A stretch of DNA of 64,000 bases from Biomaibacter acetigenes. GTDB taxonomy: Bacteria; Bacillota; Thermosediminibacteria; Thermosediminibacterales; Tepidanaerobacteraceae. The position numbers were made by a program, and so were the translations under genes. Shown here one piece after another: positions 1-64,000 of the stretch. The notes under the pieces are model-generated. The model was not told the origin of the DNA and ran no database searches. It saw nothing but the letters and a program-made list of their open reading frames with translations. How positions within the stretch are numbered: the first letter of the stretch is position 1; each line of letters starts with the position of its first letter. Location: positions 2,170,001 to 2,234,000 of the forward strand of contig NZ_CP033169.1 of assembly GCF_003691585.1 (NCBI RefSeq). The letters run 5' to 3'.

Positions 1-300
1 AGATCTCACAGAATCTATTTCCTGCCTTAGTTCAGATCTTACAGAATTTACTTCTTGTCTCACGGAATTGACTTCCTGCTTTACAGTTCCAATTTCCTGC
101 CTCACAGCAATGATCTCCTGGCGCAAACTCTCATCGGTTTTCTGCACTTGATTTTGAAGAGAGGCAATCTGCTGGTTTATTGAGCTCAGTTGCTGTGCCA
201 GCAGAAAATAACCCATCTCGGGCATTTTTTGAAATTGCTCCTCAGCACCGCTTGCAGCCTCTTTTTTTAATTTTTCCAATTCTTCCATGGGCATGCTCAT
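1..300 (-). CDS. Coiled-coil protein of unknown function (partial, C-terminus beyond window)
   Basis: This is the N-terminal 100 codons of a gene that runs off the left edge. It starts at ATG 300, with a strong AGGAGGAAG ribosome site at about 307-315. From about residue 40 onward the protein is a string of near-identical 7-residue units of the type V-R-Q-E-I/V-x-S, which predicts a long parallel coiled coil. The same units are visible in the DNA as repeated blocks. No signal peptide or membrane segment is seen in the visible part. Similar proteins occur as short coiled-coil hypotheticals in Firmicutes. I do not recognise a function. Confidence 0.75.
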   Translation of the reverse strand, partial: MSMPMEELEKLKKEAASGAEEQFQKMPEMGYFLLAQQLSSINQQIASLQNQVQKTDESLRQEIIAVRQEIGTVKQEVNSVRQEVNSVRSELRQEIDSVRS

Positions 301-445
301 CCCGTCCTTCCTCCTAACTTTATCTTACCATATTTTTTCTTTGTAAACAACGCTCGTTTTATTTTTCAGAAAAAACAAATAACCGCTGGCTAGCCGTTCC
401 GAATTAGAACCTCAAAGCTGTTCATCCTCTCATGGCAGAAAGCGT

Positions 446-474
446 AAAAAAAACAGCGTGCTTTTGCTCGCTGT
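446..474 (-). terminator. Intrinsic terminator after the YhcH gene
   Basis: On the minus strand an ACAGCG/CGCTGT stem (453-458 with 469-474) is followed by eight T residues. It lies about 90 bases downstream of the stop of the YhcH-family gene and fits the 3' end of the long catabolic operon. Confidence 0.75.
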
Positions 475-566
475 GTTGTATAGTTATGTTCTATAGATGT
501 TGTTCAAATCTATTATATGATAAGAACAAGTTGTCTATATAATTTTTGGGCTGGAGTCCTGTACGA

Positions 567-1049
<483 letters not shown>

Positions 1050-1053
1050 TTAT

Positions 1054-2574
1054 TCATATAATGATTTCTTTCGCGAATTCTTCTTTCATATCCGGGTAAT
1101 CAATTCTCATATGTGTTCCACGGCTTTCCTTCCTGAGCAGGGCAGCCCGAACCATAAGCAGTATGGAAACAACTATTTGATGAGTCTCCGTATCCTTTTT
1201 CACTTCATTTTTATCTGAAAGCTCCGTCAGGATTCCAAGAGCCCTCTCAAGATCCATACCTTTTCTGTATATTCCCAATACATTTACCGCGAGTTCTCTG
1301 ACCTGTGGAACATATTTTTCAAATATGCTCCTATCCTCCGAATAATCTACAGGAAATTCTCTTAATGCCGTTTCGTTATTCTTTTTCGCAATACTCTCTG
1401 CGCATAAAAGGCCCGATAAAGTTGCCTGGCTTGCAGCATTTCCCGCACAGCGGCATGCACCGTGCACGCCACCGCATGCTTCGCCCACAGCATAAAATCC
1501 TTCTATTGTAGACTCATAATCCTCATTTACGTAAATGCCGCCTGAAAAACTATGCGCCATTGGGCCAACCTCAATCAATTCCCTGTTTGGATCTACACCA
1601 TTTTCCATTAATCTGTTGTAAAACCATGGATATGTTTTCAAAACTTCGGGAGAAATGTGCCTTAAATCTACAAAAACGCCTCCGTGAGGTGAACCCTTGC
1701 CGTTTTCAACCTGCTTCCATATTTCCCTGTTTATTAAAGTTTTTGGGGACCCCGCCTCGCCTTGAGGCCTTACTTTCAGCATAAAACGTTCTCCTTCAGA
1801 GTTAAGAAGGTATGCGCCTTCACCCAGCATTGCAGTGGGGCATGGTTCGCCAACTGCTCCCTTCGGGCTAATTACAACCATCGGTTCGTATTCCAAAAAT
1901 TCAATATCTACCAGTTTGGCACCAGCCTCCCAGGCAATAGCAAGGGTATTTCCCTTTACGTCAGGAGGATAGGTTGATTTTCCAAAGAGGTTTCCCGCTC
2001 CACCCCAGGCAGCTACTATTGTCGGCGAATAAACATTGTAAAGGCTTCCATCATCTTCTTTTACTGTAATTCCATAAACCCTTCCGTTTTCCGTCAGAAC
2101 CTTTACACACTCACACCCAAAATGAAATTCAACTCCATTATTATCCAATTTTTTAACCATTTTTCTTATAATCTGTGCGCCTATCAACTCTGTAGTGCAG
2201 CAAAGAGAGCGGGGATTGGTATGGCCTGAAAGATGGCGAAGCTTGATAGAACCATCCTTTTCTTTTGCAAATTCTATATCCCATCTTCTCAAAAGTTCGT
2301 AACCTCTTAATGTATTTGCTGTCATTTCTTTAACCAGTCTTTCATTGTTTATTTCATAACCCGCACGCATCATATCTTCAAAATACCGTTCGGGTGTATC
2401 TCCATACTTGTTTTCGGGCAAAACAAAATTAATTGCAGCAACATATGGTGTAGCACCATAAGATTTTGCGTATATAGCAACTCCTCTTATTCCCAACTCA
2501 CATAGTCTTGCCGCCGTCGCAAAGGCGGCAAGACCCGATCCGATAATTATTACATTATATTTATTGCCTCTCAT
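1054..2574 (-). CDS. FAD-dependent fumarate reductase/succinate dehydrogenase-like flavoprotein
   Basis: A 506-residue flavoprotein of the succinate dehydrogenase/fumarate reductase/L-aspartate oxidase family. It has an N-terminal FAD-binding GSGLAAFATAARL motif near residue 12. The family segments GERFM, HSFSGGI and a C-terminal FAD-contact block around GEACGGVHGACRCAGNA are present, followed by the helical C-domain with SRGTHMRIDYP. There is no signal peptide and no neighbouring iron-sulfur or cytochrome subunit, so it is probably a soluble cytoplasmic oxidoreductase. It follows the TAXI transporter permease by 17 bases and probably acts on the imported acid or a derivative. Starts at ATG 2574 after AAGGTGA. 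The exact substrate is unknown; an aspartate-oxidase role is less likely given the neighbours. Confidence 0.85.
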   Translation of the reverse strand: MRGNKYNVIIIGSGLAAFATAARLCELGIRGVAIYAKSYGATPYVAAINFVLPENKYGDTPERYFEDMMRAGYEINNERLVKEMTANTLRGYELLRRWDIEFAKEKDGSIKLRHLSGHTNPRSLCCTTELIGAQIIRKMVKKLDNNGVEFHFGCECVKVLTENGRVYGITVKEDDGSLYNVYSPTIVAAWGGAGNLFGKSTYPPDVKGNTLAIAWEAGAKLVDIEFLEYEPMVVISPKGAVGEPCPTAMLGEGAYLLNSEGERFMLKVRPQGEAGSPKTLINREIWKQVENGKGSPHGGVFVDLRHISPEVLKTYPWFYNRLMENGVDPNRELIEVGPMAHSFSGGIYVNEDYESTIEGFYAVGEACGGVHGACRCAGNAASQATLSGLLCAESIAKKNNETALREFPVDYSEDRSIFEKYVPQVRELAVNVLGIYRKGMDLERALGILTELSDKNEVKKDTETHQIVVSILLMVRAALLRKESRGTHMRIDYPDMKEEFAKEIII

Positions 2575-2591
2575 CGCATCACCTTATAATT

Positions 2592-4550
2592 TTAGTTTGC
2601 AATTGATCCTGCAAGTGCTGCTTTTCTATCTTTTCTGGCCTTGATATAGAGTATAGCCCCTACTACTGCAGCAGCCGCTATTCCTATTACAGTTGTAATT
2701 GTTTCAGGAATTATAATCAGCACTGCTATGGCAAACATAAGGATTCTCTGCCAAGCATAATCCAAAGTTACAAAGAAGTATCCCGAAACAGCACCCGCCA
2801 GGTAAATAACACCTATGGCCATCAAAACAGTAGTGGTAATTATGCTTGTAACGCTACCGATCAGCAATATTGATGGCTGGTATACAAATACATACGGTAC
2901 CAAAAAAGAAACAGTTGCATAGATAAAGGCTTTCCATCCTGTATTCCACGAATTTCCGCCCGCAATGCCTGCCGCAGTAAATGAGGCAAGGCATACGGGG
3001 GGAGTAATCTGGGCAATGACACCAAAGTAGAATATAAACATATTTGCCGGCAGTACAGGAACACCTAATTTTACAATTGTCGGGCAGAACAATACAACCG
3101 CTATCAGGTAAGCCGCCACCGTAGGCAGAGCCATTCCAAGTATCAGGCAACCAACCATTGCTATTAAGAGCGCAAACAGAAGATTAGACATCCCTAAAGC
3201 AGCTATAATGCTTGTCAATTTATTTGCAAAACCCGACCGCACCACAATGCCTATCATTATCCCGCAGGCTGCCGTGGGAACTGCAACGCCTGCTGCCTGC
3301 TTTATGCCGTCCAGAATACTATCTATAAAGCGGTTCAAATTCATACGGGTTTCAGCCCTGAACATACTGACAATCACGGACAGCAACGTACCGATCAACG
3401 CCGCACGGGTTAACGATTCCCCCATGAATATCATAACGACAAGTGCCAAAATGGGAATCAATTGATAAAGCCTTGGTATTATGGGCGGGCAGGTATATTT
3501 AAGCTCCTCTTTACCTTTATTTGCAAGCTGTTTCTTTTTAGCAAGGAAATGCACCAGCATGAATTCAGACAAATAATATGCCAGAGCCGGTATCAATGCT
3601 GCCAAAGCTATTCTTGTATAACTTACTCCGATCATTTCTGCCATGATGAAGGCGCCGACGCCCATAATAGGCGGCATAATCTGTCCACCAGTGGATGAAA
3701 CCGATTCAATTGCGCCAGCTTCTTCAGGAGTATAGCCTGCTTTTTTCATAAGAGGAATTGTAAAAACACCCGTACCCGTAACGTTAGCAACGGCACTTCC
3801 ACTCACCATTCCCATTAAGGCGCTGGAAACAACGGCGGCCTTCGCAGGCCCTCCAACGGTCTTATCGCTCATTTTCATGCCCAGATCAATTAGTACCTGA
3901 CCACCGCCGCATCTTGCAAAAAATGCTCCAAATACCAGAAAATAGAATAATGTACTGACGGATGTTCCAAGCGGAGTACCCAATATACCATCCGGAGAAA
4001 GGGTAAGCATCTCACCGAATTGCTTCCATGTCATACCGGCGTATTTTAACGGTTCAGGAACAAGCTGACCAAGGAAGGCATAAGCGATGAAAACAAGAAT
4101 GAATATATACAGATTCATGCCCAATGCCCTTCGAACCGCTTCCATAACTGCAATAAGCAAAAAATATGCAACAAACAAATCAATGGGAAGCATCGGGTCT
4201 ACCATCATTACTCTTACTGCAAGGCGGTTTACATTCGTAACGAAATAAACAAATGTAATTGCAAGCCCTGTCAAAAAAGCAAAATCCAAAATCCAAAGCC
4301 ATTTCTTTCTGTACTGTTCAGCCAGAGGTTTGAATAAAAAGGTTATAGCCAATGCAAGGCATAGATGTGTGGGTATAGTTATCCTGTAGTCAAGCGGCTT
4401 TATTGCACCTATATAAACCTGAAACGCCAAAAATATTACTGACAGTGTTATAACCGTGCCAAGCCTGAATTTTGACATCTTCGGCTTTCCACTTGCTTCT
4501 TTTTCCGCTTCGATTGCTTTGTCCACCATTTTTTTTATAAAATCGCTCAT
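2592..4550 (-). CDS. TRAP transporter fused 4TM/12TM permease (TAXI type)
   Basis: A 652-residue integral membrane protein, the fused DctQ-DctM permease typical of TAXI-type TRAP systems. The N-terminal portion (to about residue 170) has four hydrophobic helices, and the rest has a dozen or more. Characteristic DctM signatures are visible: GSAVANVTGTGVFTIPLMKK near residue 255, ESVSSTGGQIMPPIMG near residue 282 and GMALPTVAAYL. It imports an organic anion using a sodium or proton gradient together with the lipoprotein encoded upstream (4668-5753). A long stem-loop separates the two genes. Starts at ATG 4550, preceded by GGGGTGG. Confidence 0.93.
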   Translation of the reverse strand: MSDFIKKMVDKAIEAEKEASGKPKMSKFRLGTVITLSVIFLAFQVYIGAIKPLDYRITIPTHLCLALAITFLFKPLAEQYRKKWLWILDFAFLTGLAITFVYFVTNVNRLAVRVMMVDPMLPIDLFVAYFLLIAVMEAVRRALGMNLYIFILVFIAYAFLGQLVPEPLKYAGMTWKQFGEMLTLSPDGILGTPLGTSVSTLFYFLVFGAFFARCGGGQVLIDLGMKMSDKTVGGPAKAAVVSSALMGMVSGSAVANVTGTGVFTIPLMKKAGYTPEEAGAIESVSSTGGQIMPPIMGVGAFIMAEMIGVSYTRIALAALIPALAYYLSEFMLVHFLAKKKQLANKGKEELKYTCPPIIPRLYQLIPILALVVMIFMGESLTRAALIGTLLSVIVSMFRAETRMNLNRFIDSILDGIKQAAGVAVPTAACGIMIGIVVRSGFANKLTSIIAALGMSNLLFALLIAMVGCLILGMALPTVAAYLIAVVLFCPTIVKLGVPVLPANMFIFYFGVIAQITPPVCLASFTAAGIAGGNSWNTGWKAFIYATVSFLVPYVFVYQPSILLIGSVTSIITTTVLMAIGVIYLAGAVSGYFFVTLDYAWQRILMFAIAVLIIIPETITTVIGIAAAAVVGAILYIKARKDRKAALAGSIAN

Positions 4551-4570
4551 TCGGCCACCCCATTTTTTTT

Positions 4571-4614
4571 AATGAAATGGAAACCTAAGTTTAATTAAAG
4601 GTTTCCATTTCATT
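4571..4614. repeat. 16-bp stem-loop between TAXI binding-protein and permease genes
   Basis: A perfect inverted repeat of 16 bases (AATGAAATGGAAACCT and its complement) encloses a 12-base AT-rich loop. On the transcribed minus strand it is followed by A residues, not T, so it does not look like a terminator. It lies in the 117-base gap between the binding-protein stop and the permease start, where an mRNA-stabilising hairpin would raise binding-protein over permease expression. Confidence 0.8.
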
Positions 4615-4667
4615 TTTTCACATGTTTCTATCAATATTCAGTAAATTTCAGTCTTACACCAGGCGTA

Positions 4668-5753
4668 CTATTTCATGTAGCCAACTTCTTTGTAGTATTT
4701 TTCTGCACCCGGATGAAGCGGAACTCCGCCAACCTTTTCCGGCATCCACGCAGTAGTGGGATCGAACGGTGTCAAGGAACTGAACTGGTTCGATATAACA
4801 TCTTTAATCTCGCACAAGCCTTTTGTAAGGGCGTATGCTACATCATCGGGCATATCTTTTGAAACAAAGACGCAATCAGGCGTACCTGGCCATACAATAT
4901 CCTTGTCCATGCCTTTCCATGTTCCCTTTTTATACGTTATGCGCTCAAAACCCTGTGATTCAAAGAACGTGAGCATATCTTCCCCAAACTGTACAAATGT
5001 TACATCATTTGTCATGGCATCCTGAGTCACATCAGAGGACTGGGCTGATGTATGGTTCATTATCATATCTATCTTTCCATCTTTCAGCATGTCGGACAAT
5101 TGTGAACCACCGGCCTGAATTACGTCCCCGCCCCATTTTTTGATATCATCATATGTTACGCCGAGGCTCTTTAGTGCAAGGCTTGCGCACCATTCATCCA
5201 TTGACCCCTTGGGGCTGGTCCCTATCCGGATTGGGATTTTCTTTGCTACAACCTCTTCCAGAGTAGTAACTCCATACTTTTTGCAGAAAGCAGTTGAGAA
5301 ATAAGTTACCGCAGCTACATTCGTAAGATGGCCGGCAATGGCTCTGTAGCTTTGCGTAGGCGGCTTGCCAAGGGTTCCTTCGTTCCATGCCGCTTTTGCA
5401 GGAGCACCGTTTGCAAATGCAATATCCGCTGTCTTGCTTTCAAAAAGGTAAGGCGCACCCATACCTCCAGGAGATATTGGCTGAACATCTATGCTGGAAC
5501 CATCCGGAAGGTAATCTTTCAGCATTGTAGCCATTGCGGATACAATGGTATATGAGTTTGAACCAACAGAGTCTGTCGCCCATACCAGGCGGACTGGTTC
5601 TCCAGCTTTATCTGCCGATGCTGAAGACTCAGTTGTTGATGGTGCCGATGTTGTCGTATCATTAGTCTGTTGGTTTTTATTGCCGCAGCCGGTTACCGAT
5701 ACTATCATAAGAATCAGCAATATTAATGCAATAGTCTTGTGAACTTTAATCAT
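4668..5753 (-). CDS. TAXI family TRAP transporter solute-binding lipoprotein
   Basis: A 361-residue extracytoplasmic binding protein. It has a lysine-tipped signal peptide with a lipobox ending SVTGC at about residue 23. A Ser/Thr/Ala-rich tether follows to about residue 50, and then the TAXI fold begins at VRLVWATDSVGSNSYTI. Motifs of the TAXI family (substrate-contacting GAPYLF, GTSPKGSMDEW and the PGTPDCVFV segment) are present. It captures an organic acid outside the membrane and delivers it to the fused permease. Starts at ATG 5753, with GGGAGG 12 bases upstream. The 263-base gap upstream and the stem-loop downstream suggest its own transcript start. The ligand is unknown; the neighbourhood favours a hydroxy or sugar acid. 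Confidence 0.9.
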   Translation of the reverse strand: MIKVHKTIALILLILMIVSVTGCGNKNQQTNDTTTSAPSTTESSASADKAGEPVRLVWATDSVGSNSYTIVSAMATMLKDYLPDGSSIDVQPISPGGMGAPYLFESKTADIAFANGAPAKAAWNEGTLGKPPTQSYRAIAGHLTNVAAVTYFSTAFCKKYGVTTLEEVVAKKIPIRIGTSPKGSMDEWCASLALKSLGVTYDDIKKWGGDVIQAGGSQLSDMLKDGKIDMIMNHTSAQSSDVTQDAMTNDVTFVQFGEDMLTFFESQGFERITYKKGTWKGMDKDIVWPGTPDCVFVSKDMPDDVAYALTKGLCEIKDVISNQFSSLTPFDPTTAWMPEKVGGVPLHPGAEKYYKEVGYMK

Positions 5754-5896
5754 TTTTAATTTTTCCTCCCTTGTAAATTAATAGATAAACTTAATTCTGG
5801 TCTCTATACATGTCTCTATAACTTATTAGCTCAAACCTTCACCTCCTTATCCGTAATTTTCTGATATTATTGTAATTATCTGTAAATTGGCTCATA

Positions 5897-5962
5897 TTAA
5901 CTTTCTTCAAGAGCTTCCATTCCCGGCTTATACAGTTCATGCGACAATACAATGTTATACAA
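5897..5962 (-). pseudogene. N-terminal fragment of a 2-hydroxyacid dehydrogenase
   Basis: A 21-codon reading frame begins with TTG at 5962, with a good GAAGGGAG ribosome site upstream, and ends at TAA. The peptide reads as the first strand and helix of a D-2-hydroxyacid dehydrogenase (V-L-S-H-E-L-Y-K-P-G-M-E-A-L-E-E). The rest of such a gene (about 300 codons) is absent. Further along the same strand, at about 5840-5853, a second strong AAGGAGGTGA site leads into a TTG-AGC-TAA mini-frame. The gap therefore looks like the scar of one or more deleted genes between the alcohol dehydrogenase and the TAXI binding protein. Identification rests on a short match. Confidence 0.4.
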
Positions 5963-6016
5963 GGATTTTGACTCCCTTCTTTTAAATCAGTTTGCAAATA
6001 ACTTAACGATTGTTTT

Positions 6017-7177
6017 CTACAATATATTTTTATATATCTTCCTCATGTCCTCCTTGCTCAGCTTCTTGGGATTATTGTCTAGAAGTCTTGTAACTTTGGA
6101 TGCGCTTTCCACTATCTCGTCAAGTTCGCTTTCGGATATTTTCATTTCTTTAAGCGGCGACTTGATATTCAAATCTTCTATCAAATCGTACAGGCTCTCC
6201 ACCATTTTTTGCGCAGCCTGTTCGCCCGAAAGGCCGTCTACTTCGATTCCCATAGCTATGGCCATATCCCTATATTTTTCTATTGCGGCATCCATGTTGA
6301 ATTCCATGACATAGGGCAGCAGTATTGCATTGGATAGTCCGTGGGGAATCCTATACATGCTTCCGAGAGGATATGACAGCGCATGTACGGCAGCGGTCCC
6401 GGAAGCCGCTATGCATACTCCGCCGTAAAAAGAACCTATGAGCATGTCATGCCTTGCATCGATATCTTCACCGCTATTATAGGCTCTGCAGATGCTTCCT
6501 GAAATTAGTTTAATTGCCCGCAGTGCGAAAGTGTCGCTGAAGGGATTTGCTTTAAGCGATATATAGCATTCCATAGCGTGTATCAGTGCATCCATGCCGG
6601 TGTTTGCCGTGATGGCTGGCGGCAGTTTTACTGTCATGCTCGGGTCCAGGATCACGTAGTCGGGTATCAACTTGCTGCTTACTATGCCGACTTTAAGCTT
6701 TTCCTCAGGCACAAGCACGATTGCGTTGGGCGTGGCTTCCGAACCCGTCCCCGCTGTGGTTGGAATCATCAGCTTGGGCACGCCCTTATTTGCTACCTTG
6801 TCAGTCCCAAGTATTTCTCTAACACTGCCGCCATTCGTCATAAGCACGGATATGATTTTTGCCGCATCCATGGAGCTTCCGCCGCCTATTCCAATTACCA
6901 TCTGAAAATCTGCGCCGCTTATGCTTTTGAACATTTCATCAATCTGCGAGGCTTCCGGTTCGGGAGGCGTATTGTCGATTATTTCAACCTTGCAGCCGCA
7001 AGACCTCAGTATTTCTGCCGGCCTTTCCACCAGGCCTGCATTCCATACGCCTTTATCCGTTATGATTAATACTCTTTCCGCCTTTTCTTCCGCAATAATG
7101 CTCTTCAGCCCTTCAATACTGTCAATGCCGGCTATCACCTTTCCAGGGCTTTTCAGTGAATATGTTCCTTTAATCAT
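6017..7177 (-). CDS. Iron-containing alcohol dehydrogenase
   Basis: A 386-residue group III (Fe-dependent) alcohol dehydrogenase. It shows the NAD-binding GIGGGSSMDAAK motif near residue 98, PTTAGTGSE near residue 140, and the metal-site region GMDALIHAMECY near residue 196 with a downstream AVHALSYPLGSMYRIPHGLSNA. These supply the Asp and three His ligands, all of which are present. It is the fourth gene after the sigma-54 promoter, 18 bases after the DapA-family lyase. It probably reduces or oxidises an aldehyde or hydroxy acid formed by that lyase. Starts at ATG 7177 after AGGAAGTG. Substrate specificity cannot be assigned from sequence. Confidence 0.9.
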   Translation of the reverse strand: MIKGTYSLKSPGKVIAGIDSIEGLKSIIAEEKAERVLIITDKGVWNAGLVERPAEILRSCGCKVEIIDNTPPEPEASQIDEMFKSISGADFQMVIGIGGGSSMDAAKIISVLMTNGGSVREILGTDKVANKGVPKLMIPTTAGTGSEATPNAIVLVPEEKLKVGIVSSKLIPDYVILDPSMTVKLPPAITANTGMDALIHAMECYISLKANPFSDTFALRAIKLISGSICRAYNSGEDIDARHDMLIGSFYGGVCIAASGTAAVHALSYPLGSMYRIPHGLSNAILLPYVMEFNMDAAIEKYRDMAIAMGIEVDGLSGEQAAQKMVESLYDLIEDLNIKSPLKEMKISESELDEIVESASKVTRLLDNNPKKLSKEDMRKIYKNIL

Positions 7178-7194
7178 TTTTAATTCACTTCCTG

Positions 7195-8070
7195 TTATTT
7201 GTATAGTTTTAATACTTTTTCAAGCTCTTCGTCTATCTTCGGATTGAGCCCGCTTACCGGCCTCCTTGCCGGCCCTACATTGTATCCCAAAAGATTCATA
7301 GCTCTTTTCACGACTGAATTGGGGTTGCCCATTTTCATGACATCCCTGAACGGCCTCAATTTTTTCTGCAGTTCGTTGGCCTTTTTAATTTCTCCCTTTT
7401 GCCAGAGCCTGTATATTTCAACCAAAAGTTCCGGGAACAGATTTGCGGTTCCCGCTATGGCCCCATTTCCTCCTGCAAGAAGCGTCCACAGAATGAGAGA
7501 ATCGTTTCCCGAAAGCACCGACAACCTGTCATCCGTATCTTCGATATATCTCAATGTGTTGTCAAAGTTGCCGCTGCTGTCTTTAATGCCCACTATGTTC
7601 TGATACTTTGAAAGTCTGGCGACTGTCTTGTAGTCAATGTTGTTGCCCGTCCTGGCAGGAATATTGTAAAGAACAATGGGCAAATCGACGGATTGTGCTA
7701 TTGCGGCAAAGTAATCGTATATATCATCTTGAGAAACAGCAACATAATAAGGAGATAAGATGGAAAGGGCGTCAACTCCAAGCTCTTTTGCTTTTATAGA
7801 AAGATCCACTGTTTCTTTCGTGCTGATGCACCCTGTCCCCGCATATACCGGCACTCTCCCTCTGGTTTCCTCCACCACTACTTTAATTACCTTTAACTTT
7901 TCCTCGGTTGTCAAAGCGTAAAACTCTCCATTTGTGCCCAGGCAGAATATTCCATGAATGCCGCTCGATATCATTCTATTTATTTGAGCGCGCAATTCTT
8001 TTTCGTTTATTTCCTCATCTTCTGTCATGGGAGTAATTATCGGAACAATTATCCCTTCCGGTTTTAACAT
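7195..8070 (-). CDS. DapA/N-acetylneuraminate lyase family aldolase or dehydratase
   Basis: A 291-residue class I (Schiff-base) TIM-barrel enzyme. The catalytic Tyr is in VLYNIPARTG (about residue 135) and the Schiff-base Lys in VGIKDSSGNF (about residue 163). The N-terminal motif is GTNGE rather than the GTTGE of true dihydrodipicolinate synthases, so lysine biosynthesis is less likely than cleavage or dehydration of a 2-keto sugar acid. It lies between the PdxA2-type dehydrogenase and the iron alcohol dehydrogenase in the sigma-54-controlled cluster. Starts at ATG 8070. The product is probably pyruvate plus an aldehyde, which the adjacent alcohol dehydrogenase could handle; this is inference. 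Confidence 0.85.
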   Translation of the reverse strand: MLKPEGIIVPIITPMTEDEEINEKELRAQINRMISSGIHGIFCLGTNGEFYALTTEEKLKVIKVVVEETRGRVPVYAGTGCISTKETVDLSIKAKELGVDALSILSPYYVAVSQDDIYDYFAAIAQSVDLPIVLYNIPARTGNNIDYKTVARLSKYQNIVGIKDSSGNFDNTLRYIEDTDDRLSVLSGNDSLILWTLLAGGNGAIAGTANLFPELLVEIYRLWQKGEIKKANELQKKLRPFRDVMKMGNPNSVVKRAMNLLGYNVGPARRPVSGLNPKIDEELEKVLKLYK

Positions 8071-8113
8071 TTCATCGCCTACCCTTCATGATTAATCTGC
8101 TTGAAGATAAATT

Positions 8114-9148
8114 TTATTTCAATTTAAATTTCACTTTTGCCATCCTGATCGCCATTTCAATGGCATCCACCAGGCTTTCTTCATTGGCTCTTCCTTCTCC
8201 TGCTTTGCCGAAGGCTGTGCCGTGGTCTACGGATGTGCGAATGATCGGCAGACCAAGAGTACAGTTAATTCCGCTTACAGACGTGTATTTATTGGTAGCA
8301 AGATCCAGTTTAAAGCCTGTCAATTTTACAGGGATATGGCCCTGGTCATGATACATCGCCACAACTATATCATACTGGCCTGCCAGCGCTTTAACAAATA
8401 CGGTGTCAGGCGGAACTGGCCCATCTGCGTTTATCCCCTGACTTTTTGCCTTTTCGATGGCCGGCTTAATTGCTGTCTGTTCCTCCGTGCCAAAGAGGCC
8501 GTTTTCGGAACTATGGGCGTTCAATCCTGCAACGCCAATGCGGGGGCTTTCAATACCCATCATTTTCATAGCGTCATATGCCAGGTTAATGACTTTATAG
8601 ACTCTTTCTTCGGTTATCAAATCACACGCTTTGCGCATAGAAACATGGGTGGTGACATGTACGACTTTTAAACTGCCGCTAGCCAGCATCATGGCATAGT
8701 CTTTTGTCCCTGTCAAGTCCGCAAATATTTCCGTATGCCCGGAATAGTGGTAACCCGCCATATTAATCGATTCCTTATTAATCGGCCCGGTAACCACAGC
8801 GTGAATCTTGTTTTCCAGAGCAAGCTCTATGCCTTTTTTTACATAATTAAATGCTGCCTTGCCGGCCAAAGCACTCACTTTTTTATACTCCCAGCTTCTG
8901 GGAGCCAAAAAATTAAGATTTAGATATTCGATGGTTCCAAATTCTCCTCTGGCCCGATTTATTTCTTTTATTTCATTGAGTCCCAGGTTTAGTTTTGTAA
9001 ATTGATTGGCATCTTTCAGAGCCTCAAAATCTCCTATAATGACGGGTACGCATTTTTCATAAATTTGCTTTTTCGCCAGGGCTTTTACAGCTATCTCCGG
9101 CCCTATTCCCGCAGGGTCGCCCATTGTTATTCCGATTATTGGCTTCAT
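8114..9148 (-). CDS. pdxA2: PdxA2-type D-threonate/D-erythronate 4-phosphate dehydrogenase
   Basis: A 344-residue PdxA-family NAD-dependent dehydrogenase. It begins with the family signature GITMGDPAGIGPEI and contains HYSGHTEIFA near residue 138, MYHDQGHIPVK near residue 262 and RTSVDHGTAF near residue 305, which carry the metal-binding His residues. Its start codon overlaps the stop of the DUF1537 kinase gene (ATGA). That arrangement matches the known DtnK-PdxA2 module, in which a C4 acid 4-phosphate is oxidised and decarboxylated to dihydroxyacetone phosphate and CO2. True PdxA of pyridoxal phosphate synthesis is a less likely reading because no other pdx gene is near. Confidence 0.85.
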   Translation of the reverse strand: MKPIIGITMGDPAGIGPEIAVKALAKKQIYEKCVPVIIGDFEALKDANQFTKLNLGLNEIKEINRARGEFGTIEYLNLNFLAPRSWEYKKVSALAGKAAFNYVKKGIELALENKIHAVVTGPINKESINMAGYHYSGHTEIFADLTGTKDYAMMLASGSLKVVHVTTHVSMRKACDLITEERVYKVINLAYDAMKMMGIESPRIGVAGLNAHSSENGLFGTEEQTAIKPAIEKAKSQGINADGPVPPDTVFVKALAGQYDIVVAMYHDQGHIPVKLTGFKLDLATNKYTSVSGINCTLGLPIIRTSVDHGTAFGKAGEGRANEESLVDAIEMAIRMAKVKFKLK

Positions 9149-10413
9149 TTCAACTTTTCTCCTCCCGTGTTTATATAATTTGCTATATTTATAAATGAAT
9201 CTTTATCTCCGAATCCTCCTGCTTTTGTAACTACATGCAAACCGTCAAATTCTCCTCCGATAAGCCTACCGACAGGTATGCCCGGCAATATCTCATTTTC
9301 CAGTATTATTCCTTTTGCCTCCATGGCGTCAAAAACATTTATCGCTACATCGCCGCCCGTTACAACCAGGGCTTTAATCAACTTATCGGAAACAATATTT
9401 TTTGCCACAACACCAAAGCTCTTTGCGACTTTTTTGGCGTTTTCCGATGAAATCTCCTGGTTATAAATTTCTTTTTGGCTTTTCAGCAAGCTGTCGATTG
9501 CCACTACAACGATCTTGCCTTCATGCAATGCTTTTTTCGTTTCATCTGTGACCCTGTTCAATTCTTCATCGTTTTTCCCTTTGATTATTTCTTCAGAATT
9601 CATTTCTACAACTTTCACCGAGCTGAAAGCGGTAAACGTTTTAATCTGTTCAGCAGTCACCATATTGCGCGTTCCTGCCAGAAATAATATCGGCTTTCCA
9701 CCGGGATATTGACGATACTCCTTCACCATATCCCACATCAGGGGGATGCAGCTCGCCAAACCCGCAGACCCCGCAATCACGGATCGTGTCGCATAATCTT
9801 TGACGGCAATGGCTATATTCATCAGATCATCATTTGTCACTGCATCTATTACAAATATCTGTTTTTTCAATTTCCTCAGTTCATCGATTTTTTGTTTTAA
9901 ATTGGATGCGCCTTTTCTCACGTCTTCGATTTCTATTAAAGAAAGCGGCTTATCTTTTTTATTTTTAAATATATCCGGCACAAAACCTATGGGATGAAAA
10001 TTGTTCTTATTTTTTCCCGGATTCTTCTGTATGTATAGATAGCCGTTTTCCACTTTCCTTCCATTGGCGGGAAACGATGGAACTATGAATGCCATATCAA
10101 ACCCCAATTCGTCCAGCATTGCTTCGATTTCGACATCGGGCTGGCCGCGCAGAGTGGAATCTATTTTTTTATAGTACAACTTAAAATTCATATCGCGCAA
10201 AGTCCGAACTATATCTTTTACCCTTGAATAGGCCACTTCTCTATCGATATTGCGCGTCCCGGCATTAATGGAAACGATATCGAAGTCGAAAGTTAAATCT
10301 TTAATAGTCAGATAATTGAAGACGACTGCTGTGGATATTCCGAACTTACTGAATTGGACACCTGTGTCTGTCGCTCCCGTAAGATCGTCGGCAATGATGC
10401 AAAGTTTTTCCAT
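9145..10413 (-). CDS. dtnK: Four-carbon acid sugar kinase (DUF1537; DtnK/OtnK type)
   Basis: A 422-residue kinase of the DUF1537 family. The N-terminal sugar-binding domain opens with IADDLTGATDTGVQF, and KKIDSTLRGQPDVEIEA follows near residue 102. The C-terminal nucleotide-binding domain has VVTGGDVAINV near residue 345 and GGFGDKDSF near residue 402. Characterised relatives phosphorylate D-threonate, D-erythronate or L-threonate at O4. It is the first gene after the sigma-54 promoter at 10512-10528, is translationally coupled to the PdxA2-type gene, and starts at ATG 10413 after AGGTGA. Whether the natural substrate is the threonate or erythronate isomer cannot be told. Confidence 0.87.
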   Translation of the reverse strand: MEKLCIIADDLTGATDTGVQFSKFGISTAVVFNYLTIKDLTFDFDIVSINAGTRNIDREVAYSRVKDIVRTLRDMNFKLYYKKIDSTLRGQPDVEIEAMLDELGFDMAFIVPSFPANGRKVENGYLYIQKNPGKNKNNFHPIGFVPDIFKNKKDKPLSLIEIEDVRKGASNLKQKIDELRKLKKQIFVIDAVTNDDLMNIAIAVKDYATRSVIAGSAGLASCIPLMWDMVKEYRQYPGGKPILFLAGTRNMVTAEQIKTFTAFSSVKVVEMNSEEIIKGKNDEELNRVTDETKKALHEGKIVVVAIDSLLKSQKEIYNQEISSENAKKVAKSFGVVAKNIVSDKLIKALVVTGGDVAINVFDAMEAKGIILENEILPGIPVGRLIGGEFDGLHVVTKAGGFGDKDSFINIANYINTGGEKLK

Positions 10414-10511
10414 TAACTTATCACCTGTTTGCTTAATATAATTGAGGAATGTAAATTTTTGAAACTGTTGCCTTAATTCTATTTATATCAATTCATGTCG
10501 CTATATTTTTT

Positions 10512-10528
10512 AGCAATTATCATGCCAG
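10512..10528 (-). promoter_or_regulatory. Sigma-54 (-24/-12) promoter of the dtnK operon
   Basis: Read on the minus strand, the sequence is TGGCATGATAATTGCT. This matches the sigma-54 consensus TGGCACG-N4-TTGCW at every position but one (C to T), with exact GG-N10-GC spacing. It lies about 100 bases upstream of the dtnK start and next to a gene for a sigma-54-dependent activator. Confidence 0.85.
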
Positions 10529-10564
10529 GTGTAAAACAGGGCTATGATTTGTTTATTTCAAAAA

Positions 10565-10609
10565 AAATGTTGCAAATTACAATAGAACATATTGTAATTT
10601 GCAACATTT
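10565..10609. promoter_or_regulatory. 20-bp perfect palindrome: activator site and/or terminator
   Basis: A perfect 20-base inverted repeat (arm core ATGTTGCAAATTACAAT) flanks a 5-base loop. It lies 38-82 bases upstream of the -24 element of the sigma-54 promoter, where enhancer sites for AAA+ activators normally lie. It is also 14 bases after the stop of the activator gene, and on the minus strand it runs into eight T residues, so it may serve as that gene's terminator too. Confidence 0.7.
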
Positions 10610-10622
10610 GATGTATTTTGCA

Positions 10623-12515
10623 TCACTGCGTCAAACCTGATTCCTTAATCTTTCTCCAGATGGTGGTCCTATCCACGCCCAGGAGCCTGGCCGCCTCGGA
10701 AATATTGTTCCGTGTCTTTGCCAGCGCCTCTCTTATGGCCATGATTTCTATTTCTTTTAATGTGAAGTTGCCTTTAAAAATATCCCGGGATATAGCATCG
10801 TTTTGCTTTGCGGCTTGATTTGAAATCCCTAAATCAGCTTCTTTGATATATTCGCTCTCGGCAAAGGCCACAGCCCGTTCTATGACGCCTTTTAATTCCC
10901 TGACATTTCCGGAATAATCCAGATTCATAAGTAAATCCCGGGCTTTTTGTGTTATTCCATTTACCTTCTTGCCGAGTCTTGACGAATATTTCTCAACAAA
11001 TAAATCAACCAGCAGCGGTATATCCTCTTTCCTTTCCCTCAGAGGCGGAATAATCAGCTTTAATACATTCAATCTGTAAAACAGATCCCGCCGGAAGGCG
11101 CCTTTTTCTATATCTTCCTCGAGGTTTCTATTGGTGGAAGCTATTATCCTGACATCCACCGGAATCACTCTATCATCGCCAATCCTCATAACTTCCTTTT
11201 CCTGAATAACCCTGAGCAGTCTCGACTGAAGATTCAGGGGCATGTCCCCTATTTCATCAAGAAAGATTGTGCCCATGTGAGCCATTTCAAAAAGGCCGAT
11301 TTTCCCTCCCCGGCGGGCGCCGGTAAAAGCTCCTTCTGCGTAGCCGAAGAGTTCGCTTTCGAGCAGATTCTCTGGAAGGGCGGCGCAATTTATAGCCACA
11401 AAAGGCCCTTTCGCCCTGGGGCTTTCATTGTGGATGCTGTGGGCGAAAAGTTCTTTCCCCGTGCCCGTCTCTCCCAGGATAAGGACCGTCGTGGAATCAA
11501 GTTCGGCATATTTTCTTGCCCTGCAAATCAGATCCTCCATTATCCGGCTTTTGTGAACGATATCCTTAAAACTGTATTTGGCCACCAGGCCTTTTTGGTG
11601 CAGTTCCCTCCTGATTTTTTGCTCCATCTTTTGTATCTGGGTCACATCCTGAAAAGTAGCCACCGCGCCTTTTACTTCGCCGTCAACTATAATCGGGACC
11701 CGATTTGTGGCAATCACCACATTCCCCACCCGCTGCAGTTCTCCCAGCTGGGGCTCGCCGCTTTTTAAAACCTCCGGGAGTTTAGTGGTTTCCACCACTT
11801 CGGATACATGTTTGCCCACGGGATTGTCGCTCTTATTGAAAATCTCCCCTGCCGTTTTATTAAAAATCGTAATATAACCTTTCTCGTCCACCGCAATTAT
11901 TCCGTCGTGGATGAAATCCATGATTACTTTAAATCTTTCTGCTCGGGCCCTTTCTTCCCTTCGTATTTCGAGCACCCTTCGGGCTTCATAGATGGCCGAC
12001 AATACGGCTTCTTTCCCCGACTCTATGAGTCTACCTCTAAAACCCATGCTTTTTACCGTCTTTATACCAATGGTATCCCCTACGAATTCTCTCACGCCTT
12101 TCGATGCCACTTCATATACCTGTCTGGGAGCCTCTTCTTCGTTCTTGAAAATCACACGTATTAAATCAAGCCCCAGCACATCAATCAAAGTATCTATCCC
12201 AAAAACCACATTTTCATATCCCACTATTCCAATGGGGCCCCTGTAATCCAGCAGGTCTTTTAAAGCCCTTAAAATGTCAAAGGCGCTCACCTGAATCTCA
12301 ATAACGGGTATATTCACCACATTTTTTATAGACTGATATGTGCCTCCCCGGCTTATTATGACTTCCACACCCTTTTCTTCGGCGCGCTTTGCAATATTTG
12401 ACCCATCACTCAGATTCCCCTGAATTACATCCACCTGAAGGCCGTGCTCCATAACCACCTCTTTAGCTGTTTTTTCCAGTTCTTCATACGGCGCTATCAA
12501 TAAGATATTATTCAT
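10623..12515 (-). CDS. Sigma-54-dependent activator with PrpR-type N-terminal sensor
   Basis: A 630-residue bacterial enhancer-binding protein. Residues 1-175 are a PrpR_N sensor domain, and residues about 195-300 a PAS domain. Residues about 315-550 form the AAA+ domain with Walker A GETGTGKE (348-355), the sigma-54-contacting GAFTGA loop (395-400) and Walker B TIFLDE (416-421). A Fis-type helix-turn-helix with [17 protein letters not shown] ends the protein. It would remodel sigma-54 polymerase at the promoter found 95 bases beyond its stop codon, switching on the dtnK operon when a small acid is sensed. Starts at ATG 12515, 43 bases after the aminotransferase gene. The effector is unknown. 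Confidence 0.92.
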
Positions 12516-12557
12516 AACCCTTGCCTAAAGGCTTTCACCCCATGTATGATTTAAAAA

Positions 12558-13706
12558 TCACAGCTTTTCTGAAAAAGTTCTGCTGATGGAGGCCGGCAGT
12601 GGATATTGGAAATCCTTTAAAGCAAGTTCGAAAGCCCTGAAAAATCTAAATAGCTTTTCTTCTCTGGCATTTTCTCCCATGTGGCCTATGCGCCATACTT
12701 TACCTGATAGTTTTCCCCAGCTGCCTGCTATCATCACACCGTATTTAACCCAGAGATGCTTCCTGAATATCTCATCATCTATTTCCCCGGGAATATAAAA
12801 GGCGGTCACGGTATTGGCCTCGGCTCCTTCTTTGGGAAACATCTTAAAACCTGCATCTTTTAGAGCATCCCTCACAGCATTAGCTATGCGGGCATGTCGG
12901 ATATAGATATTTTCACTCTCTTCTAAAACTACATCTGCCGCTTCTGAAAGGCCGTATATATCCGATATGGGCTGCGTATACGGGAATACCCTGTCTTTGT
13001 ACCACATTTGCTTCCATTTTAGAAGATTGGTGTAAAACCCGGGTACGGGTGTCTTTCTTTCTTCCATACAGTTCCATGCATCTTTGCTTATGGAAAGAAA
13101 AGTTAGCCCCGGAGATGCCGAAAGGCATTTCTGGGAACCACCCAGGACTATGTCTATACCCCAATCGTCGGTCCTGATCTCCTGACCTGCAATTGACGAT
13201 ACGGCATCCACCACTGTAATGATGCCTGCTTCTTTTAAAACCGGACATATTTCTTCAATGGGATTTATCATTCCTGCCGGCGTCTCGCAATGGACTACCG
13301 TAGCAAGCTTGAAACCATTGTTTTTCGTCAGAAACTTTTTTGCATCGTCAACGGTAAAAGCATCATCATATTCTTTTCTTAAATAAACAACTTCCGCCCC
13401 ATATAATTCAGCAAACTCTCCAAAACCCTCACCAAAAACACCGTTGGCAAGGCACAGCACCCTGTCTCCCGGTTCTATCAGTGATGCCATGGCTGCATCT
13501 AACCCCAGGATCCCCTCTCCGCTTAGTATCAATACATCATTTTTGGTCTTTAGGATCTTTTTTAGCTTATCACACGTCTTATCATAGAAATCAAAAAAGT
13601 CCGGGTCAAGGTCCGGATTTGTTATGGGCCTTGCCATAGCCATCCTCACCCGCTCATTAACTTCCGTGGGGCCCGGTGTTATTATAAGTCCGTTCTTAAT
13701 ACCCAT
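12558..13706 (-). CDS. Class V aminotransferase (serine-pyruvate/alanine-glyoxylate type)
   Basis: A 382-residue PLP enzyme of fold type I, class V, close to serine-pyruvate and alanine-glyoxylate aminotransferases. Landmarks are the N-terminal TPGPTEV, LSGEGILGLDAA near residue 64, VDAVSSIAGQEI near residue 170 and the PLP lysine in GGSQKCLSASPG near residue 190. I chose ATG 13706 because GGAGG lies 8 bases upstream; the in-frame ATG at 13748 has no ribosome site. It is upstream of the sigma-54 activator and near glycerate genes. It could therefore interconvert serine with hydroxypyruvate or alanine with glyoxylate, but the pair of substrates is unproven. Confidence 0.87.
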   Translation of the reverse strand: MGIKNGLIITPGPTEVNERVRMAMARPITNPDLDPDFFDFYDKTCDKLKKILKTKNDVLILSGEGILGLDAAMASLIEPGDRVLCLANGVFGEGFGEFAELYGAEVVYLRKEYDDAFTVDDAKKFLTKNNGFKLATVVHCETPAGMINPIEEICPVLKEAGIITVVDAVSSIAGQEIRTDDWGIDIVLGGSQKCLSASPGLTFLSISKDAWNCMEERKTPVPGFYTNLLKWKQMWYKDRVFPYTQPISDIYGLSEAADVVLEESENIYIRHARIANAVRDALKDAGFKMFPKEGAEANTVTAFYIPGEIDDEIFRKHLWVKYGVMIAGSWGKLSGKVWRIGHMGENAREEKLFRFFRAFELALKDFQYPLPASISRTFSEKL

Positions 13707-13894
13707 TTTGATTGCCTCCAGAAGGAAATTTTTTTGATTTTTGTACATACAATATATATATTAGTATACAATATTTGTAGATTTTTTAAAGAGACACTAA
13801 ATAAACTTTTGTCAGATGAAATAAAAAATGCTTCTTAAAAGGTCAAATTCCCTGTTATAAAATTTGTTGCAAAATCCGTTATAAAATCAATACA

Positions 13895-15103
13895 CTAAGA
13901 TAACCTGAATTCTTCTATTAAAATCAGCAGTTCCAGTTTCACGGCATCGAAGAATTTCCTGGGATCGTAGCCGGTAAGTTCTTTTACTTTATCAAGCCTG
14001 CTGGATAAGGTGTTGCGTGTCACTCCTAGCTTTTCTGCGGCAGTGCTTATATTTAAATCGCTTTTAAAAAATGTTTTTAGCGTTTCAACAAGTTTTTCTT
14101 GATTCATTATTATTAACTGCTGATTGTGCGATAAAAGCAATTTTTTAAATCTATGAAGCATGTCCTGCGGTATGTTGGCAAGCAATATTTCAAGGCTTAC
14201 ATCCTGGGCTAATGTTATTGTCCCTTTTTCTTTATCGGCTTTTTTAATCTGTTCTTGAATTTCCAGTGCTTTAACGGCTTCGTCGTAAGATTTTTTCAAA
14301 CCCGAAAGCCCAGGATAAAAAGAACCGACGGTTGCCAGGAAAGTGAGATTATATTTTTCAAAGATATCCTTCACAGAAAAAATTGAATTCCAAATTTCCT
14401 TCTTTAATTTAACGTTATCCAAATTTTTTATGGCGTAGAAGATGATAAAAATATTGCTTCCGCTATAACTAAACATGTTCTGCGGATTTGAAAAAGCCTG
14501 TTTTATTCTATCCAATATCTTTTCCCGTCTTTTCTGCAGCTTTAGTTCATCTTCCCGAGCAGGCAAATCATTGATTTTTTCATTCAAACCATAGATTTTT
14601 AAAACCACTGCCACTCTAGGGATTTTCATATCAAACCCCAAGACGGTGCCTTTTGCCAGAAAAATATCCTCATTTTCGGCAAAGTTCCCGCGTATTACGT
14701 CATCCACATAAAGCTCTCGAGCATTTTGTTCCATCCTGAGCTGTTCGGAAAGAAATGCCTGTTGCAGCATGGTTTCTACAGAAATCTTTAAAAGTTCTCC
14801 GTAAGGGCGCACCTCTTCCGGTTCTCCGGTAATCCCTACCACTCCTGCTATTTTTTCATTCAGGTAAATGGGGAGGTTGACTCCCGGCTTTACTCCCTCC
14901 AGTTTCCTTGCCTGGTCTGAAGTAATCTCTAGAGGTCTTCCGGTTTTAATAACCTCCGCCGCTCCCTGGTGAAATGTATTTATCCTCTTTTTATCCCCGC
15001 TACCCACAATAATGCCGATACTGTTCATTATGTTAATGTTGTATCCAAGGATTTTCATGGTCCTGTCAACAATGCTCTGGGCGTACTGATGGGTGATTTC
15101 CAA
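13895..15103 (-). CDS. cdaR: CdaR-type sugar diacid/glycerate transcriptional regulator
   Basis: A 402-residue regulator. Residues 1-130 form the putative sugar diacid recognition domain (AQSIVDRTMKILGYNINIM, FHQGAAEVIKTGRP, GVVGITGEP). The C-terminal 60 residues are a PucR-type helix-turn-helix with ISTAAEKLGVTRNTLSSRL. The E. coli homologue CdaR activates glycerate and glucarate genes. Here it lies downstream of a gntP-glycerate kinase pair on the same strand and is the obvious candidate regulator of that pair. The start is TTG 15103 after GGGGGGA. No clear operator could be assigned. Confidence 0.9.
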   Translation of the reverse strand: MEITHQYAQSIVDRTMKILGYNINIMNSIGIIVGSGDKKRINTFHQGAAEVIKTGRPLEITSDQARKLEGVKPGVNLPIYLNEKIAGVVGITGEPEEVRPYGELLKISVETMLQQAFLSEQLRMEQNARELYVDDVIRGNFAENEDIFLAKGTVLGFDMKIPRVAVVLKIYGLNEKINDLPAREDELKLQKRREKILDRIKQAFSNPQNMFSYSGSNIFIIFYAIKNLDNVKLKKEIWNSIFSVKDIFEKYNLTFLATVGSFYPGLSGLKKSYDEAVKALEIQEQIKKADKEKGTITLAQDVSLEILLANIPQDMLHRFKKLLLSHNQQLIIMNQEKLVETLKTFFKSDLNISTAAEKLGVTRNTLSSRLDKVKELTGYDPRKFFDAVKLELLILIEEFRLS

Positions 15104-15220
15104 TGAAATCCCCCCGTTTGAAATAAATTTACATTAAATAATTCTATATAGGTTATTTAAACTCCTCCCATACTGTCAAAAAGATTATCAAATATTTCTT
15201 CTGTTTTTAAGAGTAAAAGT

Positions 15221-16072
15221 CTACATGATAAGTTTTTTGACCTCATTTTGTATATCCAATATACTCGTCTCTATTTGTTCTAGAGCTAATGCCTGCTTCT
15301 TTGTTGTCTCAGCATTTTGAATCACACCTTTCGTAATAATCAATATTGAATTTTTAATTTCATTCATTACGGTGTTTATATTTTTCAAAGAATCAAGCGA
15401 ATCTTTAGATAGTTTTTGAACCTCGCGGGCCACTATAGAAAATCCCCTTCCGCATTCTCCGGCCCGAGCCGCTTCTATAGCTGCGTTTAATCCCAGCATA
15501 TTTGTTTGATCAACGATATGCTTAATTATGTCAAGAACTTTATTTATATCGCGTATTTTATCCTCCGCGATTTTAGCAATATCTTTCATGGATTGGCTTG
15601 TAGTAGCTATTTCCTCAGCACCGGAAGAAATCTGTTTAATTGCGGCTGAAGCGTTTTCTATCTTGTATGCTATTTTATTTATAACTTCCTGTTCTTTTTT
15701 CCTGTTCATTTCCTTCCTAATTTCTTCGGTCACAATTATAGCGGCAAGTTTCTGTAACGGTTCTACTTTAACCGGATCTCCGGTTATTCCTATGCAACCT
15801 ATTCTCTGCCCATCCATTTCTATGGGACCGTTGTAGCCCGGCAGTACCCCCTGCATTTTTTTTGCCTGTTCTTCAGTTATGGCTAAATAGTCAACTTCAC
15901 CTTTCATTATCTTTTTTGCGCCTTCATGAATACTTCCCAATCTATGAATTTGATTTGTAGCTATTATTTCGCCATTCTCTCCCATAAAATTTACATTATT
16001 CCCTGTTATATCATGCAGGATCTTTACAATCCTTTCGGCCAATTCTTTCGAAACTCGATACCGGCTTTCCAT
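15221..16072 (-). CDS. Soluble chemoreceptor with sugar-diacid recognition domain
   Basis: A 283-residue cytoplasmic methyl-accepting-type receptor. Residues 1-120 form the same putative sugar diacid recognition domain as the neighbouring CdaR (SIHEGAKKIMKGEV, IGCIGITGDPVKVEP). Residues 140-283 form a short antiparallel coiled coil with a conserved kinase-contact tip (NMLGLNAAIEAARAG near residues 191-205). There is no transmembrane segment or HAMP domain. It resembles the short soluble receptors typified by B. subtilis YfmS. Starts at ATG 16072 after GGAGG. Placement between cdaR and gntP suggests that it couples intracellular glycerate or a sugar diacid to chemotaxis. Whether CheA/CheW genes exist cannot be seen here. 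Confidence 0.88.
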   Translation of the reverse strand: MESRYRVSKELAERIVKILHDITGNNVNFMGENGEIIATNQIHRLGSIHEGAKKIMKGEVDYLAITEEQAKKMQGVLPGYNGPIEMDGQRIGCIGITGDPVKVEPLQKLAAIIVTEEIRKEMNRKKEQEVINKIAYKIENASAAIKQISSGAEEIATTSQSMKDIAKIAEDKIRDINKVLDIIKHIVDQTNMLGLNAAIEAARAGECGRGFSIVAREVQKLSKDSLDSLKNINTVMNEIKNSILIITKGVIQNAETTKKQALALEQIETSILDIQNEVKKLIM

Positions 16073-16106
16073 GAATTATTCCTCCAAAAAAGTTTGTAAA
16101 GATATA

Positions 16107-16131
16107 AAAAAGCGGATAAAAATCCGCTTTT
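16107..16131 (-). terminator. Terminator after gntP
   Basis: A perfect AAAAGCGGAT/ATCCGCTTTT stem with a short A-rich loop ends in T residues on both strands. It lies 28 bases after the gntP stop and 35 bases before the chemoreceptor start, and so separates the two transcripts. Confidence 0.8.
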
Positions 16132-16158
16132 CATTGAATCAAAATAAAGCACAATATA

Positions 16159-17544
16159 TCAATGGAATATCGCAAATAGTATTAAGGTTGTCACTATCGT
16201 TACTATTCCTTCTAATAAAGTTGCCATAGTTTGCGCCCTGTAAGCATCGGTAACCTTCAATCCGGAAAATTGGGACACTACCCAGAAGTAACTGTCATTT
16301 ACATGGGAAACGGTCATGGCTCCTGCCCCGATAGCCATTACGGTCAAAGCTAAATCCATAGGAGATGTTAATCCAAGCTGGGGCAACATTGGGGCAAGCA
16401 AACTCGACGTTGTGACAAGAGCTACAGTAGAGGAACCCTGGGCCGTTTTCAGCAGAGCTGAAATTAAAAACGGCAAAAGAAGCACAAACACTCCGCCTGC
16501 TATGCCTCCACCTGCGAATGTTTTTATATAGTCGGCAATTGGTGTATTTGAAAGTACATTGCCCAGAGAACCTCCTGCTCCGGTAATGAGTAGGATTATC
16601 GCTGAATCTTTTAGCCCCTGACCGACCCAGTTCATCAGTGTTTCTTCATCATATTTTGGAAGTAGGGTCAACGCAAGTAATACACCTATCATCAAAGCGT
16701 TGACCGGAGTGCCTAAAAACACTATAAAATTACTGCCTATTCCTGTATATTTTGTAAACTTTACAAAAGAAGCAAGAGCGATTAAAAGTATGGGTATGAC
16801 AATAGGAGCAAAGGATTTAACCGCACCGGGAAGCTGCTTAAATTGTTTCCTTAATTCATCATAACTTGCCCCTGTTTGATCCACTTCGGTAGTAATATTT
16901 TTCCCTACACGGTAAGCCCACCAAAGTCCTACAAGTGCTGCAGGAATTGATACAACCATACCTATTAGAATAACCAAGCCTAGGTCGGCTCCTACATTTC
17001 CCGCAGCCGCTATAGGACCAGGGGTCGGAGGTACCAGTGTATGGGTTGCGTAAAGGCCCGTTGATAAAGCCACTGCCATGACAGCCATGGGGATCCCGGC
17101 CCGTTTTGCCAGTGCTTTATTTAATGGTGTCAGAATTACAAATCCTGAATCACAAAAAACCGGAATACTTGTGATGTACCCAATGATACTCATGGCTAAA
17201 GGCGAACGTTTAATGCCGACGATATTTAGAACGACCTCGGCCATTTTAAGGGCAGCTCCGGATTTCTCCATGATTGTTCCGATTATAGTGCCGAAAACTA
17301 TTACGAGGCCTATCCCTGTCATTAAATTACCGAACCCTTGCGAAATTACATTGCCGATGAATTGGACCGGCATTTTACTTAAAAAACCAACTCCATATGC
17401 TGCAAACAATAGAGCTAAAAACGGATGAATTTTTAGTTTTGCAGTGGCATAAATAATGAACAATATTGCAAGGACAACAATTACAAGCAACATAGGGCCA
17501 TGGACCATCACCTGCTTTGCAGCGGTAAGTTGTTCTGGAGTCAT
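16159..17544 (-). CDS. GntP family permease (glycerate/gluconate:H+ symporter)
   Basis: A 461-residue membrane protein with about 12 hydrophobic helices, of the GntP family. The family blocks VFCDSGFVILTPLNKALAKR near residue 132, HTLVPPTPGPIAAAGNVGAD near residue 168 and SHVNDSYFWVV near residue 420 are clear. The ribosome site AGGAGG overlaps the stop codon of the glycerate kinase gene, so the two are translated together. With that partner and CdaR nearby, D-glycerate is the likeliest substrate; gluconate is possible. A terminator follows directly. Confidence 0.92.
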   Translation of the reverse strand: MTPEQLTAAKQVMVHGPMLLVIVVLAILFIIYATAKLKIHPFLALLFAAYGVGFLSKMPVQFIGNVISQGFGNLMTGIGLVIVFGTIIGTIMEKSGAALKMAEVVLNIVGIKRSPLAMSIIGYITSIPVFCDSGFVILTPLNKALAKRAGIPMAVMAVALSTGLYATHTLVPPTPGPIAAAGNVGADLGLVILIGMVVSIPAALVGLWWAYRVGKNITTEVDQTGASYDELRKQFKQLPGAVKSFAPIVIPILLIALASFVKFTKYTGIGSNFIVFLGTPVNALMIGVLLALTLLPKYDEETLMNWVGQGLKDSAIILLITGAGGSLGNVLSNTPIADYIKTFAGGGIAGGVFVLLLPFLISALLKTAQGSSTVALVTTSSLLAPMLPQLGLTSPMDLALTVMAIGAGAMTVSHVNDSYFWVVSQFSGLKVTDAYRAQTMATLLEGIVTIVTTLILFAIFH

Positions 17545-17549
17545 TTTTT

Positions 17550-18755
17550 CTACCTCCTAAAGTAAATTCTAAATATATTTTCCGTCACCTTCTCCAGCAG
17601 CTCTCCCCCCCTTTCCATGGCTTCTTCCAGGGTCATGGGTTTGTTTACGATGCTGAATAGTGCCGTGATTCCTGCATCGAAAAGTTTTTCATAACCTTTT
17701 CCCAGGGAGCCGGATATACAGATTACCGGTTTGCCATATTTTTTTGCAACCTGAGCAACCCCAAAAGGCACCTTGCCAAATATAGTCTGAAAATCGGTGG
17801 AACCTTCGCCTGTAATTACTAAGTCGGCATCTTTTACCTTTTGAGAAAAGTCGGCAAGATCCATTATTATGTCTATTCCTGGCTTCATATCAGCACCCAA
17901 AAATGCTATTAGCGCTGCCCCCAGGCCTCCTGCGGCACCGGAGCCGGGGATTTGGGATACGTCCTCACCCAGGTCCCTTTTGATTATATTCGAAAGATGC
18001 TCCAGATTCCTGTCAAGTAACTCTACCATTTCCGGCGTAGCACCCTTTTGAGGTCCGTAGACGGCTGACGCTCCCTGGGGGCCACAAAGCACGTTTTTTA
18101 CATCAGAAGCTATAATAAATTTGGTATCATGAACCCTGGAATCCAGACCTGAAATAGCAATATTTTCTATTTTAGAAAGCTCAGCTCCTCCAAAGCCAAT
18201 TTCCTTACCTTGCTTATCTAAAAATTTAGTTCCTAAGGCCTGGGCCATCCCCACGCCGCCGTCATTGGTGGCACTCCCGCCGATGCCTATAATGATTTTT
18301 CTACAGCCTTTATCTAGAGCCGCTTTTATCAGTTGGCCGGTACCGTAGGTTGTAGTTTTTAGCGGATTCCTCTCTTCGGATTTTATGAGATTTAAGCCCG
18401 AGGCTGCGGCCATTTCGATGATGGCTGTACCGTCTGGGAGTATGCCGAAAAAAGAATCTATTTCTCTCCCTAAAGGATCGAGGGCTCTTGTGGCAATCGT
18501 CTTGCCTCCCAATGCAGTGATTAGTGCTTCAACGGTACCTTCTCCTCCATCAGCCATGGGGATTTTTATTATTTCGACATCATATTTAAAATCGGAGTCG
18601 GGTAATCCGCCATTGTATATCATATTTTCTGCGAAGTTTTGAGTTTTCTCTTTTTTATCCTTTAACGCCCTTTTTACTCCTCTTTCTATGGCTTCTGCCG
18701 CCTGAAGGGCGGTCAAACTTCCTTTGAATGAATCCGGTGCTATAACGATATTCAT
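17550..18755 (-). CDS. glxK: Glycerate kinase (GlxK/GarK family)
   Basis: A 401-residue glycerate kinase of the type I family. It begins with IVIAPDSFKGSLTALQAAEAI, and contains IPMADGGEGTVEAL near residue 81, GIGGSATNDGGVGMAQALG near residue 155, and GSGAAGGLGAALIAFLG near residue 270. Members transfer phosphate from ATP to D-glycerate, giving 2-phosphoglycerate and feeding lower glycolysis. It has a slightly long insert near residues 40-60 (Asn/Gly-rich) compared with typical 375-380-residue members. First gene of the glxK-gntP operon. Starts at ATG 18755 after GGAGGG. Confidence 0.93.
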   Translation of the reverse strand: MNIVIAPDSFKGSLTALQAAEAIERGVKRALKDKKEKTQNFAENMIYNGGLPDSDFKYDVEIIKIPMADGGEGTVEALITALGGKTIATRALDPLGREIDSFFGILPDGTAIIEMAAASGLNLIKSEERNPLKTTTYGTGQLIKAALDKGCRKIIIGIGGSATNDGGVGMAQALGTKFLDKQGKEIGFGGAELSKIENIAISGLDSRVHDTKFIIASDVKNVLCGPQGASAVYGPQKGATPEMVELLDRNLEHLSNIIKRDLGEDVSQIPGSGAAGGLGAALIAFLGADMKPGIDIIMDLADFSQKVKDADLVITGEGSTDFQTIFGKVPFGVAQVAKKYGKPVICISGSLGKGYEKLFDAGITALFSIVNKPMTLEEAMERGGELLEKVTENIFRIYFRR

Positions 18756-18939
18756 AAATCCCTCCGAATTACGACTTTAAATTTAATTTAAATTTGATTT
18801 TATTTTATTTTATCAGAAACTTTTATTAATATACATAGTCAAAGTGCTTAATTTTATGTAATTATACAATTATTTTTTTGGGCAATTTGTTTAAAGCAAC
18901 TTTGTAACTTTTCCTGTTCCATAAATAAACCGAAAAATA

Positions 18940-18967
18940 TTGTTCTTTTATAATAAACTGGTATAAT
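18940..18967 (+). promoter_or_regulatory. Candidate sigma-A promoter for the 19000 gene pair
   Basis: TTGTTC (18940-18945) and TATAAT (18962-18967) are separated by 16 bases and lie 33 bases upstream of the TTG start at 19000. The -10 is perfect and the -35 is weak. Confidence 0.55.
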
Positions 18968-18999
18968 TTAGTAAAAGTCTAGATCTTGAAGGTGATTGC

Positions 19000-19245
19000 T
19001 TGAATATAGTTAATTTTAATGAATATCTATCGGACCTTAAAGAAAAATCTTTAAAAATATATAGTTTAATGGAATCTGAAAACAAAGGTTATTCCTCTAA
19101 ACGGACCAAAAGATTGAGGGATCCCGAAGAAGAATATGTTCTTTTTTTGCTTGACTACATGAGATGGCAGAGAGCATTAAAAAGCGGTGCTGTTGCAAAA
19201 ACCGGACCAAGGAGGTACAAGTTAGATTGGACGAAAAAATTTTAA
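19000..19245 (+). CDS. Small basic protein of unknown function (81 aa)
   Basis: An 81-residue protein starting at TTG 19000, four bases after a GAAGGTGA ribosome site and downstream of a plausible promoter. It is rich in Lys, Arg and Tyr, has no membrane segment, and contains a central R-D-P-E-E-E-Y-V-L-F-L-L-D-Y-M stretch likely to be helical. It overlaps the start of the truncated nucleotidyltransferase frame. That arrangement is common for two-gene nucleotidyltransferase modules in which the first gene is a small DNA-binding or antitoxin-like protein. I do not recognise its family. Confidence 0.6.
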   Translation: MNIVNFNEYLSDLKEKSLKIYSLMESENKGYSSKRTKRLRDPEEEYVLFLLDYMRWQRALKSGAVAKTGPRRYKLDWTKKF

Positions 19246-19478
19246 AAGAGCGTTTACAGGAATTGTTAAAAGAAGAAAACAACCTCAAAAAATCATTGAA
19301 AGCACTTGCCATCCTTACGGAACTTTTAAAAGAGAGAGGAATAAAACCCATTTTAGTAGGAGGTAGGGCTTTAGAGTTTTATACTTTGGGAGGCTATGCC
19401 ACAAAGGACATAGACCTTGTTATAAATGGCCGTGAATACGCCAAGGAAGCTTTAGAAAAAATGGGTTTTGGGCAATAA
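19227..19478 (+). pseudogene. Truncated nucleotidyltransferase (DUF6036/AbiEii-like), C-terminus lost
   Basis: The 83-codon frame begins at TTG 19227, 11 bases after AAGGAGG. It contains an N-terminal helical region and then the nucleotidyltransferase core PILVGGRALEFYTLGGYATKDIDLVI. The G-G and D-x-D residues of the catalytic motif are intact. It stops abruptly after EKMGFGQ, where related proteins continue for another 80-100 residues. Only 23 bases remain before the convergent ubiA stop. The gene therefore appears to have lost its 3' half by deletion and is probably inactive. A full-length AbiEii-type toxin is excluded by length. Confidence 0.65.
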
Positions 19479-19501
19479 ATATGCTTTTTGTCAGTTAATA
19501 A

Positions 19502-20374
19502 TTAGAGAATTAAATCTGCTACAAAAAATGCTAACATCGTTATCCCCACAACCTCATTGACATTGTATGACGCCACTTTGGCATGGGTGAGATTGGTGGG
19601 GGATACTATGGAATGCTCGTAATAGAGTAGAATGGATACTACAAGGATGCCCGCAAAAAATAAAGGCCCGAGGTGCATTAACCGCCAGAACCATAATAAG
19701 AACAATACCGATATAACATGAAAGCCTTGGGAAATTTTCAGGGCTTTTTCTATACCGAAATCTGCAGGTATGGAATGAATGCCGTTTTTCCTGTCAAAGT
19801 CCACATCCAGGGTGCCGTATATTATATCAAAACCCGCTACCCAGAGGCCGTAGACGGCTCCCAGCACCAGAGCCGGAAACTCCATCCTGCCGGTGACAGC
19901 AATCCAGCTTCCAACCGGTGCGGCACTGCTGGCAAGACCTAAAAATAGATGGCAGCCCCAGGTAAATCTCTTGGTGTAGGAATAAAAAACCAATAAAAAT
20001 CCCGCCAGAGGCAGGAGTTTTACACAAAGGGGATTTAACATGAAGGCGGAAAGTACAAGTAGTGCTAGGCAGAAGGCGGAAAAGGCCAGGAGTTCTTTTT
20101 TTGAAAGGATGCCCGCCGGGACATGGCGTTCCCGGGTCCTGGGATTTTTTTCATCTATGGCGGCATCTATCACTCGATTCAAAGCATTGGCGGCGTTTCT
20201 TGCCCCAAACATGGCCACCGTTATCCAGAAAAGGTGGTATAGCTTCAGTGTACCTTTTGATGCGGCGAAGGCAGCAATAAATGCAAAAGGCAGGGAAAAA
20301 ATCGAATGGCGGAACATAATGGCTTCGCCTATGTAGCGTATCTTTTTAAAATTTATCCTGATCGGTAAACCCAT
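19502..20374 (-). CDS. UbiA family prenyltransferase (MqnP/UbiA-like)
   Basis: A 290-residue integral membrane prenyltransferase with about eight to nine helices. Both Asp-rich motifs are present: NRVIDAAIDEKNPRT near residue 66 and YGTLDVDFDRKNGIHSIP near residue 186. ATG 20374 was chosen because AAGGTGG precedes it; an in-frame start 24 bases upstream is weaker. It overlaps the ubiD-family gene by 29 bases. In the futalosine menaquinone pathway and in ubiquinone synthesis, such enzymes attach a polyprenyl chain to an aromatic acid before UbiD-type decarboxylation. A polyprenyl diphosphate synthase gene lies 5 kb upstream. No other mqn gene is visible here, so the exact product is uncertain. 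Confidence 0.9.
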   Translation of the reverse strand: MGLPIRINFKKIRYIGEAIMFRHSIFSLPFAFIAAFAASKGTLKLYHLFWITVAMFGARNAANALNRVIDAAIDEKNPRTRERHVPAGILSKKELLAFSAFCLALLVLSAFMLNPLCVKLLPLAGFLLVFYSYTKRFTWGCHLFLGLASSAAPVGSWIAVTGRMEFPALVLGAVYGLWVAGFDIIYGTLDVDFDRKNGIHSIPADFGIEKALKISQGFHVISVLFLLWFWRLMHLGPLFFAGILVVSILLYYEHSIVSPTNLTHAKVASYNVNEVVGITMLAFFVADLIL

Positions 20375-21872
20375 ATTCTTTCCACCTTTTTGTGACAAGG
20401 TCTTTGATATTTTTGTTCATGACTATCTCATCGGGCCATTCCCGCAGATATCCTTCGGATTTCCATTTCTTGGTAGCGTCGATACCCATCTTACCACCGT
20501 AACCTGTTAGATTAGGAGAATGATCCAGCACATCCAGCGGCCCCTTTGTTATTATTATATCCCTTTCGGGGTCCACATTATTAAAGGCTTTCCAGGCTAC
20601 CCGTGGTATGTCGTGAGGGTCGGTGTCATCATCTATGACTAATATCACTTTGGTAAACATCATCTGCCCCATGCCCCACAGAGCGTTCATGACTTTTCGG
20701 GCATGGCCGGGATATGATTTCCTTATGGAAACTATGGCGAAATTGTGGAATGAACCTTCCATAGGGAGGTTTATATCCACGATTTCCGGCAGGAACATCT
20801 TGAGCATCGGCAGGAATATGCGCTCGGTGGCTTTAGCCAGGAAACAGTCTTCCATGGGGGGCTTGCCCACTACGGTGGCTGGATAGACCGGGGATTTCTT
20901 CCTGGTTATGCATTCTATATGAAAGACAGGATAATCATCGGCCAGGGAGTAGTACCCGGTATGGTCTCCGAAGGGTCCTTCCCTCCTAAGTTCATTAAAA
21001 TCTACATATCCTTCCAGTATAAACTCCGCATGGGCCGGCACATACAGATCCACTGTTTTTGCTTTCACCATTTCTACCGGAGCATTGCGCAGGAATCCGG
21101 CAAAGAGCACCTCGTCGATGTTCCGGGGAAGCGGAGCTGTAGCGGCATATATGAGAGCGGGGTCCCCGCCCAGGGCCACGGCTACTTCCATTCTACCTTC
21201 AACTTTTTCTTTTACCAGTTTGCCAGTCTTCCCCGCCATTCTATTTTTAAGGATTTCTTGTAGGCAATTCTCCTCACAGGTCTGCCGGTAATTTTCAGCC
21301 CCATCTTTGTGCATATGCCAGTGCATGCCGGTGGTGGCTTTATCGAAGACCTGCAGACGGTACATACCCATGTTCTGGCGGCCGGTCATAGGGTCTTTTG
21401 TAAAAATCAAGGGTAAGGTAATATACCTCCCCCCATCCCGAGGCCAGCATTTTATTATAGGGAGTTTAAATAGATCCACATCTTCTTCTACCACCTGCTG
21501 GCAGGGGGCTTCCTTTACCTTTCTGGGAAAAATTCCGGCGAGGCCGGCGAGCTTTGAAAATGTCTTCAACTTTTCCATAAATCCTTCCGGCATGGCCATA
21601 TGTATGAGTTCATCGATACGTCCGGCAATTTCGTCCAGATTATTTACCCCCAGAGCCAGATTCATTCTCTCTTCGGTCCCGAAGGCATTTATCAAAAGGG
21701 GAAATTTACTGCCCTTTACATTTTCAAATAAAAGGGCAGGACCGCCGGATTTTACTACTCTATCATAGATCTCGGTGATTTCCAGTTCCGGGTCCACTTC
21801 TGTTTTGATTCTTTTTAATAGTCCTTTATCTTCCATAACATTGATAAATTCCTGCAAATCTCTGTAGGCCAT
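20346..21872 (-). CDS. UbiD family decarboxylase (MqnL/UbiD-like)
   Basis: A 508-residue prenyl-FMN-dependent decarboxylase. The typical N-terminus MAYRDLQEFI supports ATG 21872; an in-frame TTG lies 24 bases upstream. The catalytic Arg in GMYRLQVFD (about residue 178) and the two Glu residues in the HAEFILEG...REGPFGDHTGYY segment (about residues 284-305) are present. It would decarboxylate the prenylated aromatic acid made by the UbiA-family enzyme. UbiD enzymes need prenyl-FMN from a UbiX protein, and no ubiX gene is in the window. The operon order is DUF1284, ubiD, ubiA. Confidence 0.9.
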   Translation of the reverse strand: MAYRDLQEFINVMEDKGLLKRIKTEVDPELEITEIYDRVVKSGGPALLFENVKGSKFPLLINAFGTEERMNLALGVNNLDEIAGRIDELIHMAMPEGFMEKLKTFSKLAGLAGIFPRKVKEAPCQQVVEEDVDLFKLPIIKCWPRDGGRYITLPLIFTKDPMTGRQNMGMYRLQVFDKATTGMHWHMHKDGAENYRQTCEENCLQEILKNRMAGKTGKLVKEKVEGRMEVAVALGGDPALIYAATAPLPRNIDEVLFAGFLRNAPVEMVKAKTVDLYVPAHAEFILEGYVDFNELRREGPFGDHTGYYSLADDYPVFHIECITRKKSPVYPATVVGKPPMEDCFLAKATERIFLPMLKMFLPEIVDINLPMEGSFHNFAIVSIRKSYPGHARKVMNALWGMGQMMFTKVILVIDDDTDPHDIPRVAWKAFNNVDPERDIIITKGPLDVLDHSPNLTGYGGKMGIDATKKWKSEGYLREWPDEIVMNKNIKDLVTKRWKEYGFTDQDKF

Positions 21873-21899
21873 TTTCTCACCATAAAACCTTTCCAAATT

Positions 21900-22277
21900 T
21901 TATCTCACTCTGTTACATACTTTTTCCCAATCACAGCCTTTACAAAAATCTGAAAACCATGAACCAGGAATGTTAGCAACTCCTTGCCTAATCTCCTTCC
22001 AATCTACTTTTTGACCTGGTTCAACACCTAGATAACTTCTTGCTTGATTGTCCAGTTCTTTTATCTCTTCATCGGCTCCTTCCTTATGGGTGCAAATATC
22101 TCCTTTCAGTGAAGGACAAACCTTGCAAACATCATCAGGTCCTGCAACCACCTCTATTTTTTCGCCCTTTTCCGCCCGGTCTAACAATTGCTTGAGGTTA
22201 TCTATAAAATCCTGACTGTAGCCTTCCCCCTGAAAAAAATTAAGGCATATGAGATGATGCCCTCTGAATCTTACCAT
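21900..22277 (-). CDS. DUF1284 domain protein, cysteine-rich
   Basis: A 125-residue DUF1284 protein. The family signature RGHHLICLNFFQGEGYS is at the N-terminus. Six Cys residues sit in C-x2-C-x8-C (about residues 55-68) and FCKGCDWEKVC (about 111-121) patterns, which suggests a bound metal or iron-sulfur cluster. It starts at ATG 22277 after AGGAGGAG and is the first gene of a run with ubiD and ubiA, whose next start is 28 bases away. The function of the family is unknown. A role in cofactor or redox supply for the decarboxylase is conjecture. Confidence 0.85.
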   Translation of the reverse strand: MVRFRGHHLICLNFFQGEGYSQDFIDNLKQLLDRAEKGEKIEVVAGPDDVCKVCPSLKGDICTHKEGADEEIKELDNQARSYLGVEPGQKVDWKEIRQGVANIPGSWFSDFCKGCDWEKVCNRVR

Positions 22278-22372
22278 ATATTGCTCCTCCTAACAGTTTT
22301 ATTTAAAAAACTATCCATAAGTTGCATCTATATTTCACCATTTATAGATTATGCATTTATGCAAGCCTGAAC

Positions 22373-23464
22373 CTATTTATTCAAACACCTTGTGGCAAGT
22401 TTTGCCGACTGTAGCGCCCTATCTTTCAAATCGGTCATCATCGATCGCTCCTCTGGAGTCTGCCCCGTCTCCATTCTGGCCTTTACCAGCATATACAGGT
22501 CTTTAAGGCTAACATCCTGAACCTTCAGCGCCGGTGGTGCGCCAATAAGCCTCAGGAACCGGTCCACCTTTGGGTCATAAGATATGCCCACCACCGGTCG
22601 GCCGCACACCGCCGCCATGATAAGGGAGTGAAGCCTCATACCCACCATCAGACTGAGGAAACCTGTGACCGATAGCATTTCCTCCACAGTAAGAGGCCTG
22701 TCGAGCAATACTGCCCCCGGCCTTCTCATAAGCCGAATAGCCTGTTTCGCCGTATCGAGGTCGTCCGGTTGATGAAAGGGTATAAAAACCGGCAATGCAC
22801 CTTCTTCCAGCAGTCTGTCAGCCAGGCCGGCAACGGCAGGAAGATATATCTCTTCGCTTTTCCATCGTCGCAGAGCAAGCCCCACCAGCGGTCGGTCCAG
22901 ATCCGCACCCGTCCGCCGCAGCACGGCAACTCCAGTGTCTTTATCCACTGAGGAAAGATCCAGTCCCAGAACGGGGTCGGCGGTGACTATAACGGGCGGC
23001 TGCCTTATTCCGAGGGAACGAAGATCCTCAGCCGACTCCTCATCGCGCAGGGTTATGAAATCCACCTTCTGTGCCACGCGTCTTACCAGCCACCGGGCCC
23101 ATGGCCGGTTAACGGGCCCAAAGCCCTGGGCATAAAAAAAGATCTTTTTCTTAAATGCTCTAGCAAGGGAAATCACGCCAAGGTAGTAGAGTAGAGAAGA
23201 CGGACTGGTTACATCCTGCAAAAGACTTCCGCCGCCGCTTATCAGCATATCCGCCCTTTTAAGAGCTCCGGCCACCTCCGACAACTTCCAACGGTTCACC
23301 GCCTTAATCCCATATAAGCTCGCAGTTCTTTTGGGGTTGTGTGAAAGAACTGTTATTTTAAGCTGGGGAACCTCATGGCGCAATGCGGAGACTATAGCAT
23401 ACAGCACCGCCTCATCGCCCAGGTTATCGAAACCGTAATATCCGGAAAGTACCACTTCAGCCAC
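22373..23464 (-). CDS. csaB: Polysaccharide pyruvyl transferase CsaB
   Basis: A 363-residue member of the CsaB/polysaccharide pyruvyl transferase family. It begins with VVLSGYYGFDNLGDEAVLYAI and carries ADMLISGGGSLLQD near residue 95 and GMRLHSLIMAA near residue 277. CsaB adds pyruvate ketals to secondary cell-wall polymers, which lets S-layer proteins with SLH domains bind. Its GTG start (23464) overlaps the stop of the DUF5693 gene by 8 bases, so the two are translationally coupled. This implies an S-layer or other SLH-anchored surface proteins in the organism. Confidence 0.92.
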   Translation of the reverse strand: MAEVVLSGYYGFDNLGDEAVLYAIVSALRHEVPQLKITVLSHNPKRTASLYGIKAVNRWKLSEVAGALKRADMLISGGGSLLQDVTSPSSLLYYLGVISLARAFKKKIFFYAQGFGPVNRPWARWLVRRVAQKVDFITLRDEESAEDLRSLGIRQPPVIVTADPVLGLDLSSVDKDTGVAVLRRTGADLDRPLVGLALRRWKSEEIYLPAVAGLADRLLEEGALPVFIPFHQPDDLDTAKQAIRLMRRPGAVLLDRPLTVEEMLSVTGFLSLMVGMRLHSLIMAAVCGRPVVGISYDPKVDRFLRLIGAPPALKVQDVSLKDLYMLVKARMETGQTPEERSMMTDLKDRALQSAKLATRCLNK

Positions 23465-25391
23465 TCCGCCACCTCTTCTCCAAAAGCCGGCCCAGTTGAA
23501 GCACTGCCATCAAAACCAGGCCTGCCATTATTCCCAGGATAAAGCCATTTATACTTCGGACAAAGGAGATGATAAACGGCGTATGAATGTGTGCAAAAGT
23601 ATTAACCATCGAAACCTGGCCTATACTGCCCAGAATTAAGAGGGGTAGATAACGGTGATCCCGGTAACCCAGATAAAGAAGTACAAGCATTAATGGATGG
23701 CCTATTAAAAACTCCTTGGTACGGGGCCTTATACCCAACGTCCGGTCAAGCAAAGCTCGGAATTTAAGCTCTAGAGTGCTGACCCCCACCGCCGCTTCAT
23801 TGCCGGTACGGGTTAGATAGATAACGCCCACCACTGCCAACACCGCCGCCAGCAGTAGATATTTTACCAGCACTGGTTGATCCATGAGCTTCTTCAGCCT
23901 TTCGCCGGGTGTTCCTTCACCGTAAAGCATAAAAAAGGCGCAGGCCACAAAAAGCACTGGAAAAAGATATGCCACTTTTATTCCACTGAACTGCTGAAGC
24001 TTGAGCATAAAAGAAATATCAGCAAGAACCCCGGACACCATCAGTGCCCCCGTCAGGGAAAAGGCCGTCATCTGCGCCATGTAAAGCACGGCGTGCCAGG
24101 GCTTGAGGCCCTGTCGTGGTACCAGGTAAATGATGGAAAGAGTCGGAAAAACGATTACGGAGGCCAGGGCTATCACTTTGCGGGTCAGTAGCGGAAAAGC
24201 AAAAAAAGCCAATGCAAGGCTGAGGGCCCCAAGAGCGGTTATCCCTGCAAGAATTGAAGTCCGTCTCACACCAAGTCTTTCCAGAAGTAGCATGCCGCCC
24301 GCCAGAGGACCTAACCCTATCAAAAAAAGCAGCATACGGCTTTGATGAATCGGCTCAAAGGGACGCGGCATCGTCCCCTCTCCCCTTTCGAATCGCAGTC
24401 CGGCAGTTTTAAGTTGGGTTACCACCTTTTCCATATATTCAACATTTATGTTAAAACGTCTTTCACTATCAGGGGCAGGCAAAAATTTAAAATAAAGTAT
24501 GCGCATATTTCGCTCCCTTGCTGCAAGGGTCAGACGGTCCACCAGTTCCTGCGGCTTAATGGTCTGCATTTCTTGGTCTGTCACACTGTGCATTCGTATT
24601 ACACGCTTGTCTAAAAGGGTAGCCAGTTGATTGAAGCCCAGCTGGTTGTAAAACTCCACCTGACCAAGCGCAAGCTGGTGCTTATTCATCTCTTCGGCCA
24701 AAACCGGCAGGTATTTTGGATAACCCAGGACTTGCTTATTTTCAAAAAGAACAGCGCTGATATTCTTCCCCGTTAGTGCAAGGTCCTTTATGACGAAACG
24801 TATTCCCCTTTCGCTCACATCGGGCCAGTCCTTCAGCATGAACACAGAGTGAAAACCCATATTTTCCAGCTTAACCACATTTTCACGGTCAAAGCCCACT
24901 CCAATGGCATCAACCAGAGATGGGCGCATGTCCACTGCCAGAGCGTAAAAGCCGTCTCTTTCCGGTAGCATAGATACCTTTTCCCCGCCAAGTTTTTCTG
25001 TCAGATGGCGCCGCACCCGCTCCATTACATCAGCGTAGGCAGTGACTATGTAAGTCTCGCCTCCTTTAAATGGTAAATTCTCCCGCCACCCGGAAAGCAC
25101 CATCTCCTGTCGGTTGGCAATAAAAATGCGACCGTCGTCGGCGAGATCCTGGATACATCCCTCTTTATAAAGTATGGCATTGACTCCCGCCTCTTCTTTA
25201 AATAATCGAGCCACTTCTTCAATAGAGGTTTGACGTTCCTGCGCCATATTTTTCAGGTCGGCGTAGGGCAGGGCGCCATCGATTAAATTATGGGCGCTTT
25301 CCGCCCTCAGGCGAGGAAGCAAAGCCACCCCCGATGAGATTATGGACACCGCTAAAAACAATACAAGCAGGGTTTTCAGCCATTTCTCCAA
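23457..25391 (-). CDS. DUF5693 family membrane protein linked to CsaB
   Basis: A 644-residue membrane protein. The TTG start at 25391 has GGGGGAG upstream and yields a normal N-terminal membrane anchor (KTLLVLFLAVSIISSG). The upstream in-frame ATG at 25478 has no ribosome site and would add an odd extension. Residues about 30-350 are extracytoplasmic. The C-terminal 270 residues hold about eight hydrophobic helices. DUF5693 proteins are regularly coupled to csaB in Clostridia, as here. They are suspected of acting in cell-wall polymer or S-layer attachment, but no activity is established. Confidence 0.82.
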   Translation of the reverse strand: MEKWLKTLLVLFLAVSIISSGVALLPRLRAESAHNLIDGALPYADLKNMAQERQTSIEEVARLFKEEAGVNAILYKEGCIQDLADDGRIFIANRQEMVLSGWRENLPFKGGETYIVTAYADVMERVRRHLTEKLGGEKVSMLPERDGFYALAVDMRPSLVDAIGVGFDRENVVKLENMGFHSVFMLKDWPDVSERGIRFVIKDLALTGKNISAVLFENKQVLGYPKYLPVLAEEMNKHQLALGQVEFYNQLGFNQLATLLDKRVIRMHSVTDQEMQTIKPQELVDRLTLAARERNMRILYFKFLPAPDSERRFNINVEYMEKVVTQLKTAGLRFERGEGTMPRPFEPIHQSRMLLFLIGLGPLAGGMLLLERLGVRRTSILAGITALGALSLALAFFAFPLLTRKVIALASVIVFPTLSIIYLVPRQGLKPWHAVLYMAQMTAFSLTGALMVSGVLADISFMLKLQQFSGIKVAYLFPVLFVACAFFMLYGEGTPGERLKKLMDQPVLVKYLLLAAVLAVVGVIYLTRTGNEAAVGVSTLELKFRALLDRTLGIRPRTKEFLIGHPLMLVLLYLGYRDHRYLPLLILGSIGQVSMVNTFAHIHTPFIISFVRSINGFILGIMAGLVLMAVLQLGRLLEKRWRSG

Positions 25392-25479
25392 GAATATCTC
25401 CCCCAAAAGATAAAAAAATGCTAAAAAAAGTATATCATCATGCATTTTCAAAGTAAAGCAATTATTAATGATGTTCAAG

Positions 25480-26460
25480 TTAATGATTGCGAGAATATAT
25501 ATAATCTGCTACGTCTTTTAATACCTTTTTCATAGGGATATCCGCCAATATGTCTATAAATTTATAGGCTTTATAGATGTATCTTTTCGTAAGTTCGACG
25601 GTGTACTCCACTCCACCGGAATCCTTGATGATTTTAATAGCTTTTTTTGTATCCTCGATGGTTAGATTTTTATTTTGCAATATATTTTTTAGCTCATCTT
25701 TTTTTGGGGAATAGGTCAGGGCATATAGGGTCGGGAGAGTAACTACACCTTCCCTTATATCAGCTCCGGCAGGCTTGCCGAGATTTTTCTCATCACCGAT
25801 CACATCCAGAAGGTCATCGATAAGTTGAAAGGCAGTACCTATTTTAATACCGTAGCCGTAAAGAGCACGGACAGTTTTAAGTGGTGCATTTGTTGCCAAT
25901 GCTCCCAGCTCGCAACTTAAACCGAATAAAAGGGCAGTTTTCCTTTGTATCCGGTATATGTAGTTTCTAAAGGTTATATCAGTTCTAAAGAGGTCTTCTC
26001 TTTGTTTTATCTCGCCTTCGCAGATTTTATACATAACTTTTGAAGTACGGCGGAGAATATTAAAATCATTTAATGATGTCAATAACTCAAAGACCCTGCA
26101 GAAAATAAAATCCCCAGCAAATACCGCCACATCTTTACCTAATCTGGATTGGATACTGGGAATCCCTCTTCTTAAAGGAGAATCGTCGATGATGTCGTCA
26201 TGCACCAAAGTAGCCGTATGGATGAGTTCCACCGCCAGAGCCAGGGGTTTCACCTTTTCAAAATCATATTCGCCGAATCTGGCACAAGCAAGCATCAGGG
26301 CGGGCCGCAGCCTTTTTCCCCCGGAGCTTATCATTTCTTTAAGAGGTGAATTTATAAGATTAATTTTGGTGGAAATCACCCTTTTTAAATCTTCATTTAA
26401 AATTAAAAGTTCTTCCTCCATTTCCCCCGGAATAAGCCTTTCCACCTTATCACCACACAT
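25480..26460 (-). CDS. Polyprenyl diphosphate synthase (HepT-like)
   Basis: A 326-residue trans-polyprenyl synthase. The first Asp-rich motif DDIIDD is at residues 88-93 and the second, LIDDLLDV, near residue 215, with GGKRLRP near residue 47. Both motifs are intact, so it should condense isopentenyl diphosphate units into a C30-C40-type chain. The chain length cannot be read with confidence. It may supply the tail for the UbiA-family enzyme. The ATG at 26460 lacks a good ribosome site. An in-frame GTG five codons in, preceded by GGTGA, is an alternative start. Confidence 0.9.
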   Translation of the reverse strand: MCGDKVERLIPGEMEEELLILNEDLKRVISTKINLINSPLKEMISSGGKRLRPALMLACARFGEYDFEKVKPLALAVELIHTATLVHDDIIDDSPLRRGIPSIQSRLGKDVAVFAGDFIFCRVFELLTSLNDFNILRRTSKVMYKICEGEIKQREDLFRTDITFRNYIYRIQRKTALLFGLSCELGALATNAPLKTVRALYGYGIKIGTAFQLIDDLLDVIGDEKNLGKPAGADIREGVVTLPTLYALTYSPKKDELKNILQNKNLTIEDTKKAIKIIKDSGGVEYTVELTKRYIYKAYKFIDILADIPMKKVLKDVADYIYSRNH

Positions 26461-26551
26461 ATTTTTTGTCTGAACTTAAGTTGTCCATTTATAAGTATAA
26501 ACATTTTGTATAAAAAAGTCTACAAGTCGTATAGAATTTATTCCTTTATAA

Positions 26552-26580
26552 ATCAAAAGGCGGGTTTACAATACCCGCCG
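26552..26580 (-). terminator. Terminator after the dihydrolipoyl dehydrogenase gene
   Basis: A GGCGGGT/ACCCGCC stem (26559-26565 with 26573-26579) is followed on the minus strand by TTTTGATTTAT. It lies about 36 bases after the stop of the dehydrogenase gene. Confidence 0.75.
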
Positions 26581-26615
26581 AGATTATATCAATAAAATTT
26601 TCATATTGAATCATT

Positions 26616-28325
26616 TTAATTTACAAAGTGTATAGCCCCGCCTTCAGCAGCAAGGACAGCTTCGTGGATGGCTTCCGCCGTGGTGGGGTGAGCATGTACA
26701 GTCTCAATGACATCTTCGCAAGTCAAGCCTTTCTTTACAGCCAGAGCAATTTCCGCTATCAGATCGGTGGCATGGGGGCCTATTATAGCTCCTCCCAAAA
26801 TCTTTCCTGTACACTTTTGTTTAATAATCTTTACAAAACCCCTGCTTTCTCCCATAGTCAGCGCCTTGCCGCTGGCCGCAAAGGGGAATTTCCCAACTTC
26901 AACATCAATACCCTGCTTTTTAGCAGCTTTCTCACCAATTCCCACCATGGCAATCTCAGGGTCGGTGAATATGGCACTGGGAATAACATTGTAATCTATT
27001 TCAGAAGGCACTCCTATAATATTTTTTACGGCTACGATCCCCTGGTGAGATGCCACATGGGCGAGAAGCACCCTATTTGTCACATCTCCAATGGCATAGA
27101 TGTTGGGAATATTGGTTTGCATCTTTTCATTTACTTTAATGCCTCTTCCCTTGTCGTTCAATTCCAGGCCGAGACTCGCAACATCCAGGCCATCCAGCGA
27201 GGGCTGCCTTCCAACGGCCATGAGGACCTTATCCGCCGAGATATATTTTTTCTCATTATCCTTGCTGAATACGACTATGCTCTGGCCATCCTCACCCTGT
27301 ATTATTTGTTCCACTTTCGAACCTGTAAAAATTTTGATGCCCTTGCTTTTAGCTATTTTACTTATCTCTTCTATAATGTCTGAGTCAAAAGCTGCAAGCA
27401 CTTCATCAAGAAACTCCACGACGGTCACATCTACCCCAAAGCCGGAAAATATAAAGGCAAATTCCATTCCTATCACTCCGCCGCCTATGATAACCATCTT
27501 TTCCGGCAGTTCATCCATTTGTAGCGCATCGCTGCTGTCCATGACACATTCCAGGTCTTTGCCGGGAATGGGGAGCGAAGAAGATTTTGAACCGGTTGCA
27601 ATAATGATATTATTTGTTTTTATGGTGATTTCCGCTGCTTTTTCTTTTACAAAAACGGTATTACAGTCTTTTATTTCGCCGATTCCTCTGATAACCCTCA
27701 CATCATGTTTTTTCAAAATATATTCTATTCCCTGAACCAACTGGGTTATCACTCTATTCTTTCGGCCTATCACATTTTTAATATCAACAGAAATGTTCTC
27801 TGCTTGACAGCCGAAATCTTCCGCCTCTTTTAGATTTTTAAATATTTCGGCAGAACGCACCAGAGATTTTGTAGGTATACAACCCCTGTTTAAACATGTG
27901 CCGCCCAGTACGTCCTTTTCTATTAAAATTACTTTTGCCCCCATTTTGGCTGCCTGAATAGCCGCTACATACCCTCCAGGCCCTCCTCCGATTATGGTTA
28001 TGTCGCATTCAAGCTCCTGTTCTTGGGGTTTTAAGAGGGTTCCAAAATAATTAAAATCTGCCGTATCCTCTGCTGCGGCCGCCTGTGGGCATGGTGGGCC
28101 TTCTATCCTTGCAAGCACATCTCCTGCTTTTACAGACTGGGATTCCTCCACCATAATTTTGCATATTTTGCCTTCGGCTTCGGATTCTACAGTGATATTG
28201 CTCTTATTGGCTTCCAGTTCAAATAAAGCTTCTCCGGCTTTGACCGTTTCACCTGCATTTTTAAATATCCTTACAACCCTGGCTTCGCCATTATTTAATT
28301 CTTTTAGTGTTATGTCTATTAACAT
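26616..28325 (-). CDS. lpdA: Dihydrolipoyl dehydrogenase with N-terminal lipoyl domain
   Basis: A 569-residue fusion. Residues 1-75 are a biotinyl/lipoyl-like domain with candidate lipoylated Lys41 in ELEANKSNIT. An Ala/Pro-rich linker follows to about residue 100, then a full dihydrolipoyl dehydrogenase with FAD motif IIGGGPGGYVAA. The redox disulfide is GGTCLNRGC (Cys144, Cys149), and the C-terminal His-Glu pair is in HAHPTTAEAIHEA. ATG 28325 is favoured because GAGGGGG lies six bases upstream. No 2-oxoacid dehydrogenase or glycine-cleavage gene is adjacent. Instead an AhpD-like CxxC protein precedes it, which suggests electron delivery from NADH through the lipoyl arm to a thiol peroxidase system. 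Confidence 0.92.
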   Translation of the reverse strand: MLIDITLKELNNGEARVVRIFKNAGETVKAGEALFELEANKSNITVESEAEGKICKIMVEESQSVKAGDVLARIEGPPCPQAAAAEDTADFNYFGTLLKPQEQELECDITIIGGGPGGYVAAIQAAKMGAKVILIEKDVLGGTCLNRGCIPTKSLVRSAEIFKNLKEAEDFGCQAENISVDIKNVIGRKNRVITQLVQGIEYILKKHDVRVIRGIGEIKDCNTVFVKEKAAEITIKTNNIIIATGSKSSSLPIPGKDLECVMDSSDALQMDELPEKMVIIGGGVIGMEFAFIFSGFGVDVTVVEFLDEVLAAFDSDIIEEISKIAKSKGIKIFTGSKVEQIIQGEDGQSIVVFSKDNEKKYISADKVLMAVGRQPSLDGLDVASLGLELNDKGRGIKVNEKMQTNIPNIYAIGDVTNRVLLAHVASHQGIVAVKNIIGVPSEIDYNVIPSAIFTDPEIAMVGIGEKAAKKQGIDVEVGKFPFAASGKALTMGESRGFVKIIKQKCTGKILGGAIIGPHATDLIAEIALAVKKGLTCEDVIETVHAHPTTAEAIHEAVLAAEGGAIHFVN

Positions 28326-28346
28326 ATTTATCCCCCTCAAAATTTC

Positions 28347-28365
28347 AGGCAGCCCAGGGCTGCCT
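28347..28365. repeat. 9-bp hairpin between ahpD-like and lpdA genes
   Basis: AGGCAGCCC and its complement are separated by a single base. The run of seven T residues follows on the plus strand, while both flanking genes are on the minus strand. It therefore looks like a plus-strand terminator, or an mRNA hairpin in the 49-base gap. Confidence 0.55.
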
Positions 28366-28373
28366 TTTTTTAA

Positions 28374-28730
28374 TCATTTTTTGAAATCCGATTCAAATTC
28401 ATCTATTGATGCTTTTAACAATGATACACTGTAAGCCATGGATGGGCCGCCGCCAAAGGCCACCGCCACCATGGCCGCTTCCATGATTTCTTCTCGAGTG
28501 GCGCCGGCTTCAAGAGCTTTGTAGACATGAAATACTATGCAGTACTCGCACCTGTTGTAAGCTGCAATGGCGACGCTCATGAGTTCTTTTGTTTTTGTAT
28601 CCACTGCACCGGGCTTGTATGCAGCCCCTAGAAGATTCATGAAAGCCTTGACTTGTTCTCCATTGGTCTTTGAAACCTCCTGCAGGCCCCCCATGAATTC
28701 ATTGAGCAGTTCCCTTGGATTTTTTGTCAT
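28374..28730 (-). CDS. AhpD-like carboxymuconolactone decarboxylase family protein
   Basis: A 118-residue CMD/AhpD-fold protein with the redox motif CEYCIVFHVYKALEAG near residues 66-81. The spacing C-x2-C-x3-H matches alkylhydroperoxidase AhpD rather than the true decarboxylase. I chose ATG 28730, nine bases after GGGGG; the ATG three codons upstream is too close to it. It lies between a MarR regulator and a lipoyl-domain dihydrolipoyl dehydrogenase, all on the same strand. In mycobacteria AhpD passes electrons from a lipoyl protein to a peroxiredoxin, so a similar thiol-redox role is likely here. No AhpC gene is in the window. Confidence 0.88.
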   Translation of the reverse strand: MTKNPRELLNEFMGGLQEVSKTNGEQVKAFMNLLGAAYKPGAVDTKTKELMSVAIAAYNRCEYCIVFHVYKALEAGATREEIMEAAMVAVAFGGGPSMAYSVSLLKASIDEFESDFKK

Positions 28731-28757
28731 AAAAAACATCCCCCTTTTATATTTTTG

Positions 28758-28786
28758 TTGCTATGCTAATTATTAGTATAGCAACT
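28758..28786. promoter_or_regulatory. Candidate MarR operator upstream of the ahpD-like gene
   Basis: A 29-base near-perfect palindrome with arms GTTGCTATGCTAAT and ATTAGTATAGCAAC has one mismatch pair. It lies between the MarR gene stop and the ahpD-like start, 28 bases upstream of that start. Size and symmetry suit a MarR-family dimer. Confidence 0.7.
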
Positions 28787-28849
28787 ATTGCCGTATAATT
28801 CAATAGTGCTTATGAGGATTTTCACATTATTTGTGCTAAATTTCTCTAT

Positions 28850-29272
28850 TTAACTTATGTTATCTACCATTTTTTTTAAAACTCTCGTAAATACCTCCAA
28901 TTCTTCATCGGTCAAACCTCTAGAAAAAATCTCACTCATCTTTTCCCCTTCCGGAAGGAACTTTTCTCTCAATTCTTTGCCTTTTTCAGTAAGCCTGATC
29001 TTGGTTACTCTTCGATCCTCCGGATTCTCTTGTCTTTTTACCAATCCGTCTTTTTCCATTCTATCCAGAAGCCTTGCCACTGTAGAGCTTTTTATATTCA
29101 TTTTTTCAGCCAGTTCTTTTTGATTAATTCCCTCGTATTTGCCCAGATAATATAAAGCAATCCACTGCACTCGGGTTATACCGTGAAGCATTAATCTTTC
29201 ATTGAAGGCATCGGCCATCATTTTTGATGCTTTGTTTGTAATAAAAGCCACGCAAGTGTCCAGATCAAACAT
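28850..29272 (-). CDS. MarR family transcriptional regulator
   Basis: A 140-residue winged-helix regulator. The start ATG 29272 follows AAAGGAG. The recognition region QKELAEKMNIKSSTVARLLDRMEKDGLVKR and the wing NPEDRRVTKIRLTEKG are typical. A Cys at residue 7 (LDTCVAFI) lies where OhrR-type regulators carry their peroxide-sensing Cys. With an AhpD-like and a dihydrolipoyl dehydrogenase gene directly downstream, a redox-sensing repressor is plausible. A long palindrome in the next gap is its likely binding site. Redox sensing is inferred, not shown. Confidence 0.9.
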   Translation of the reverse strand: MFDLDTCVAFITNKASKMMADAFNERLMLHGITRVQWIALYYLGKYEGINQKELAEKMNIKSSTVARLLDRMEKDGLVKRQENPEDRRVTKIRLTEKGKELREKFLPEGEKMSEIFSRGLTDEELEVFTRVLKKMVDNIS

Positions 29273-29424
29273 ATTCCTACTCCTTTCGGTGTCGTCATAA
29301 AAAACCATTTCCGATTTATCATTATAACAAAATAAAAAATATATTTCCATGTCCTTGCGTTTTTAAAGGATATTTTCAAATCTTGAACGAATTATATTTT
29401 GTAAACCAGTATTGTGGATAACGA

Positions 29425-29442
29425 AAATCGTCGCCGATTTTA
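29425..29442. repeat. Small perfect hairpin in the divergent marR/ABC promoter region
   Basis: AAAATCG and CGATTTT flank TCGC, a 7-bp stem with a 4-base loop, in the 269-base divergent gap between marR and the ABC operon. It has no adjacent T run. It may be an operator or a 5' leader hairpin. Confidence 0.4.
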
Positions 29443-29541
29443 AGAGCCGTATAACTATATATATTTTTTAAAAAAAGATGGAACTTTTTTATATTTTTTT
29501 ACGTCTATATATCTGGAATAATCTGCAAAGGGGGTTATGAT

Positions 29542-30231
29542 TTGTCGCTGCTGGAGTTAACACAAATCACTCGTATCTATAAAAATGGTCAAATCCGTAT
29601 AGAAGCCCTAAAGGATATAAACCTCAAGATAGAGGAAGGGGATTTTATATCCATCATGGGACCTTCGGGGTCGGGGAAGTCTACACTGCTGAATATCATC
29701 GGCTGTCTTGACAGGCCCACATCAGGTACATATGAAATAGCCGGAACCAGGATTGAAAAAATGAACGACAGCCGGCTGGCGGATATCCGCAATCAGCTCA
29801 TAGGCTTTGTATTTCAGAGCTTTCACTTGCTGCCGGACCTTGATGCCCAGGCCAATGTGGAGCTTCCCCTCATATACCGCGGCATGGGAGGCCGTGAACG
29901 CCAGAGGAGGGCTATAAAAGCTCTGGAGTCCGTAGGGTTGGGCGAAAGGGGCCACCACCTGCCTTCCCAGCTTTCGGGAGGCGAACAGCAGAGGGTGGCC
30001 ATAGCCAGGGCCATAGTGGGACAGCCGCGGGTCCTTCTGGCAGATGAGCCTACCGGAGCTCTGGATTCCAAAACCGGAGAAAACATAATGGCCATATTTC
30101 AAAAATTGAACAGAGAACTGGGGATAACCATAGTGCAGGTAACTCATGAAGAAAACATCGCAAGGTACGGACAACGGATTTTTCATCTGCTTGATGGCGA
30201 AATAGACCGTATTGAAGAAGTGGGAAGATAG
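29542..30231 (+). CDS. MacB/LolD-type ABC transporter ATP-binding protein
   Basis: A 229-residue ATPase. Walker [10 protein letters not shown] is at 40-48, the Q-loop in [14 protein letters not shown], the signature [14 protein letters not shown] near residue 142, and Walker [15 protein letters not shown] near residue 164, followed by VTHEE. The motif set FxxFHLLP and TGALDS is that of MacB/LolD transporters, which act mechanically rather than as a pore. Starts at TTG 29542, nine bases after GGGGG. It heads a three-gene operon with a membrane-fusion protein and an FtsX-type permease and so drives efflux or export of an unknown substrate. Confidence 0.92.
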
Positions 30232-30304
30232 CGGTAAAACGATGCCCCAACTTAAGAAACGTAAGTATTTACAATAAATTATCACATTTTAGGAGGTCTT
30301 TTAA

Positions 30305-32017
30305 ATGACACAGCGGATTCTCATGATTTTTCTCATAATAGCCATTGTATTTGGTGGAGGCTTTTATGCATACAGGGAGCTGGTGCCGCCTCCAAAGCAG
30401 GAAACTCAAGGCCCCGTCTATTCCACGAAGCCTGTGACAAGAGGAGATATTTCGGTAGGGGTTGATGCTACCGGTCCTTTAAATCCGTCGAGAAGCGGCG
30501 GCATACAGGCTCCGGGCTTTCGGGAGTCATTTGCGGAGAATATTCAGTACATTATCAGTGAATATCTCGTAGAGGAAGGCAAGGAAGTAAAACGGGGCCA
30601 GGTTATAGCAAAACTTGAGGCTCCCAATCTTCAAACGCAAATAGATAATCTGGAAAGCGAAATTCGGACCAACAAAAATTTTCTGGCAGACCTTACGGGT
30701 TTGTCACCGGACAGGTTGTATGAGATAAATCCCGCCAGCGGTGTTACGCTCCGGGCTCCCATAGACGGCAGGGTTACAGATCTCAGCGTAAAGGAAGGCA
30801 CCGAGGTGAAGCAGGGCCAGATAGTGGTCAGGATAGTGGATGACTCCCATTTTAAGATAAATGCAAAGCTTTACTCCCATGAATTTGAACGGGTTAAAAA
30901 AGGCCAGAGGCTGGCCGTAAGGTTTGCTGTCTTCGATGGAATATATGATGGATACATAACCGAAGTCAATCCGAATCCTATTCCCGATGGCGATGAACAA
31001 AATCCCGCCAGGGGGTTTGTCTACTGGATTACTGTAGAAGGTAAGAACCCAGGCCTGGTGCGCCCCGGCCTGGAGGTAAGCCTTGGGATACCGTCACCGG
31101 ACAACGATGATACAAAGGTTCAGTGGTTTGTCAACAATGCCAAAATCGATGGTTTTGCAAAAGAAGAAAAGGTTTTATCCACTGCCGAAGCCATTGCCTC
31201 CACGGTGCACGTGCGTGAAATGGATCTGGTTAAAAAGGGAGATCCCTTGATTTCTCTGTCGGGTTCCGATATCGAACAGACCATCCAGGAAAAACTGGAT
31301 AAGATAAGAGAAAAAGAAGCAGAGCTGGCAAATCTTATATCTAGAGTTGGCCAATTGGAGATCCGGGCCTCTATGGATGGTGTCATCGCCCGATGGGAAA
31401 AACAGGTTGGTGAAACGGTGAGGCCCGGAGAATGGATGGGATATATTTTCAATACATCCGATATGGGAATGTGGGTCCAGGTAGATGATGTAGATGTACT
31501 GATGGTAAAACAGGGAGCCCCTGTCAAGATAACCCTGGATGCCCTTCCCGGTGAGACTTTCGAAGGTGAAGTCATGCAGGTGGCCACCATGGGCCAGGAT
31601 GTAAACGGAATACCGCAGTTTGGCGTGGATATTCGCGTCAAGGGCGGTCCCAAACTACGCCCCGGTATGCAGGCTCATGCCTATATAGATGCCGGCAGTG
31701 CCAAAAATGTGCTGCTGGTGCCGCTGGAAGCCATTTTTGAAGAGGATAAAACGCCAAAAGTAGAAATTTTGAACAAAGATGGCACCACAAAGGTCGTTAC
31801 CGTAAAACTGGGACTGATGAACGACCGGGTAGCGGAAGTCCAGAGCGGCTTAAATGAAGGGGATCTGGTAATAACCGGAAGCAGTGCCGATGTTCTCCCA
31901 AGTCAGCACATCGGCTCTAAAGATAGTTTGCTGCCTGACAACAAAAAGAATGATGGCAAAAACGGGCAAAATGAAACCCCGGACTCAGAAAACCCCAAAG
32001 CTCCGGTTGGCAATTGA
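30305..32017 (+). CDS. HlyD/MacA-type membrane fusion protein
   Basis: A 570-residue periplasmic-adaptor-type protein with one N-terminal membrane anchor (residues 5-25). It has two lipoyl-like half motifs (EEGKEVKRGQVIAKLEAPN near residue 93 and GTEVKQGQIVVRI near residue 163), and a second set later (KKGDPLISLSG, GETVRPGEWMGYI). The beta-barrel domain and a C-terminal hydrophilic tail rich in Asn, Lys and Pro follow. It is longer than classical MacA (about 370 residues) because the lipoyl/barrel region appears duplicated. The short linker between the first lipoyl halves lacks a long coiled coil, consistent with a Gram-positive wall. Its start follows AGGAGGTC. Confidence 0.88.
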   Translation: MTQRILMIFLIIAIVFGGGFYAYRELVPPPKQETQGPVYSTKPVTRGDISVGVDATGPLNPSRSGGIQAPGFRESFAENIQYIISEYLVEEGKEVKRGQVIAKLEAPNLQTQIDNLESEIRTNKNFLADLTGLSPDRLYEINPASGVTLRAPIDGRVTDLSVKEGTEVKQGQIVVRIVDDSHFKINAKLYSHEFERVKKGQRLAVRFAVFDGIYDGYITEVNPNPIPDGDEQNPARGFVYWITVEGKNPGLVRPGLEVSLGIPSPDNDDTKVQWFVNNAKIDGFAKEEKVLSTAEAIASTVHVREMDLVKKGDPLISLSGSDIEQTIQEKLDKIREKEAELANLISRVGQLEIRASMDGVIARWEKQVGETVRPGEWMGYIFNTSDMGMWVQVDDVDVLMVKQGAPVKITLDALPGETFEGEVMQVATMGQDVNGIPQFGVDIRVKGGPKLRPGMQAHAYIDAGSAKNVLLVPLEAIFEEDKTPKVEILNKDGTTKVVTVKLGLMNDRVAEVQSGLNEGDLVITGSSADVLPSQHIGSKDSLLPDNKKNDGKNGQNETPDSENPKAPVGN

Positions 32018-32029
32018 GGGGGGTAAAAA

Positions 32030-33403
32030 ATGATCCAAAAGAATCACTTCTACTCCTTCTTCATCCGTTTCCTTTTCGCCGCAAAAATGGCATGGCACGG
32101 GGTCCTGGCCCATCCCATGCGCTCTGCCCTTACCATACTTGGGGTCGCCATAGGCGTGACATCGGTGGTCAGCCTTATGGGAATAGGTGAGGGTGCCCGC
32201 CAGGCGGTAGTGGCCCAGTTCAAAAGCCTTGGTTCCAATGTCATAGCCATAAAGGCCAACGATCCTTCGGTGGAGTTTAAACCCGAAGAGGCGGAGGATT
32301 TAGTGGAACGGGTCGAAGGTCTAGAAATGGCCACGCCTGTGGTAAATACCAAAGCAGTAATGCGCTGGCGCAGGGCCAGAGGAACCGTTAATATCATTGG
32401 GGTAAACAATGAATTTCCCCTTATAAGAGACCATGCACTGGCATCGGGACATTTCTTTACAAAATGGCATGTGTTACAGCGCTCACCGGTGGCGGTGCTG
32501 GGTTATAACATGGGTTATGGCTTGCTGGGGGGCCGGAACCCCGTGGGCCAGACCTTTACCCTGAACGGCGAGACTTTCAGGATCATCGGAGTTCTAGCAC
32601 CCAAAGGCCCCGGAAAAGCTGAAGACATCGATGACAAGATCGTAATTCCGTACACCACTGCCCTCAAGATCGCAGGTAAAAAGAAAGTAGGGGAAATCTG
32701 GGGCAAGGCTAACTCTACCCAGGATGCAGACCTTGCAGTGGTGCAATTGGGAAGAATATATAAGCGCAAACTCGGTCTTGATCAAAGTGCTCCAACCCCA
32801 GGCATCATCGGAGGCGAGGAAGGCGAGAGCGCCGAGGGTAATCCGGTCTATGGCGGGCCCATGATGCCTTCAAAAGCAAGAATGATCCGGATGGCGGGGC
32901 CCGGTATGTCTCCTCCTGGAGAAGGCCAGTCTCAAAAACCTGTTATTCCCGGTGGAGAAGATTTAATAACCATAACCAATTTAAACCAACTGGTGGAAGA
33001 AGCGGATCAGGCCAATCGGATTATGACATTGCTCCTCGGGGGTATTGCAGCGGTATCCCTATTGGTTGGAGGCCTTGGGATAATGAACATCATGCTGGTG
33101 TCGGTCACTGAAAGGACCGAGGAAATCGGCGTAAGAAGGGCTATCGGTGCAAAACAAAGCGACCTTTTGATCCAGTTTTTGCTGGAAGCCCTGTATGTCA
33201 GCGCCATCGGAGCCATCGCCGGCACCGCAGGAGGTATATGGGGATTGAATGTCTTTGCTCGTTACGGTTTTGATACCGCCATAAGTTTTCAAGCCATCAA
33301 AATAGCCGTAGTAGTGGCATTGACTTCGGGTCTTTTGTTCGGGATCTATCCCGCTTTAATCGCTTCAACAGTTCCCCCTATTGAAGCTTTAAGAAGGCAA
33401 TAA
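32030..33403 (+). CDS. MacB/FtsX-type ABC permease with Met/Gly/Pro-rich insertion
   Basis: A 457-residue permease with one N-terminal helix after HPMRSALTILGVAIGVTSVV, a large extracytoplasmic domain and three C-terminal helices. The conserved MLVSVTERTEEIGVRRAIGAK segment lies before the last two. In the external domain, residues about 254-309 form an insertion rich in Gly, Pro, Glu and Met (Met at 278, 279, 285, 288 and 293). That insertion is unusual for the family and may contact a cargo or metal. It works with the ATPase and fusion protein encoded directly upstream. Starts at ATG 32030 after GGGGGG. Confidence 0.9.
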   Translation: MIQKNHFYSFFIRFLFAAKMAWHGVLAHPMRSALTILGVAIGVTSVVSLMGIGEGARQAVVAQFKSLGSNVIAIKANDPSVEFKPEEAEDLVERVEGLEMATPVVNTKAVMRWRRARGTVNIIGVNNEFPLIRDHALASGHFFTKWHVLQRSPVAVLGYNMGYGLLGGRNPVGQTFTLNGETFRIIGVLAPKGPGKAEDIDDKIVIPYTTALKIAGKKKVGEIWGKANSTQDADLAVVQLGRIYKRKLGLDQSAPTPGIIGGEEGESAEGNPVYGGPMMPSKARMIRMAGPGMSPPGEGQSQKPVIPGGEDLITITNLNQLVEEADQANRIMTLLLGGIAAVSLLVGGLGIMNIMLVSVTERTEEIGVRRAIGAKQSDLLIQFLLEALYVSAIGAIAGTAGGIWGLNVFARYGFDTAISFQAIKIAVVVALTSGLLFGIYPALIASTVPPIEALRRQ

Positions 33404-33421
33404 ATCAAATTCAAAATCAGG

Positions 33422-33451
33422 TTGACAGTCTTACATATATAATTGTATAAT
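33422..33451 (+). promoter_or_regulatory. Strong sigma-A promoter of the TrpXYZ-type operon
   Basis: Perfect TTGACA (33422-33427) and TATAAT (33446-33451) are separated by 18 bases. They lie about 120 bases before the binding-protein start, leaving an untranslated leader of roughly 110 bases. Confidence 0.8.
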
Positions 33452-33501
33452 TATAAAAAATAAAATTATGTAGCACGGTAGTATGGTAGGAGAGTTGTTT
33501 T

Positions 33502-33524
33502 AACACTTTCCAGAGTGTTTTTTT
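33502..33524 (+). terminator. Leader terminator/attenuator before the TrpX-like gene
   Basis: A stem AACACT/AGTGTT with a 6-base loop is followed by seven T residues. It lies inside the leader, downstream of the promoter and upstream of the ribosome site. It could be an attenuator for the importer operon or the terminator of the upstream efflux operon. Confidence 0.6.
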
Positions 33525-33570
33525 ATTTTCCTCCCCCATGCTAACCGAAAGTAAAAAGGGGGTTTTTATT

Positions 33571-34641
33571 TTGAAAAAAGTTTTAGCCGCAACAGTTTGT
33601 TTACTTCTCATTGCCGCCTTGCTTCTGGCCGGATGTGGTCAAAAAGCCGCAAGCACAGATTCCAACACAAACTCTTCCAGTTCGGGTCAATCTCAAGCCT
33701 CTTCAAATTCCGGGTCTTCTTCGGATAAATCTCAATCCGGAGATAAGGTATTCAAAATAGGTATCTCGCAATTCGTGGAACATCCGGCCCTGGATGCCGC
33801 CCGCAAGGGTTTTATCGATGGGCTCAAGGAAGCCGGTTTTGAAGAGGGTAAAAATGTCACCTTTGAAGTGGAAAATGCCCAGGCCGATTTCCCCACGACT
33901 CAAACCATAGCAAGCAAGTTTGTGGGTGAAAAAGTAGACATGATATTAGCCATTGCCACACCTTCAGCGCAGTCGGCGGCTAATGCTACTAAAGATATTC
34001 CGATACTGATTACGGCAGTGACTGATCCGGTTTCAGCAGGACTTGCGAGGAGCCTTGAAAAACCTGAAACCAATGTGACCGGGACCACAGACATGAATCC
34101 CATAAAGGAACAGCTTGAACTATTAAAACAAATCCTTCCTAATGCCAAAAATGTAGGCATCCTTTATAATGCAGCCGAAGCGAACTCCAAGGTTCAGGTA
34201 GATATAGCGAAAAAGGCTGCAGGAGAGTTAGGCCTAACCATCCATGAAGCTACTGTCGCCAACAGCAGTGAAGTAAATCAGGCGGTACAATCTATCGCGG
34301 GCAAAGTAGACGCTATCTATGCACCTACAGACAACACCATAGCCTCTTCCATTGGTGCCGTTGTGAAAGTTTGTAATGATGCCAAAATTCCCGTCATCGC
34401 TGCCGAAAGAGGTATGGTAGACGGCGGAGCTCTGGCCACTCTGGGCATTGATTATTACCTTTTAGGTAAACAGACCGGAAAAGTCGCGGCCAGGGTTTTA
34501 AAGGGTGAAAAACCTGCGGATATTGCCATTGAAGGTTCCAAGGACTTAAAATTGATCATCAACAAAAAATCCGCTGATACTTTAGGGATAAAGATTCCTG
34601 AAGCATTGATGTCAAAAGCTGATGAGATTGTGGAAAAATAA
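33571..34641 (+). CDS. ABC transporter substrate-binding lipoprotein (TrpX type)
   Basis: A 356-residue binding protein of the ABC_sub_bind family (PF04392 type). TTG 33571 is chosen because AAAGGGGG precedes it by eight bases and the product then begins with a standard signal peptide ending in LLLAGC. A Ser/Asn-rich tether runs to about residue 60. The mature protein contains ISQFVEHPALDAARKGF and VTGTTDMNPIKEQLELLKQILPNAKNVGILYN, typical of TrpX/YraX-like proteins. Related systems carry tryptophan or tyrosine, but the ligand here is unproven. It heads a three-gene importer operon. Confidence 0.88.
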   Translation: MKKVLAATVCLLLIAALLLAGCGQKAASTDSNTNSSSSGQSQASSNSGSSSDKSQSGDKVFKIGISQFVEHPALDAARKGFIDGLKEAGFEEGKNVTFEVENAQADFPTTQTIASKFVGEKVDMILAIATPSAQSAANATKDIPILITAVTDPVSAGLARSLEKPETNVTGTTDMNPIKEQLELLKQILPNAKNVGILYNAAEANSKVQVDIAKKAAGELGLTIHEATVANSSEVNQAVQSIAGKVDAIYAPTDNTIASSIGAVVKVCNDAKIPVIAAERGMVDGGALATLGIDYYLLGKQTGKVAARVLKGEKPADIAIEGSKDLKLIINKKSADTLGIKIPEALMSKADEIVEK

Positions 34642-34677
34642 TGAATTCCATTTTGACATTTTGAGGTGTTCAAATTA

Positions 34678-35592
34678 ATGTGGCAGACCATGCTTTTAAA
34701 ATCCATAGAACAGGGCCTGGTTTTCGGCATCATGGCCCTGGGAGTGTACATTACTTTTAAAATCTTAAATTTCGCAGATTTAACAGTGGACGGAAGTTTT
34801 CCCCTGGGAGCTGCTGTGGCCGCTTCACTTATCGTGGGCGGCCACAGCCCCTTTACTGCTACTCTTTCGGCAATCCTGGCGGGATCTCTGGCAGGCTATA
34901 TCACGGGAATTTTAAACACCTCTGCTAAAATTAGTGACTTACTTGCCGGCATTCTTACCATGACATCACTGTATTCCATCAATTTGAGGATTATGGGGCG
35001 TCCTAATATTCCTCTACTAAATCAACCTACAATTTTTTCTATAATTCAGGATGCCGCTAAAAAAATATTTCCCGGCTTTCCGGTACAATATATGTACCTT
35101 ATCCTGTTTGTCGTCATCGTTCTTATTATAAAATTACTACTGGATGCTTTTTTAAAAACCCAGCTGGGTTTTGCCTTACGGGCTACGGGTGATAACCCTC
35201 AGATGATACGAAGTCAGGGAGTAAACACGGATCTGACGAAGATTATCGGTTTATCTCTTTCCAATGCTATGATATCTCTGGCAGGAGCCCTTGTAGCCCA
35301 ATATCAGGGCTTTGCCGATGTGGGCATGGGTATCGGGACCATCATAGCAGGCCTTGCTTCAGTTATCATCGGCGACGCTTTGCTGGGAGAAAAGTCAATT
35401 TTCATCAGCACTTTGGGAGTATTGTTCGGCTCGTTTTTATACAGGTTCAGCATTTCACTGGTGCTATCATTTAGGCTTGCCCAGGCTTCAGACTTAAAAC
35501 TTTTAACCGCTCTGGTAGTGATTGTGGCTCTTACTGCCCCACGATTTAAAAAATCGTTTAAAGGAATTAAGATTTCTTCGGAAAAGGAGTGA
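34678..35592 (+). CDS. ABC transporter permease (TrpY type)
   Basis: A 304-residue permease with about eight to nine hydrophobic segments, of the branched-chain amino acid-type fold (BPD_transp_2) used by TrpXYZ-like importers. It contains the diagnostic FKILNFADLTVDGSFPLGAA near residue 28 and ATGDNPQMIRSQGVNTD near residue 180. ATG 34678 is preceded by GAGGTG; a GTG 12 bases upstream is less well placed. Its 3' end nearly touches the ATPase gene. Confidence 0.9.
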   Translation: MWQTMLLKSIEQGLVFGIMALGVYITFKILNFADLTVDGSFPLGAAVAASLIVGGHSPFTATLSAILAGSLAGYITGILNTSAKISDLLAGILTMTSLYSINLRIMGRPNIPLLNQPTIFSIIQDAAKKIFPGFPVQYMYLILFVVIVLIIKLLLDAFLKTQLGFALRATGDNPQMIRSQGVNTDLTKIIGLSLSNAMISLAGALVAQYQGFADVGMGIGTIIAGLASVIIGDALLGEKSIFISTLGVLFGSFLYRFSISLVLSFRLAQASDLKLLTALVVIVALTAPRFKKSFKGIKISSEKE

Positions 35593-35597
35593 TTTTT

Positions 35598-36392
35598 ATG
35601 CTGGTCCTTGAGCATCTCTCAAAAACTTTCAATCCTGGCACTCCGAATGAAAATCAGGTTTTTAACGATCTTTCATTGAAAGTGGAAGATGGGGATTTTA
35701 TAACAGTCATCGGCAGCAACGGTGCAGGCAAATCCACTATGTTAAACGCTATAGCAGGGGTTTTTCCGGTGGATAGCGGAAGAATTTACCTGGACGGCAA
35801 CGATATCACAAACCTGGCGGAATACCGGCGGGCGGCCTTTATTGGCCGTGTTTTCCAGGACCCTATGCTGGGCACCTCTCCTTCCATGACCATCGAAGAA
35901 AATCTTTCTCTGGCCTTTTCCAGGGCCAATAATATTTCCCTGCGGTGGGGCCTGGACTTTAATAAACGAAAGACTTTTAAAAAATACCTTTCTGATATCC
36001 CTTTGGGCCTTGAAAAAAGATTGACCACAAAGGTAAGGCTTTTATCCGGCGGCCAGCGACAGGCTCTTACTTTAATCATGGCCACCATGAAAAAACCGAA
36101 GCTTTTGCTTCTGGATGAACATACCGCAGCACTGGATCCCAAGACCGCCATGCTGGTAAATGAGCTGACCGAAGAGATCATCAAAAAGAATAGCATCACC
36201 ACCATCATGGTGACCCACAATCTTGAACACGCCATAAAAATGGGCAATCGCCTTATCATGATGCACAAAGGCAGGATTGTTATGGATATAAAGGGCGAAG
36301 AGAAGGCTACCATGACCATTCCACGCCTGTTGAACAAATTTGAACAGCTCCAGGGTGAAAAGTTCGTAGAAGACAGAGTTATGCTGGCATAA
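35598..36392 (+). CDS. ABC transporter ATP-binding protein (TrpZ type)
   Basis: A 264-residue ATPase. Walker A GSNGAGKST is near residue 38, the signature LLSGGQRQALTL near residue 148, and Walker B KLLLLDEHTAALDPKTA near residue 167, followed by VTHNLEHAI. The His after the catalytic Glu (DEHTA instead of DEPTS) is typical of this subfamily. ATG 35598 lies six bases after AAAGGAGTG. It is the last gene of the importer operon, with a terminator directly after it. Confidence 0.92.
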   Translation: MLVLEHLSKTFNPGTPNENQVFNDLSLKVEDGDFITVIGSNGAGKSTMLNAIAGVFPVDSGRIYLDGNDITNLAEYRRAAFIGRVFQDPMLGTSPSMTIEENLSLAFSRANNISLRWGLDFNKRKTFKKYLSDIPLGLEKRLTTKVRLLSGGQRQALTLIMATMKKPKLLLLDEHTAALDPKTAMLVNELTEEIIKKNSITTIMVTHNLEHAIKMGNRLIMMHKGRIVMDIKGEEKATMTIPRLLNKFEQLQGEKFVEDRVMLA

Positions 36393-36397
36393 AAAAG

Positions 36398-36427
36398 GAA
36401 GCCCCCGACAGGGGCTTTATTTTTTTA
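36398..36427 (+). terminator. Terminator of the TrpXYZ-type operon
   Basis: An AAGCCCC/GGGGCTT stem with a 5-base loop is followed by TATTTTTTT on the plus strand. It starts six bases after the ATPase stop and also faces the convergent nagA gene. Confidence 0.85.
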
Positions 36428-36451
36428 AGATGATGAAGTGATGAAAACGAT

Positions 36452-37666
36452 TTATTCTGGTAACTGAAATCTGACGGTTCCCCTCGTTATGACGGTTTTA
36501 ATATTTATCCTTTCGTCGAAGACTATAATATCCGCATCCTTTCCGGGGACGAGGGCCCCTTTGCGGTCGGCCACGCCGATAATCCGTGCGGGGGTACTGG
36601 TCATCATTCTTACGGCGTCGATGAGAGGGACACAGGCTATTTCCACCATTGTCTTTACAAGCCTGTCGGCGGTGGCCACGCTGCCTGCAAAGGCGCTGCG
36701 GTCCGGGAGCTTGGCCACCCCTTCTTCGACTATGGCCTCTTGACCGCTCTTTAAGCTTCCGAGAATATATTCGCCGTCGGGCATGCCCGCGGCCCTCATG
36801 GAGTCGGTGACGAGACATATTCTGTCGGGACCTTTTATCTTGTATATGAGTTTAAGAAGACTCTGTGGTAGATGTTTACCGTCGGCTATTATCTCCACGG
36901 TCATATCGTCGATCAAAAAAGCGCTTTCCACCACCCCGGCATAGCGGTAAGCGTTAATTCTTCGTACCATTGACATACCGGAATACAGGTGGGTCACATG
37001 CGTAAAACCGTTTTCGAACGCTCTTTGAACATCCTCGTAGATGGCGTTGCTGTGCCCTATTGATGGGAGCACGCCCCGGTTTTTGAGCTCCCTTCCCATT
37101 GCCAGAGCCCCTTCCAGTTCCGGCGCCACGGTCCAGCGGATGATATCTTTTGAGTAATCAAGGATTTTCATGTATTCTTCTCTGTCGGGGTTTTTAATGA
37201 ATCTGGGGTCCTGGGCGCCTCGCTGTTCCATGGAAAAATAGGGACCTTCCAGGTGGATACCCAGCAGCTCCGGACCGTCCTGGTATTCCCCGGCTTTTTT
37301 AAAATTGTCCAGTGTTTTAAACAGATCTTCAAGCGAGCTGGTCAAAGTGGTGGGCACCAGAGAAGTGGTACCGTGCCGCATATGGGCTCTGGCGGCTTCC
37401 AGGATGGCTTCCACAGTGCCATCCATAAAATCATGCCCGCCGGCACCGTGGGTGTGGATGTCTATAAAGCCGGGAGCGATGTAGTTTCCACCGGCATCGA
37501 TGATTTTACTGTCTTCCTGGGCCGCCATCAGATTTGATTCCGCTTTGCACATGTCTTGCTCCGTTTCAAGCACTTCGGATATTACGCCACCTTTTATCAG
37601 TAGCCCACCGCCCGTGATCTCACGGAAGGGGGTAAGGATATTACCTTTTTTAATAAGCAATTTCAT
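36452..37666 (-). CDS. nagA: N-acetylglucosamine-6-phosphate deacetylase
   Basis: A 404-residue amidohydrolase-superfamily deacetylase. The metal motif is PGFIDIHTHGAGGHDFMDGT near residue 68. Further family blocks are LLGIHLEGPYFSMEQRGAQDP near residue 138, IGHSNA near residue 210 and LVTDSMRAAGMPDGEYILG near residue 290. It would remove the N-acetyl group from a 6-phosphorylated N-acetyl amino sugar. ATG 37666 is preceded by GAGGTGA; an upstream in-frame start is not supported. It is the last gene of the LacI-controlled operon, right after the NagB-like gene. No sugar kinase or PTS is linked, so the source of the phosphosugar is unclear. Confidence 0.9.
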   Translation of the reverse strand: MKLLIKKGNILTPFREITGGGLLIKGGVISEVLETEQDMCKAESNLMAAQEDSKIIDAGGNYIAPGFIDIHTHGAGGHDFMDGTVEAILEAARAHMRHGTTSLVPTTLTSSLEDLFKTLDNFKKAGEYQDGPELLGIHLEGPYFSMEQRGAQDPRFIKNPDREEYMKILDYSKDIIRWTVAPELEGALAMGRELKNRGVLPSIGHSNAIYEDVQRAFENGFTHVTHLYSGMSMVRRINAYRYAGVVESAFLIDDMTVEIIADGKHLPQSLLKLIYKIKGPDRICLVTDSMRAAGMPDGEYILGSLKSGQEAIVEEGVAKLPDRSAFAGSVATADRLVKTMVEIACVPLIDAVRMMTSTPARIIGVADRKGALVPGKDADIIVFDERINIKTVITRGTVRFQLPE

Positions 37667-37690
37667 AGCCATCACCTCATAAAACACAAG

Positions 37691-38476
37691 TCAATTTCCG
37701 ACAATATTTAAATCGGATGCCGAATCTTCATCCAGGTACAGCACGGCGTTGGAGTGTTTTCTCAAAATAGATGCGGGGCATTTTTCCGATATCGGGCTTT
37801 CAACTGCGGATTTTACCGCTACGGCTTTGTTTTTTCCCGGCACAATACAGAATATAAATTCGGCTGAAAATATGGCCGGCACCGTCATGGTGAGGGCATA
37901 TTCCGGCACATCTTCAAGTTTTGTAAAACAGCCGTCGTGGACCTGCTGCAGCCGGCATTTCATGTCAAGGTTGACCTTTTTTACTGTAAGTCTATCGTGA
38001 AAATCCGCCACATGCGGGTCGTTGAAAGCGATATGGCCGTTTTCGCCTATGCCTATGCAGGCGATATCTATAGGGTTATCTTTTATGAGTTTCCCATAGC
38101 GCTCACATTCTGTCTTGATATCTTCTGCATTGCCGTTCAAGTAATTTACGGTTTTAAAAGGCACTTTGGAAAAAATCCTCTCATATAAATATCTGCCAAA
38201 CCTTTGAGGCGCGTCCTCCGGAAGGCCGATGTATTCATCCAGGTGGAAGGCATTTATCCTGTGCCATTGTATGCCCTGGATTTTTGTCAGTTCTTCCAAA
38301 AACTCGTCCTGGGACGGCGCCGCTGCAAATACCATGTTTATTTCATCCTTATGGGATAAAAGTTCTTTTATTTTAGAAGCGATATCTCTGGCGGCGGCGT
38401 ACCCCATTTCTTTGCGATTATTATATATATTAATCAACAGATTGTCTGATTTGAAAGTGGTGATTTTGCTCATCAT
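37691..38476 (-). CDS. Glucosamine-6-phosphate deaminase family protein (NagB-like)
   Basis: A 261-residue NagB/6-phosphogluconolactonase-fold protein. It has NAFHLDEYIGLPEDAPQRFGRYL near residue 75, with Asp80 equivalent to E. coli Asp72, and GIGENGHIAFNDP at 142-154, with His148 equivalent to His143. The E. coli Glu148 position is Asp153 and the Asp141 position is Asn146. It is therefore a divergent member and may act on an isomer other than glucosamine 6-phosphate. Adjacent to nagA, it would convert the deacetylated amino-sugar phosphate to a ketose phosphate and ammonia. Starts at ATG 38476 after GGAGG. Confidence 0.85.
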   Translation of the reverse strand: MMSKITTFKSDNLLINIYNNRKEMGYAAARDIASKIKELLSHKDEINMVFAAAPSQDEFLEELTKIQGIQWHRINAFHLDEYIGLPEDAPQRFGRYLYERIFSKVPFKTVNYLNGNAEDIKTECERYGKLIKDNPIDIACIGIGENGHIAFNDPHVADFHDRLTVKKVNLDMKCRLQQVHDGCFTKLEDVPEYALTMTVPAIFSAEFIFCIVPGKNKAVAVKSAVESPISEKCPASILRKHSNAVLYLDEDSASDLNIVGN

Positions 38477-38509
38477 TCATGCCTCCAACATTTCAAGGAA
38501 TTTCTCAAT

Positions 38510-39499
38510 CTAATATATCAGCTCCAGCACATAAACTACCGCCGGAATTGTAATCATGGAAAGAATTGTGGTTATCAAAACCGTTTTTGCCGCAAACTCC
38601 GGATGTTTATTGTATTTATTGGCCAGAATGGCTGTAAACATCATGACCGGCATTGCGGCCTCAACAGTAATTACCTTTTTGAGTATTAAAGAAATTGGCG
38701 CAAAATATGCGATTCCTCCTACCAGGATGGGAGAGATTATAAGTCTGATAAAGGCCGCCCATATTACCAGGGTATCGAATATTTCCCTTGAAATACAAGA
38801 ATGGCCTACGGACAAACCTATAAACAACATGGAAAGGGGGATGGTGATATCCCCTACAGTCTTTGCCGTTCTGCTTATTATGTCCGGCATGGGAATTTCC
38901 AGCATGACCATAAAAACGGCCAGGACCAGGGCTGCCAGGGGTGGGTTGATGAGGTTCTTTAAAAAGCGACCCGGTGTGAAAAAACATCCTTTTAAGAAGT
39001 TTCCAGCCTCCTGCGATTTTTTACATTCACCTGTGGGGCAGCCCTTACAGGCAAGTTCCATCCCCAACGTCCAGAGTACCATCCCCGAACCCAGGTCATA
39101 GAAAAACACAAAACCGGCCGCGCTTTCACCGTATATGGATGTAACAATAGGCAGTCCTATATACACAGTATTGCAGAAGGAAACGGTCATATAAAAAATA
39201 TCAAGTTGCGTTTGATCTTCAACTTTAATTATCTTTCCAACTGCATATGCCGCAATTATCGAAAGGAGAGTCATGAGTACGGCAAACTGAGGAACAGCGA
39301 GAGATGACAGAACCGTCTCCCGGGTAAAATATCCTGTGATGCTGGAAAGTATAAGAGCCGGGGAGGTTATATAAAAAATCAGATTGGAAAAGGCTTTTGT
39401 ATCATTTTCCTTAATTATTCCAAACCTTGCCGCCAAAAAGCCAATTCCCGTAAGTATGATTATTGTCGCAATGGATTCTAGCAAGCCGTTATAGTTCAT
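38510..39499 (-). CDS. AEC (auxin efflux carrier) family transporter
   Basis: A 329-residue membrane protein with ten predicted hydrophobic helices in two five-helix halves, typical of the AEC family of organic acid carriers. A Cys-rich cytoplasmic loop (ELACKGCPTGECKKS, about residues 150-165) between the halves is unusual. ATG 39499 is favoured by GAAAGG seven bases upstream; another ATG lies two codons earlier. In bacteria AEC proteins move malate or other carboxylates. Here, inside an amino-sugar-like operon, it might export a carboxylic by-product such as lactate or acetate; this is inference. Confidence 0.85.
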   Translation of the reverse strand: MNYNGLLESIATIIILTGIGFLAARFGIIKENDTKAFSNLIFYITSPALILSSITGYFTRETVLSSLAVPQFAVLMTLLSIIAAYAVGKIIKVEDQTQLDIFYMTVSFCNTVYIGLPIVTSIYGESAAGFVFFYDLGSGMVLWTLGMELACKGCPTGECKKSQEAGNFLKGCFFTPGRFLKNLINPPLAALVLAVFMVMLEIPMPDIISRTAKTVGDITIPLSMLFIGLSVGHSCISREIFDTLVIWAAFIRLIISPILVGGIAYFAPISLILKKVITVEAAMPVMMFTAILANKYNKHPEFAAKTVLITTILSMITIPAVVYVLELIY

Positions 39500-39519
39500 G
39501 GTCATGCCTTTCTATTTAA

Positions 39520-40278
39520 CTATCTTAAATGTTTAATTCTTCCCATATATTTTTGAAAATACTTTTTATTTGCTTCATCTCCGCCGGGCATATTGGCGCT
39601 GCGCCAGACCGGCGGGTTAATGCCTTTTTCCAGCAATTTTCTTACGGTTTCAATGACCAGTAGATTTACCGTAAAACTGTTAACCAGAGTTGATGTGGGC
39701 GCTACTTTTTCCCCAAAATTTTCAAATTCAACAACAGCGTCGCCCAGGGGCAGGTGGCTGTCTACAAAAACATCAACTATTTCATACAGGTTCTTACCGC
39801 TGGGATGTCGGGCAGGGTGGTCTTTCGCTACGGTATCGGCATAACTTTTCGATGTGACGCCAATGGTTTTCATTCCCCTCTTCTTTGCTTCAAGGGCTAC
39901 GTCGATGCACATCGAGTTAATTCCGTAAGCATTGATTATTACAATAGGCTCACCGCTGCCCACTCCGTAGCTATCGAGCACCGCTTTGCCATAACCGGGG
40001 GTTCTTTCAATAACAGTTGAACGAAAAGCTCCACAGATCAGCGCAGTTCCCTGGTCAAGTATAGGGTTTACAGGCACAAGACCGCCTGCCCTGTAAAACA
40101 TCTCCTCGGCTCCAATATTGGAATGTCCTCCGGGGCCTATCACGTGAATCAACCGGTCTTTTTCTATGGCTTCTACCATTATATCTGAAGCTCTGTCAAT
40201 TGCATCTTTATTTTCACCCTCAATAGCGGAGAACAAAGCTATTACTTTTTTCAAATAGAACTCCGTTTGTCTACTCAT
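39520..40278 (-). CDS. SIS domain phosphosugar-binding protein, copy 2
   Basis: A 252-residue SIS-domain protein of the COG4821 type. It has HVIGPGGHSNIGAEEMFYRAGGL near residue 44, an IVIINAYGINSMCIDVALEAKKRGMKTIGVTS segment near residue 112, and HPARHPSGKNLYEIVDVFVDSHLPLGDAVVE near residue 154. SIS domains bind phosphosugars and serve as isomerases, lyases (MurQ) or sensors; there is no helix-turn-helix here. It lies directly after a paralogue (40336-41106) with matching motifs throughout, so the two may form a heteromer. Starts at ATG 40278 after AAGGAGAG. Confidence 0.85.
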   Translation of the reverse strand: MSRQTEFYLKKVIALFSAIEGENKDAIDRASDIMVEAIEKDRLIHVIGPGGHSNIGAEEMFYRAGGLVPVNPILDQGTALICGAFRSTVIERTPGYGKAVLDSYGVGSGEPIVIINAYGINSMCIDVALEAKKRGMKTIGVTSKSYADTVAKDHPARHPSGKNLYEIVDVFVDSHLPLGDAVVEFENFGEKVAPTSTLVNSFTVNLLVIETVRKLLEKGINPPVWRSANMPGGDEANKKYFQKYMGRIKHLR

Positions 40279-40335
40279 CTTCCATCTCTCCTTATAAATA
40301 ATAATGCTTGTTTTTTAAACTGTAAAGATAAAACC

Positions 40336-41106
40336 TTACAATCTTTTCAGGACATTGTAGTATTCTTCAAAGTAGCGCTGATTTCTCCTCCCGGCATCGG
40401 GAGTATTTACGCTGACAATTACCGGGGGCTCTATACCTTTTTCGATTAATTTTTCAACGGTGCGGCAGACCATGGTATTTACTATATATGATATGACTAC
40501 CGTGGTTATGGGGCCCACTTTCACATCCAGCCCCTCCAGCTCTACTACCGCATCACCTACCGGCATCTTGCAATCTATCATAACGTCAGGTTCCAGATCG
40601 CACAGATTTTTACCGGAGGGATGCCGTGCCGGGTGATTTTCCGGAATAGCCCTGGCATTGACCGGAGATGTGACGGCGATGATTTTTGTACCGCGTTTTT
40701 TGCATTCAAGGGCTGTTTCAATGGTTGCAGCGTTAATGCCATAGGCGTTTATCAATATAAGCAAATCATCTTTTTTCACCTTATAGTAATCTAAAAGGGC
40801 TGTCGCTATTCCCGGTACCCTCTCCAGGAGCATGGATCTTAAAGCTCCCTGATCCATGGAAAACTCCAGAATGGCGTTTATGGGAACCAGTCCCCCCGCC
40901 CTAAAGAACAAATCTTCAACCCCTATCCTGGAATGAGCTCCGGGACCAATGGCGTGTATGACTTTGTTTTGGGCGATCTGCTCCGTCATAAGGTCTGCCG
41001 CCTTTTCTATGTTCTGCCTCTCCTCGGTGTATATCTTACTAATATATTCCGTAACCCGGCTATAATATTTATCTACGGCGCTGGCCTTCTTTTCCACCTT
41101 TGCCAC
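40336..41106 (-). CDS. SIS domain phosphosugar-binding protein, copy 1
   Basis: A 256-residue SIS-domain protein, clearly paralogous to its downstream neighbour. Shared motifs are HAIGPGAHSRIGVEDLFFRAGGL near residue 52, INAYGINAATIETALECKKRGTKIIAVTS near residue 115 and HPARHPSGKNLCDL near residue 158. The catalytic role is unknown; candidates are an isomerase or a MurQ-like etherase on a phosphorylated amino sugar. The GTG start at 41106 directly abuts GAGGAGGA. The GTG three codons further in is better spaced and may be the true start. Cotranscribed with two amidohydrolase genes upstream. Confidence 0.85.
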   Translation of the reverse strand: MAKVEKKASAVDKYYSRVTEYISKIYTEERQNIEKAADLMTEQIAQNKVIHAIGPGAHSRIGVEDLFFRAGGLVPINAILEFSMDQGALRSMLLERVPGIATALLDYYKVKKDDLLILINAYGINAATIETALECKKRGTKIIAVTSPVNARAIPENHPARHPSGKNLCDLEPDVMIDCKMPVGDAVVELEGLDVKVGPITTVVISYIVNTMVCRTVEKLIEKGIEPPVIVSVNTPDAGRRNQRYFEEYYNVLKRL

Positions 41107-41144
41107 TCCTCCTCAGTAAAAATTGATTTTCTTATAAATCTATT

Positions 41145-41954
41145 TTATATTAAAGAATCCAGAATCTTTTTCATGTTGAGTCCTAAAATCTTAGCTTTAT
41201 CTTCTTCCGAAATTTCCGCATAACCTACCCGGCCCACGGCGGGCCTCGAATCTAAAAAAGGGGCATCGGTACCAAACAAAACCCTGTCTGCTCCCACTTC
41301 CCTTACCATGAGCTCCACAATACCCTCATAATGAAAAGAACCTGTGAGGTCAAGGTAAACATTATTACATTCACTGGCGACTTTAATAGCTTCATATATG
41401 GCTTTCGGCACCCCTCCTGAATGCCCCAGTATAAAAGTAACGCTGTCATATTGTTTGGCGAGTTTTCCAAAAACCTTAACATTATCTATGCCCCAAACAT
41501 GGGAAAGCAAGAGCCCTCTTCGTTCCTGTAAAATTTCATAAACCCTGTGGTATTCCATACCATCCGGGGGATAATCATGAGTTTCCGGATGGATCTTTAT
41601 CGCCGACATCCTGCCTCTTTCCCAGTGTTTTTCTATCTCTGATTCTATTAACTCGGGATAATTGGGATTTACGCCAATATAGCCGAAAAATCTGTCGGGA
41701 TATTGTTTTACCACTTTATGGACCCATTCGTTGCCGTATAAAAAATCAGGTCCGATGGACAGCAATGCGGAAATGCACATCTTATCGATACCCAGGATAT
41801 CCATACTTTTAATTAAAGATTTTTCATCATATTCGGGAATATGAAAGTTAAACCACTGGCCAAGATGAGCATGACAGTCAATAATTGTGAATTTTTTAAG
41901 AGGTTCCCCTCTTGATAATGTTTCTCTAATTTCATGAAACCCCTTATCAATCAT
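41145..41954 (-). CDS. Amidohydrolase-2 family metal-dependent hydrolase (intact active site)
   Basis: A 269-residue TIM-barrel hydrolase of the amidohydrolase_2 family. All expected ligands are present: HAH (His28, His30) in IIDCHAHLG, Lys120 in AIKIHPETHDYP, His152 in LLSHVWG, His178 in ILGHSGG and Asp230 in FGTDAPFLDSR. The family includes sugar lactonases and decarboxylases, so it may open a sugar lactone. Its ATG overlaps the upstream degenerate paralogue by 8 bases, and the ribosome site GGGGGG sits within that gene. The two are translationally coupled and may form a complex. Confidence 0.87.
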   Translation of the reverse strand: MIDKGFHEIRETLSRGEPLKKFTIIDCHAHLGQWFNFHIPEYDEKSLIKSMDILGIDKMCISALLSIGPDFLYGNEWVHKVVKQYPDRFFGYIGVNPNYPELIESEIEKHWERGRMSAIKIHPETHDYPPDGMEYHRVYEILQERRGLLLSHVWGIDNVKVFGKLAKQYDSVTFILGHSGGVPKAIYEAIKVASECNNVYLDLTGSFHYEGIVELMVREVGADRVLFGTDAPFLDSRPAVGRVGYAEISEEDKAKILGLNMKKILDSLI

Positions 41955-42705
41955 AGATTACACCCCCCAGCAGGTGCCTTAGATTGTCTCCGGCGATTTT
42001 CTTTTTATCCTCATCCGGTAGTAATAAATGTGTAATCATGGTTACCGCAGACCCGGCGCTGTAGACCGGGAGCCCGCTGCCGAAAATAAGCCTGCTGGTC
42101 CCAAATCTGGCGCACAGGGCCTCTATCCCGAAATGGACTTTATAGCTTGAAGTCTCAATATATATGTTCTGGAAGGAATCCAGCAGGGGGTAAAGATAAC
42201 GGTCGGCCCTATAACCCGTATTCGTAAGGATAAGGGGGATATCTTTATATTCCGATGTTATACTGGAAACTGCATCATAGTCAATTTGATCCATTCCGAA
42301 CATCAGAGGAACCTTATGTTCATTTAGCACCGCAAGTAAAGCCCTGCTTCTCTGTGTAAAAAGGCCGTAATTTTGTGCGCTTTTTGCTGGAAAGGCCCGA
42401 ACCATTTTTACATTGTTGGCCTTGAGAAGTTCAATAAGATTATACGGGTCGTAAAATTCGCCAGTATCGTTTGGCATCACCACCCATACGGGATATAGAT
42501 TACTGTAATCTTTTATAGTCTCCATCAACACCTCATTTCCCTTTTTGGGATGGTACTCTTCAGCCAGGCTGTGGTAGACCATGGCTTCCCGGATTCGGCA
42601 GATTTCCATACGTCTTAAAAGGGATTTTATATCGGTAAAAGAACCTTTTAAAAGAACATTCCTCATTCCAATGGAACAATTGGAGTCGAAAAATTGCAAT
42701 GGCAA
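41947..42705 (-). CDS. Amidohydrolase-like protein lacking metal ligands (probable pseudoenzyme)
   Basis: A 252-residue protein with the layout of an amidohydrolase_2 barrel, but every metal motif is changed. The H-x-H motif is DSNCSIG (residues 7-13), the L-x-H-x-G motif is LTNTGY (160-165) and the G-T-D-x-P-F motif is FGSGLPVY (208-215). The frame is intact at full length, so it is kept by selection. It directly precedes an intact paralogue with which it overlaps. A structural or regulatory partner role, or metal-free chemistry, is suggested. The start is TTG 42705, six bases after GAGGTG. Confidence 0.8.
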   Translation of the reverse strand: MPLQFFDSNCSIGMRNVLLKGSFTDIKSLLRRMEICRIREAMVYHSLAEEYHPKKGNEVLMETIKDYSNLYPVWVVMPNDTGEFYDPYNLIELLKANNVKMVRAFPAKSAQNYGLFTQRSRALLAVLNEHKVPLMFGMDQIDYDAVSSITSEYKDIPLILTNTGYRADRYLYPLLDSFQNIYIETSSYKVHFGIEALCARFGTSRLIFGSGLPVYSAGSAVTMITHLLLPDEDKKKIAGDNLRHLLGGVIYD

Positions 42706-42726
42706 TTAAGTCACCTCTTTTAAAAT

Positions 42727-43051
42727 TCAAAAGATGGCAGCAAAAAACACGTATTCCAGTGGTTCTTGCCCGGTATTTTTTATGGTATGTTCGGTGCCAA
42801 GAGGTATATACTGCCTGACCGCCGCAAACATCGTATTCCTCATTCCCAAGCCTTATCTTCCCTATTCCCTTTATTATCCAGTAAGTCTGCTCTTCATTGT
42901 CGTGTACATGAGGTGGAACACTCTCTCCTGGCTTTACGCTGACGTGGCTCATAACAATTTTATCCAGTTTAAATAAGTGCTTATAATCTGCAAAATCATA
43001 CCCGTTTACAGAAACCTTTGTCAAATCCTTTATATATTCAGTCTCTGTCAA
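42727..43051 (-). pseudogene. Cupin protein with a frameshift near its middle
   Basis: A small cupin (about 107 residues) begins at ATG 43051 and reads well as far as WIIKGIGKIRLGNEEYD. The second cupin half, IPLGTEHTIKNTGQEPLEYVFFAAIF, is in another frame and ends in TGA at 42727. The two join at about 42804-42812 around a TATATA tract, where a 2-base loss or 1-base gain explains the shift. Without correction the frame runs on into the next gene. It lies between the sodium symporter and the amidohydrolase pair. It is either a recent pseudogene, a programmed slip or a sequencing error. The intact form would be a sugar-binding or isomerising cupin. Confidence 0.75.
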
Positions 43052-43119
43052 TTTAAAGGCCTCCTTTAAAATTAATTAAAATGCATGAGGCCTTATACAG
43101 GCCCCATGACATCAGACTA

Positions 43120-44580
43120 TTAATTTCTTTCCAGTATCTCGAAAATTTCATCCACTTCAGCTTGTTTTTCAGGCGGCATTTTGGAAATATAGCCTTCGGC
43201 TATAAAAACGATAGCTGTGATGAGTAGTGAACCGCCGGTAATTAGATTCCACGAGCCGTGCATGGGATATTTAAATATGAAGAAAGACACCACGCCGCAC
43301 AGCCATGACAGAAGTGCGCCTTTCCATGTGGTTCTCTTAAATATTAACCCGAAGAGCATCGGTATGGCCACAGGGCCCATTAATCCTGCAAACCATGTCA
43401 TCATAGCCTTAAAGGCTCCTCCCATCGCCGGTGTTAGAAGTCCGGCAATAACCGATAAAGCACAGAACACAGCCGTTGTTATCCTGCCGACATTTAAGAG
43501 CTTTTCAGGGGTTGCGTTGGGATCAAAAACCCGCTGGTATATGTCTTTTGTAAACACCGCTGAAACACTGTTTGAATCGGAATCCACCATTGACATAGTC
43601 GCTGCAAACATGGCTGCCAGCATAAAGCCCATTGCGCCGGGCAATACTGGAGCCAGGAACTTGTTTGCCATAAGTACATATGCATGTTCCGGATTGTCAA
43701 TTGCAGGTATAAATATGGGTGCCGCCCACATTGGTATAAACATAAACAACGGATATACCAGGTAAAGGGCAGCGGAAAGATATGCGGCCTTCATTCCTTC
43801 CCTGGGTCCCTGGAGAGAAATAAATCGTTGAGCCAGACCCCACGTTCCGCCGTTATAACTCAAAATAACTACAACAAGATATATAAGCACATAGAGAGGT
43901 GTATAGTCTCCACCAAAAGCTGCAAGGCGTCCCGGAGGCAATTGCTGCCATAGTCCTCCCCATCCGCCCACTTTCGACAGAACAATAAAAGCCAGAGGAA
44001 TTGTTATTACGAGCTGAACGATGAATTGCGCGAAATCCGTCAATACATCAGCCCAGATTCCGCCTATAGTCGTATATAACAGCGCCACTATTCCACTAAA
44101 AATAATGCTCCATTGCAGAGGAATGCCCGCCATAACTGAAACAAATACGCCTATTGAATAAAGTTTCAGGCCCTCATCGATAAATTTCAATGAAATTCCA
44201 CTCCATGCTAAAGCCTGCCTCACAGTATTGTTGAACCGTGGCTCCATAATTTCCAGCGGTGTAACAACCTTTTTGTAAAGTCCAAGATTGGTCCAGCGCG
44301 GTGCAAACACAAGAGCTCCCAAAACCATTGCTATTGCAATAGTCACCGCCCACAGGGTATAAATCGGAAAACCTATTTTGTATGCAACACTGGCATAGGC
44401 TATAAAAGCAAAGGCGCTGTATCCCGACATATGGTGGGAAATCGCCGCCAGCCACCACGGCATTCTGTGACCGGCGGTAAAATAGTCTTCAATGCCTTTA
44501 ATCAGGTTCTTCACATATAAACCAATAATGATCATCGCTACAAAAAACAGCACTAAAACTGAGTAGTCTATAAAACCCAT
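43120..44580 (-). CDS. Sodium:solute symporter (SSS family)
   Basis: A 486-residue permease with about 13 hydrophobic helices. SSS landmarks include YFTAGHRMPWWLAAISHHMSGYSAFAFIAYASVAY near residue 33, TTIGGIWADVLTDFAQFIVQL near residue 170 and MLAAMFAATMSMVDSDSNSVSAVFTKDIY near residue 320, whose Ser residues form the sodium site. It is the first gene of the LacI-regulated operon and should bring in the starting substrate unphosphorylated. ATG 44580 follows GGGGGG. The closest characterised relatives carry sugars, sialic acid or carboxylates; I cannot narrow it further. Confidence 0.92.
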   Translation of the reverse strand: MGFIDYSVLVLFFVAMIIIGLYVKNLIKGIEDYFTAGHRMPWWLAAISHHMSGYSAFAFIAYASVAYKIGFPIYTLWAVTIAIAMVLGALVFAPRWTNLGLYKKVVTPLEIMEPRFNNTVRQALAWSGISLKFIDEGLKLYSIGVFVSVMAGIPLQWSIIFSGIVALLYTTIGGIWADVLTDFAQFIVQLVITIPLAFIVLSKVGGWGGLWQQLPPGRLAAFGGDYTPLYVLIYLVVVILSYNGGTWGLAQRFISLQGPREGMKAAYLSAALYLVYPLFMFIPMWAAPIFIPAIDNPEHAYVLMANKFLAPVLPGAMGFMLAAMFAATMSMVDSDSNSVSAVFTKDIYQRVFDPNATPEKLLNVGRITTAVFCALSVIAGLLTPAMGGAFKAMMTWFAGLMGPVAIPMLFGLIFKRTTWKGALLSWLCGVVSFFIFKYPMHGSWNLITGGSLLITAIVFIAEGYISKMPPEKQAEVDEIFEILERN

Positions 44581-44676
44581 TCGTTAAACCCCCCATTATT
44601 TTATAGTAATTTAACTAATGTAAGGTTTGTTAAATTTTTATTTACTTATTCACCACCTCCAAAAAAAACGAAATTA

Positions 44677-44721
44677 TAGTAACCGATTACTATTATAGAA
44701 AAAAATATATACTTGTGTCAT
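44677..44721 (-). promoter_or_regulatory. Promoter and LacI-type operator of the symporter operon
   Basis: The 16-base palindrome TAGTAACCGATTACTA (44677-44692) has the central CG typical of LacI operators. On the minus strand it directly follows a TATAAT -10 (44692-44697), which is 18 bases from an ATGACA -35 (44716-44721) inside the 3' end of the lacI-family gene. Repressor bound there would block the start of transcription. Confidence 0.85.
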
Positions 44722-45766
44722 TCGCCATCAATTTTTTAGTAGAGTTTCTCACCACCAATTTTGGTTTTAATACTATCTCTATACTTCTTTCACTGGAACT
44801 TTCTAAATTGTTTATGAGCATTTCGGCGGCCAGAGCTCCCATCTCGTAAGCCGACTGGTCTACGGTTGTAAGTGAAGGAGTTATCATTTCAGAGGTGGGA
44901 ATGTTATCAAAGCCCATAACAGAAATATCTTTGGGTACATATATTTTATTTTTTGTAAGCTCCTGTATAGCTCCAAAAGCCGTCATGTCATTAATACAGA
45001 ATATGGCCGTTGGGATTGGTTTTCCTGAGCCCAGCAATTTATTTACAAGATACTTTCCGTTTTTAAACTCGTAGACCTGGTCGTGACTTTCTTCTTCATC
45101 TTCGGATAAGATAATGTAATCCTGGCTTTGCTCAATACCGTTATCTTTCATGCACTGCATAAATCCCTCATAAATCTGTATTCGGCTGTACCGGGTTAAA
45201 GGTGCACTTAAAAAGGCTATCTTTCTGTGGCCGAGTTTTATGAGGTGTTCTGCGGCCATATACCCCCCGGCATAAAAGTCAAAGCTTATCTTGCAGCAGT
45301 CAAGGGATATCCCCTGGTCAAATGCGACTATCTTTAAGCCTTTTTGCTGGAGTTGTTTTAAATAGTCCTGGTTCTTAGTAATGGAGGAAATGATGATGCC
45401 TTTAATTTGCTTTTGAAAAAGAGTTGATAAATATTTTTTCTCATTTTCTGGCTTTCTAAGGGAATTACAGAGAAGCACGTTATAACCCTTTTTTCTGGCC
45501 ACATCCTCTACTCCCAATAATAGCAGTGGGTAAAATTGATTGGTAATGCTTGGGATAATAATGCCTATATCGAGACTTTCATTGGTTTTAAGCTGCCGCC
45601 CAAGCAAATTCGGAGTATAGTTTAACTTTCTGGCCGCTTCCAGCACCCTCTGCTTTAGCTCCTCTTTTACCGGGTATCCGTTGTTGCTTAAAACCCTTGA
45701 GACAGTGGCTGTTGACGTTTTTGCGAGCTTTGCTATATCGTAAATTGTAGCGTTTTTCTCTGCCAT
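44693..45766 (-). CDS. LacI family transcriptional repressor
   Basis: A 357-residue LacI/GalR regulator. The N-terminal helix-turn-helix reads ATIYDIAKLAKTSTATVSRVLSNNGYPV, the hinge helix ARKLNYTPNLLGRQLK follows, and a periplasmic-binding-type effector domain fills the rest. ATG 45766 is favoured by GGAG seven bases upstream. Matching operators lie on either side of the gene: one before the symporter operon and one before its own start. It therefore probably controls both and responds to the operon's substrate or a pathway intermediate. The gene ends one base from the downstream operator. Confidence 0.92.
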   Translation of the reverse strand: MAEKNATIYDIAKLAKTSTATVSRVLSNNGYPVKEELKQRVLEAARKLNYTPNLLGRQLKTNESLDIGIIIPSITNQFYPLLLLGVEDVARKKGYNVLLCNSLRKPENEKKYLSTLFQKQIKGIIISSITKNQDYLKQLQQKGLKIVAFDQGISLDCCKISFDFYAGGYMAAEHLIKLGHRKIAFLSAPLTRYSRIQIYEGFMQCMKDNGIEQSQDYIILSEDEEESHDQVYEFKNGKYLVNKLLGSGKPIPTAIFCINDMTAFGAIQELTKNKIYVPKDISVMGFDNIPTSEMITPSLTTVDQSAYEMGALAAEMLINNLESSSERSIEIVLKPKLVVRNSTKKLMANDTSIYFFL

Positions 45767-45787
45767 CACTATTCTCCTCAGAGTTAC

Positions 45788-45801
45788 AGTAATCGGTTAC
45801 T
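45788..45801. promoter_or_regulatory. LacI-type operator upstream of its own gene
   Basis: AGTAATCGGTTACT is a perfect palindrome sharing 12 of 14 bases with the operator at 44677-44692 (AGTAACCGATTACT). It lies 22 bases upstream of the lacI-family start, which suggests autoregulation. Confidence 0.8.
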
Positions 45802-45889
45802 ATATTATTTATTTCTACATTTGTTTAAAAAATCCTTCTTCAAAATAGTTTTTTTTAAAAAATTTTTTAGAAATTATTCCTCAATAATT

Positions 45890-45909
45890 AAGGCCCCATG
45901 TGGGGCCTT
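45890..45909. terminator. GC-rich hairpin, possible terminator after uxaE
   Basis: AAGGCCCCA and TGGGGCCTT form a 9-bp stem with a 2-base loop. Five further T residues follow on the plus strand and TTAATTATT on the minus strand. It lies between the uxaE operon and the lacI gene and is the best terminator candidate for the uronate operon, although the minus-strand T run is weak. Confidence 0.55.
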
Positions 45910-45911
45910 TT

Positions 45912-46040
45912 TTACATTCCCATATATGAGGGGGACACAACCTCGACAATAAGTGTAGGAACACCTTTATAATTATTTTCGCCGAGCCCGCTTTTATCAC
46001 ATATTACGGTCAGATCCGGCTGAACCTTGTTGGTGGCAGT
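45912..46040 (-). pseudogene. Uma2-family nuclease remnant (DUF820)
   Basis: A 42-codon stretch with no in-frame start, bounded by TAA on both sides, reads VQPDLTVICDKSGLGENNYKGVPTLIVEVVSPS. That matches the central catalytic region of Uma2/DUF820 restriction-endonuclease-like proteins, with the P-D...E-V core present. Both the N-terminal 80 and C-terminal 70 or so residues are missing, so it is a decayed fragment. It fills most of the gap between uxaE and the lacI-family gene. Confidence 0.6.
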
Positions 46041-46065
46041 TTATTTTTCATTTTTTAAGTAAATA

Positions 46066-47637
46066 TCAAACGGAAGCCTGCAGCAACTTCAGGTGTTTGC
46101 CGATATGCTCCTCCAATGCTTTGTAGTATTCTTCCTCATGTTCATTCAACGTGCTGTAAATATCATCTTTGAGGAGGTACTTCCCATCCTCATTTTTTGC
46201 CGTTAAAATCAATCCATATGTTATATGGAGTACCTGGCGGGCATCGTCCTGAATGAGCACATGAGACAAGTCTTCATCGCTCATGGTGCTTATATCCGGC
46301 ACATTTGCAAGGTTTGTGGTGACATGATAATATCTGGTAGCCTCATGAAAATGCTCCAGAGCAAAGATATATATCTTTCTGAAGAGGTCGGGCTTTTTAT
46401 GGGCGATTACCTTTAATGCCTCCAGCCAATTGGTGCCGGCGGTCTTTACGTGAACCCGTCCTTTTGTGTATTTGCCTATAATGGGAAATACCTTGAATTT
46501 GTCGCTGCCGGAGTGAATGCTCAAACGATAGCCAAAGAGGTCTGCAATGGCTGCATGGACCTTGAATTCCCTCTCGAACTGTTCAATGTCTCCAATGTAA
46601 TCTATAGCCTTCTGAAACTCGCCGCAGAACCGTGGAGCAAGGCTGGTCACATCGACCCCCTTTTTTTTAAGCTCCGAAGCCACAAAGAAATGGGCCTGGG
46701 GTGTTGTAGGCGTCATGGTTTCATCGATGGAAACCTCAAAGTCCACTTTTCTTCCTGCGGGTTTTATAATATCATGGTAGATATGGTTTATAAAATCCAG
46801 GGCTTTGCCGTATATTAAAACAATCCTTTTTAAATTTCCTCCATCAAATGCGATCTTGATATCTCCCGATATAACATCCTTCACGTAAAACTCACTGTCA
46901 AGGTAATCTTGCTCGATTCTTTTTATATAATCCGGTTCAAGGCTATTATATCCCTTTTCAACATCTTCATCAGACATGGCCGGCACATCATTGTTTATCA
47001 TTTCCGAACAGTCGAGGGTTATCATGGAAAATCCGAGGTCCAGGGCCATTTTTACTTCATCCTCGGTCTTTAGATGGTCCCCATCGGCTCCGAAGCCCAG
47101 CCGGTAACCTTCCTGAAACACGGCCCAGGATGCGGCATCCAGCACATCTTCATAAGTCCTTTCTGTAAGATTCAGCTCCCGGATAGACTGCTGGGCCAGC
47201 ACCGGCCTTATCTTTGTCTTTTTTATAAGACGCAGATGCCCCGGTGAAGCAAGGCCCAATCTATCCCCCAACCCCATGCTCATGCAACCTTTACCGAAGG
47301 CCACCGGTGATGTAAAGGGAAACCATTTCCGTGAAGCTTTGGCATTGTGATGGCTCAAAGGTAAAAGTTTTACCATTTTCTCTTCGATAGATTCAGTTTC
47401 CCCCTGGAAATCTTCAGTAAGTTTTTTAACTTCATCGGTAAGGTCATCTACAATTATTACCATTTTCTTTTCCCCGGCATCTTTTGTCATGAAAAAGATG
47501 CAACCCTTTAATAAATTTATGGATTCCGGATAGACCCCATAGGCATGAAAATATTTGGAAGCTTCCCTTCTGGCAGCTTCAATGTTCATTTCCCCGGAAA
47601 TCACTTTTTTACAAAATGCCTTCCAACCTTCCTGCAA
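46066..47637 (-). CDS. uxaE: Tagaturonate epimerase
   Basis: A 523-residue protein of the UxaE (tagaturonate epimerase) family, known from Thermotoga maritima, which interconverts D-tagaturonate and D-fructuronate. Long conserved blocks are recognisable: FTSPVAFGKGCMSMGLGDRLGLASPGH near residue 107, QEGYRLGFGADGDHLK near residue 175, VSIDETMTPTTPQAHFFVA near residue 300, and IHSGSDKFKVFP near residue 378. The family lies outside the well-known sugar isomerases. Starts at TTG 47637 after GGGGGA. Last gene of a uxaB-uxaA-uxaE unit, so it probably links the galacturonate and glucuronate branches. Confidence 0.87.
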   Translation of the reverse strand: MQEGWKAFCKKVISGEMNIEAARREASKYFHAYGVYPESINLLKGCIFFMTKDAGEKKMVIIVDDLTDEVKKLTEDFQGETESIEEKMVKLLPLSHHNAKASRKWFPFTSPVAFGKGCMSMGLGDRLGLASPGHLRLIKKTKIRPVLAQQSIRELNLTERTYEDVLDAASWAVFQEGYRLGFGADGDHLKTEDEVKMALDLGFSMITLDCSEMINNDVPAMSDEDVEKGYNSLEPDYIKRIEQDYLDSEFYVKDVISGDIKIAFDGGNLKRIVLIYGKALDFINHIYHDIIKPAGRKVDFEVSIDETMTPTTPQAHFFVASELKKKGVDVTSLAPRFCGEFQKAIDYIGDIEQFEREFKVHAAIADLFGYRLSIHSGSDKFKVFPIIGKYTKGRVHVKTAGTNWLEALKVIAHKKPDLFRKIYIFALEHFHEATRYYHVTTNLANVPDISTMSDEDLSHVLIQDDARQVLHITYGLILTAKNEDGKYLLKDDIYSTLNEHEEEYYKALEEHIGKHLKLLQASV

Positions 47638-47657
47638 ACTAATTCCCCCTCTTACAT

Positions 47658-49145
47658 TTACAAGGTTACCCCGTTTTTAAATATGGCTATTTCTCTAAAG
47701 CCCATGTTTTCTGACTTTGTGGCCATACCGGAAGCCACTTTTAAAACGCTATCCATGAGCTCATCAGTAAGTTTTTCCATGGACTCTCCGTTCAGCAACC
47801 TTCCAGCATCAAAATCCATCCAGTTGGATTTCCTCTTGAAAATATCGCTGTTGGTGGCGATTTTTACTGTTGGAACCGCAGTCCCCAGCGGAGTCCCTCT
47901 GCCGGTGGTAAAAAGGATAATCTGGCATCCCGATGCCGCCAGCGCAGTAGAAGCTACCATGTCGTTGCCTGGTGCGCTCAAAAGGTTTAATCCCTTTTGT
48001 TTTATGGTTTCGGCATATTCCAGCACATCCACCACATTGCTGGTGCCGCCCTTCTGGGTGCATCCCAGGGATTTTTCCTCCAGGGTAGTAATGCCGCCTT
48101 TTTTATTGCCCGGAGAAGGATTTTCATATATGGGCTGGTTATATCCCATGAAATATTCTTTAAAGTCATTGATGAGCTTTACTGTCTTTTCAAAGATTTC
48201 CTGATTTTTGGCCCTATTCATGAGGATGGTCTCGGCTCCGAACATCTCAGGCACTTCCGTCAAAACGGTGCTCCCGCCACAGGATATAAGCTTATCAGAA
48301 AAGCTCCCCACCAGAGGATTGGCGGTAATGCCTGAAAAGCCGTCGGACCCTCCGCATTTTAATCCCACGGTAAGTTCCGATACGGGTACCTCTTCTCTTT
48401 TAAATTGTGAAGCATATTCCACCAGTTCTTTGATAAGCTTTAAACCTTCCTGTATCTCATCTTCAACTTCCTGAGCGACTAAAAATCTCACTCGCTGGGG
48501 ATCATATTCCCCAAGTACTTTTTTAAACTCCGCAATGTTGTTGTTCTCACAACCCAGGCCCAGTACCAGTACTCCTCCGGCATTAGGGTGGTTCACCAGA
48601 TCCGCCAGGATCTTCTGGGTATTTAATTGGTCTTGACCCAGCTGCGAGCAGCCGTAGGGATGTGTAAACTCATATATGCCGTCGATATTCTTGGCGCTTG
48701 CAAGTTCTTCCATGGCTTGTCTTGCTATGAGCTGGGCAGCCCTATTGACACAGCTCACGGTGGGGATTATCCAGATTTCGTTTCTTACTCCCACCCTACC
48801 GTCTTTTCTGCGATAACCCTGAAATGTCTTATCACATTTTACCGGCTCATGCTGTTTTAACTCCGGATGGTATTCATAATCAAGGATCTCACCTAGATTT
48901 GTCTTTATGTTATGGGAGTGAACCCATTGTCCGGCCTTTATGTCGGATATGGCATGGCCTATGGGAAAACCGTACTTTATGACATTTTCCCCCTTTTTTA
49001 TGTCTTTTATGGCTATCTTGTGCCCTTTATCTATATCCTCAATGGCTGTGATGCTGGAAGCTTCTACTTTTAGGACTTCCCCTTTTTTTATATCATCGAT
49101 GGCCACCGCCACATTGTCCCTTTCATGAATCTTTAATAGCGGCAT
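47658..49145 (-). CDS. uxaA: Altronate dehydratase
   Basis: A 495-residue UxaA/GarD-family dehydratase. Residues 1-75 are a SAF-like domain (HERDNVAVAIDDIKKGE, FPIGHAISDIKAGQWVH). The catalytic part has GYRRKDGRVGVRNEIWIIPTV near residue 105, HPYGCSQLG near residue 155, LGLGCENN, and LKCGGSDGFSGITANP near residue 275. It converts D-altronate to 2-keto-3-deoxygluconate and needs iron or manganese. ATG 49145 follows GAGGAGGG. The upstream in-frame extension has no start signal and runs across a repeat. It is transcribed after uxaB, with a 95-base gap holding an inverted repeat. Confidence 0.92.
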   Translation of the reverse strand: MPLLKIHERDNVAVAIDDIKKGEVLKVEASSITAIEDIDKGHKIAIKDIKKGENVIKYGFPIGHAISDIKAGQWVHSHNIKTNLGEILDYEYHPELKQHEPVKCDKTFQGYRRKDGRVGVRNEIWIIPTVSCVNRAAQLIARQAMEELASAKNIDGIYEFTHPYGCSQLGQDQLNTQKILADLVNHPNAGGVLVLGLGCENNNIAEFKKVLGEYDPQRVRFLVAQEVEDEIQEGLKLIKELVEYASQFKREEVPVSELTVGLKCGGSDGFSGITANPLVGSFSDKLISCGGSTVLTEVPEMFGAETILMNRAKNQEIFEKTVKLINDFKEYFMGYNQPIYENPSPGNKKGGITTLEEKSLGCTQKGGTSNVVDVLEYAETIKQKGLNLLSAPGNDMVASTALAASGCQIILFTTGRGTPLGTAVPTVKIATNSDIFKRKSNWMDFDAGRLLNGESMEKLTDELMDSVLKVASGMATKSENMGFREIAIFKNGVTL

Positions 49146-49170
49146 AAAATCCCTCCTCTTAAGGAAAGTT

Positions 49171-49218
49171 GGGGACGGTTCTTGACTTGAATCAGAATGT
49201 TCCGAAGAACCGTCTCCC
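49171..49218. repeat. REP-like inverted repeat between uxaB and uxaA
   Basis: GGGGACGGTTCTT and AAGAACCGTCTCCC form a 13-bp imperfect stem (one bulged base) around a 21-base loop. The GGGACGGTTCTT arm resembles short dispersed palindromic elements found in many Clostridia genomes. No second full copy was seen in the window. Confidence 0.65.
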
Positions 49219-49240
49219 GGTACGGTTATTAGTGCGGTTG

Positions 49241-50761
49241 TTAGATAAGTTTTTCTACCGTCGCTTTTATACCGTCTTTTGTAATCTGATATAGATAATC
49301 CCCTACTTTTTCCGCCAGGCCTTCTACGTTGTTTAAATCTTCGCCCCACATGGCAGTATTGGCTAGAACCCTTTCAGCCACTTTGGCGGCGGATTCTTTG
49401 CTGCCGTCAAATGATTCCCATACATTTTCAAAAAACTCCAGAGCCGGGAGGTCATCCTTCATGGTGAATTCGCCCTTTTCCCTCATGGTCTTCATGGCGC
49501 TGCCCTCCACATGGCCGTCTTTATATACTGCAATCAAAGCAGCCATGGAGAAGGTGAGCTTTTCCGGGAGTTTACCATTGAGCTTTTTATATTCAAGTAT
49601 AGAAGGCAAAACCCTTGTCTTGAACTTAGAAGATGAATTCAGGAGAATGCTTATAAGGTAATGCTTTATATATGGGTTCTGGAAGCGCTCTACCACTGAA
49701 TCGGCAAATTCTGTAAGCATTCCCTTATCAAGGTCTATAGACGGGATTATTTCATCATATATGATTTGCCTTGTATATTTGCCCATGACTTCATGGTCCA
49801 TCATCTCGCCTACTGTCTCAAGACCATACAGGAATGCGGCCGGCACCGAAGAGGTATGGGCGCCGTTTAAAATACGCACTTTCCTGGTCCGGTAAGGCGT
49901 CATGTCATCGGTCCATATAACATTAAGGCCCACTTTTGTAAAGGGCAACCTTTCGGAAAGTTCCTTTGGTCCCTCAATTACCCACAGGTGGAACAATTCT
50001 CCTGTATCAACCAGCTCATCCTCATAGCCCAGTTTTGCCAGGATGTCTTTTATTTCATCCCTGGGATACCCGGTAACAACTCTATCAACAAGAGTATTTA
50101 AAAAGATGTTGTGTTCCTTTACCCATTTCTTAAATTCTTCCGGAAGGTTCCAGTCGTCAGAAAGCTGGAGGACAATCCTCTTCAGGTTATCGCCATTCCT
50201 GTCGATAAGCTCGCAGGGAATTATTACCATGCCCCTGGCAGCATCTCCGTTGAAATGCCGGAACCTGTGGTAAAGGTATGCCGTGAGCTTGCCCGGATAG
50301 GACACCGGTGGCTTGTTTTCCAGGCTATCGTTTTTTTCATAGGCGATACCGGCCTCGGTAGTATTGGAAATTACAAATTCTATATGTGGATCTTCGGCAC
50401 ATTTAAGGTATGCATCCCAGTCCTTATACGGATTGATTCCTCTGCTTACTGAGCTGATTATCTCCTTAAGCTCTGTGGGCTTACCATCCTTTAAACCCCT
50501 CAAAATCAAGGTGTAGAGGCCATCCTGCTCATTTATCCTGGGAACCAAACCTTCGGCTATGGGCTGAACAACTACAATGCGCCCGTTGAACAATTTATTT
50601 TTGTTCATCTGATGGAACATCCAGTCCACAAATGCCCTCAAAAAATTGCCTTCGCCGAACTGGATCACCCTTTCCGGCAGGTTTTCGGGAAACTCCTGTA
50701 CCTGTAAATCTTCCGGAAACTTGAAGCCACTTTTTAATAATTCTTTATTAAGTGTTGCCAT
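49241..50761 (-). CDS. uxaB: Tagaturonate reductase
   Basis: A 506-residue member of the polyol-specific long-chain dehydrogenase family (mannitol dehydrogenase type). It has VIQFGEGNFLRAFVDWMFHQMN near residue 32 (NAD-binding), SNTTEAGIAY near residue 133, and the catalytic block KVRILNGAHTSSVPAAFLYG near residue 300 with the Lys, Asn and His residues. UxaB reduces D-tagaturonate to D-altronate with NADH. ATG 50761 was chosen for its spacing from AGGAGGGG. A ROK-type operator and a near-consensus -10 lie just upstream, so it starts its own transcript. Confidence 0.92.
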   Translation of the reverse strand: MATLNKELLKSGFKFPEDLQVQEFPENLPERVIQFGEGNFLRAFVDWMFHQMNKNKLFNGRIVVVQPIAEGLVPRINEQDGLYTLILRGLKDGKPTELKEIISSVSRGINPYKDWDAYLKCAEDPHIEFVISNTTEAGIAYEKNDSLENKPPVSYPGKLTAYLYHRFRHFNGDAARGMVIIPCELIDRNGDNLKRIVLQLSDDWNLPEEFKKWVKEHNIFLNTLVDRVVTGYPRDEIKDILAKLGYEDELVDTGELFHLWVIEGPKELSERLPFTKVGLNVIWTDDMTPYRTRKVRILNGAHTSSVPAAFLYGLETVGEMMDHEVMGKYTRQIIYDEIIPSIDLDKGMLTEFADSVVERFQNPYIKHYLISILLNSSSKFKTRVLPSILEYKKLNGKLPEKLTFSMAALIAVYKDGHVEGSAMKTMREKGEFTMKDDLPALEFFENVWESFDGSKESAAKVAERVLANTAMWGEDLNNVEGLAEKVGDYLYQITKDGIKATVEKLI

Positions 50762-50785
50762 AACCAATCCCCTCCTGAATATTTT

Positions 50786-50806
50786 TTAACTTAATTAATT
50801 ATTATT
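50786..50806 (-). promoter_or_regulatory. Putative ROK operator A, upstream of uxaB
   Basis: TTAACTTAATTAATTATTA (50786-50804) differs at one base from the site before aroE. On the minus strand it overlaps an AATAAT -10-like element (50801-50806). It lies in the 58-base gap between the IolB-like gene and uxaB. Confidence 0.65.
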
Positions 50807-50818
50807 CTAAAGCAATAG

Positions 50819-51622
50819 TTATTTCTTCATTGCCTTTACCAGCTTTTGATCATCTTTAGGTGTGAGTTTTCTTCCATGAGGTCCCGCCATTACCCAGAGA
50901 TAGTAAACCGCAAATCCCGGAGCTGATGCCACTGGATGGTAACCTTCGGGAATTGCCACCGCATCTTTGTCTTTTATGATGTATGCATCCCTAAGAGACA
51001 GGTCATCATTATACATAACCTGTACCCCAAAGCCTTCCGGGGGATTCACTTTAAAGAAATAAATTTCTTCCATCATGGTTTCCTCAGGGGGATTATAGGC
51101 GTCATGTTTGTGAGATGGGTAACTGGACCATTCCCCTGGATATGAGAAAGTTTCACCCACTACTATCCTATCTACTCGTCCTTCACCATTATCAACGATT
51201 ATATCGTGCACATCCCTTTGATAGCCTGGAACCCCCCGGTGATTTACCACTACGTCTTCAGGTTTTACCACAAAGGGCTTAAATTTCTTTTCAGCTACAG
51301 CAGAAAGCACGGCAATTTCCAATTTGTCGCCCTGGGCCTCAATAACCTCATAAAAACTTTCCCGGGGAATATAAACCGCAGTAGCCCTGCCTGAGAATAC
51401 ATCTTTCCTTTCCCCTAGATTTTCATATTTTACATCGTCAACTTTTAAATTGGCCTTTCCTGATAAAATCACCAGGACAACTTCCTTATCGTAAGTCTTT
51501 GTTTTATAACTTTCGCCGGCCTCAAGGGTTAATATGCCAAGGCCGATATATTTCGTGACATCTCCTGGTTTTATTACTTCTCTTAAACCCTTCTGATCTT
51601 TAAAAGTATAAAGGTAACTCAA
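50819..51622 (-). CDS. IolB/KduI family isomerase (candidate uronate isomerase)
   Basis: A 267-residue double-cupin protein of the IolB/KduI family. The conserved metal site is visible as SYPSHKHD near residue 180, EEIYFFKVNPPEGFGVQVMYND near residue 195 and the final GYHPVASAPGFAVYYLWVMAG. IolB isomerises 5-deoxy-glucuronate and KduI isomerises 5-keto-4-deoxyuronate; no other inositol gene is here. The context (uxaB, uxaA, uxaE, uronate-type TRAP) and the absence of uxaC suggest that it may isomerise galacturonate or glucuronate. The start is TTG 51622, eight bases after GGAGG. Confidence 0.85.
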   Translation of the reverse strand: MSYLYTFKDQKGLREVIKPGDVTKYIGLGILTLEAGESYKTKTYDKEVVLVILSGKANLKVDDVKYENLGERKDVFSGRATAVYIPRESFYEVIEAQGDKLEIAVLSAVAEKKFKPFVVKPEDVVVNHRGVPGYQRDVHDIIVDNGEGRVDRIVVGETFSYPGEWSSYPSHKHDAYNPPEETMMEEIYFFKVNPPEGFGVQVMYNDDLSLRDAYIIKDKDAVAIPEGYHPVASAPGFAVYYLWVMAGPHGRKLTPKDDQKLVKAMKK

Positions 51623-51670
51623 TTTGAATGCCTCCAATTTAAATAGTTTCCATCTCAACATATTGAGCAA

Positions 51671-52756
51671 TTACCTTACCAGTATATCGTGCCTTTTAAA
51701 GCAAAGCCCTTCAAATTCCACTTCCACCATCGGAAAATTCTCGGAGCCAGTCAGGATTACCGGCCCATCATTTTTCACCAGAATTGTGTCTTCGGATTTT
51801 ACACCAGCGATGGTGGGATTCCATGCATAGACCTGGCCTTCTTCTACTATTTCCTCACTACAAGTTGTAGCCCTGAATTCCCGGGAGTTATACCCAGCCA
51901 TACCGCCCTGATGGTGGTTCTTCCACTCATCGGAAAATCCTACAGATTCATAAGCCTTTTTGCCCTTCTCGAAAATGTCTTTTACTCTGACTCCTGGCAC
52001 TGTAGCTCTTATAAAGGCTGTATCGATTTTTAGCACGGCCTCATGCCTCTTTTTTAAATCCTCTGGCACCTTGCCGAAATGCACCAGCCGGGTGGCCGAT
52101 GCCACAAGGCCATGTTTTTCTCCGGAAATGGCCATGAGCACATACTTTTCTATTTTCTTTTCGGTGGGAATGGGATGGCGGTAGTAAAATGCCCTGTCAT
52201 CAGCCGCCACCAGATTAACCTGCGGATTTACTCCATAGGAAACCGAAATTTTTTTAATACATCCAGCTACGTCCAGCTCGCTGTCTCCCGGTTTTATCTT
52301 TAAAGCTACCTCTTCCAGTATTTTTGCCACACATTTCCCGGTATCTTTAAACCTTTGATGCTCTTCCGGCAACAGGTCCCACCTGAGCACATTAAATTTC
52401 AAGCCAAGGTCAACATCCAGAACAACTTTTTTTCCCCCTGCCAGTTCCTTTAATTTTTCATCCATTGCCCCGGGTTCCCACCAGGGGTATTCTACTTTTT
52501 TCAGAGACAATCCACTCAATTCTTCATTTATCAATCTTGCCGCTTCAATGTTGCTGGAAACAAGAAAGACCTCTTCTGATGTCACAAGTAAAGCTCCGCA
52601 GGATTTTTCAGACATCATATTGACGTATGGTCTTCCTCCGGTGAGCCACAGGAAGTTTACCTGGGTGGTAATCAAGAGATCTTCGATGCCTTCCTTTTGC
52701 ATCAAACTGCGAATCCTTCCAAGTTTTAACTCATATTCGTGCTTCGACCAGACCAA
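51671..52756 (-). CDS. Creatinase/Xaa-Pro peptidase-fold (M24) protein with altered metal site
   Basis: A 361-residue M24-fold protein with an N-terminal creatinase-N domain (to about residue 130) and a C-terminal pita-bread domain. The metal ligands of true aminopeptidases are mostly lost. The D-x-G and D-x-T-R motifs read MAIS (208-211) and SATR (220-223), and the E-P motif reads NP (313-314). The His pair at 281-282 and the late Glu322 remain. Like creatinase, it may therefore be a metal-free hydrolase rather than a peptidase. It is transcribed within the TRAP-uronate cluster, 27 bases after dctM. Starts at TTG 52756 after AAGGTGA. Confidence 0.82.
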   Translation of the reverse strand: MVWSKHEYELKLGRIRSLMQKEGIEDLLITTQVNFLWLTGGRPYVNMMSEKSCGALLVTSEEVFLVSSNIEAARLINEELSGLSLKKVEYPWWEPGAMDEKLKELAGGKKVVLDVDLGLKFNVLRWDLLPEEHQRFKDTGKCVAKILEEVALKIKPGDSELDVAGCIKKISVSYGVNPQVNLVAADDRAFYYRHPIPTEKKIEKYVLMAISGEKHGLVASATRLVHFGKVPEDLKKRHEAVLKIDTAFIRATVPGVRVKDIFEKGKKAYESVGFSDEWKNHHQGGMAGYNSREFRATTCSEEIVEEGQVYAWNPTIAGVKSEDTILVKNDGPVILTGSENFPMVEVEFEGLCFKRHDILVR

Positions 52757-52783
52757 AAAATCACCTTCTCAACAATTCTAATT

Positions 52784-54076
52784 TTATTTCCCCATTAAAA
52801 GATCAGGCATGAACATCACTATTTGAGGTACATAGGTTATAAACAACAAAACAATAATCATAGTAAGGTAAAAGGGTATCATGGACCTGGACAGCTTTTC
52901 TATGGATATATTTCCTATGGCACATCCCACGAATAAGGTGCTACCGACCGGAGGAGTTAAAAGACCTATAGCAAGGTTTAACATCATTATTATCCCAAAG
53001 TGAACCGGGTCCACACCGAGTTGTAAAGCCACCGGCAAGAGTATAGGCGTAGTGATCAAAATTAGCGGAGCCATATCCATGATGCAGCCCAGGAAAAGCA
53101 ACAAAATATTTATTACAAATAAAACCACATACTTATTCGAGGAAATCGATAGCAAAGCTTTTGTAGCCAGCGCCGGCACTTTTAGATATGCCAGCAGCCA
53201 TCCGAAGGCATTGGAAGTGGCAATTAACGCCATAACGATAGCGAGGGTCTTTAAACTCTTCATAAGTATCAAACTCATTTTTGATAATGGTATATCCCTG
53301 TATATAAAAAAGGTAACAATAAAGGCATATACCGCCGCTACCGCCGCCGCTTCAGTGGCCGTGTAAAATCCGGTTATTACACCGCCTACAACTATAACAG
53401 CAGTGAGAAGCCCCAATGCCGCATCCTTTGTGGCGATCAGTGCAGTCTTTAAAGATGCCGGTTCACCGGCGGGATAACCTCTTCTCACGGCTATGATATA
53501 AGAAAGCAGCATAAGTGCAAGCCCCAGCACAATCCCCGGTATCATTCCCGCTAAAAACAGCCTTCCTACTGAAACCCCGCCTGCCACCAGTGAATATATT
53601 ATCATATTGTGGCTGGGTGGTATTAATATTCCCTGGGTTGAACCTGTTATAGTGACAGCTACCGAATAATCATCATCATAACCTTTTTTCTTCATCATGG
53701 GGATCAGAATGGACCCTATGGAAGAGGTATCGGCTACCGAAGAACCCGAAATTCCGCCGAAAAACATGCTTGCCAGAACATTTACAAGGGCCAGGCCACC
53801 TCTGATTCTTCCGACTATTACATTGGAAAAAGTGATCAAGCGTTGAGAAATACCGCCTTCCCCCATGATTTCTCCTGCTAGAATAAAAAACGGAATTGCC
53901 AGCAATGAGAAGGAATTAATACCTCTAACCATTGCCTGGGCCATCATGGCAAGCGGCACATGAAGATAGGCAGCGGTAATAACAGAAGATATGCCCAATG
54001 AAAAGGCTATTGGTACTCTTAATATTATCAGGCATGCAAAGCTACCCAATAAAAGAGTAATGGCTGTTGTATTCAC
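52784..54076 (-). CDS. dctM: TRAP transporter large permease DctM
   Basis: A 430-residue permease with about 12 hydrophobic helices. DctM landmarks are PFFILAGEIMGEGGISQRLI near residue 62, GSSVADTSSIGSILIPMMKKKGYDDDYSVAVT near residue 115, LIPPSHNMIIYS near residue 152 and LTPPVGSTLFVGCAI near residue 362. It forms the transport core of a three-part uronate-type TRAP system. Its GTG start overlaps the dctQ stop (GTGA), giving translational coupling. Confidence 0.93.
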   Translation of the reverse strand: MNTTAITLLLGSFACLIILRVPIAFSLGISSVITAAYLHVPLAMMAQAMVRGINSFSLLAIPFFILAGEIMGEGGISQRLITFSNVIVGRIRGGLALVNVLASMFFGGISGSSVADTSSIGSILIPMMKKKGYDDDYSVAVTITGSTQGILIPPSHNMIIYSLVAGGVSVGRLFLAGMIPGIVLGLALMLLSYIIAVRRGYPAGEPASLKTALIATKDAALGLLTAVIVVGGVITGFYTATEAAAVAAVYAFIVTFFIYRDIPLSKMSLILMKSLKTLAIVMALIATSNAFGWLLAYLKVPALATKALLSISSNKYVVLFVINILLLFLGCIMDMAPLILITTPILLPVALQLGVDPVHFGIIMMLNLAIGLLTPPVGSTLFVGCAIGNISIEKLSRSMIPFYLTMIIVLLFITYVPQIVMFMPDLLMGK

Positions 54077-54552
54077 TTATTTCCCTCCCCTGTTCTTTTA
54101 ATCTCTTTGATGGATGCCTGAATAATATAGTAGATCATTGCAATTCCTGCCAGAGGTACTGCGGCATATAAAAAAGCAGAATTTAATTTAATGCCGGGCA
54201 TATAATTGCCCGTAGCCACCTTGCTCATTTTAATGCCTTCGGTAATCATAAATATGGCAAAACCAATGATCAGGATCCTGCTTATCCAGTTTAGAAAGTT
54301 TTTTGTCTTATCAGACAAAAATTGATCCAATATGGTTATTCTCAAGTGAAGGTCGTCTCTTACCCCCAATGCCATACTCAAAAATCCAAACCACACCATG
54401 CAAAGCAGAGCTCCTTCTTCCCCCCATGCCGGAGTTTTATGAAGAAAGTAACGGGAAAAGACCACCCATGAAACTATCAAAGTCATAAGTACAAGCAAAC
54501 TCATACTGAAAACCTCGATAAAACTGTTGAAATATCTTTCTAATTTTTTCAA
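54073..54552 (-). CDS. dctQ: TRAP transporter small permease DctQ
   Basis: A 159-residue protein with four hydrophobic helices and the conserved VFSRYFLHKTPAWGEEGALLCMVWFGFLSMALGVRD block near residue 31, typical of DctQ. It pairs with DctM in the membrane. Starts at TTG 54552 after GGGAGGG. A strong stem-loop lies between it and the binding-protein gene upstream. Confidence 0.92.
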   Translation of the reverse strand: MKKLERYFNSFIEVFSMSLLVLMTLIVSWVVFSRYFLHKTPAWGEEGALLCMVWFGFLSMALGVRDDLHLRITILDQFLSDKTKNFLNWISRILIIGFAIFMITEGIKMSKVATGNYMPGIKLNSAFLYAAVPLAGIAMIYYIIQASIKEIKRTGEGNK

Positions 54553-54580
54553 AAATCTTCCCTCCCCCGTTATGAGTTCA

Positions 54581-54610
54581 GCAAGAGGGAGTCAAATAAC
54601 TCCCTCTTGC
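54581..54610. repeat. 12-bp stem-loop between dctP and dctQ
   Basis: GCAAGAGGGAGT and its perfect complement enclose a 6-base loop. No T run follows on the minus strand. The position, directly after the binding-protein gene, mirrors the hairpin in the TAXI operon at 4571-4614. Confidence 0.8.
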
Positions 54611-54621
54611 ATTTTATATAC

Positions 54622-55683
54622 TTATTTTGCTGCCTTTATCTTTTCTATAAGGTCCTTGTAATCTGCACCGAACTTGTCATACAATGGTTTTACTGCATCC
54701 TGCCAGGGTTTTAAATCCTTCACTTCTGTAATCACATTGCCTTTGGCTTTAACAGCTTCAATGGACTTCTTTTCATATTCCTGCCAGGCTTTTTTCTGAG
54801 TTTCTTCCGAAGCTCTCGCAGCTTCTTTGATTATCTTTTTATCTTCATCGCTCAATTTATCCCAAAGGGCTTTTGACGCTATTACAACTTCGGGGGTCAT
54901 CGTATGATAATCCAGAGTATAATATTTTGCCACTTCATAGTGTGATGTGGAATAATAGCTGGGCCAGTTATTTTCCGCCCCGTCTATAACGCCTGTCTGA
55001 AGGCCGCTGTAAACCTCGCCATATGCCATCGGCGTAGGAGACGCACCCAGAGCTTCTACAAGTCCCACCATTAGCTCTGACTGCTGGACCCTTATCTTTA
55101 GACCTTTTAGATCTGCCGGAGTTTTGACCTCATGTTTACTGTTATAGAAACTTCTAGCTCCGGAATCATAGTAAGCAAGGCCTATCATACTGGCATCCTT
55201 GAGAGTATCGAGTATTTCATCCCCAATAGGTCCATCCAGAACTTTCCACAAGTGTTCTCTGTTATCGAAAAGGTATGGAAGCGAAAGAACACGCAGGGGT
55301 TTTGCGAAATCTGATAACGGCTGGGCATTTACTCTTGCAAAATCAATACCACCCATCTGGACCGCCTCAATTACACTCTTCTCATCGCCAAGCTGTCCGC
55401 CCGCATACACTTCTATCTTTATCCGCCCATTGGTCTTTTCCTCGACAATTTTGGCGAACTCTTTATCGCCAATAGTGGTAGGATAGTCTTCAGGTTGGTT
55501 TTCAGCTAGTTTTAAAACCATTTGTTCCTGAGGTTTACTTTCTTGCTGAGATTGCTGTTGACTGGACTGTTGCTGATTGCTGGATTGAGTGTTTCCTGCT
55601 TGCTGTCCGCAGCCAACCAGTGCAAATAACAATAATACTACACATGTCAGCAAAACTACTTTTTTTGAACGAAAGAACGACAC
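54622..55683 (-). CDS. dctP: DctP-type TRAP solute-binding lipoprotein
   Basis: A 353-residue binding protein with a signal peptide ending in the lipobox ALVGC (about residue 25). A long Gln/Ser-rich tether follows to about residue 53, then the DctP fold. The carboxylate-clamping Arg sits in GLKIRVQQSE near residue 197, and the DGAENNWPSYYS block is near residue 237. GTG 55683 is preceded by GGGAGGAG. Linkage to uxaA/B/E points to a uronic acid as ligand. An operator-like AT palindrome overlaps its -10 element. Confidence 0.92.
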   Translation of the reverse strand: MSFFRSKKVVLLTCVVLLLFALVGCGQQAGNTQSSNQQQSSQQQSQQESKPQEQMVLKLAENQPEDYPTTIGDKEFAKIVEEKTNGRIKIEVYAGGQLGDEKSVIEAVQMGGIDFARVNAQPLSDFAKPLRVLSLPYLFDNREHLWKVLDGPIGDEILDTLKDASMIGLAYYDSGARSFYNSKHEVKTPADLKGLKIRVQQSELMVGLVEALGASPTPMAYGEVYSGLQTGVIDGAENNWPSYYSTSHYEVAKYYTLDYHTMTPEVVIASKALWDKLSDEDKKIIKEAARASEETQKKAWQEYEKKSIEAVKAKGNVITEVKDLKPWQDAVKPLYDKFGADYKDLIEKIKAAK

Positions 55684-55711
55684 AAAAACTCCTCCCTGGA
55701 TTTTAAATTTT

Positions 55712-55733
55712 TTAATTTAATTAATTAATTATA
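55712..55733 (-). promoter_or_regulatory. Putative ROK operator B, upstream of dctP
   Basis: TTAATTTAATTAATTAATTA (from 55712) shares the TTAANTTAATTAATTA core with sites A and C. It overlaps a perfect TATAAT -10 on the minus strand (55728-55733). The -35 is weak. Confidence 0.65.
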
Positions 55734-55798
55734 GGAAAAAATAACCCGTTTTTTCACCCCCCCTCTGAAATCATTATCTAAATAAAAATCAAAAATCT

Positions 55799-57076
55799 TT
55801 AGATGAAATCTTCCCTTGCTTCCTGTTTATCTAATATTGGCTGAACATCGTCTAAAATATTAGAATTTGGTTTTAGCAATTCCCTCAATGCCAGGGCGCA
55901 GGCTCCTATCACCCCGGAGTTTCCGTCAAGGGCCGAAAGTTTTATATCTGTAGAGCCCGCTATTTCAGGAAAAGCATGTGAATCAACTGTCTGTTTCAAA
56001 ATGTCTATAAATGCTGCTGCGGCTGCCGCCATCTTGCCACCAATGAAGACCACTCCGGGGTTATAAAGGTTTATCACATCTGCCACCGCAAGGCCTATAT
56101 ATTTCCCCATTTGTTTGATTAACTCATTGGAATAGGTTCCTTCTATGGAAGCCGATTTTAATATGTCATTTATAGAAATTTTCCCCTTAATTTTCCATAT
56201 CTCCTTGAGGGGGTCCTCTTCCTTTATTAACGGCATTTCAGAATTGGCTTTCCTGACCAGTGCAGGGATTCCGCATATGCTTTCAAGACACCCCCGATTA
56301 CCGCAGTTGCACAGGGGGCCGCCTTCTACAATGACAATGTGGCCGATCTCACCGGCATGACCCTGAAACCCCTGTAGTATCCGGTCGTCCATGATGATAC
56401 CGGCGCTGATACCTTCTCCAAGATTTATATAAACAAGGTCTTTGTATTCGGTCCCTCCTCCGAACCACCTTTCTGCCAGGGCAGATGCATTGGAATTGTT
56501 TTCTATATAGACCGGAAGGCCGATTTCTTTTTCGATGGCACTTTTTACAGGGAATCCATTCCATTTTGGTCCAAGATTTATGGAGCGTTTAACTATACCT
56601 TCTTTAATATTTAAGAGCCCCGGAAAAGCAACTCCCAGCCCTAAAAAATTTTTATCGCGATAATTTTCATTATGATTTATAATCTGTTTTATAGTATCTA
56701 CTAACTGAGGAATGCCGGTTTCAGGTTCTGTCATGTCCAGTTCAAAAGTCTGGATATCTGTAGGGTCGTTTTTTAAATCCGCTATACCCAGTGTAGTCTC
56801 ATGCCTGGTTACTTCTATCCCTATAACAAAGCCCGCTTCCGGGTTAAATTGCAACTGTACAGGCCTTCTGCCGCCACAGGATTTCTCCAATCCCACCTCT
56901 TTCACGAAACCCATATCTATTAGTTCTCTTATTATTTGAGTTATTGCCGGTGGTGTCAAACCAGTTATCTTTGCCAATTGCTGGCGGGAGATAGGTTCGC
57001 GTTCTTTTATTATATTCAAAACAGTCATCCGATTTAGTTTTTTAACGTACTTACTATTCCCGGGTCTTTTCTGCAT
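55799..57076 (-). CDS. ROK family transcriptional repressor (XylR/NagC-like)
   Basis: A 425-residue ROK repressor. The N-terminal winged helix contains RMTVLNIIKEREPISRQQLAKITGLTPPAITQIIRELIDMG. A sugar-kinase-like fold follows, with GLGVAFPGLLN near residue 145, HAGEIGHIVI near residue 240 and the zinc-binding GPLCNCGNRGCLES near residue 255. ATG 57076 is preceded by GGTGA and overlaps the 3' end of aroE by 23 bases. Three TTAATTAA-type sites in this region are its likely operators, and a uronate or its derivative the likely inducer. Confidence 0.9.
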   Translation of the reverse strand: MQKRPGNSKYVKKLNRMTVLNIIKEREPISRQQLAKITGLTPPAITQIIRELIDMGFVKEVGLEKSCGGRRPVQLQFNPEAGFVIGIEVTRHETTLGIADLKNDPTDIQTFELDMTEPETGIPQLVDTIKQIINHNENYRDKNFLGLGVAFPGLLNIKEGIVKRSINLGPKWNGFPVKSAIEKEIGLPVYIENNSNASALAERWFGGGTEYKDLVYINLGEGISAGIIMDDRILQGFQGHAGEIGHIVIVEGGPLCNCGNRGCLESICGIPALVRKANSEMPLIKEEDPLKEIWKIKGKISINDILKSASIEGTYSNELIKQMGKYIGLAVADVINLYNPGVVFIGGKMAAAAAAFIDILKQTVDSHAFPEIAGSTDIKLSALDGNSGVIGACALALRELLKPNSNILDDVQPILDKQEAREDFI

Positions 57077-57962
57077 CCTGTTCACCTTTTCTTGCAAAAT
57101 ATGTCAATACGGCTTTTTCCATGACTTCAATGGGCGGTCTTTTACCTGTCCATAGTTCGAAAGCTCTTGCTCCCTGATAAATCAGCATATATAACCCGCT
57201 TACTACTTTGTAGCCGAGTCTTTTTGCTTCTTTTAAAAATAATGTTTCCATGGGTGTATATACCGCATCGAAAAATACCGCATCTTTTTTAATACTATCC
57301 CAGGGTATATCCAAAGCAAGATTTCCCTGTCCCTTCATACCAATGCTTGTGGTGTTGACAATAATATCTGAATGTGGAAGAATACTCCGCCACGCATCTT
57401 TGTCCCACGGTATTATTTTACCTGCATTCTGATTGCAGCGGCATGATGATCTATTCAAAAATTCCATTAGTGACTTTGCTTTTTCAAATGTTCGATTGGT
57501 TAATGTCACCGACGATGCTCCGGACAAAACGGATTGTCCGGCTATGGCATGGGCAGCTCCACCAGCCCCGATGATAAAAACATTTTTATCTTTTAAACAA
57601 ATCCCCGCCTGTTCCTGTAATGCCATTTCAAATCCGTATCCATCAGTGTTGTATCCTATCAGCTTTCCGTTCCTATTAAAAATAGTATTTACTGCACCTA
57701 TCATTTCGGCTTCGGGAGAAAGTTCATCAAGAAAAGGAATCACGCAGGTCTTATGGGGAATGGTGACATTGATACCCGCAAGGCCAAGAGCCCTGATACC
57801 CTTTACGGCTTCTTCTAAATCATCTTTTTCGACCTGAAAAGCCATATAAATGTAATTTAAGGCAAGAGCATCAAAAGCCGCATTATGCATCACCGGTGAA
57901 AGTGAATGGCTTATCGGGTTGCCGATTACTCCTACCAGTCGGGTTTCAGCATCGATCTTCAA
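57054..57962 (-). CDS. aroE: Shikimate dehydrogenase
   Basis: A 302-residue AroE. The substrate site SHSLSPVMHNAAF is near residue 18, catalytic Lys in NVTIPHK near residue 70, Asp in YNTDGYGF near residue 106, the NADP motif GAGGAAHAI near residue 132, and the NADP-preferring TNRT near residue 155. It reduces 3-dehydroshikimate to shikimate. It is the first gene of an operon with the ROK repressor and lies under the same kind of operator, away from other aro genes. It may therefore serve catabolism of shikimate-like acids or have a shifted substrate. TTG 57962 follows GGAGG. Confidence 0.9.
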   Translation of the reverse strand: MKIDAETRLVGVIGNPISHSLSPVMHNAAFDALALNYIYMAFQVEKDDLEEAVKGIRALGLAGINVTIPHKTCVIPFLDELSPEAEMIGAVNTIFNRNGKLIGYNTDGYGFEMALQEQAGICLKDKNVFIIGAGGAAHAIAGQSVLSGASSVTLTNRTFEKAKSLMEFLNRSSCRCNQNAGKIIPWDKDAWRSILPHSDIIVNTTSIGMKGQGNLALDIPWDSIKKDAVFFDAVYTPMETLFLKEAKRLGYKVVSGLYMLIYQGARAFELWTGKRPPIEVMEKAVLTYFARKGEQDAEKTRE

Positions 57963-57988
57963 TATAATGCCTCCAAAATATAACTTTT

Positions 57989-58009
57989 TTAAGTTAATTA
58001 ATTATTATA
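57989..58009 (-). promoter_or_regulatory. Putative ROK operator C, upstream of aroE-rok
   Basis: TTAAGTTAATTAATTATTA (57989-58007) overlaps a TATAAT -10 on the minus strand (58004-58009). It is almost identical to site A and would let the ROK protein control its own operon. Confidence 0.65.
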
Positions 58010-58149
58010 TTTATATTAATTCTACGTTAAGATTAAAATTCCTGCTAACCAAAAAAAAAATTTTGCGACGGCCGTCTCACTGGTTTTGATCTCAAGAGCC
58101 TGGTTATAACGGCAGTTTTACCGGCTTACTAGTCAAGTTGGATTATCCC

Positions 58150-58180
58150 ATAAAAAATACAGGGTTTTGATGCACCCTGT
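58150..58180 (-). terminator. Terminator after the racemase-family gene
   Basis: On the minus strand ACAGGGT/ACCCTGT (58159-58165 with 58174-58180) is followed by ATTTTTTAT. It lies 42 bases after the racemase stop and ends the 62315-58222 operon. Confidence 0.8.
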
Positions 58181-58221
58181 TATATGGTTTAACTTTCTTT
58201 TAAAATTATTAAACAACGTGC

Positions 58222-58932
58222 TTATCTACAGGCGATTACCGAATCATACACATAATTCATCAGTGTCACTATATCAAACACCGGAAGGTTTACCGCTTGT
58301 TGGACTGCCTTTCGGAAGGGGGGCATGTTGGTGCATTCAAAGACTATGGCTCCCACATCAGGATTTTCACTAACCATCTTCGTCGCCACTTGCACCATTT
58401 CACTCTCAGCCTTTTCTATATCTAGAGTTTCTTTTTGATCCAAAAATACTGCTGGAAATTCTTCCTGTTCTTCCATGCCGTATATGACCAGAGGTATATC
58501 CTTTATGCCTGCACCTTTAAAGTGAAGTTCTGTGAGGTGGGGCTTGCTGGCGGTCATGATACCCACTTTTTGTCCTTTTTTCAGCATCCTAAAGACGATG
58601 GGCACCTGAAGGAGACTGGATGTAAATACAGGGATGCTGACAGCATCAGCCAGATACTCGTGGAATATGGCAAGAAAGCCGCAGCTGGTAGTGATGGCTG
58701 ATACTCCTTCCTCTTCCAGTTCTCTTGCAGCCTCTATAAAGGGGGCTATGAGTGATGGGTCCGCCTCCCGGACCACCCTCTGAGATGTGGCTCCTTTTAC
58801 TTTCTTATATTTTACCGGAAAATCGAAAGTGAGGGCGTTTCCAATATCACCGGGAATCCTGGGGAACTTTGTATCCAGCATGAGGATACCTATGGCTTCC
58901 CCATAATTGGTCCTGCCGCCTTTTACTATCAC
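58222..58932 (-). CDS. Aspartate/glutamate racemase superfamily protein
   Basis: A 236-residue member of the Asp/Glu/hydantoin racemase superfamily. It has two catalytic-type Cys residues, in AITTSCGFLA near residue 83 and VFECTNMPPF near residue 200. This pair carries out metal- and PLP-free racemisation in the family. It is the last gene of an operon encoding a multi-subunit flavin dehydrogenase, which suggests that it inverts an L-amino acid (or derivative) so that the dehydrogenase can oxidise it, or the reverse. Starts at GTG 58932 after GGAGG. Confidence 0.83.
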   Translation of the reverse strand: MIVKGGRTNYGEAIGILMLDTKFPRIPGDIGNALTFDFPVKYKKVKGATSQRVVREADPSLIAPFIEAARELEEEGVSAITTSCGFLAIFHEYLADAVSIPVFTSSLLQVPIVFRMLKKGQKVGIMTASKPHLTELHFKGAGIKDIPLVIYGMEEQEEFPAVFLDQKETLDIEKAESEMVQVATKMVSENPDVGAIVFECTNMPPFRKAVQQAVNLPVFDIVTLMNYVYDSVIACR

Positions 58933-58944
58933 CCGAATGCCTCC

Positions 58945-60138
58945 TCATGATACAGCCTTTATTTTCTCCGTGTTGCCGAACCTTCCCGGGCTCAAAGGTG
59001 CTATATCTATAAATGTCTTGCCCTCCAATATTATATCGGAAATGATCTTGCCTGTAATAGGCGACAAGGCTATTCCATCACCTTCATGACCCGCTGCCAT
59101 GATGAAGCCCTCTATACCCTCCACAGGGCCCAGAAGGGGCAAACCGTCCGGCGTATACGGCCGGAGGCCCGCAAAGGACCTGATGGCATGGATTTCCTTT
59201 AAAGCCGGCACCAGCCTTGTAGCATGTTTTAATATGGTGGTTAAGGCTTCATAGGTGGTACTCCAGTTGTATCCCACAAACTCCCGGCAGCCGCCGATAA
59301 GTATGTTGCCGTTTCTGGTCTGGCTCAAAGATAACCCAACTCCGAGGCGGGTTTCGGGATCATCGGAGCCCTCCAGCAGCTTTGGATTGTATTTTGCTAC
59401 GATGTATTTGGCACAGAGCACGTCTCCCATAACCAGCTTCGGTACCGGTTCGGTGACTATTATCTGCCCACGGCGGGGCTTTATGGGCACGCTCATCCCA
59501 ACCATGGCGCAGATCTCCGGCGCAAACACGCCCGCAGCATTAACAACTGTCTCCGTCTCAATCTCTCCCCTGTTTGTCACAACAGATTTTACCCTGCCTT
59601 TTGCTGTTTTAATGTCAACTATGGCCGTATCCAGGGATATTTCGGCTCCAAGCTTTGCGGCGGCCTGCGCAAAACCAATACAGAGACTCATGGGATTTAC
59701 ATGGGCATCCTGCGGACTGTATGTTGCTCCTACCAGATGAGGAGCAAGGCCCTTTTGAAGTTTTGAAGCTTCCTTAAAATCCAGCAAATCAACCTGAAGC
59801 CCTATGGCCTTCTGTTTTTTCACAAATTCTTTCATTACCTTCAATTGCTCTTCATCTTCTATGAGTATCATACCACCGGTATTCTCGTATTCAATGTCAA
59901 AATCCAATTCCTGGGACAGGCTTTTATAAAGCTCGGCGCTGGCCATGGCAAGCTTCAGGTGAATGCCAGGGTTTTTGGACTGGAGAATTATGTCTATGTC
60001 ACAGGCGCCTGAGGAACCCGAAGCCAGGTCTTCTCTTTCTACCAGCACCACTTTTTTGCCTCTTTTTGAAAGAAAATAGGCTATGGAGGTGCCTATGACG
60101 CCTCCGCCTATTACTACGATCTCCGCTGTTTTTTTCAA
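58945..60138 (-). CDS. FAD-dependent amino/imino acid dehydrogenase, DAO-family subunit
   Basis: A 397-residue D-amino acid oxidase-superfamily flavoprotein. It has the N-terminal FAD motif VIGGGVIGTSIAYFLSKRG, SSGACDIDIIL near residue 42 and the C-terminal block GLRPYTPDGLPLLGPVEGIEGFIMAAGHEGDGIALSP. It matches the catalytic beta subunit of hetero-oligomeric dehydrogenases such as D-hydroxyproline, L-proline or opine dehydrogenases. It overlaps the small [2Fe-2S] gene by 4 bases. The other three electron-transfer subunits lie just upstream. The substrate is probably an N-containing acid. Confidence 0.87.
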   Translation of the reverse strand: MKKTAEIVVIGGGVIGTSIAYFLSKRGKKVVLVEREDLASGSSGACDIDIILQSKNPGIHLKLAMASAELYKSLSQELDFDIEYENTGGMILIEDEEQLKVMKEFVKKQKAIGLQVDLLDFKEASKLQKGLAPHLVGATYSPQDAHVNPMSLCIGFAQAAAKLGAEISLDTAIVDIKTAKGRVKSVVTNRGEIETETVVNAAGVFAPEICAMVGMSVPIKPRRGQIIVTEPVPKLVMGDVLCAKYIVAKYNPKLLEGSDDPETRLGVGLSLSQTRNGNILIGGCREFVGYNWSTTYEALTTILKHATRLVPALKEIHAIRSFAGLRPYTPDGLPLLGPVEGIEGFIMAAGHEGDGIALSPITGKIISDIILEGKTFIDIAPLSPGRFGNTEKIKAVS

Positions 60139-60398
60139 TCGTCTTCTCCCTCCACTATCTCCCCGATTTTAATAGCCCTTACCGGAGGTCTGGATGTGGG
60201 CGGTGTTATCTCCGCCGGGTCCTTCACTTTAGACAGCATTTGCGTGATAAGCCGTCGGCAGGTCCTACCCTGGCAGAGACCCATGCCGGCCCTCGTCCTC
60301 TTCTTTATCCCCGAAAGGGTGGTAGCTCCGTCAGCGATGGCCTTTTCTATCTCTTCCCGTGTTATTTCCTCACACCGGCAAATATATTCTTCTTTCAT
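60135..60398 (-). CDS. BFD-like [2Fe-2S] subunit
   Basis: An 87-residue protein with a bacterioferritin-associated-ferredoxin-like [2Fe-2S] fold. Its ligands are C-x-C (ICRCEEI near residue 6) and C-x4-C (GLCQGRTCR near residue 42). In most hetero-oligomeric dehydrogenases this domain is fused to the larger flavoprotein; here it is a separate gene. It would carry electrons between the two FAD subunits. Starts at ATG 60398 after GGAGG. Confidence 0.87.
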   Translation of the reverse strand: MKEEYICRCEEITREEIEKAIADGATTLSGIKKRTRAGMGLCQGRTCRRLITQMLSKVKDPAEITPPTSRPPVRAIKIGEIVEGEDD

Positions 60399-60400
60399 TT

Positions 60401-60910
60401 TCAGGACCTCCCCAGCCTTTTTATGCTGCGAACAATTTTTATATATTTCATGGGCACTTCCACCGTTAGTACAGCCGTGGCATCATACCTGGGGGATTTT
60501 ACCACCCGGAGCACCGTACCCTTTACCACAAGTTTGCCTTCCCGGTCAACACAGTCCACCACATCACCCTTTTGAGGAAGCGGATAATACTCGTACGGAA
60601 AGCTCACTTCAGCCTTTTGCTTTGATCCATTCAGCATAAATATAGCAAGACCGGGACATGCGGCTATACATGTGCCGCACCCGATGCACTTTTCTTCATC
60701 CAGTTTGGGCAGATTAGTTATGGGCTTGCCAACGGTTATGGCTCCGTAAGGGCATGCCTCCTCACATGGATTGCAGGGAATCTCCTGAACGCACTCTATA
60801 AAGGCTACAGGCCCCTTTTTGATGCGCTCATCGGAAGGAACGCCCGGAGCTCCGGAAAGTTCCTGCTCCGAAGGGTATCCCTGGTATAGCACACCGGTTT
60901 TTTGGGTCAT
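60401..60910 (-). CDS. 4Fe-4S ferredoxin-type subunit
   Basis: A 169-residue iron-sulfur protein. One cluster motif is KCIGCGTCIAACPG near residue 80. A partner set upstream, ECVQEIPCNPCEEACPYGAI near residue 38, resembles the bacterial two-cluster ferredoxin layout. The C-terminal 60 residues form a beta-rich extension (DVVDCVDREGKLVVKGTVLRV). It overlaps the next flavoprotein gene by 4 bases. It probably links the dehydrogenase complex to a ferredoxin or quinone acceptor in this anaerobe. Confidence 0.88.
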   Translation of the reverse strand: MTQKTGVLYQGYPSEQELSGAPGVPSDERIKKGPVAFIECVQEIPCNPCEEACPYGAITVGKPITNLPKLDEEKCIGCGTCIAACPGLAIFMLNGSKQKAEVSFPYEYYPLPQKGDVVDCVDREGKLVVKGTVLRVVKSPRYDATAVLTVEVPMKYIKIVRSIKRLGRS

Positions 60911-62001
60911 GCCAGCAACCTCCTTGCATTTAGCTGTTTTAATTTGGCCGAAAATCTTCCTTCTCCGAAGGGGCCTGTCCTCAGGGCATCGAGCCTTTCC
61001 CAGATCTCTTCTTTCAATTCCGCTGCTTTTTGTTCATCATAATACCCAAGACTTTCGGCGCAGGCCACCCCGGCCAGTCGCCCCTCCTCCATGGCCGATG
61101 AGGCTTCCTCCACTCCGGTGATATCCCCGGCCACATATATTCCTGTCAGAGTGGTTTCCATATTTCTGTCATGGATGGGTACATGACCTCCCAGTGCAGG
61201 AATATAGGTAAATTCACAACCGGCCATCCAGGCAAGTTCGGTAAGAGGTGAGAGCCCCACCGCCAGGCATACGGTGTCGGCCTCGAACTGCTTTTCTGTG
61301 CCATCCACCGGTTTCCACTTTTCATCCAGCTCCACGGTAATGACACCTTCAACCTTTTCTTCTCCCAGCACTTCTTTAATGGTTGTTGATACAAAGATTG
61401 GAACTCCAGCCCTCCGTATCTTGGCTGCATGAACCCCGTATCCACCTATTTTGGGCGCAGCCTCTATGAGGGCCACCACATCGGCCCCGGCCTGCATGAG
61501 CTGGTATGAAACTATGAGTCCCACATTTCCGGAACCCACCATAATAATCTTCTGCCCCGGCAGCACCCTGTTTACGTTAATCATGGTCTGGGCGGCTCCT
61601 GCTCCCATGACGCCGGGCAGGGTGCATCCCGGAAAGGCCAGGGCGTTTTCCGATGCCCCGGTGGCTATGACTATCTTCTTTGCCTTCAATGTATGATCTC
61701 TGCCGTCCTTTATATAGGCAATGAGTTTATCCTCATACAACCCGTAGACCGTGGAATTTAAAAGCACTTCCACACCAAGTTTCTCGGTTTCTTCCAAGAG
61801 CTGCTCTCCTATGCGGAATCCTCTTATGCCCGCCTTGTGTTCTCGGGATCCAAAAAACTTGTGGATCTGCTTAAAAAGCTGGCCCCCGGGTTTTAGATTC
61901 TCATCGAGAACCGTAACTTTTACCCCGGCCCTGGCGGCTTCCACCGCGCAGGAAAGCCCTGCGGGTCCTGCCCCTATAATTGCTATCTCGGTAGTATTCA
62001 T
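60907..62001 (-). CDS. FAD/NAD(P)-binding subunit of the hetero-oligomeric dehydrogenase
   Basis: A 364-residue pyridine-nucleotide disulfide-oxidoreductase-type flavoprotein without a redox disulfide. FAD motif IIGAGPAGLSCAVEAARAG is at residue 8, the NAD(P) motif VGSGNVGLIVSYQL near residue 145 and ATG-type GIYVAGDITGVEEASSAMEEGRLAG near residue 300. ATG 62001 overlaps the stop of the [2Fe-2S] gene (ATGA), and the longer upstream frame merely shadows that gene. It corresponds to the alpha subunit of D-hydroxyproline/opine-type dehydrogenases. Confidence 0.88.
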   Translation of the reverse strand: MNTTEIAIIGAGPAGLSCAVEAARAGVKVTVLDENLKPGGQLFKQIHKFFGSREHKAGIRGFRIGEQLLEETEKLGVEVLLNSTVYGLYEDKLIAYIKDGRDHTLKAKKIVIATGASENALAFPGCTLPGVMGAGAAQTMINVNRVLPGQKIIMVGSGNVGLIVSYQLMQAGADVVALIEAAPKIGGYGVHAAKIRRAGVPIFVSTTIKEVLGEEKVEGVITVELDEKWKPVDGTEKQFEADTVCLAVGLSPLTELAWMAGCEFTYIPALGGHVPIHDRNMETTLTGIYVAGDITGVEEASSAMEEGRLAGVACAESLGYYDEQKAAELKEEIWERLDALRTGPFGEGRFSAKLKQLNARRLLA

Positions 62002-62315
62002 CGGGCATCTCTCCATTCTCCCAGTCCTTTCTGGGTTTTTATGACCATGCCATCTCGAACGGGAGTGACGCATGTCCTAACATTAGGGATGCCGTCCACG
62101 GTCATTATACAGTCGGTACATCTTCCGATGGCGCAAAAGATGCCCCGGGGCTTATGATGTTTGGGCGTCTCCCGGAATTTTTTGATACCCGCCGCAAGAA
62201 GCGCCGCCGCAATGGGCTCACCTTCAATAGCGGGGATTTGCTTGCCATCCACCGTGATAGTGGCATTACACACCCTGGTTTCATCTCCCAGGATGGGATG
62301 GTGTAATACACGCAA
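61998..62315 (-). CDS. [2Fe-2S] ferredoxin-like subunit (SoxA/HcnA N-domain type)
   Basis: A 105-residue protein with a plant-type [2Fe-2S] fold. It begins VTITVDGK-like (ATITVDGKQIPAIEGEPIAAALLAAG) and has cluster ligands in FCAIGRCTDCIMTVDGIPNVRTC near residues 60-82. In HcnA or sarcosine oxidase alpha this domain is fused to the flavoprotein encoded next; here it is separate. It is the first gene of the operon. Starts at TTG 62315 after GGAGGG. Confidence 0.87.
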   Translation of the reverse strand: MRVLHHPILGDETRVCNATITVDGKQIPAIEGEPIAAALLAAGIKKFRETPKHHKPRGIFCAIGRCTDCIMTVDGIPNVRTCVTPVRDGMVIKTQKGLGEWRDAR

Positions 62316-62639
62316 TTTTATCCCTCCAGATTCGCCGATATGTCAAAATCAGGCTTTTGTATCTTTTTATTGCAAGAATTGTACCCGTAATTTTTTGTCT
62401 TTCCGCTGTTTTCTGTGATCTCGAGGATTTTAATATTTAGAAACATTATAATATGCCTTCCGTAATAGCGTCAACGGGGAAAACATTTAAAATCAAAAAA
62501 AGCGGCTGCTGCCGCTGTGGAAAAAGACCTTCTTATTTTTAGAAATATTATTATATATATTAGAAACAGTGTTTAGAAATTTCCAGCTCTCCTGCACAAG
62601 ATGATATTTAGTTATATTTCCCATAAAGCCCTATGGTAT
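62316..62639. other. Intergenic region, 324 bases, without a recognisable gene
   Basis: This AT-rich gap holds the promoter region of the dehydrogenase operon and the terminator (62494-62516) of the vapBC remnant. A partial sigma-54-like sequence occurs at 62372-62386, but its -24 half is poor. No reading frame with a recognisable product was seen. Confidence 0.6.
62494..62516 (-). terminator. Terminator downstream of the vapBC remnant
   Basis: On the minus strand AGCGGC/GCCGCT with a 4-base loop is followed by seven T residues. It lies about 124 bases after the truncated toxin stop. Confidence 0.75.
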
Positions 62640-62843
62640 TCATACCCCTTCCGGAACGAGATAGAAGCCTCCAACTCGAAAATGCTTATCAAACCCAAAA
62701 ACCTTTTTTATATTTAAATCTCTCATGATAATAAATGAAGATGCATCAACATAAGAAAGGTCTTGGTCGTTATATTTCACCAAAGTTTCGTAAATTTTTT
62801 GATCGTGCTCTCTCTGTAAAAATATTACATTAATATTTATCAT
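62640..62843 (-). pseudogene. VapC-type PIN toxin, N-terminal half deleted
   Basis: The 67-codon frame begins at ATG 62843, overlaps the antitoxin stop and ends with a typical PIN C-terminus. It reads KYNDQDLSYVDASSFIIM followed by FGFDKHFRVGGF, with the two C-terminal acidic residues (in YVDA and GFDKH) present. A whole PIN toxin is about 135 residues and starts with a V-D-T-S-type strand carrying the first catalytic Asp; that part and the central Glu helix are missing. An internal deletion has joined the start codon region to the second half, so the nuclease is almost certainly dead. Confidence 0.75.
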
Positions 62844-63075
62844 GATTAATCGCCACATCGGAAGGCCTCTTTGATTTCTTGCACAAACCGATTAAACCAT
62901 ATAGTGGATTACTAATAGCCGATTCATTTTCTTTAATATATTGATCTACCGCCATCCTTATTATTTGTGCTTCGGAAATTTTTTTATGTTGTGATATCCT
63001 TTTTAATTGTTCATTCTGATATTTATTTATATATACCTGCTTTCGAATCATTCTACTCGATGCCATACTTTTCAT
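62830..63075 (-). CDS. Ribbon-helix-helix antitoxin (VapB/CopG-like)
   Basis: An 81-residue protein with an N-terminal ribbon-helix-helix domain (RKQVYINKYQNEQLKRISQHKKISEAQIIRMAVDQYI). A short toxin-binding tail (PLYGLIGLCKKSKRPSDVAINHDKY) follows. ATG 63075 follows AGGGGTGA. It appears intact, though its toxin partner is truncated, and it still has an upstream promoter with an inverted repeat for autoregulation. It may persist as a stand-alone repressor. Confidence 0.8.
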   Translation of the reverse strand: MKSMASSRMIRKQVYINKYQNEQLKRISQHKKISEAQIIRMAVDQYIKENESAISNPLYGLIGLCKKSKRPSDVAINHDKY

Positions 63076-63090
63076 GCTAATCACCCCTAT

Positions 63091-63124
63091 ATACATTATA
63101 TCATGGTTTATGTAATGTATGCAA
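63091..63124 (-). promoter_or_regulatory. Promoter and operator of the vapB-like gene
   Basis: On the minus strand TTGCAT (63119-63124) and TATAAT (63095-63100) are 18 bases apart. The inverted repeat ATACATTA/TAATGTAT (63091-63098 with 63113-63120) overlaps both elements, as expected for an autoregulated antitoxin. Confidence 0.7.
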
Positions 63125-63154
63125 TATACGACTCATAATTTTTATATGTTTTAA

Positions 63155-64000
63155 TCATACAACTTCGATTACTTCTACATCCCTTAGCCCAGTCTTAGTC
63201 AATTCCTCTATATCAAACTTTTCCTCCGCTTCATGCACTCCTTCAAGTTCCGGTCGGGTCTTGGGGTGCTCGGGCACGAAAACGGTGCAGCAGTCTGCAT
63301 AGGGCTCTATAGAAATGTCGTAGGTACCTATTTTTTTAGCAAGGTCCATGATCTCCACCTTATCAAATCCTATGACCGGTCGGAATACCGGCATTTTGGC
63401 CACTTCGTTGGTGGCGATTAATGCTTCCATAGTTTGACTTGCCACCTGCCCCACGCTCTCGCCGGTTATTAGGGCTTTTGCCCCAACCCGGGCCGCTATT
63501 TCCTGGGAAATCCTCACCATCATCCTGCGCATGAGGATAGTAAGAAGTTCATCGGGACCTTTTTCGCCAAGCTCTTTCAAGACATCGGTAAAGTTCACCA
63601 CATGGAGCCTCATCCTGCCGGAGTACTCGGCCAGGACCTTGCACAGATCTATGACCTTTTCCCTGGCCCTGTCGCTGGTAAAGGGGAAGCTGTGAAAATA
63701 CACAGGTTCAATCTCTACGCCACGCTTCATCATCATGTATCCGGCTACGGGGCTATCGATACCTCCTGACAAAAGCAGCACCGCCCTGCCGTTGCATCCC
63801 AGAGGCAATCCCCCTGGGCCGGGGATTCTCTCGCAGTATACAAAACCTCTTTCCCTTATTTCCACCTCCACCTCGATATCGGGATGGTGGACATCGACCT
63901 TCAAGCCTTCCAGATTCGTTAATAGGTGCGCCCCCACCTCCCGGCTCACATCTGGGGATTTCAGGGGAAAAGATTTGTTGGGCCTGCGGGTTTCCACCTT
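63155..64000 (-). CDS. thiI: tRNA 4-thiouridine synthetase ThiI (partial, N-terminus beyond window)
   Basis: The C-terminal 281 codons of ThiI; the reading frame stays open to the right edge. The end of the THUMP domain (RRPNKSFPLKSPDVSREVG) comes first. It is followed by the PP-loop ATP pyrophosphatase domain with LLLSGGIDSPVAGYMMMKRG, YFHSFPFTS, and GESVGQVASQTMEAL, then the C-terminal CCTVFVPEHPKTRP. It transfers sulfur to U8 of tRNA and can feed thiamine thiazole synthesis. No rhodanese domain is present, as is usual in Firmicutes. An apparent GTG at 63997 is internal, since the THUMP domain requires more sequence upstream. Confidence 0.93.
   Translation of the reverse strand, partial: KVETRRPNKSFPLKSPDVSREVGAHLLTNLEGLKVDVHHPDIEVEVEIRERGFVYCERIPGPGGLPLGCNGRAVLLLSGGIDSPVAGYMMMKRGVEIEPVYFHSFPFTSDRAREKVIDLCKVLAEYSGRMRLHVVNFTDVLKELGEKGPDELLTILMRRMMVRISQEIAARVGAKALITGESVGQVASQTMEALIATNEVAKMPVFRPVIGFDKVEIMDLAKKIGTYDISIEPYADCCTVFVPEHPKTRPELEGVHEAEEKFDIEELTKTGLRDVEVIEVV

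Follow-up and report, generated by a model that had tools for sequence, protein, structure and literature searches.

The window, a 64,000-nucleotide stretch of the Biomaibacter acetigenes genome, carries a nine-gene operon that may import an N-acetyl-hexosaminuronate and degrade it to a ketouronate feeding the adjoining uronate pathway, a reading of substrate and reactions that we consider quite possible but hold tentatively. Judged from their sequences, the altered amino-sugar enzymes of the operon appear to retain only some of the phosphate grip known from their relatives. The nine genes run on the minus strand from 44580 to 36452 and, with the regulator gene preceding them, are the following:

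44693..45769, minus strand: LacI-family regulator (PF00356, PF13377; nearest NCBIfam models RbsR/PurR, below cut-offs)
43120..44580, minus strand: SSS-family sodium:solute symporter, a predicted importer (PF00474)
42728..43051, minus strand: small cupin gene (PF07883 on the N-terminal part; frame shifted near 42810)
41947..42705, minus strand: AH7, amidohydrolase_2-fold protein without metal ligands (PF04909, 32.4 bits)
41145..41954, minus strand: AH6, amidohydrolase_2 protein with the full HxH/H/H/D ligand set (PF04909, 102 bits)
40336..41106, minus strand: SIS1, UPF0309/NagS-family SIS protein, N-type, divergent (NF002805)
39520..40278, minus strand: SIS2, UPF0309/NagS-family SIS protein, N-type (NF002805)
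38510..39505, minus strand: AEC-family carrier (PF03547)
37691..38476, minus strand: NagB-like protein, AAPSQ replacing the TGGTP phosphate loop (PF01182; under the nagB cut-off)
36452..37687, minus strand: NagA, N-acetylhexosamine(-6-P) deacetylase family (TIGR00221, 302.7 bits against a cut-off of 225.65)

The gene coordinates bore out the nine same-strand genes and the LacI-family gene of a first-pass annotation, and Pfam and NCBIfam agreed with its family names. The short gaps and overlaps that it described held in part: intergenic spacing is 3-68 bp, the AH7 and AH6 genes overlap by 8 bp, and the LacI gene lies 112 bp from the SSS gene. A 146-bp overlap between the cupin and AH7 reading frames, however, is not real, because the cupin frame is shifted near 42810, reflecting either a pseudogene or a sequence error. 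As also stated there, the operon holds no kinase, and no PTS gene was found by Pfam and NCBIfam among its nine genes. The annotation had further proposed two matching operators and a single LacI-controlled unit; the operators are real, and the single unit is supported. In the 3.4 Mb genome the operator TAGTAAYCGRTTACT, with at most one mismatch, has two sites, which both belong to this operon and are each read on both strands, and a backward control pattern had no match in the whole genome. Single one-mismatch copies in two other loci (L065 and L335) look like chance. The signals around the operon are:

44677..44692, both strands: LacI operator O1, in the LacI/SSS gap and in contact with the promoter -10 box
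45787..45802, both strands: LacI operator O2, upstream of the start of the LacI gene; a 9-of-12 promoter match overlaps it
44692..44721, minus strand: promoter match ATGACA-18-TATAAT for the structural genes, 11 of 12, a consensus match only
43084..43108, minus strand: 10-bp hairpin with a T-rich tail in the SSS/cupin gap, a possible attenuator (hairpin scan)
36399..36417, minus strand: terminator-like hairpin after NagA (hairpin scan)

The promoter scan gave 28 promoter-like sites where shuffled sequences gave 20.4 +/- 4.1, so that a single match means little; terminator-like sites were not more numerous than in shuffles. The position of O2 suggests autoregulation; acting at both operators, LacI would keep itself and the operon repressed, and an early intermediate would lift the repression.

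Both SIS proteins share fold and family with NagS (SCO4393; PDB 9eol, 9f7o, 9f7v), the Streptomyces GlcNAc-6-P dehydratase. In the alignment they keep its residues H53, S54, R64, E94, D179 and N228, including the essential H53, R64, E94 and D179. They differ from it, however, at two of the three phosphate-contacting serines, where S54 is kept but S119 is replaced by N and S121 by Y, at S91, important in NagS, which is T in SIS2 and M in SIS1, in one extra residue inserted into the first phosphate loop, and in genomic setting. We defined N-type SIS genes by N at NagS position 119 (47/47 by definition) and S-type genes by S at that position with any residue at 121. Among the 47 N-type genes, position 121 is Y in 40, N in 3 and I or V in 4, the S91 equivalent is mostly T, N or M, and H53, R64, E94 and D179 are conserved throughout except for E94 in L238. 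The N-type genes and three similar rows formed one clade in a tree (100/98 support). SIS1 diverged from SIS2 long ago and sits on a long branch, its exact place being unsure; since it fails to join SIS2, a recent tandem duplication was rejected.

In a structure search with the SIS2 model, NagS was nearest (Z 33.4), followed by 3cvj (Z 32.0) and by MurQ structures (Z 18-19). Each SIS protein matched only NF002805 in NCBIfam (E 0.001), and no etherase model. SIS2 and NagS are about 31% identical, under the 58.7% or more found within Streptomycetaceae, and homologues at 25.7-35.7% identity are described as having negligible or no GlcNAc-6-P activity in the NagS report (PMC12680351). The same report states that single S54A, S119A or S121A changes hardly harm NagS; serine loss alone is therefore no proof of phosphate loss. 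On the residue pattern, the N-type SIS clade appears to have left phosphosugars behind, and its lack of two of the three phosphate-contacting serines is the likely explanation for the missing kinase and PTS.

Compared with NagA/NagB GlcNAc catabolism, the operon has a NagA that reaches the equivalog cut-off of the 6-phosphate deacetylase model and a NagB-like protein that keeps the DEY and NGH motifs, which we take to be catalytic in NagB. It differs in having neither kinase nor PTS and in the NagB-like protein itself, which misses the nagB cut-off (TIGR00502, 160.9 against 236.9 bits) and carries AAPSQ in place of TGGTP. AAPSQ is present in the window protein and invariant in the 11 aligned proteins, and the family keeps R175 and K217.

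We compared N-type and S-type contexts in gene runs cut at gaps of more than 300 bp, using the 38 N-type genes on stretches of at least 5 kb (both window genes included; one locus, L039 = L206, counted twice). PTS, TRAP, SSS, ABC, NagA and NagB-like genes were labelled by blastp against seeds from these loci and two PTS types, labels that may miss other PTS types or distant members, such as the G414 NagB-like gene beside the SIS gene in L042. N-type genes often lay beside NagA, NagB-like genes and TRAP, SSS or ABC importers. None of the 38 shared a run with a labelled PTS, as against 19 of 31 S-type genes with the Bacteroidota-dominated loci (L049-L112) left out, or 19/93 with them (p 0.0017); the context rows come from related sequences, and Fisher p-values are therefore nominal throughout. 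TRAP or SSS genes were present for 17/38 N-type and 1/31 S-type genes, and NagB-like genes for 18/38 and 1/31, respectively. The third SIS gene of the window's genome is S-type and lies beside a mannose-type PTS and a NanE-like gene. No hexosamine kinase was seen among the labelled genes of N-type runs, the labels being partial; FGGY-type kinases occur in two N-type loci, L035 (= L225) and L125. Sialic-acid receptors are among the nearest solved relatives of one TRAP receptor from the clade, and those of the window's SSS protein are vSGLT first and 5nv9 second. Sialic-acid (Nan) clusters likewise have NagA, NagB-type and SIS genes together with an importer of the TRAP or SSS class. The SIS proteins of Nan clusters are RpiR-type regulators, whereas those of the operon belong to an enzyme family and have no DNA-binding domain; NanA and NanK were not recognised in the operon.

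The non-phosphorylating importer of the first-pass annotation is supported. NagA and/or NagB-like genes accompany 24 of the 38 N-type SIS genes (both in 17), so that these families do cluster in other genomes, the absence of which had been named as grounds for abandoning the operon. Conservation of the SIS genes as a pair is not supported, as no second tandem N-type pair appears in the gene maps of the N-type loci. The suggestion that an uncharacterised pair does new chemistry survives in changed form, as a SIS clade seemingly shifted from phosphosugars.

Directly upstream lie hexuronate genes:

46066..47637, minus strand: UxaE tagaturonate epimerase (PF16257, 680.8 bits)
47658..49349, minus strand: UxaA/galactarate-dehydratase-type protein, altronate dehydratase by context (TIGR03248, 324.8, under the cut-off of 730.85)
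49241..50767, minus strand: UxaB tagaturonate reductase (NF002969, 683.4 against 359)
50819..51670, minus strand: IolB/KduI-family isomerase, a possible stand-in for the missing UxaC (TIGR04378, 237.3 against 205)

UxaE and UxaB belong to the Ashwell pathway (UxaC-UxaB-UxaA / UxuB-UxuA, plus UxaE), to which the UxaA-type protein is assigned by family match and context; the clusters of relatives contain UxuB- or UxuA-type genes. Hexuronate genes lie beside N-type SIS genes in 6 of 32 genomes (33 before two loci were assigned to one genome) and beside S-type genes in 0/25 without the Bacteroidota-dominated loci or 1/87 with them (nominal p 0.0017). Besides the window's genome, the six are those of L118, L119 (with interleaved Uxa genes), L034 and L123 (each with D-mannonate oxidoreductase genes above cut-off) and L039, in which UxuA follows 63 bp after the SIS gene, inside the SIS operon (TIGR00695, 411.5 against 199.55). 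UxaC was not found in five of the six, including the window's single-contig genome (no PF02614 match), and KduI/IolB is also absent from two of these five; thus, another source of ketouronate is wanted. An IolB/KduI-family protein adjoins UxaB in the window, L118 and L119, which weakens UxaC absence as proof of amino-uronate entry; E. coli KduI has been proposed as a UxaC replacement (PMC3578941).

We propose that the substrate would be a 2-acetamido-2-deoxy-hexuronate of the GlcNAcA, ManNAcA or GalNAcA type, bearing a C6 carboxylate and not a 6-phosphate. Such N-acetyl-hexosaminuronates are common in bacterial capsules, O-antigens and teichuronic acids. SSS would import the substrate with sodium, NagA would remove the acetyl group, and the NagB-like protein would isomerise and deaminate the amino-uronate, as NagB does GlcN-6-P, with ammonia and either D-fructuronate or D-tagaturonate as the products. 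The ketouronate would then pass through UxaE, UxaB and UxaA to 2-keto-3-deoxygluconate, with no kinase necessary up to there, and entry into the Ashwell pathway would be by deamination and not by isomerisation. The N-type SIS proteins may apply the C2-deprotonation chemistry of NagS and MurQ to the N-acetyl sugar acid (C3 elimination or C2 epimerisation). The ketose phosphate end product suggested earlier is not supported. Several points count against the amino-uronate reading: hexuronate genes occur in a minority of genomes and may reflect a shared polysaccharide diet alone, and UxaC could be substituted by the IolB/KduI-family protein found in L118, L119 and the window. NagA passes the 6-phosphate model, the closest relative of SSS is a sugar transporter (vSGLT), FGGY-type kinases do occur in two N-type loci, the NagB-like family is also found apart from N-type SIS genes, once in a neutral-sugar setting (L287), and the SIS proteins are left without an explained role if NagA and the NagB-like protein suffice. 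In the titles and abstract openings of open-access literature on amino-uronate catabolism, SIS/NagB/TRAP operons and UPF0309, we found no account of such a system.

By their residues, AH6 is of the active type and AH7 is its metal-less partner, and this arrangement recurs elsewhere. AH6 has the HxH/H/H/D ligands of single-chain amidohydrolase_2 enzymes (decarboxylases and lactonases; for example 3cjp, gamma-resorcylate decarboxylase), to which it is related in sequence, but its gene, unlike theirs, overlaps that of a ligand-less partner, with N, S, a gap, N and G at the five ligand places. The AH7 model was poor (mean pLDDT 56.8, from two sequences). Ten tandem pairs were found with a metal-less profile, a set thereby biased to pairs with such a member. 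Together with N-type SIS genes, pairs were seen in L113, L117 and the window, and a lone AH gene in L238; the other pairs lie in other sugar-type settings, and the pair was rejected as a general fixed SIS module. The two proteins could form a metal hydrolase in which one partner is catalytically dead and whose task might be to open a uronolactone or take off a substituent.

It is rather unlikely that we are dealing with an ordinary HexNAc operon, in which SSS import, an unlinked kinase, NagA and the NagB-like protein would lead to a ketose-6-phosphate and the uronate genes would form an independent galacturonate operon, both sugars coming from the same plant or microbial polysaccharides. The NagA score, the vSGLT relationship and the retained R175 and K217 fit such an operon, as does L287, where the NagB-like family occurs without an N-type SIS gene in a neutral-sugar setting, alongside NagA, a GH20-type enzyme and an importer of the ABC class. 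The loss of the NagB-like phosphate loop and of two SIS serines argues against it, as do UxuA inside the L039 SIS operon, the interleaving in L119 and the N-type loci themselves, which showed no PTS and, among partially labelled run genes, no hexosamine kinase. A dehydration route, with N-type SIS turning HexNAc or HexNAcA into a chromogen-I-type enamide, NagA deacetylating it and the 3-deoxy-2-keto sugar being oxidised towards 2-keto-3-deoxygluconate, appears very improbable. In its favour, the SIS proteins retain the residues essential in NagS, 2-keto-3-deoxygluconate is the endpoint of the Uxa pathway as well, and NagS dehydrates GlcNAc-6-P with NagA acting on the product, yet its homologues in the identity range given above have negligible or no such activity (PMC12680351); moreover, no dedicated oxidase recurs, and the NagB-like protein would have no clear task.

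We consider it unlikely that N-type SIS proteins cleave an acidic, unphosphorylated N-acetyl disaccharide or ether (hyaluronan/chondroitin-type uronosyl-HexNAc or MurNAc) by MurQ-like C3 elimination, the freed uronate explaining the Uxa/Uxu genes and NagA and the NagB-like protein handling the HexNAc. The structural matches of SIS2 to NagS, 3cvj and MurQ would suit this, as would TRAP and SSS importers fit for acids, the nearby hexuronate genes, and a second FGGY/aldolase set in L125 that makes free ketose uptake possible. A freed uronate, however, would need an isomerase, and this is where UxaC and, in two genomes, KduI/IolB are missing; the N-type loci surveyed, in which most unlabelled genes were assessed by eye, showed nothing recognisable as a lyase, a hyaluronidase or a MurNAc gene, and MurNAc would leave the uronate genes unexplained. 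A MurNAc ether with lactate export by AEC, put forward in the first-pass annotation, was first weighed for the MurQ resemblance and for LarA-type genes near N-type relatives (L034, L113, L123). It was dropped, because in L034 and L123 these genes accompany D-mannonate oxidoreductase and phosphogluconate-dehydrogenase-type genes and the sole PDB relative of the L123 protein is a 'putative uronate isomerase', which speaks for sugar acids and not for lactate; in addition, D-gluconate 2-epimerase activity on D-mannonate is described for two homologues of LarA (PMC7583248).

SIS domains are usually taken as phosphosugar binders, and NagA and NagB as 6-phosphate enzymes. It is possible, if doubtful, that a SIS clade of several phyla has shifted with NagA and the NagB-like protein from 6-phosphate to 6-carboxylate substrates in a kinase-free N-acetyl-hexosaminuronate pathway, to which the window adds an active/metal-less amidohydrolase pair. 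The pairing of active and dead amidohydrolases is recurrent and testable by co-expression. Catalytic residues kept, phosphate contacts lost and a separation from PTS genes as clean as in the loci compared here would give a sequence rule for telling phosphorylated from non-phosphorylated substrates, and would correct automatic annotation. If true, the proposal would show a way in which bacterial surface polymers have their acidic N-acetyl sugars broken down, and would explain how several genomes could use UxaB/UxaA or UxuB without UxaC.

A LacI-headed gene series running through to NagA on a single strand, with two matching operators, had been proposed in the first-pass annotation. The region does contain this gene set, and Pfam and NCBIfam agree on the family names. 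Following LacI, the minus strand encodes SSS, cupin, the paired amidohydrolase_2 proteins AH7 and AH6, the paired SIS proteins SIS1 and SIS2, AEC, a NagB-like protein and NagA, and the series ends at 36452. The relevant features are:

50819-51670: IolB-type protein
45787-45802: operator O2, palindrome TAGTAAYCGRTTACT, before LacI
45769-44693, minus strand: LacI gene
44677-44692: operator O1, palindrome TAGTAAYCGRTTACT, past the LacI stop codon and ahead of SSS
43084-43108: hairpin between the SSS and cupin genes
42728-43051: cupin gene
36417-36399, minus strand: terminator-like hairpin beyond the last gene

The cupin gene has a frame shift near position 42810, and its remaining domain lies in another frame that stops before AH7; it is either a pseudogene or carries a sequence error. 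The hairpin upstream of it, with ten pairs and a T-rich tail, is a possible attenuator.

O1 abuts the -10 box of an 11-of-12 promoter match and O2 overlaps a weaker one. Both were found in a search that allowed at most one mismatch, which detected no further site in the single-contig genome of 3,398,311 bases; the backward control of TAGTAAYCGRTTACT gave zero sites in the same genome. With the same tolerance, the palindrome is also present in loci of relatives that carry LacI relatives and genes from this set. It occurs twice, immediately 5' of the NagB-like gene, in Tepidanaerobacter sp. GT38 (locus L039), with the arrangement LacI-SIS-AEC in L045 and L155, with LacI-NagB-like-NagA in L249 and L296 (genus Tepidanaerobacter), likewise in L282, and 5' of the NagB-like gene in L135/L300, where the short contig carries no LacI. 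That the palindrome is common to these loci shows the LacI regulon to be old and centred on this gene set. In L045 and L155, SSS is down to a remnant of 48 bp and SIS2 to its 3' portion, with LacI, the operators and AEC kept, which looks like the product of a large internal deletion in a once complete operon.

SIS1 and SIS2 both match NF002805, and their solved sequence relatives are two, Streptomyces NagS (SCO4393) and 3cvj. The predicted structure of SIS2 (mean pLDDT 94.5) has NagS as its best structural match (Z 33.4, rmsd 1.6), followed by 3cvj (Z 32.0), and MurQ structures score Z 18-19. According to the NagS report, the enzyme is a dehydratase of GlcNAc-6-P in which H53, R64, E94 and D179 are essential and S54, S119 and S121 grip the phosphate (PMC12680351). 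SIS1 and SIS2 retain the four essential residues and S54, but their first loop is one residue longer and they have N at position 119 and Y at 121. Among the 47 genes collected with N at 119 (N-type), H53 and R64 are retained in all 46 with letters there, E94 in 46/47, D179 in 47/47 and N228 in all 45 with letters there. At position 121, 40 genes have Y, three N, two I and two V, and at position 91, important in NagS, most have T, N or M. In a tree of 121 rows, the N-type rows form one clade (support 100/98, with the bootstrap not fully settled) together with three spirochaete rows that carry H and I at the 119/121 positions. By their labels, members belong to Bacillota, Bipolaricaulota, Thermotogota, Spirochaetota, Atribacterota, Synergistota and Myxococcota, with one Bacteroidota-labelled MAG; many come from MAGs.

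Genomic context was counted for 38 N-type genes on stretches of at least 5 kb and for 31 genes with S at position 119 (S-type) outside a Bacteroidota-dominated set. No labelled PTS was found in the operon run of any of the 38 N-type genes; TRAP or SSS was present in 17 runs, and any labelled TRAP, SSS or ABC part in 25. NagA and/or a NagB-like gene accompanied 24/38, both of them 17/38, and nine had no labelled importer, NagA or NagB-like gene in the run. For the S-type genes a PTS was found in 19/31 runs (19/93 with the Bacteroidota-dominated set included), TRAP in one, a NagB-like gene in one and NagA in five. The third SIS gene of the window's genome (G000:C1:2996426-2997139; loci L003 and L218) is S-type and is grouped with a NanE-like gene and a mannose-type PTS, an arrangement that serves as an internal control; its match in the genome search contains one TAA stop codon. 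A Ceramidase_alk-family (PF04734) protein repeatedly adjoins SIS genes of both types, N-type in L119 (12719-14053), L117 (12943-14265), L121, L122, L222 and L223, and S-type in L215, L219, L230, L231 and L234. The six N-type loci of that list (L119, L117, L121, L122, L222 and L223) also carry a GlcNAc-2-epimerase-family (AGE) gene, accompanied by SSS in five of them.

The NagB-like protein retains the DEY and NGH motifs, R175 and K217 of NagB, but has AAPSQ where Bacillus subtilis NagB has TGGTP; AAPSQ is identical across all 11 aligned NagB-like proteins. The N-type loci L037, L038 and L044 add three proteins with the NagB-like label that are far more distant. The type present in the window was found in 32 of 398 genomes of the phylum. 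It also occurs without N-type SIS, for example in L287, where its neighbours are NagA, an ABC importer and a GH20-type enzyme, and in L283, a locus free of SIS that has TRAP, two URO-D-type proteins, a mannitol-dehydrogenase-type reductase and UxuA. L283 is a second type of uronate-linked context. Across these settings the protein is not tied to uronates alone.

AH6 has the metal ligands HxH, H, H and D, and AH7 has none of them, as is the case for its counterparts in L113 and L117. In each of ten aligned tandem pairs one member has all five ligands; four or more are gone from the partner in eight pairs (L113, L117, L348, L350, L352, L353, L354 and the window), and in L349 and L351 it keeps three or four, in a sample that favours metal-less members because the pairs were collected with a metal-less profile. 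AH6 and AH7 are likely a hydrolase and a dead partner subunit.

Directly upstream of the operon lie UxaE (PF16257, 680.8 bits), a UxaA-type gene, UxaB (683.4 against a cut-off of 359 bits), an IolB/KduI-type protein, an M24-type protein and a TRAP transporter. The IolB/KduI-type and M24-peptidase-type proteins (50819-52756) are both also present in L118, and L119 also has a KduI-type gene; the IolB-type protein may replace UxaC. In L118 the NagB-like and NagA genes run on into ROK, TRAP, M24, KduI-type, UxaB and UxaA genes, and in L119 the same genes are interleaved. L123 and L034 encode a D-mannonate oxidoreductase (408.8 and 383.4 against 281 bits), a phosphogluconate dehydrogenase (777 against 426.7 bits in L123, labelled by similarity in L034) and a LarA-type protein, and in L039 UxuA lies 63 bp past SIS. 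Hexuronate genes were found in 6/32 N-type versus 0/25 S-type genomes with the Bacteroidota-dominated set dropped (nominal p 0.030, rows being related), and in 6/33 versus 1/87 with it included (nominal p 0.0017). The UxaC search, positive in 7/14 control genomes, had hits in 3/12 genomes and in just one of the six that have hexuronate genes; KduI/IolB was detected in 8/12. Genome searches found no KduI/IolB in G266 (which carries L123) or G408 (L034), one being a MAG of unknown completeness and the other 94% complete; these two thus have a ketouronate reductase but neither of the two isomerase kinds searched for. The main caveat to the argument from UxaC absence is that E. coli KduI is proposed, in PMC3578941, to isomerise hexuronates under UxaC repression.

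Tentatively, and with somewhat less than even confidence, we read the operon as breaking down an unphosphorylated acetamido sugar acid, an N-acetyl-hexosaminuronate. Such a substrate would fit the acid-type importers, the lack of a PTS and the deacetylase, a deaminase with an altered phosphate loop but two basic residues retained, and a set of downstream enzymes whose starting point is a ketouronate. Applied to glucosaminuronate or galactosaminuronate, NagB chemistry would yield fructuronate or tagaturonate, a deamination step proposed by analogy with known chemistry. Our confidence is held down because this reading does not pin down a task for the SIS proteins and leaves the NagB-like protein in neutral-sugar settings unexplained. 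That the series is an ordinary HexNAc operon seems somewhat less likely. Among the papers listed, literature searches found no matching description of amino-uronate catabolism or of this operon type; two Acinetobacter papers mention both amino-uronic acids. The system is real, conserved and LacI-controlled, and its SIS and NagB-like enzymes differ from what is usual for phosphosugar enzymes, with an N-acetyl-hexosaminuronate as the predicted substrate.

Follow-up and report, generated by a model that had tools for sequence, protein, structure and literature searches.

An IolB-related double cupin, encoded in a uronate operon of Biomaibacter acetigenes, is probably a hexuronate isomerase and, as judged from sequence comparisons, a non-orthologous replacement of UxaC. 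Such relatives of IolB, located in uronate operons without UxaC, most likely do UxaC's job in several families of anaerobic bacteria. If this is true, the first step of galacturonate and glucuronate utilization would be taken by a family unrelated to the isomerases with an amidohydrolase fold (UxaC and BH0493 types). A set of genes labelled "iolB, 5-deoxy-glucuronate isomerase", perhaps including the gene of the pectin-using gut bacterium Lachnospira eligens, would then be misnamed, and metabolic models would be wrong for these species whenever iolB is equated with inositol use or the absence of uxaC with absence of uronate use. These operons would also make it possible to test cleanly whether ordinary hexuronates are substrates for the KduI/IolB fold, a question raised by a report on Escherichia coli KduI.

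The uronate operon

The window comprises the whole stretch of 64,000 nucleotides that was analyzed. The minus-strand operon (positions 46066-57097) encodes a ROK regulator, a hexuronate-type TRAP transporter, an M24-fold protein, the IolB-type double cupin, UxaB, UxaA, and UxaE. The following features were assigned, including two predicted operators:

46066..47637, minus strand: UxaE, tagaturonate/fructuronate epimerase (Pfam UxaE, 681 bits)
47658..49349, minus strand: UxaA, altronate dehydratase (Pfam SAF, GD_AH_second, and GD_AH_C)
49241..50767, minus strand: UxaB, tagaturonate reductase (NCBIfam NF002969, 683 bits, cut-off 359)
50819..51670, minus strand: IolB-type double cupin, proposed galacturonate/glucuronate isomerase (Pfam KduI, NCBIfam iolB, PDB 2qjv, uxa-linked clade)
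51671..52756, minus strand: M24 (creatinase/prolidase fold) protein without most metal ligands (Pfam M24, 63 bits)
52784..54076, minus strand: TRAP large permease DctM (Pfam DctM)
54073..54552, minus strand: TRAP small permease DctQ (Pfam DctQ)
54622..55683, minus strand: TRAP solute-binding protein DctP, hexuronate type (PDB 4x8r, 313 bits; 4n8y, 305; 4mhf, 267)
55703..55720, minus strand: predicted operator TTAAATTAAAAAATTTAA upstream of dctP (pattern TTAANTTAAAWAANTTAA, 0 mismatches)
55799..57097, minus strand: ROK-family regulator of the operon (Pfam ROK and HTH; accompanies the operon in relatives)
57054..57962, minus strand: aroE-like gene between the upstream operator and the ROK gene (from the open reading frame list; kept in G001)
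57980..57997, minus strand: predicted operator upstream of the aroE-like and ROK genes (1 mismatch)

The true start of UxaA is probably about 49145, and that of the double cupin likely lies near 51622, judged from homologues. The initial annotation had named uxaE, uxaA, uxaB, and a uronate-type TRAP transporter alongside an IolB/KduI double cupin, all of which are confirmed by profile matches. DctP is closest to solved hexuronate-type solute-binding proteins and retains the two Arg and the Asn of their site; 4MHF binds D-glucuronate and D-galacturonate (PMC7660916). The aroE-like gene has a 71% identical counterpart in an equivalent position in locus L025. The operator pattern occurs twice in the window (0.04 sites expected), and a similar predicted operator precedes ROK or aroE in relatives. 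Operator-like sites elsewhere in the genome are no commoner than those of a reversed control pattern and lie near unrelated genes, so an extension of the regulon beyond the window was dropped.

Family membership and phylogeny of the cupin

The cupin matches PF04962 (KduI) with 272.5 bits (gathering score 23.9; profile positions 18-259 of 262), exceeds the cut-off of the NCBIfam iolB equivalog TIGR04378 (237 versus 205 bits), and resembles PDB 2qjv with an E value of 2e-43. It is the sole PF04962 member of the complete 3.4-Mb genome, which holds no second KduI/IolB gene. With IolB it has in common the double-cupin KduI/IolB fold and the HxH...E...H metal site: H187, H189, E202, and H245 are conserved in the alignment of both the uxa and the iol groups, and E202 is presumably a metal ligand, as assigned from known KduI structures. 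The aldose-ketose isomerization of a uronate, as proposed for the cupin, would be a further likeness.

The differences from IolB are equally distinct. The cupin is 33-37% identical to true iol-cluster IolBs and lies beside uxaB/uxaA in a genome without iolD. Five positions that are invariant in iol clusters are altered in it, and these changes are fixed in the uxa group (R133F, N156D, V172G, V174T, and N259W). In the phylogenetic tree, the uxa-linked IolBs form one clade, separated by a 100/99 branch from eight of the nine iol-cluster IolBs; the exception (G037_iol), which sits on a long branch and is placed elsewhere than these eight, belongs to an iol-like cluster and was set aside. By its score the cupin qualifies as an IolB sensu stricto, but by its place in the tree and the lack of iolD it does not. 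It does not group with KduI-type proteins either; those of relatives reach about 110 bits against PF04962, compared with 272 for the cupin, and at about 25-27% identity to it they constitute a distant subfamily. This bears on the precedent of E. coli KduI, reported to promote galacturonate and glucuronate conversion, which the initial annotation had invoked. The report exists and KduI belongs to the cupin's Pfam family, but the work was done in cell extracts with no purified enzyme and the product was not identified (PMC3578941), and the likeness is one between distant subfamilies. A protein scan of genome contigs with one query returned just two close relatives, and AlphaFold models from three-sequence alignments reached pLDDT values of 43 and 59, too poor for use.

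Recurrence of the gene arrangement

Of 398 genomes sampled, 12, which belong to five families, have IolB immediately adjoining UxaB; with a Priestia megaterium plasmid included (IolB-UxaA-UxaB, no M24 gene adjoining), this adjacency extends to at least six. The order M24-IolB-UxaB-UxaA(-UxaE) is kept in the genome under study and eight relatives. Pfam UxaC, which misses the BH0493 type, is absent from all 12 IolB-UxaB genomes versus 18 of 44 other UxaB-positive genomes (Fisher p 0.0002, a nominal value that ignores relatedness). Two UxaC-positive genomes (G368 and G387) also have a relative of the cupin, which counts against replacement. No UxaC-lacking IolB genome contains a true iolD, so no supply of 5-deoxyglucuronate is seen in them. 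All ten genomes checked have a fructuronate route: UxaE is present where UxuA is missing (G000, G006, G010, and G021; G249 and G255 by locus only), and G004, G014, G016, and G017, which lack UxaE, have UxuA.

Absence of known uronate isomerases

In the complete genome, no match to UxaC (PF02614) was found, and the best score with the iolD model TIGR04377 is 227 bits (cut-off 715), so there is no true iolD. The absence of UxaC claimed in the initial annotation, which had asked for a search of the genome for uxaC and iolD among others, is thus borne out for Pfam UxaC. The annotation's statement that inositol genes are lacking holds for this part of the window but not for the genome: a Thermotoga-type inositol cluster, made up of ABC transporter, Zn-ADH, creatininase-like, Gfo/Idh, and AP_endonuc_2 genes, lies near 1.088-1.095 Mb. 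The argument from the missing isomerase stands in part: the Pfam UxaC is indeed absent, but UxaB has other possible feeders and the characterized BH0493-type uronate isomerase escapes PF02614, which was therefore dropped as sole test for isomerase absence. The PF04909 amidohydrolases at 41145-42705 were rejected as isomerase candidates; they belong to a separate neighboring group that also contains SIS and SSS genes, and they give no UxaC match.

UxaC and the cupin would have the reaction and the pathway position in common; UxaC, however, is an amidohydrolase TIM barrel with no sequence relation to the cupin, and the two rarely co-occur in the sampled genomes. At other UxaBA loci, UxaC or a BH0493-type isomerase occupies the cupin's slot. 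The BH0493 type (PDB 2q08, 3hk5), likewise of the amidohydrolase fold, takes this equivalent place in other members of the phylum, as part of their uxaE-uxaB-uxaA operons.

Proposed pathway

Substrate, reaction, metal, and direction of flux are proposed as follows. The TRAP transporter would import D-galacturonate, D-glucuronate, or both. Through H187, H189, E202, and H245 the cupin would bind a divalent metal, and it would shift a proton between C2 and C1, converting the aldose into D-tagaturonate or D-fructuronate. IolB performs equivalent isomerization chemistry on 5-deoxy-D-glucuronate. UxaE would then convert fructuronate to tagaturonate, UxaB tagaturonate to altronate, and UxaA altronate to KDG, and candidate kinase and aldolase genes near 0.422-0.424 Mb may complete the route. 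The adjacent M24 protein has no step in this scheme. In the uxa network of Thermotoga maritima, UxaE links the branches for galacturonate and glucuronate (Rodionova 2012, via PMC6353982), as it would in the operon described here; in contrast, T. maritima has UxaC and no PF04962 protein, according to control searches. The conversion of uronate to ketouronate by the cupin, suggested in the initial annotation, is the best reading, on grounds firmer than those offered there: recurrent adjacency, absence of UxaC from the 12 genomes, a clade with substitutions of its own, and a hexuronate-type DctP.

Alternative explanations

A BH0493-type isomerase encoded elsewhere might do the first step, leaving the IolB-like protein with something else to do. 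Such proteins (7e-173 to PDB 2q08) are found in the uxa loci of four genomes (G086, G124, G258, and G109), all PF02614-negative. None occurs, however, in the window, in the 1.29 of 3.40 Mb (38%) of the genome examined, or within the IolB-UxaB loci examined, and a hidden isomerase would not explain the conserved IolB-UxaB adjacency; we consider it unlikely. UxaB, UxaA, and UxaE could also be fed mainly with tagaturonate by the Thermotoga-type inositol route (IolG, IolM, IolN, and IolO), IolB being a leftover or side enzyme. The inositol cluster present in this genome does not use IolB's substrate and could, with no isomerase involved, supply the only UxaB with tagaturonate; it adjoins UxaBA in G019, with an equal layout in G022. 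Nevertheless, the operon has its own predicted ROK operator and a hexuronate-type TRAP rather than a polyol transporter, no operator match with up to two mismatches precedes the inositol cluster (one two-mismatch site lies at its end), and a leftover enzyme is at odds with the conservation of IolB, which makes this route very improbable as the main feed. That the cupin is simply an IolB with 5-deoxyglucuronate as its substrate, as its score above the NCBIfam iolB cut-off would have it, is hardly credible given the lack of iolD, the separate clade, and the five changed invariant positions.

The M24-fold gene between transporter and cupin was absent from the initial annotation. Most metal ligands are missing from its product, as seen in a profile alignment to prolidase 1wy2 and from the invariant positions, and the family is thus not a normal peptidase. 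As a UxaC substitute it was rejected, since IolB-UxaBA loci without M24 exist and M24 is found in unrelated sugar clusters. M24 and IolB might instead be a two-step unit, in which IolB isomerizes what M24 makes from a uronate derivative (amide, ester, lactone, or cyclic diketone); the substrate of the operon would then be a conjugated or unusual uronate, not free galacturonate or glucuronate. The loss of ligands fits this idea, as does the adjacency of M24 and IolB in nine of nine operons of this order and in one cluster without uxa genes. Against it, G255, G278, and Priestia have IolB and UxaBA with no adjacent M24, no M24 match accompanies the uxa-type IolB and UxaBA of G004 and G400, and M24 relatives occur in many unrelated sugar clusters, so that we regard it as rather improbable. 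It is likewise doubtful that both proteins form a new two-enzyme uronate entry, in which a metal-free creatinase-fold enzyme opens or deconjugates an unusual uronate before an IolB-derived isomerase passes ketouronate on to UxaB/UxaE. The cluster without uxa genes, a second M24-IolB pair in G010, lies beside Gfo/Idh and Zn-dehydrogenase genes, and the pair may thus have a wider substrate range.

Organization of the uronate operon

The window (positions 2,170,001-2,234,000) belongs to a complete host genome of 3.398 Mb. Its uronate genes, all on the minus strand, are listed in the direction of transcription.

Predicted operators and genes of the operon
57980-57997, minus: predicted operator 1 (pattern match); the operon order is read downstream from 57997
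Between this operator and the ROK gene, minus: aroE-like gene
55799-57097, minus: ROK regulator
55703-55720, minus: predicted operator 2, between the ROK gene and dctP
Downstream of operator 2, minus: TRAP transporter genes dctP, dctQ and dctM, in that order
51671-52756, minus: M24-fold gene, between the TRAP genes and the cupin gene
50819-51670, minus: IolB-type double cupin (Pfam KduI, 272 bits; NCBIfam iolB, 237 bits)
Downstream of the cupin gene, minus: uxaB, uxaA and uxaE, in that order

The gene set named in the initial annotation (uxaE, uxaA, uxaB, TRAP, and an IolB/KduI-type double cupin) was confirmed by open reading frames and Pfam/NCBIfam matches. Given its two scores, the second above the NCBIfam cut-off of 205 bits, automatic annotation will name the cupin 5-deoxy-glucuronate isomerase. 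The operator pattern, TTAANTTAAAWAANTTAA, occurs at two window sites with at most one mismatch (0.04 expected), and relatives carry similar predicted sites upstream of their ROK or aroE genes. A genome-wide count shows no enrichment of the pattern relative to a reversed control (5 vs 6), and none of the three further sites lies near sugar-acid isomerase genes.

A neighboring group on the minus strand (39520-44580), downstream of a LacI gene, encodes two SIS-type proteins, two PF04909 amidohydrolases, a cupin, and a sodium-solute symporter (SSS). The cupin frame (42560-43051) overlaps that of an amidohydrolase by 146 bases (42560-42705) in a different frame, possibly due to a frameshift. SIS and SSS relatives are also found in the IolB-uxa cluster of genome G255 (locus L129).

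Uronate genes in the complete genome

In the isomerase pathway, UxaC acts as the first enzyme and UxaE joins the branches (PMC6353982). The complete genome yielded no match to UxaC (PF02614), with control genomes giving the expected results, no UxuA, and no PF04962 protein besides the cupin. As iolD is missing as well (best score 227 bits vs a cut-off of 715), the substrate of an ordinary IolB is not expected. The absence of inositol genes noted in the initial annotation holds for the uronate operon region of the window; elsewhere, near 1.088-1.095 Mb (L200:632-7467), the genome has an inositol cluster of the Thermotoga type, comprising ABC, Zn-ADH, creatininase-like, Gfo/Idh, and AP_endonuc_2 genes. 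Since this cluster has no UxaB of its own, the single UxaB of the genome may serve two routes. Candidate genes for the KDG aldolase and kinase adjoin each other near 0.422-0.424 Mb. In the 1.29 Mb examined for it, no gene of the BH0493 type, an amidohydrolase-fold uronate isomerase, was present.

Linkage of IolB and UxaB

Among 398 sampled genomes of the host's phylum, 56 encode UxaB, 26 with and 30 without UxaC. IolB directly adjoins UxaB in 12 genomes from five families, and UxaC is missing in all 12 (Fisher p 0.0002, a value treating related genomes as independent; the safer count is five families plus a Priestia megaterium plasmid). Counted anywhere in a UxaB-positive genome (score of 250 bits or more with the A2 profile), IolB occurs in 14/30 genomes without UxaC vs 2/26 with it (p 0.002), and all nine true iolD genes of the tested set reside in UxaC-positive genomes. 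The order M24-IolB-UxaB-UxaA is common to the window genome and eight relatives from two families, with IolB identities of about 62-82%. On the Priestia plasmid, the row consists of an ABC transporter, aldehyde and iron-alcohol dehydrogenases, IolB, UxaA, and UxaB, with no M24 gene adjoining IolB.

An 'iolB' gene on a plasmid of the pectin user Lachnospira eligens (L121:12004-15001) encodes a protein 53% identical to the window protein and is a candidate for another member of this kind; its neighbors are a YhcH/YiaL-type gene and an SLC13 permease, with no inositol genes. LarA-type (Lar_N) proteins adjoin an IolB relative in G387 (L132:1-1814) and UxaE in G045 (L034:6755-9635).

Alternative ketouronate suppliers beside UxaBA

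The remaining UxaC-lacking UxaB genomes carry uxa loci with other ketouronate suppliers. Proteins of 414-418 residues matching BH0493 are encoded in G086, G124, G258, and G109, the G124 copy matching the characterized enzyme with E 7e-173. This type, encoded in uxa loci at L142:14073-15320, L140:4673-5929, L149:8251-9501, and L141:6336-7580, gives no match to Pfam UxaC, and the copy tested matches no other Pfam family, a blind spot that will make pathway predictors miss these isomerases. In G019, a Zn-dehydrogenase, a creatininase-like protein, a Gfo/Idh protein, and an AP_endonuc_2 protein adjoin UxaBA; G022, to judge from gene size and some partial matches, shares this layout, and G207 and G323 resemble it. 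By its family make-up, this set is probably the IolG-IolM-IolN-IolO inositol pathway, reportedly described for T. maritima by Rodionova in 2013.

The slot beside UxaBA is thus occupied by UxaC, a BH0493-type protein, the inositol set, or IolB, with eight further genomes (G027, G126, G159, G174, G183, G198, G292, and G401) outside this assignment. These alternatives mean that a missing Pfam UxaC by itself proves little: the absence noted in the initial annotation stands for PF02614, its force as an argument does not, as BH0493-type isomerases escape this family. The KduI precedent is likewise only partly sustained, since E. coli KduI is reported to accelerate hexuronate loss in extracts, with a mode of action its authors call unclear (PMC3578941). 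The proposed conversion of uronate to ketouronate by the cupin nevertheless appears probable on other reasoning, the 12/12 adjacency without UxaC and, as the strongest argument, the shared slot. In open-access full texts, no proposal that IolB acts as a uronate isomerase was found.

Cupin phylogeny and likely substrate

A 32-protein tree places the 14 uxa-linked IolBs together in a single group, and a branch with 100/99 support separates off eight of nine iol-cluster IolBs. Putative metal ligands (H187, H189, E202, H245) are conserved in both sets. At five alignment positions (R133F, N156D, V172G, V174T, N259W), the uxa-linked group has fixed residues that differ from those invariant in the eight iol-cluster proteins. 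We place the cupin in the KduI/IolB family but outside IolB sensu stricto; it probably works like UxaC.

The closest PDB entries to DctP are 4x8r (313 bits), 4n8y (305), and 4mhf (267). 4MHF binds D-glucuronate and D-galacturonate. Two arginines and an asparagine bind the hexuronate (PMC7660916); in an alignment judged by eye, their counterparts in the window DctP appear to lie in the motifs ARS, IRV, and ENN. In G278 and G058, tripartite tricarboxylate transporters, also acid importers, accompany the uxa-type IolB. UxaE is present in every checked relative without UxuA (G000, G006, G010, and G021 by search, G249 and G255 by locus; G278, G341, and G400, all without UxuA, lie outside this comparison), and UxuA where UxaE is missing (G004, G014, G016, G017). 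As each checked relative has one or the other, fructuronate seems to be an intermediate, which would fit an isomerase taking glucuronate as well as galacturonate.

The M24 neighbor

An M24 protein, with most metal ligands of its fold lost, adjoins IolB in every locus of the shared order (window 51671-52756; L025 to L030, L071 to L073). Elsewhere, the IolB-UxaBA link exists without it, so M24 is not required for the link there. Relatives scoring 230-355 bits occur in many unrelated sugar clusters, e.g. Thermus xylAB and Pantoea. G010 harbors a second IolB-M24 pair (L029:7935-15722) together with Gfo/Idh and Zn-ADH genes, a BPD_transp_2-type ABC transporter, and a GntR regulator.
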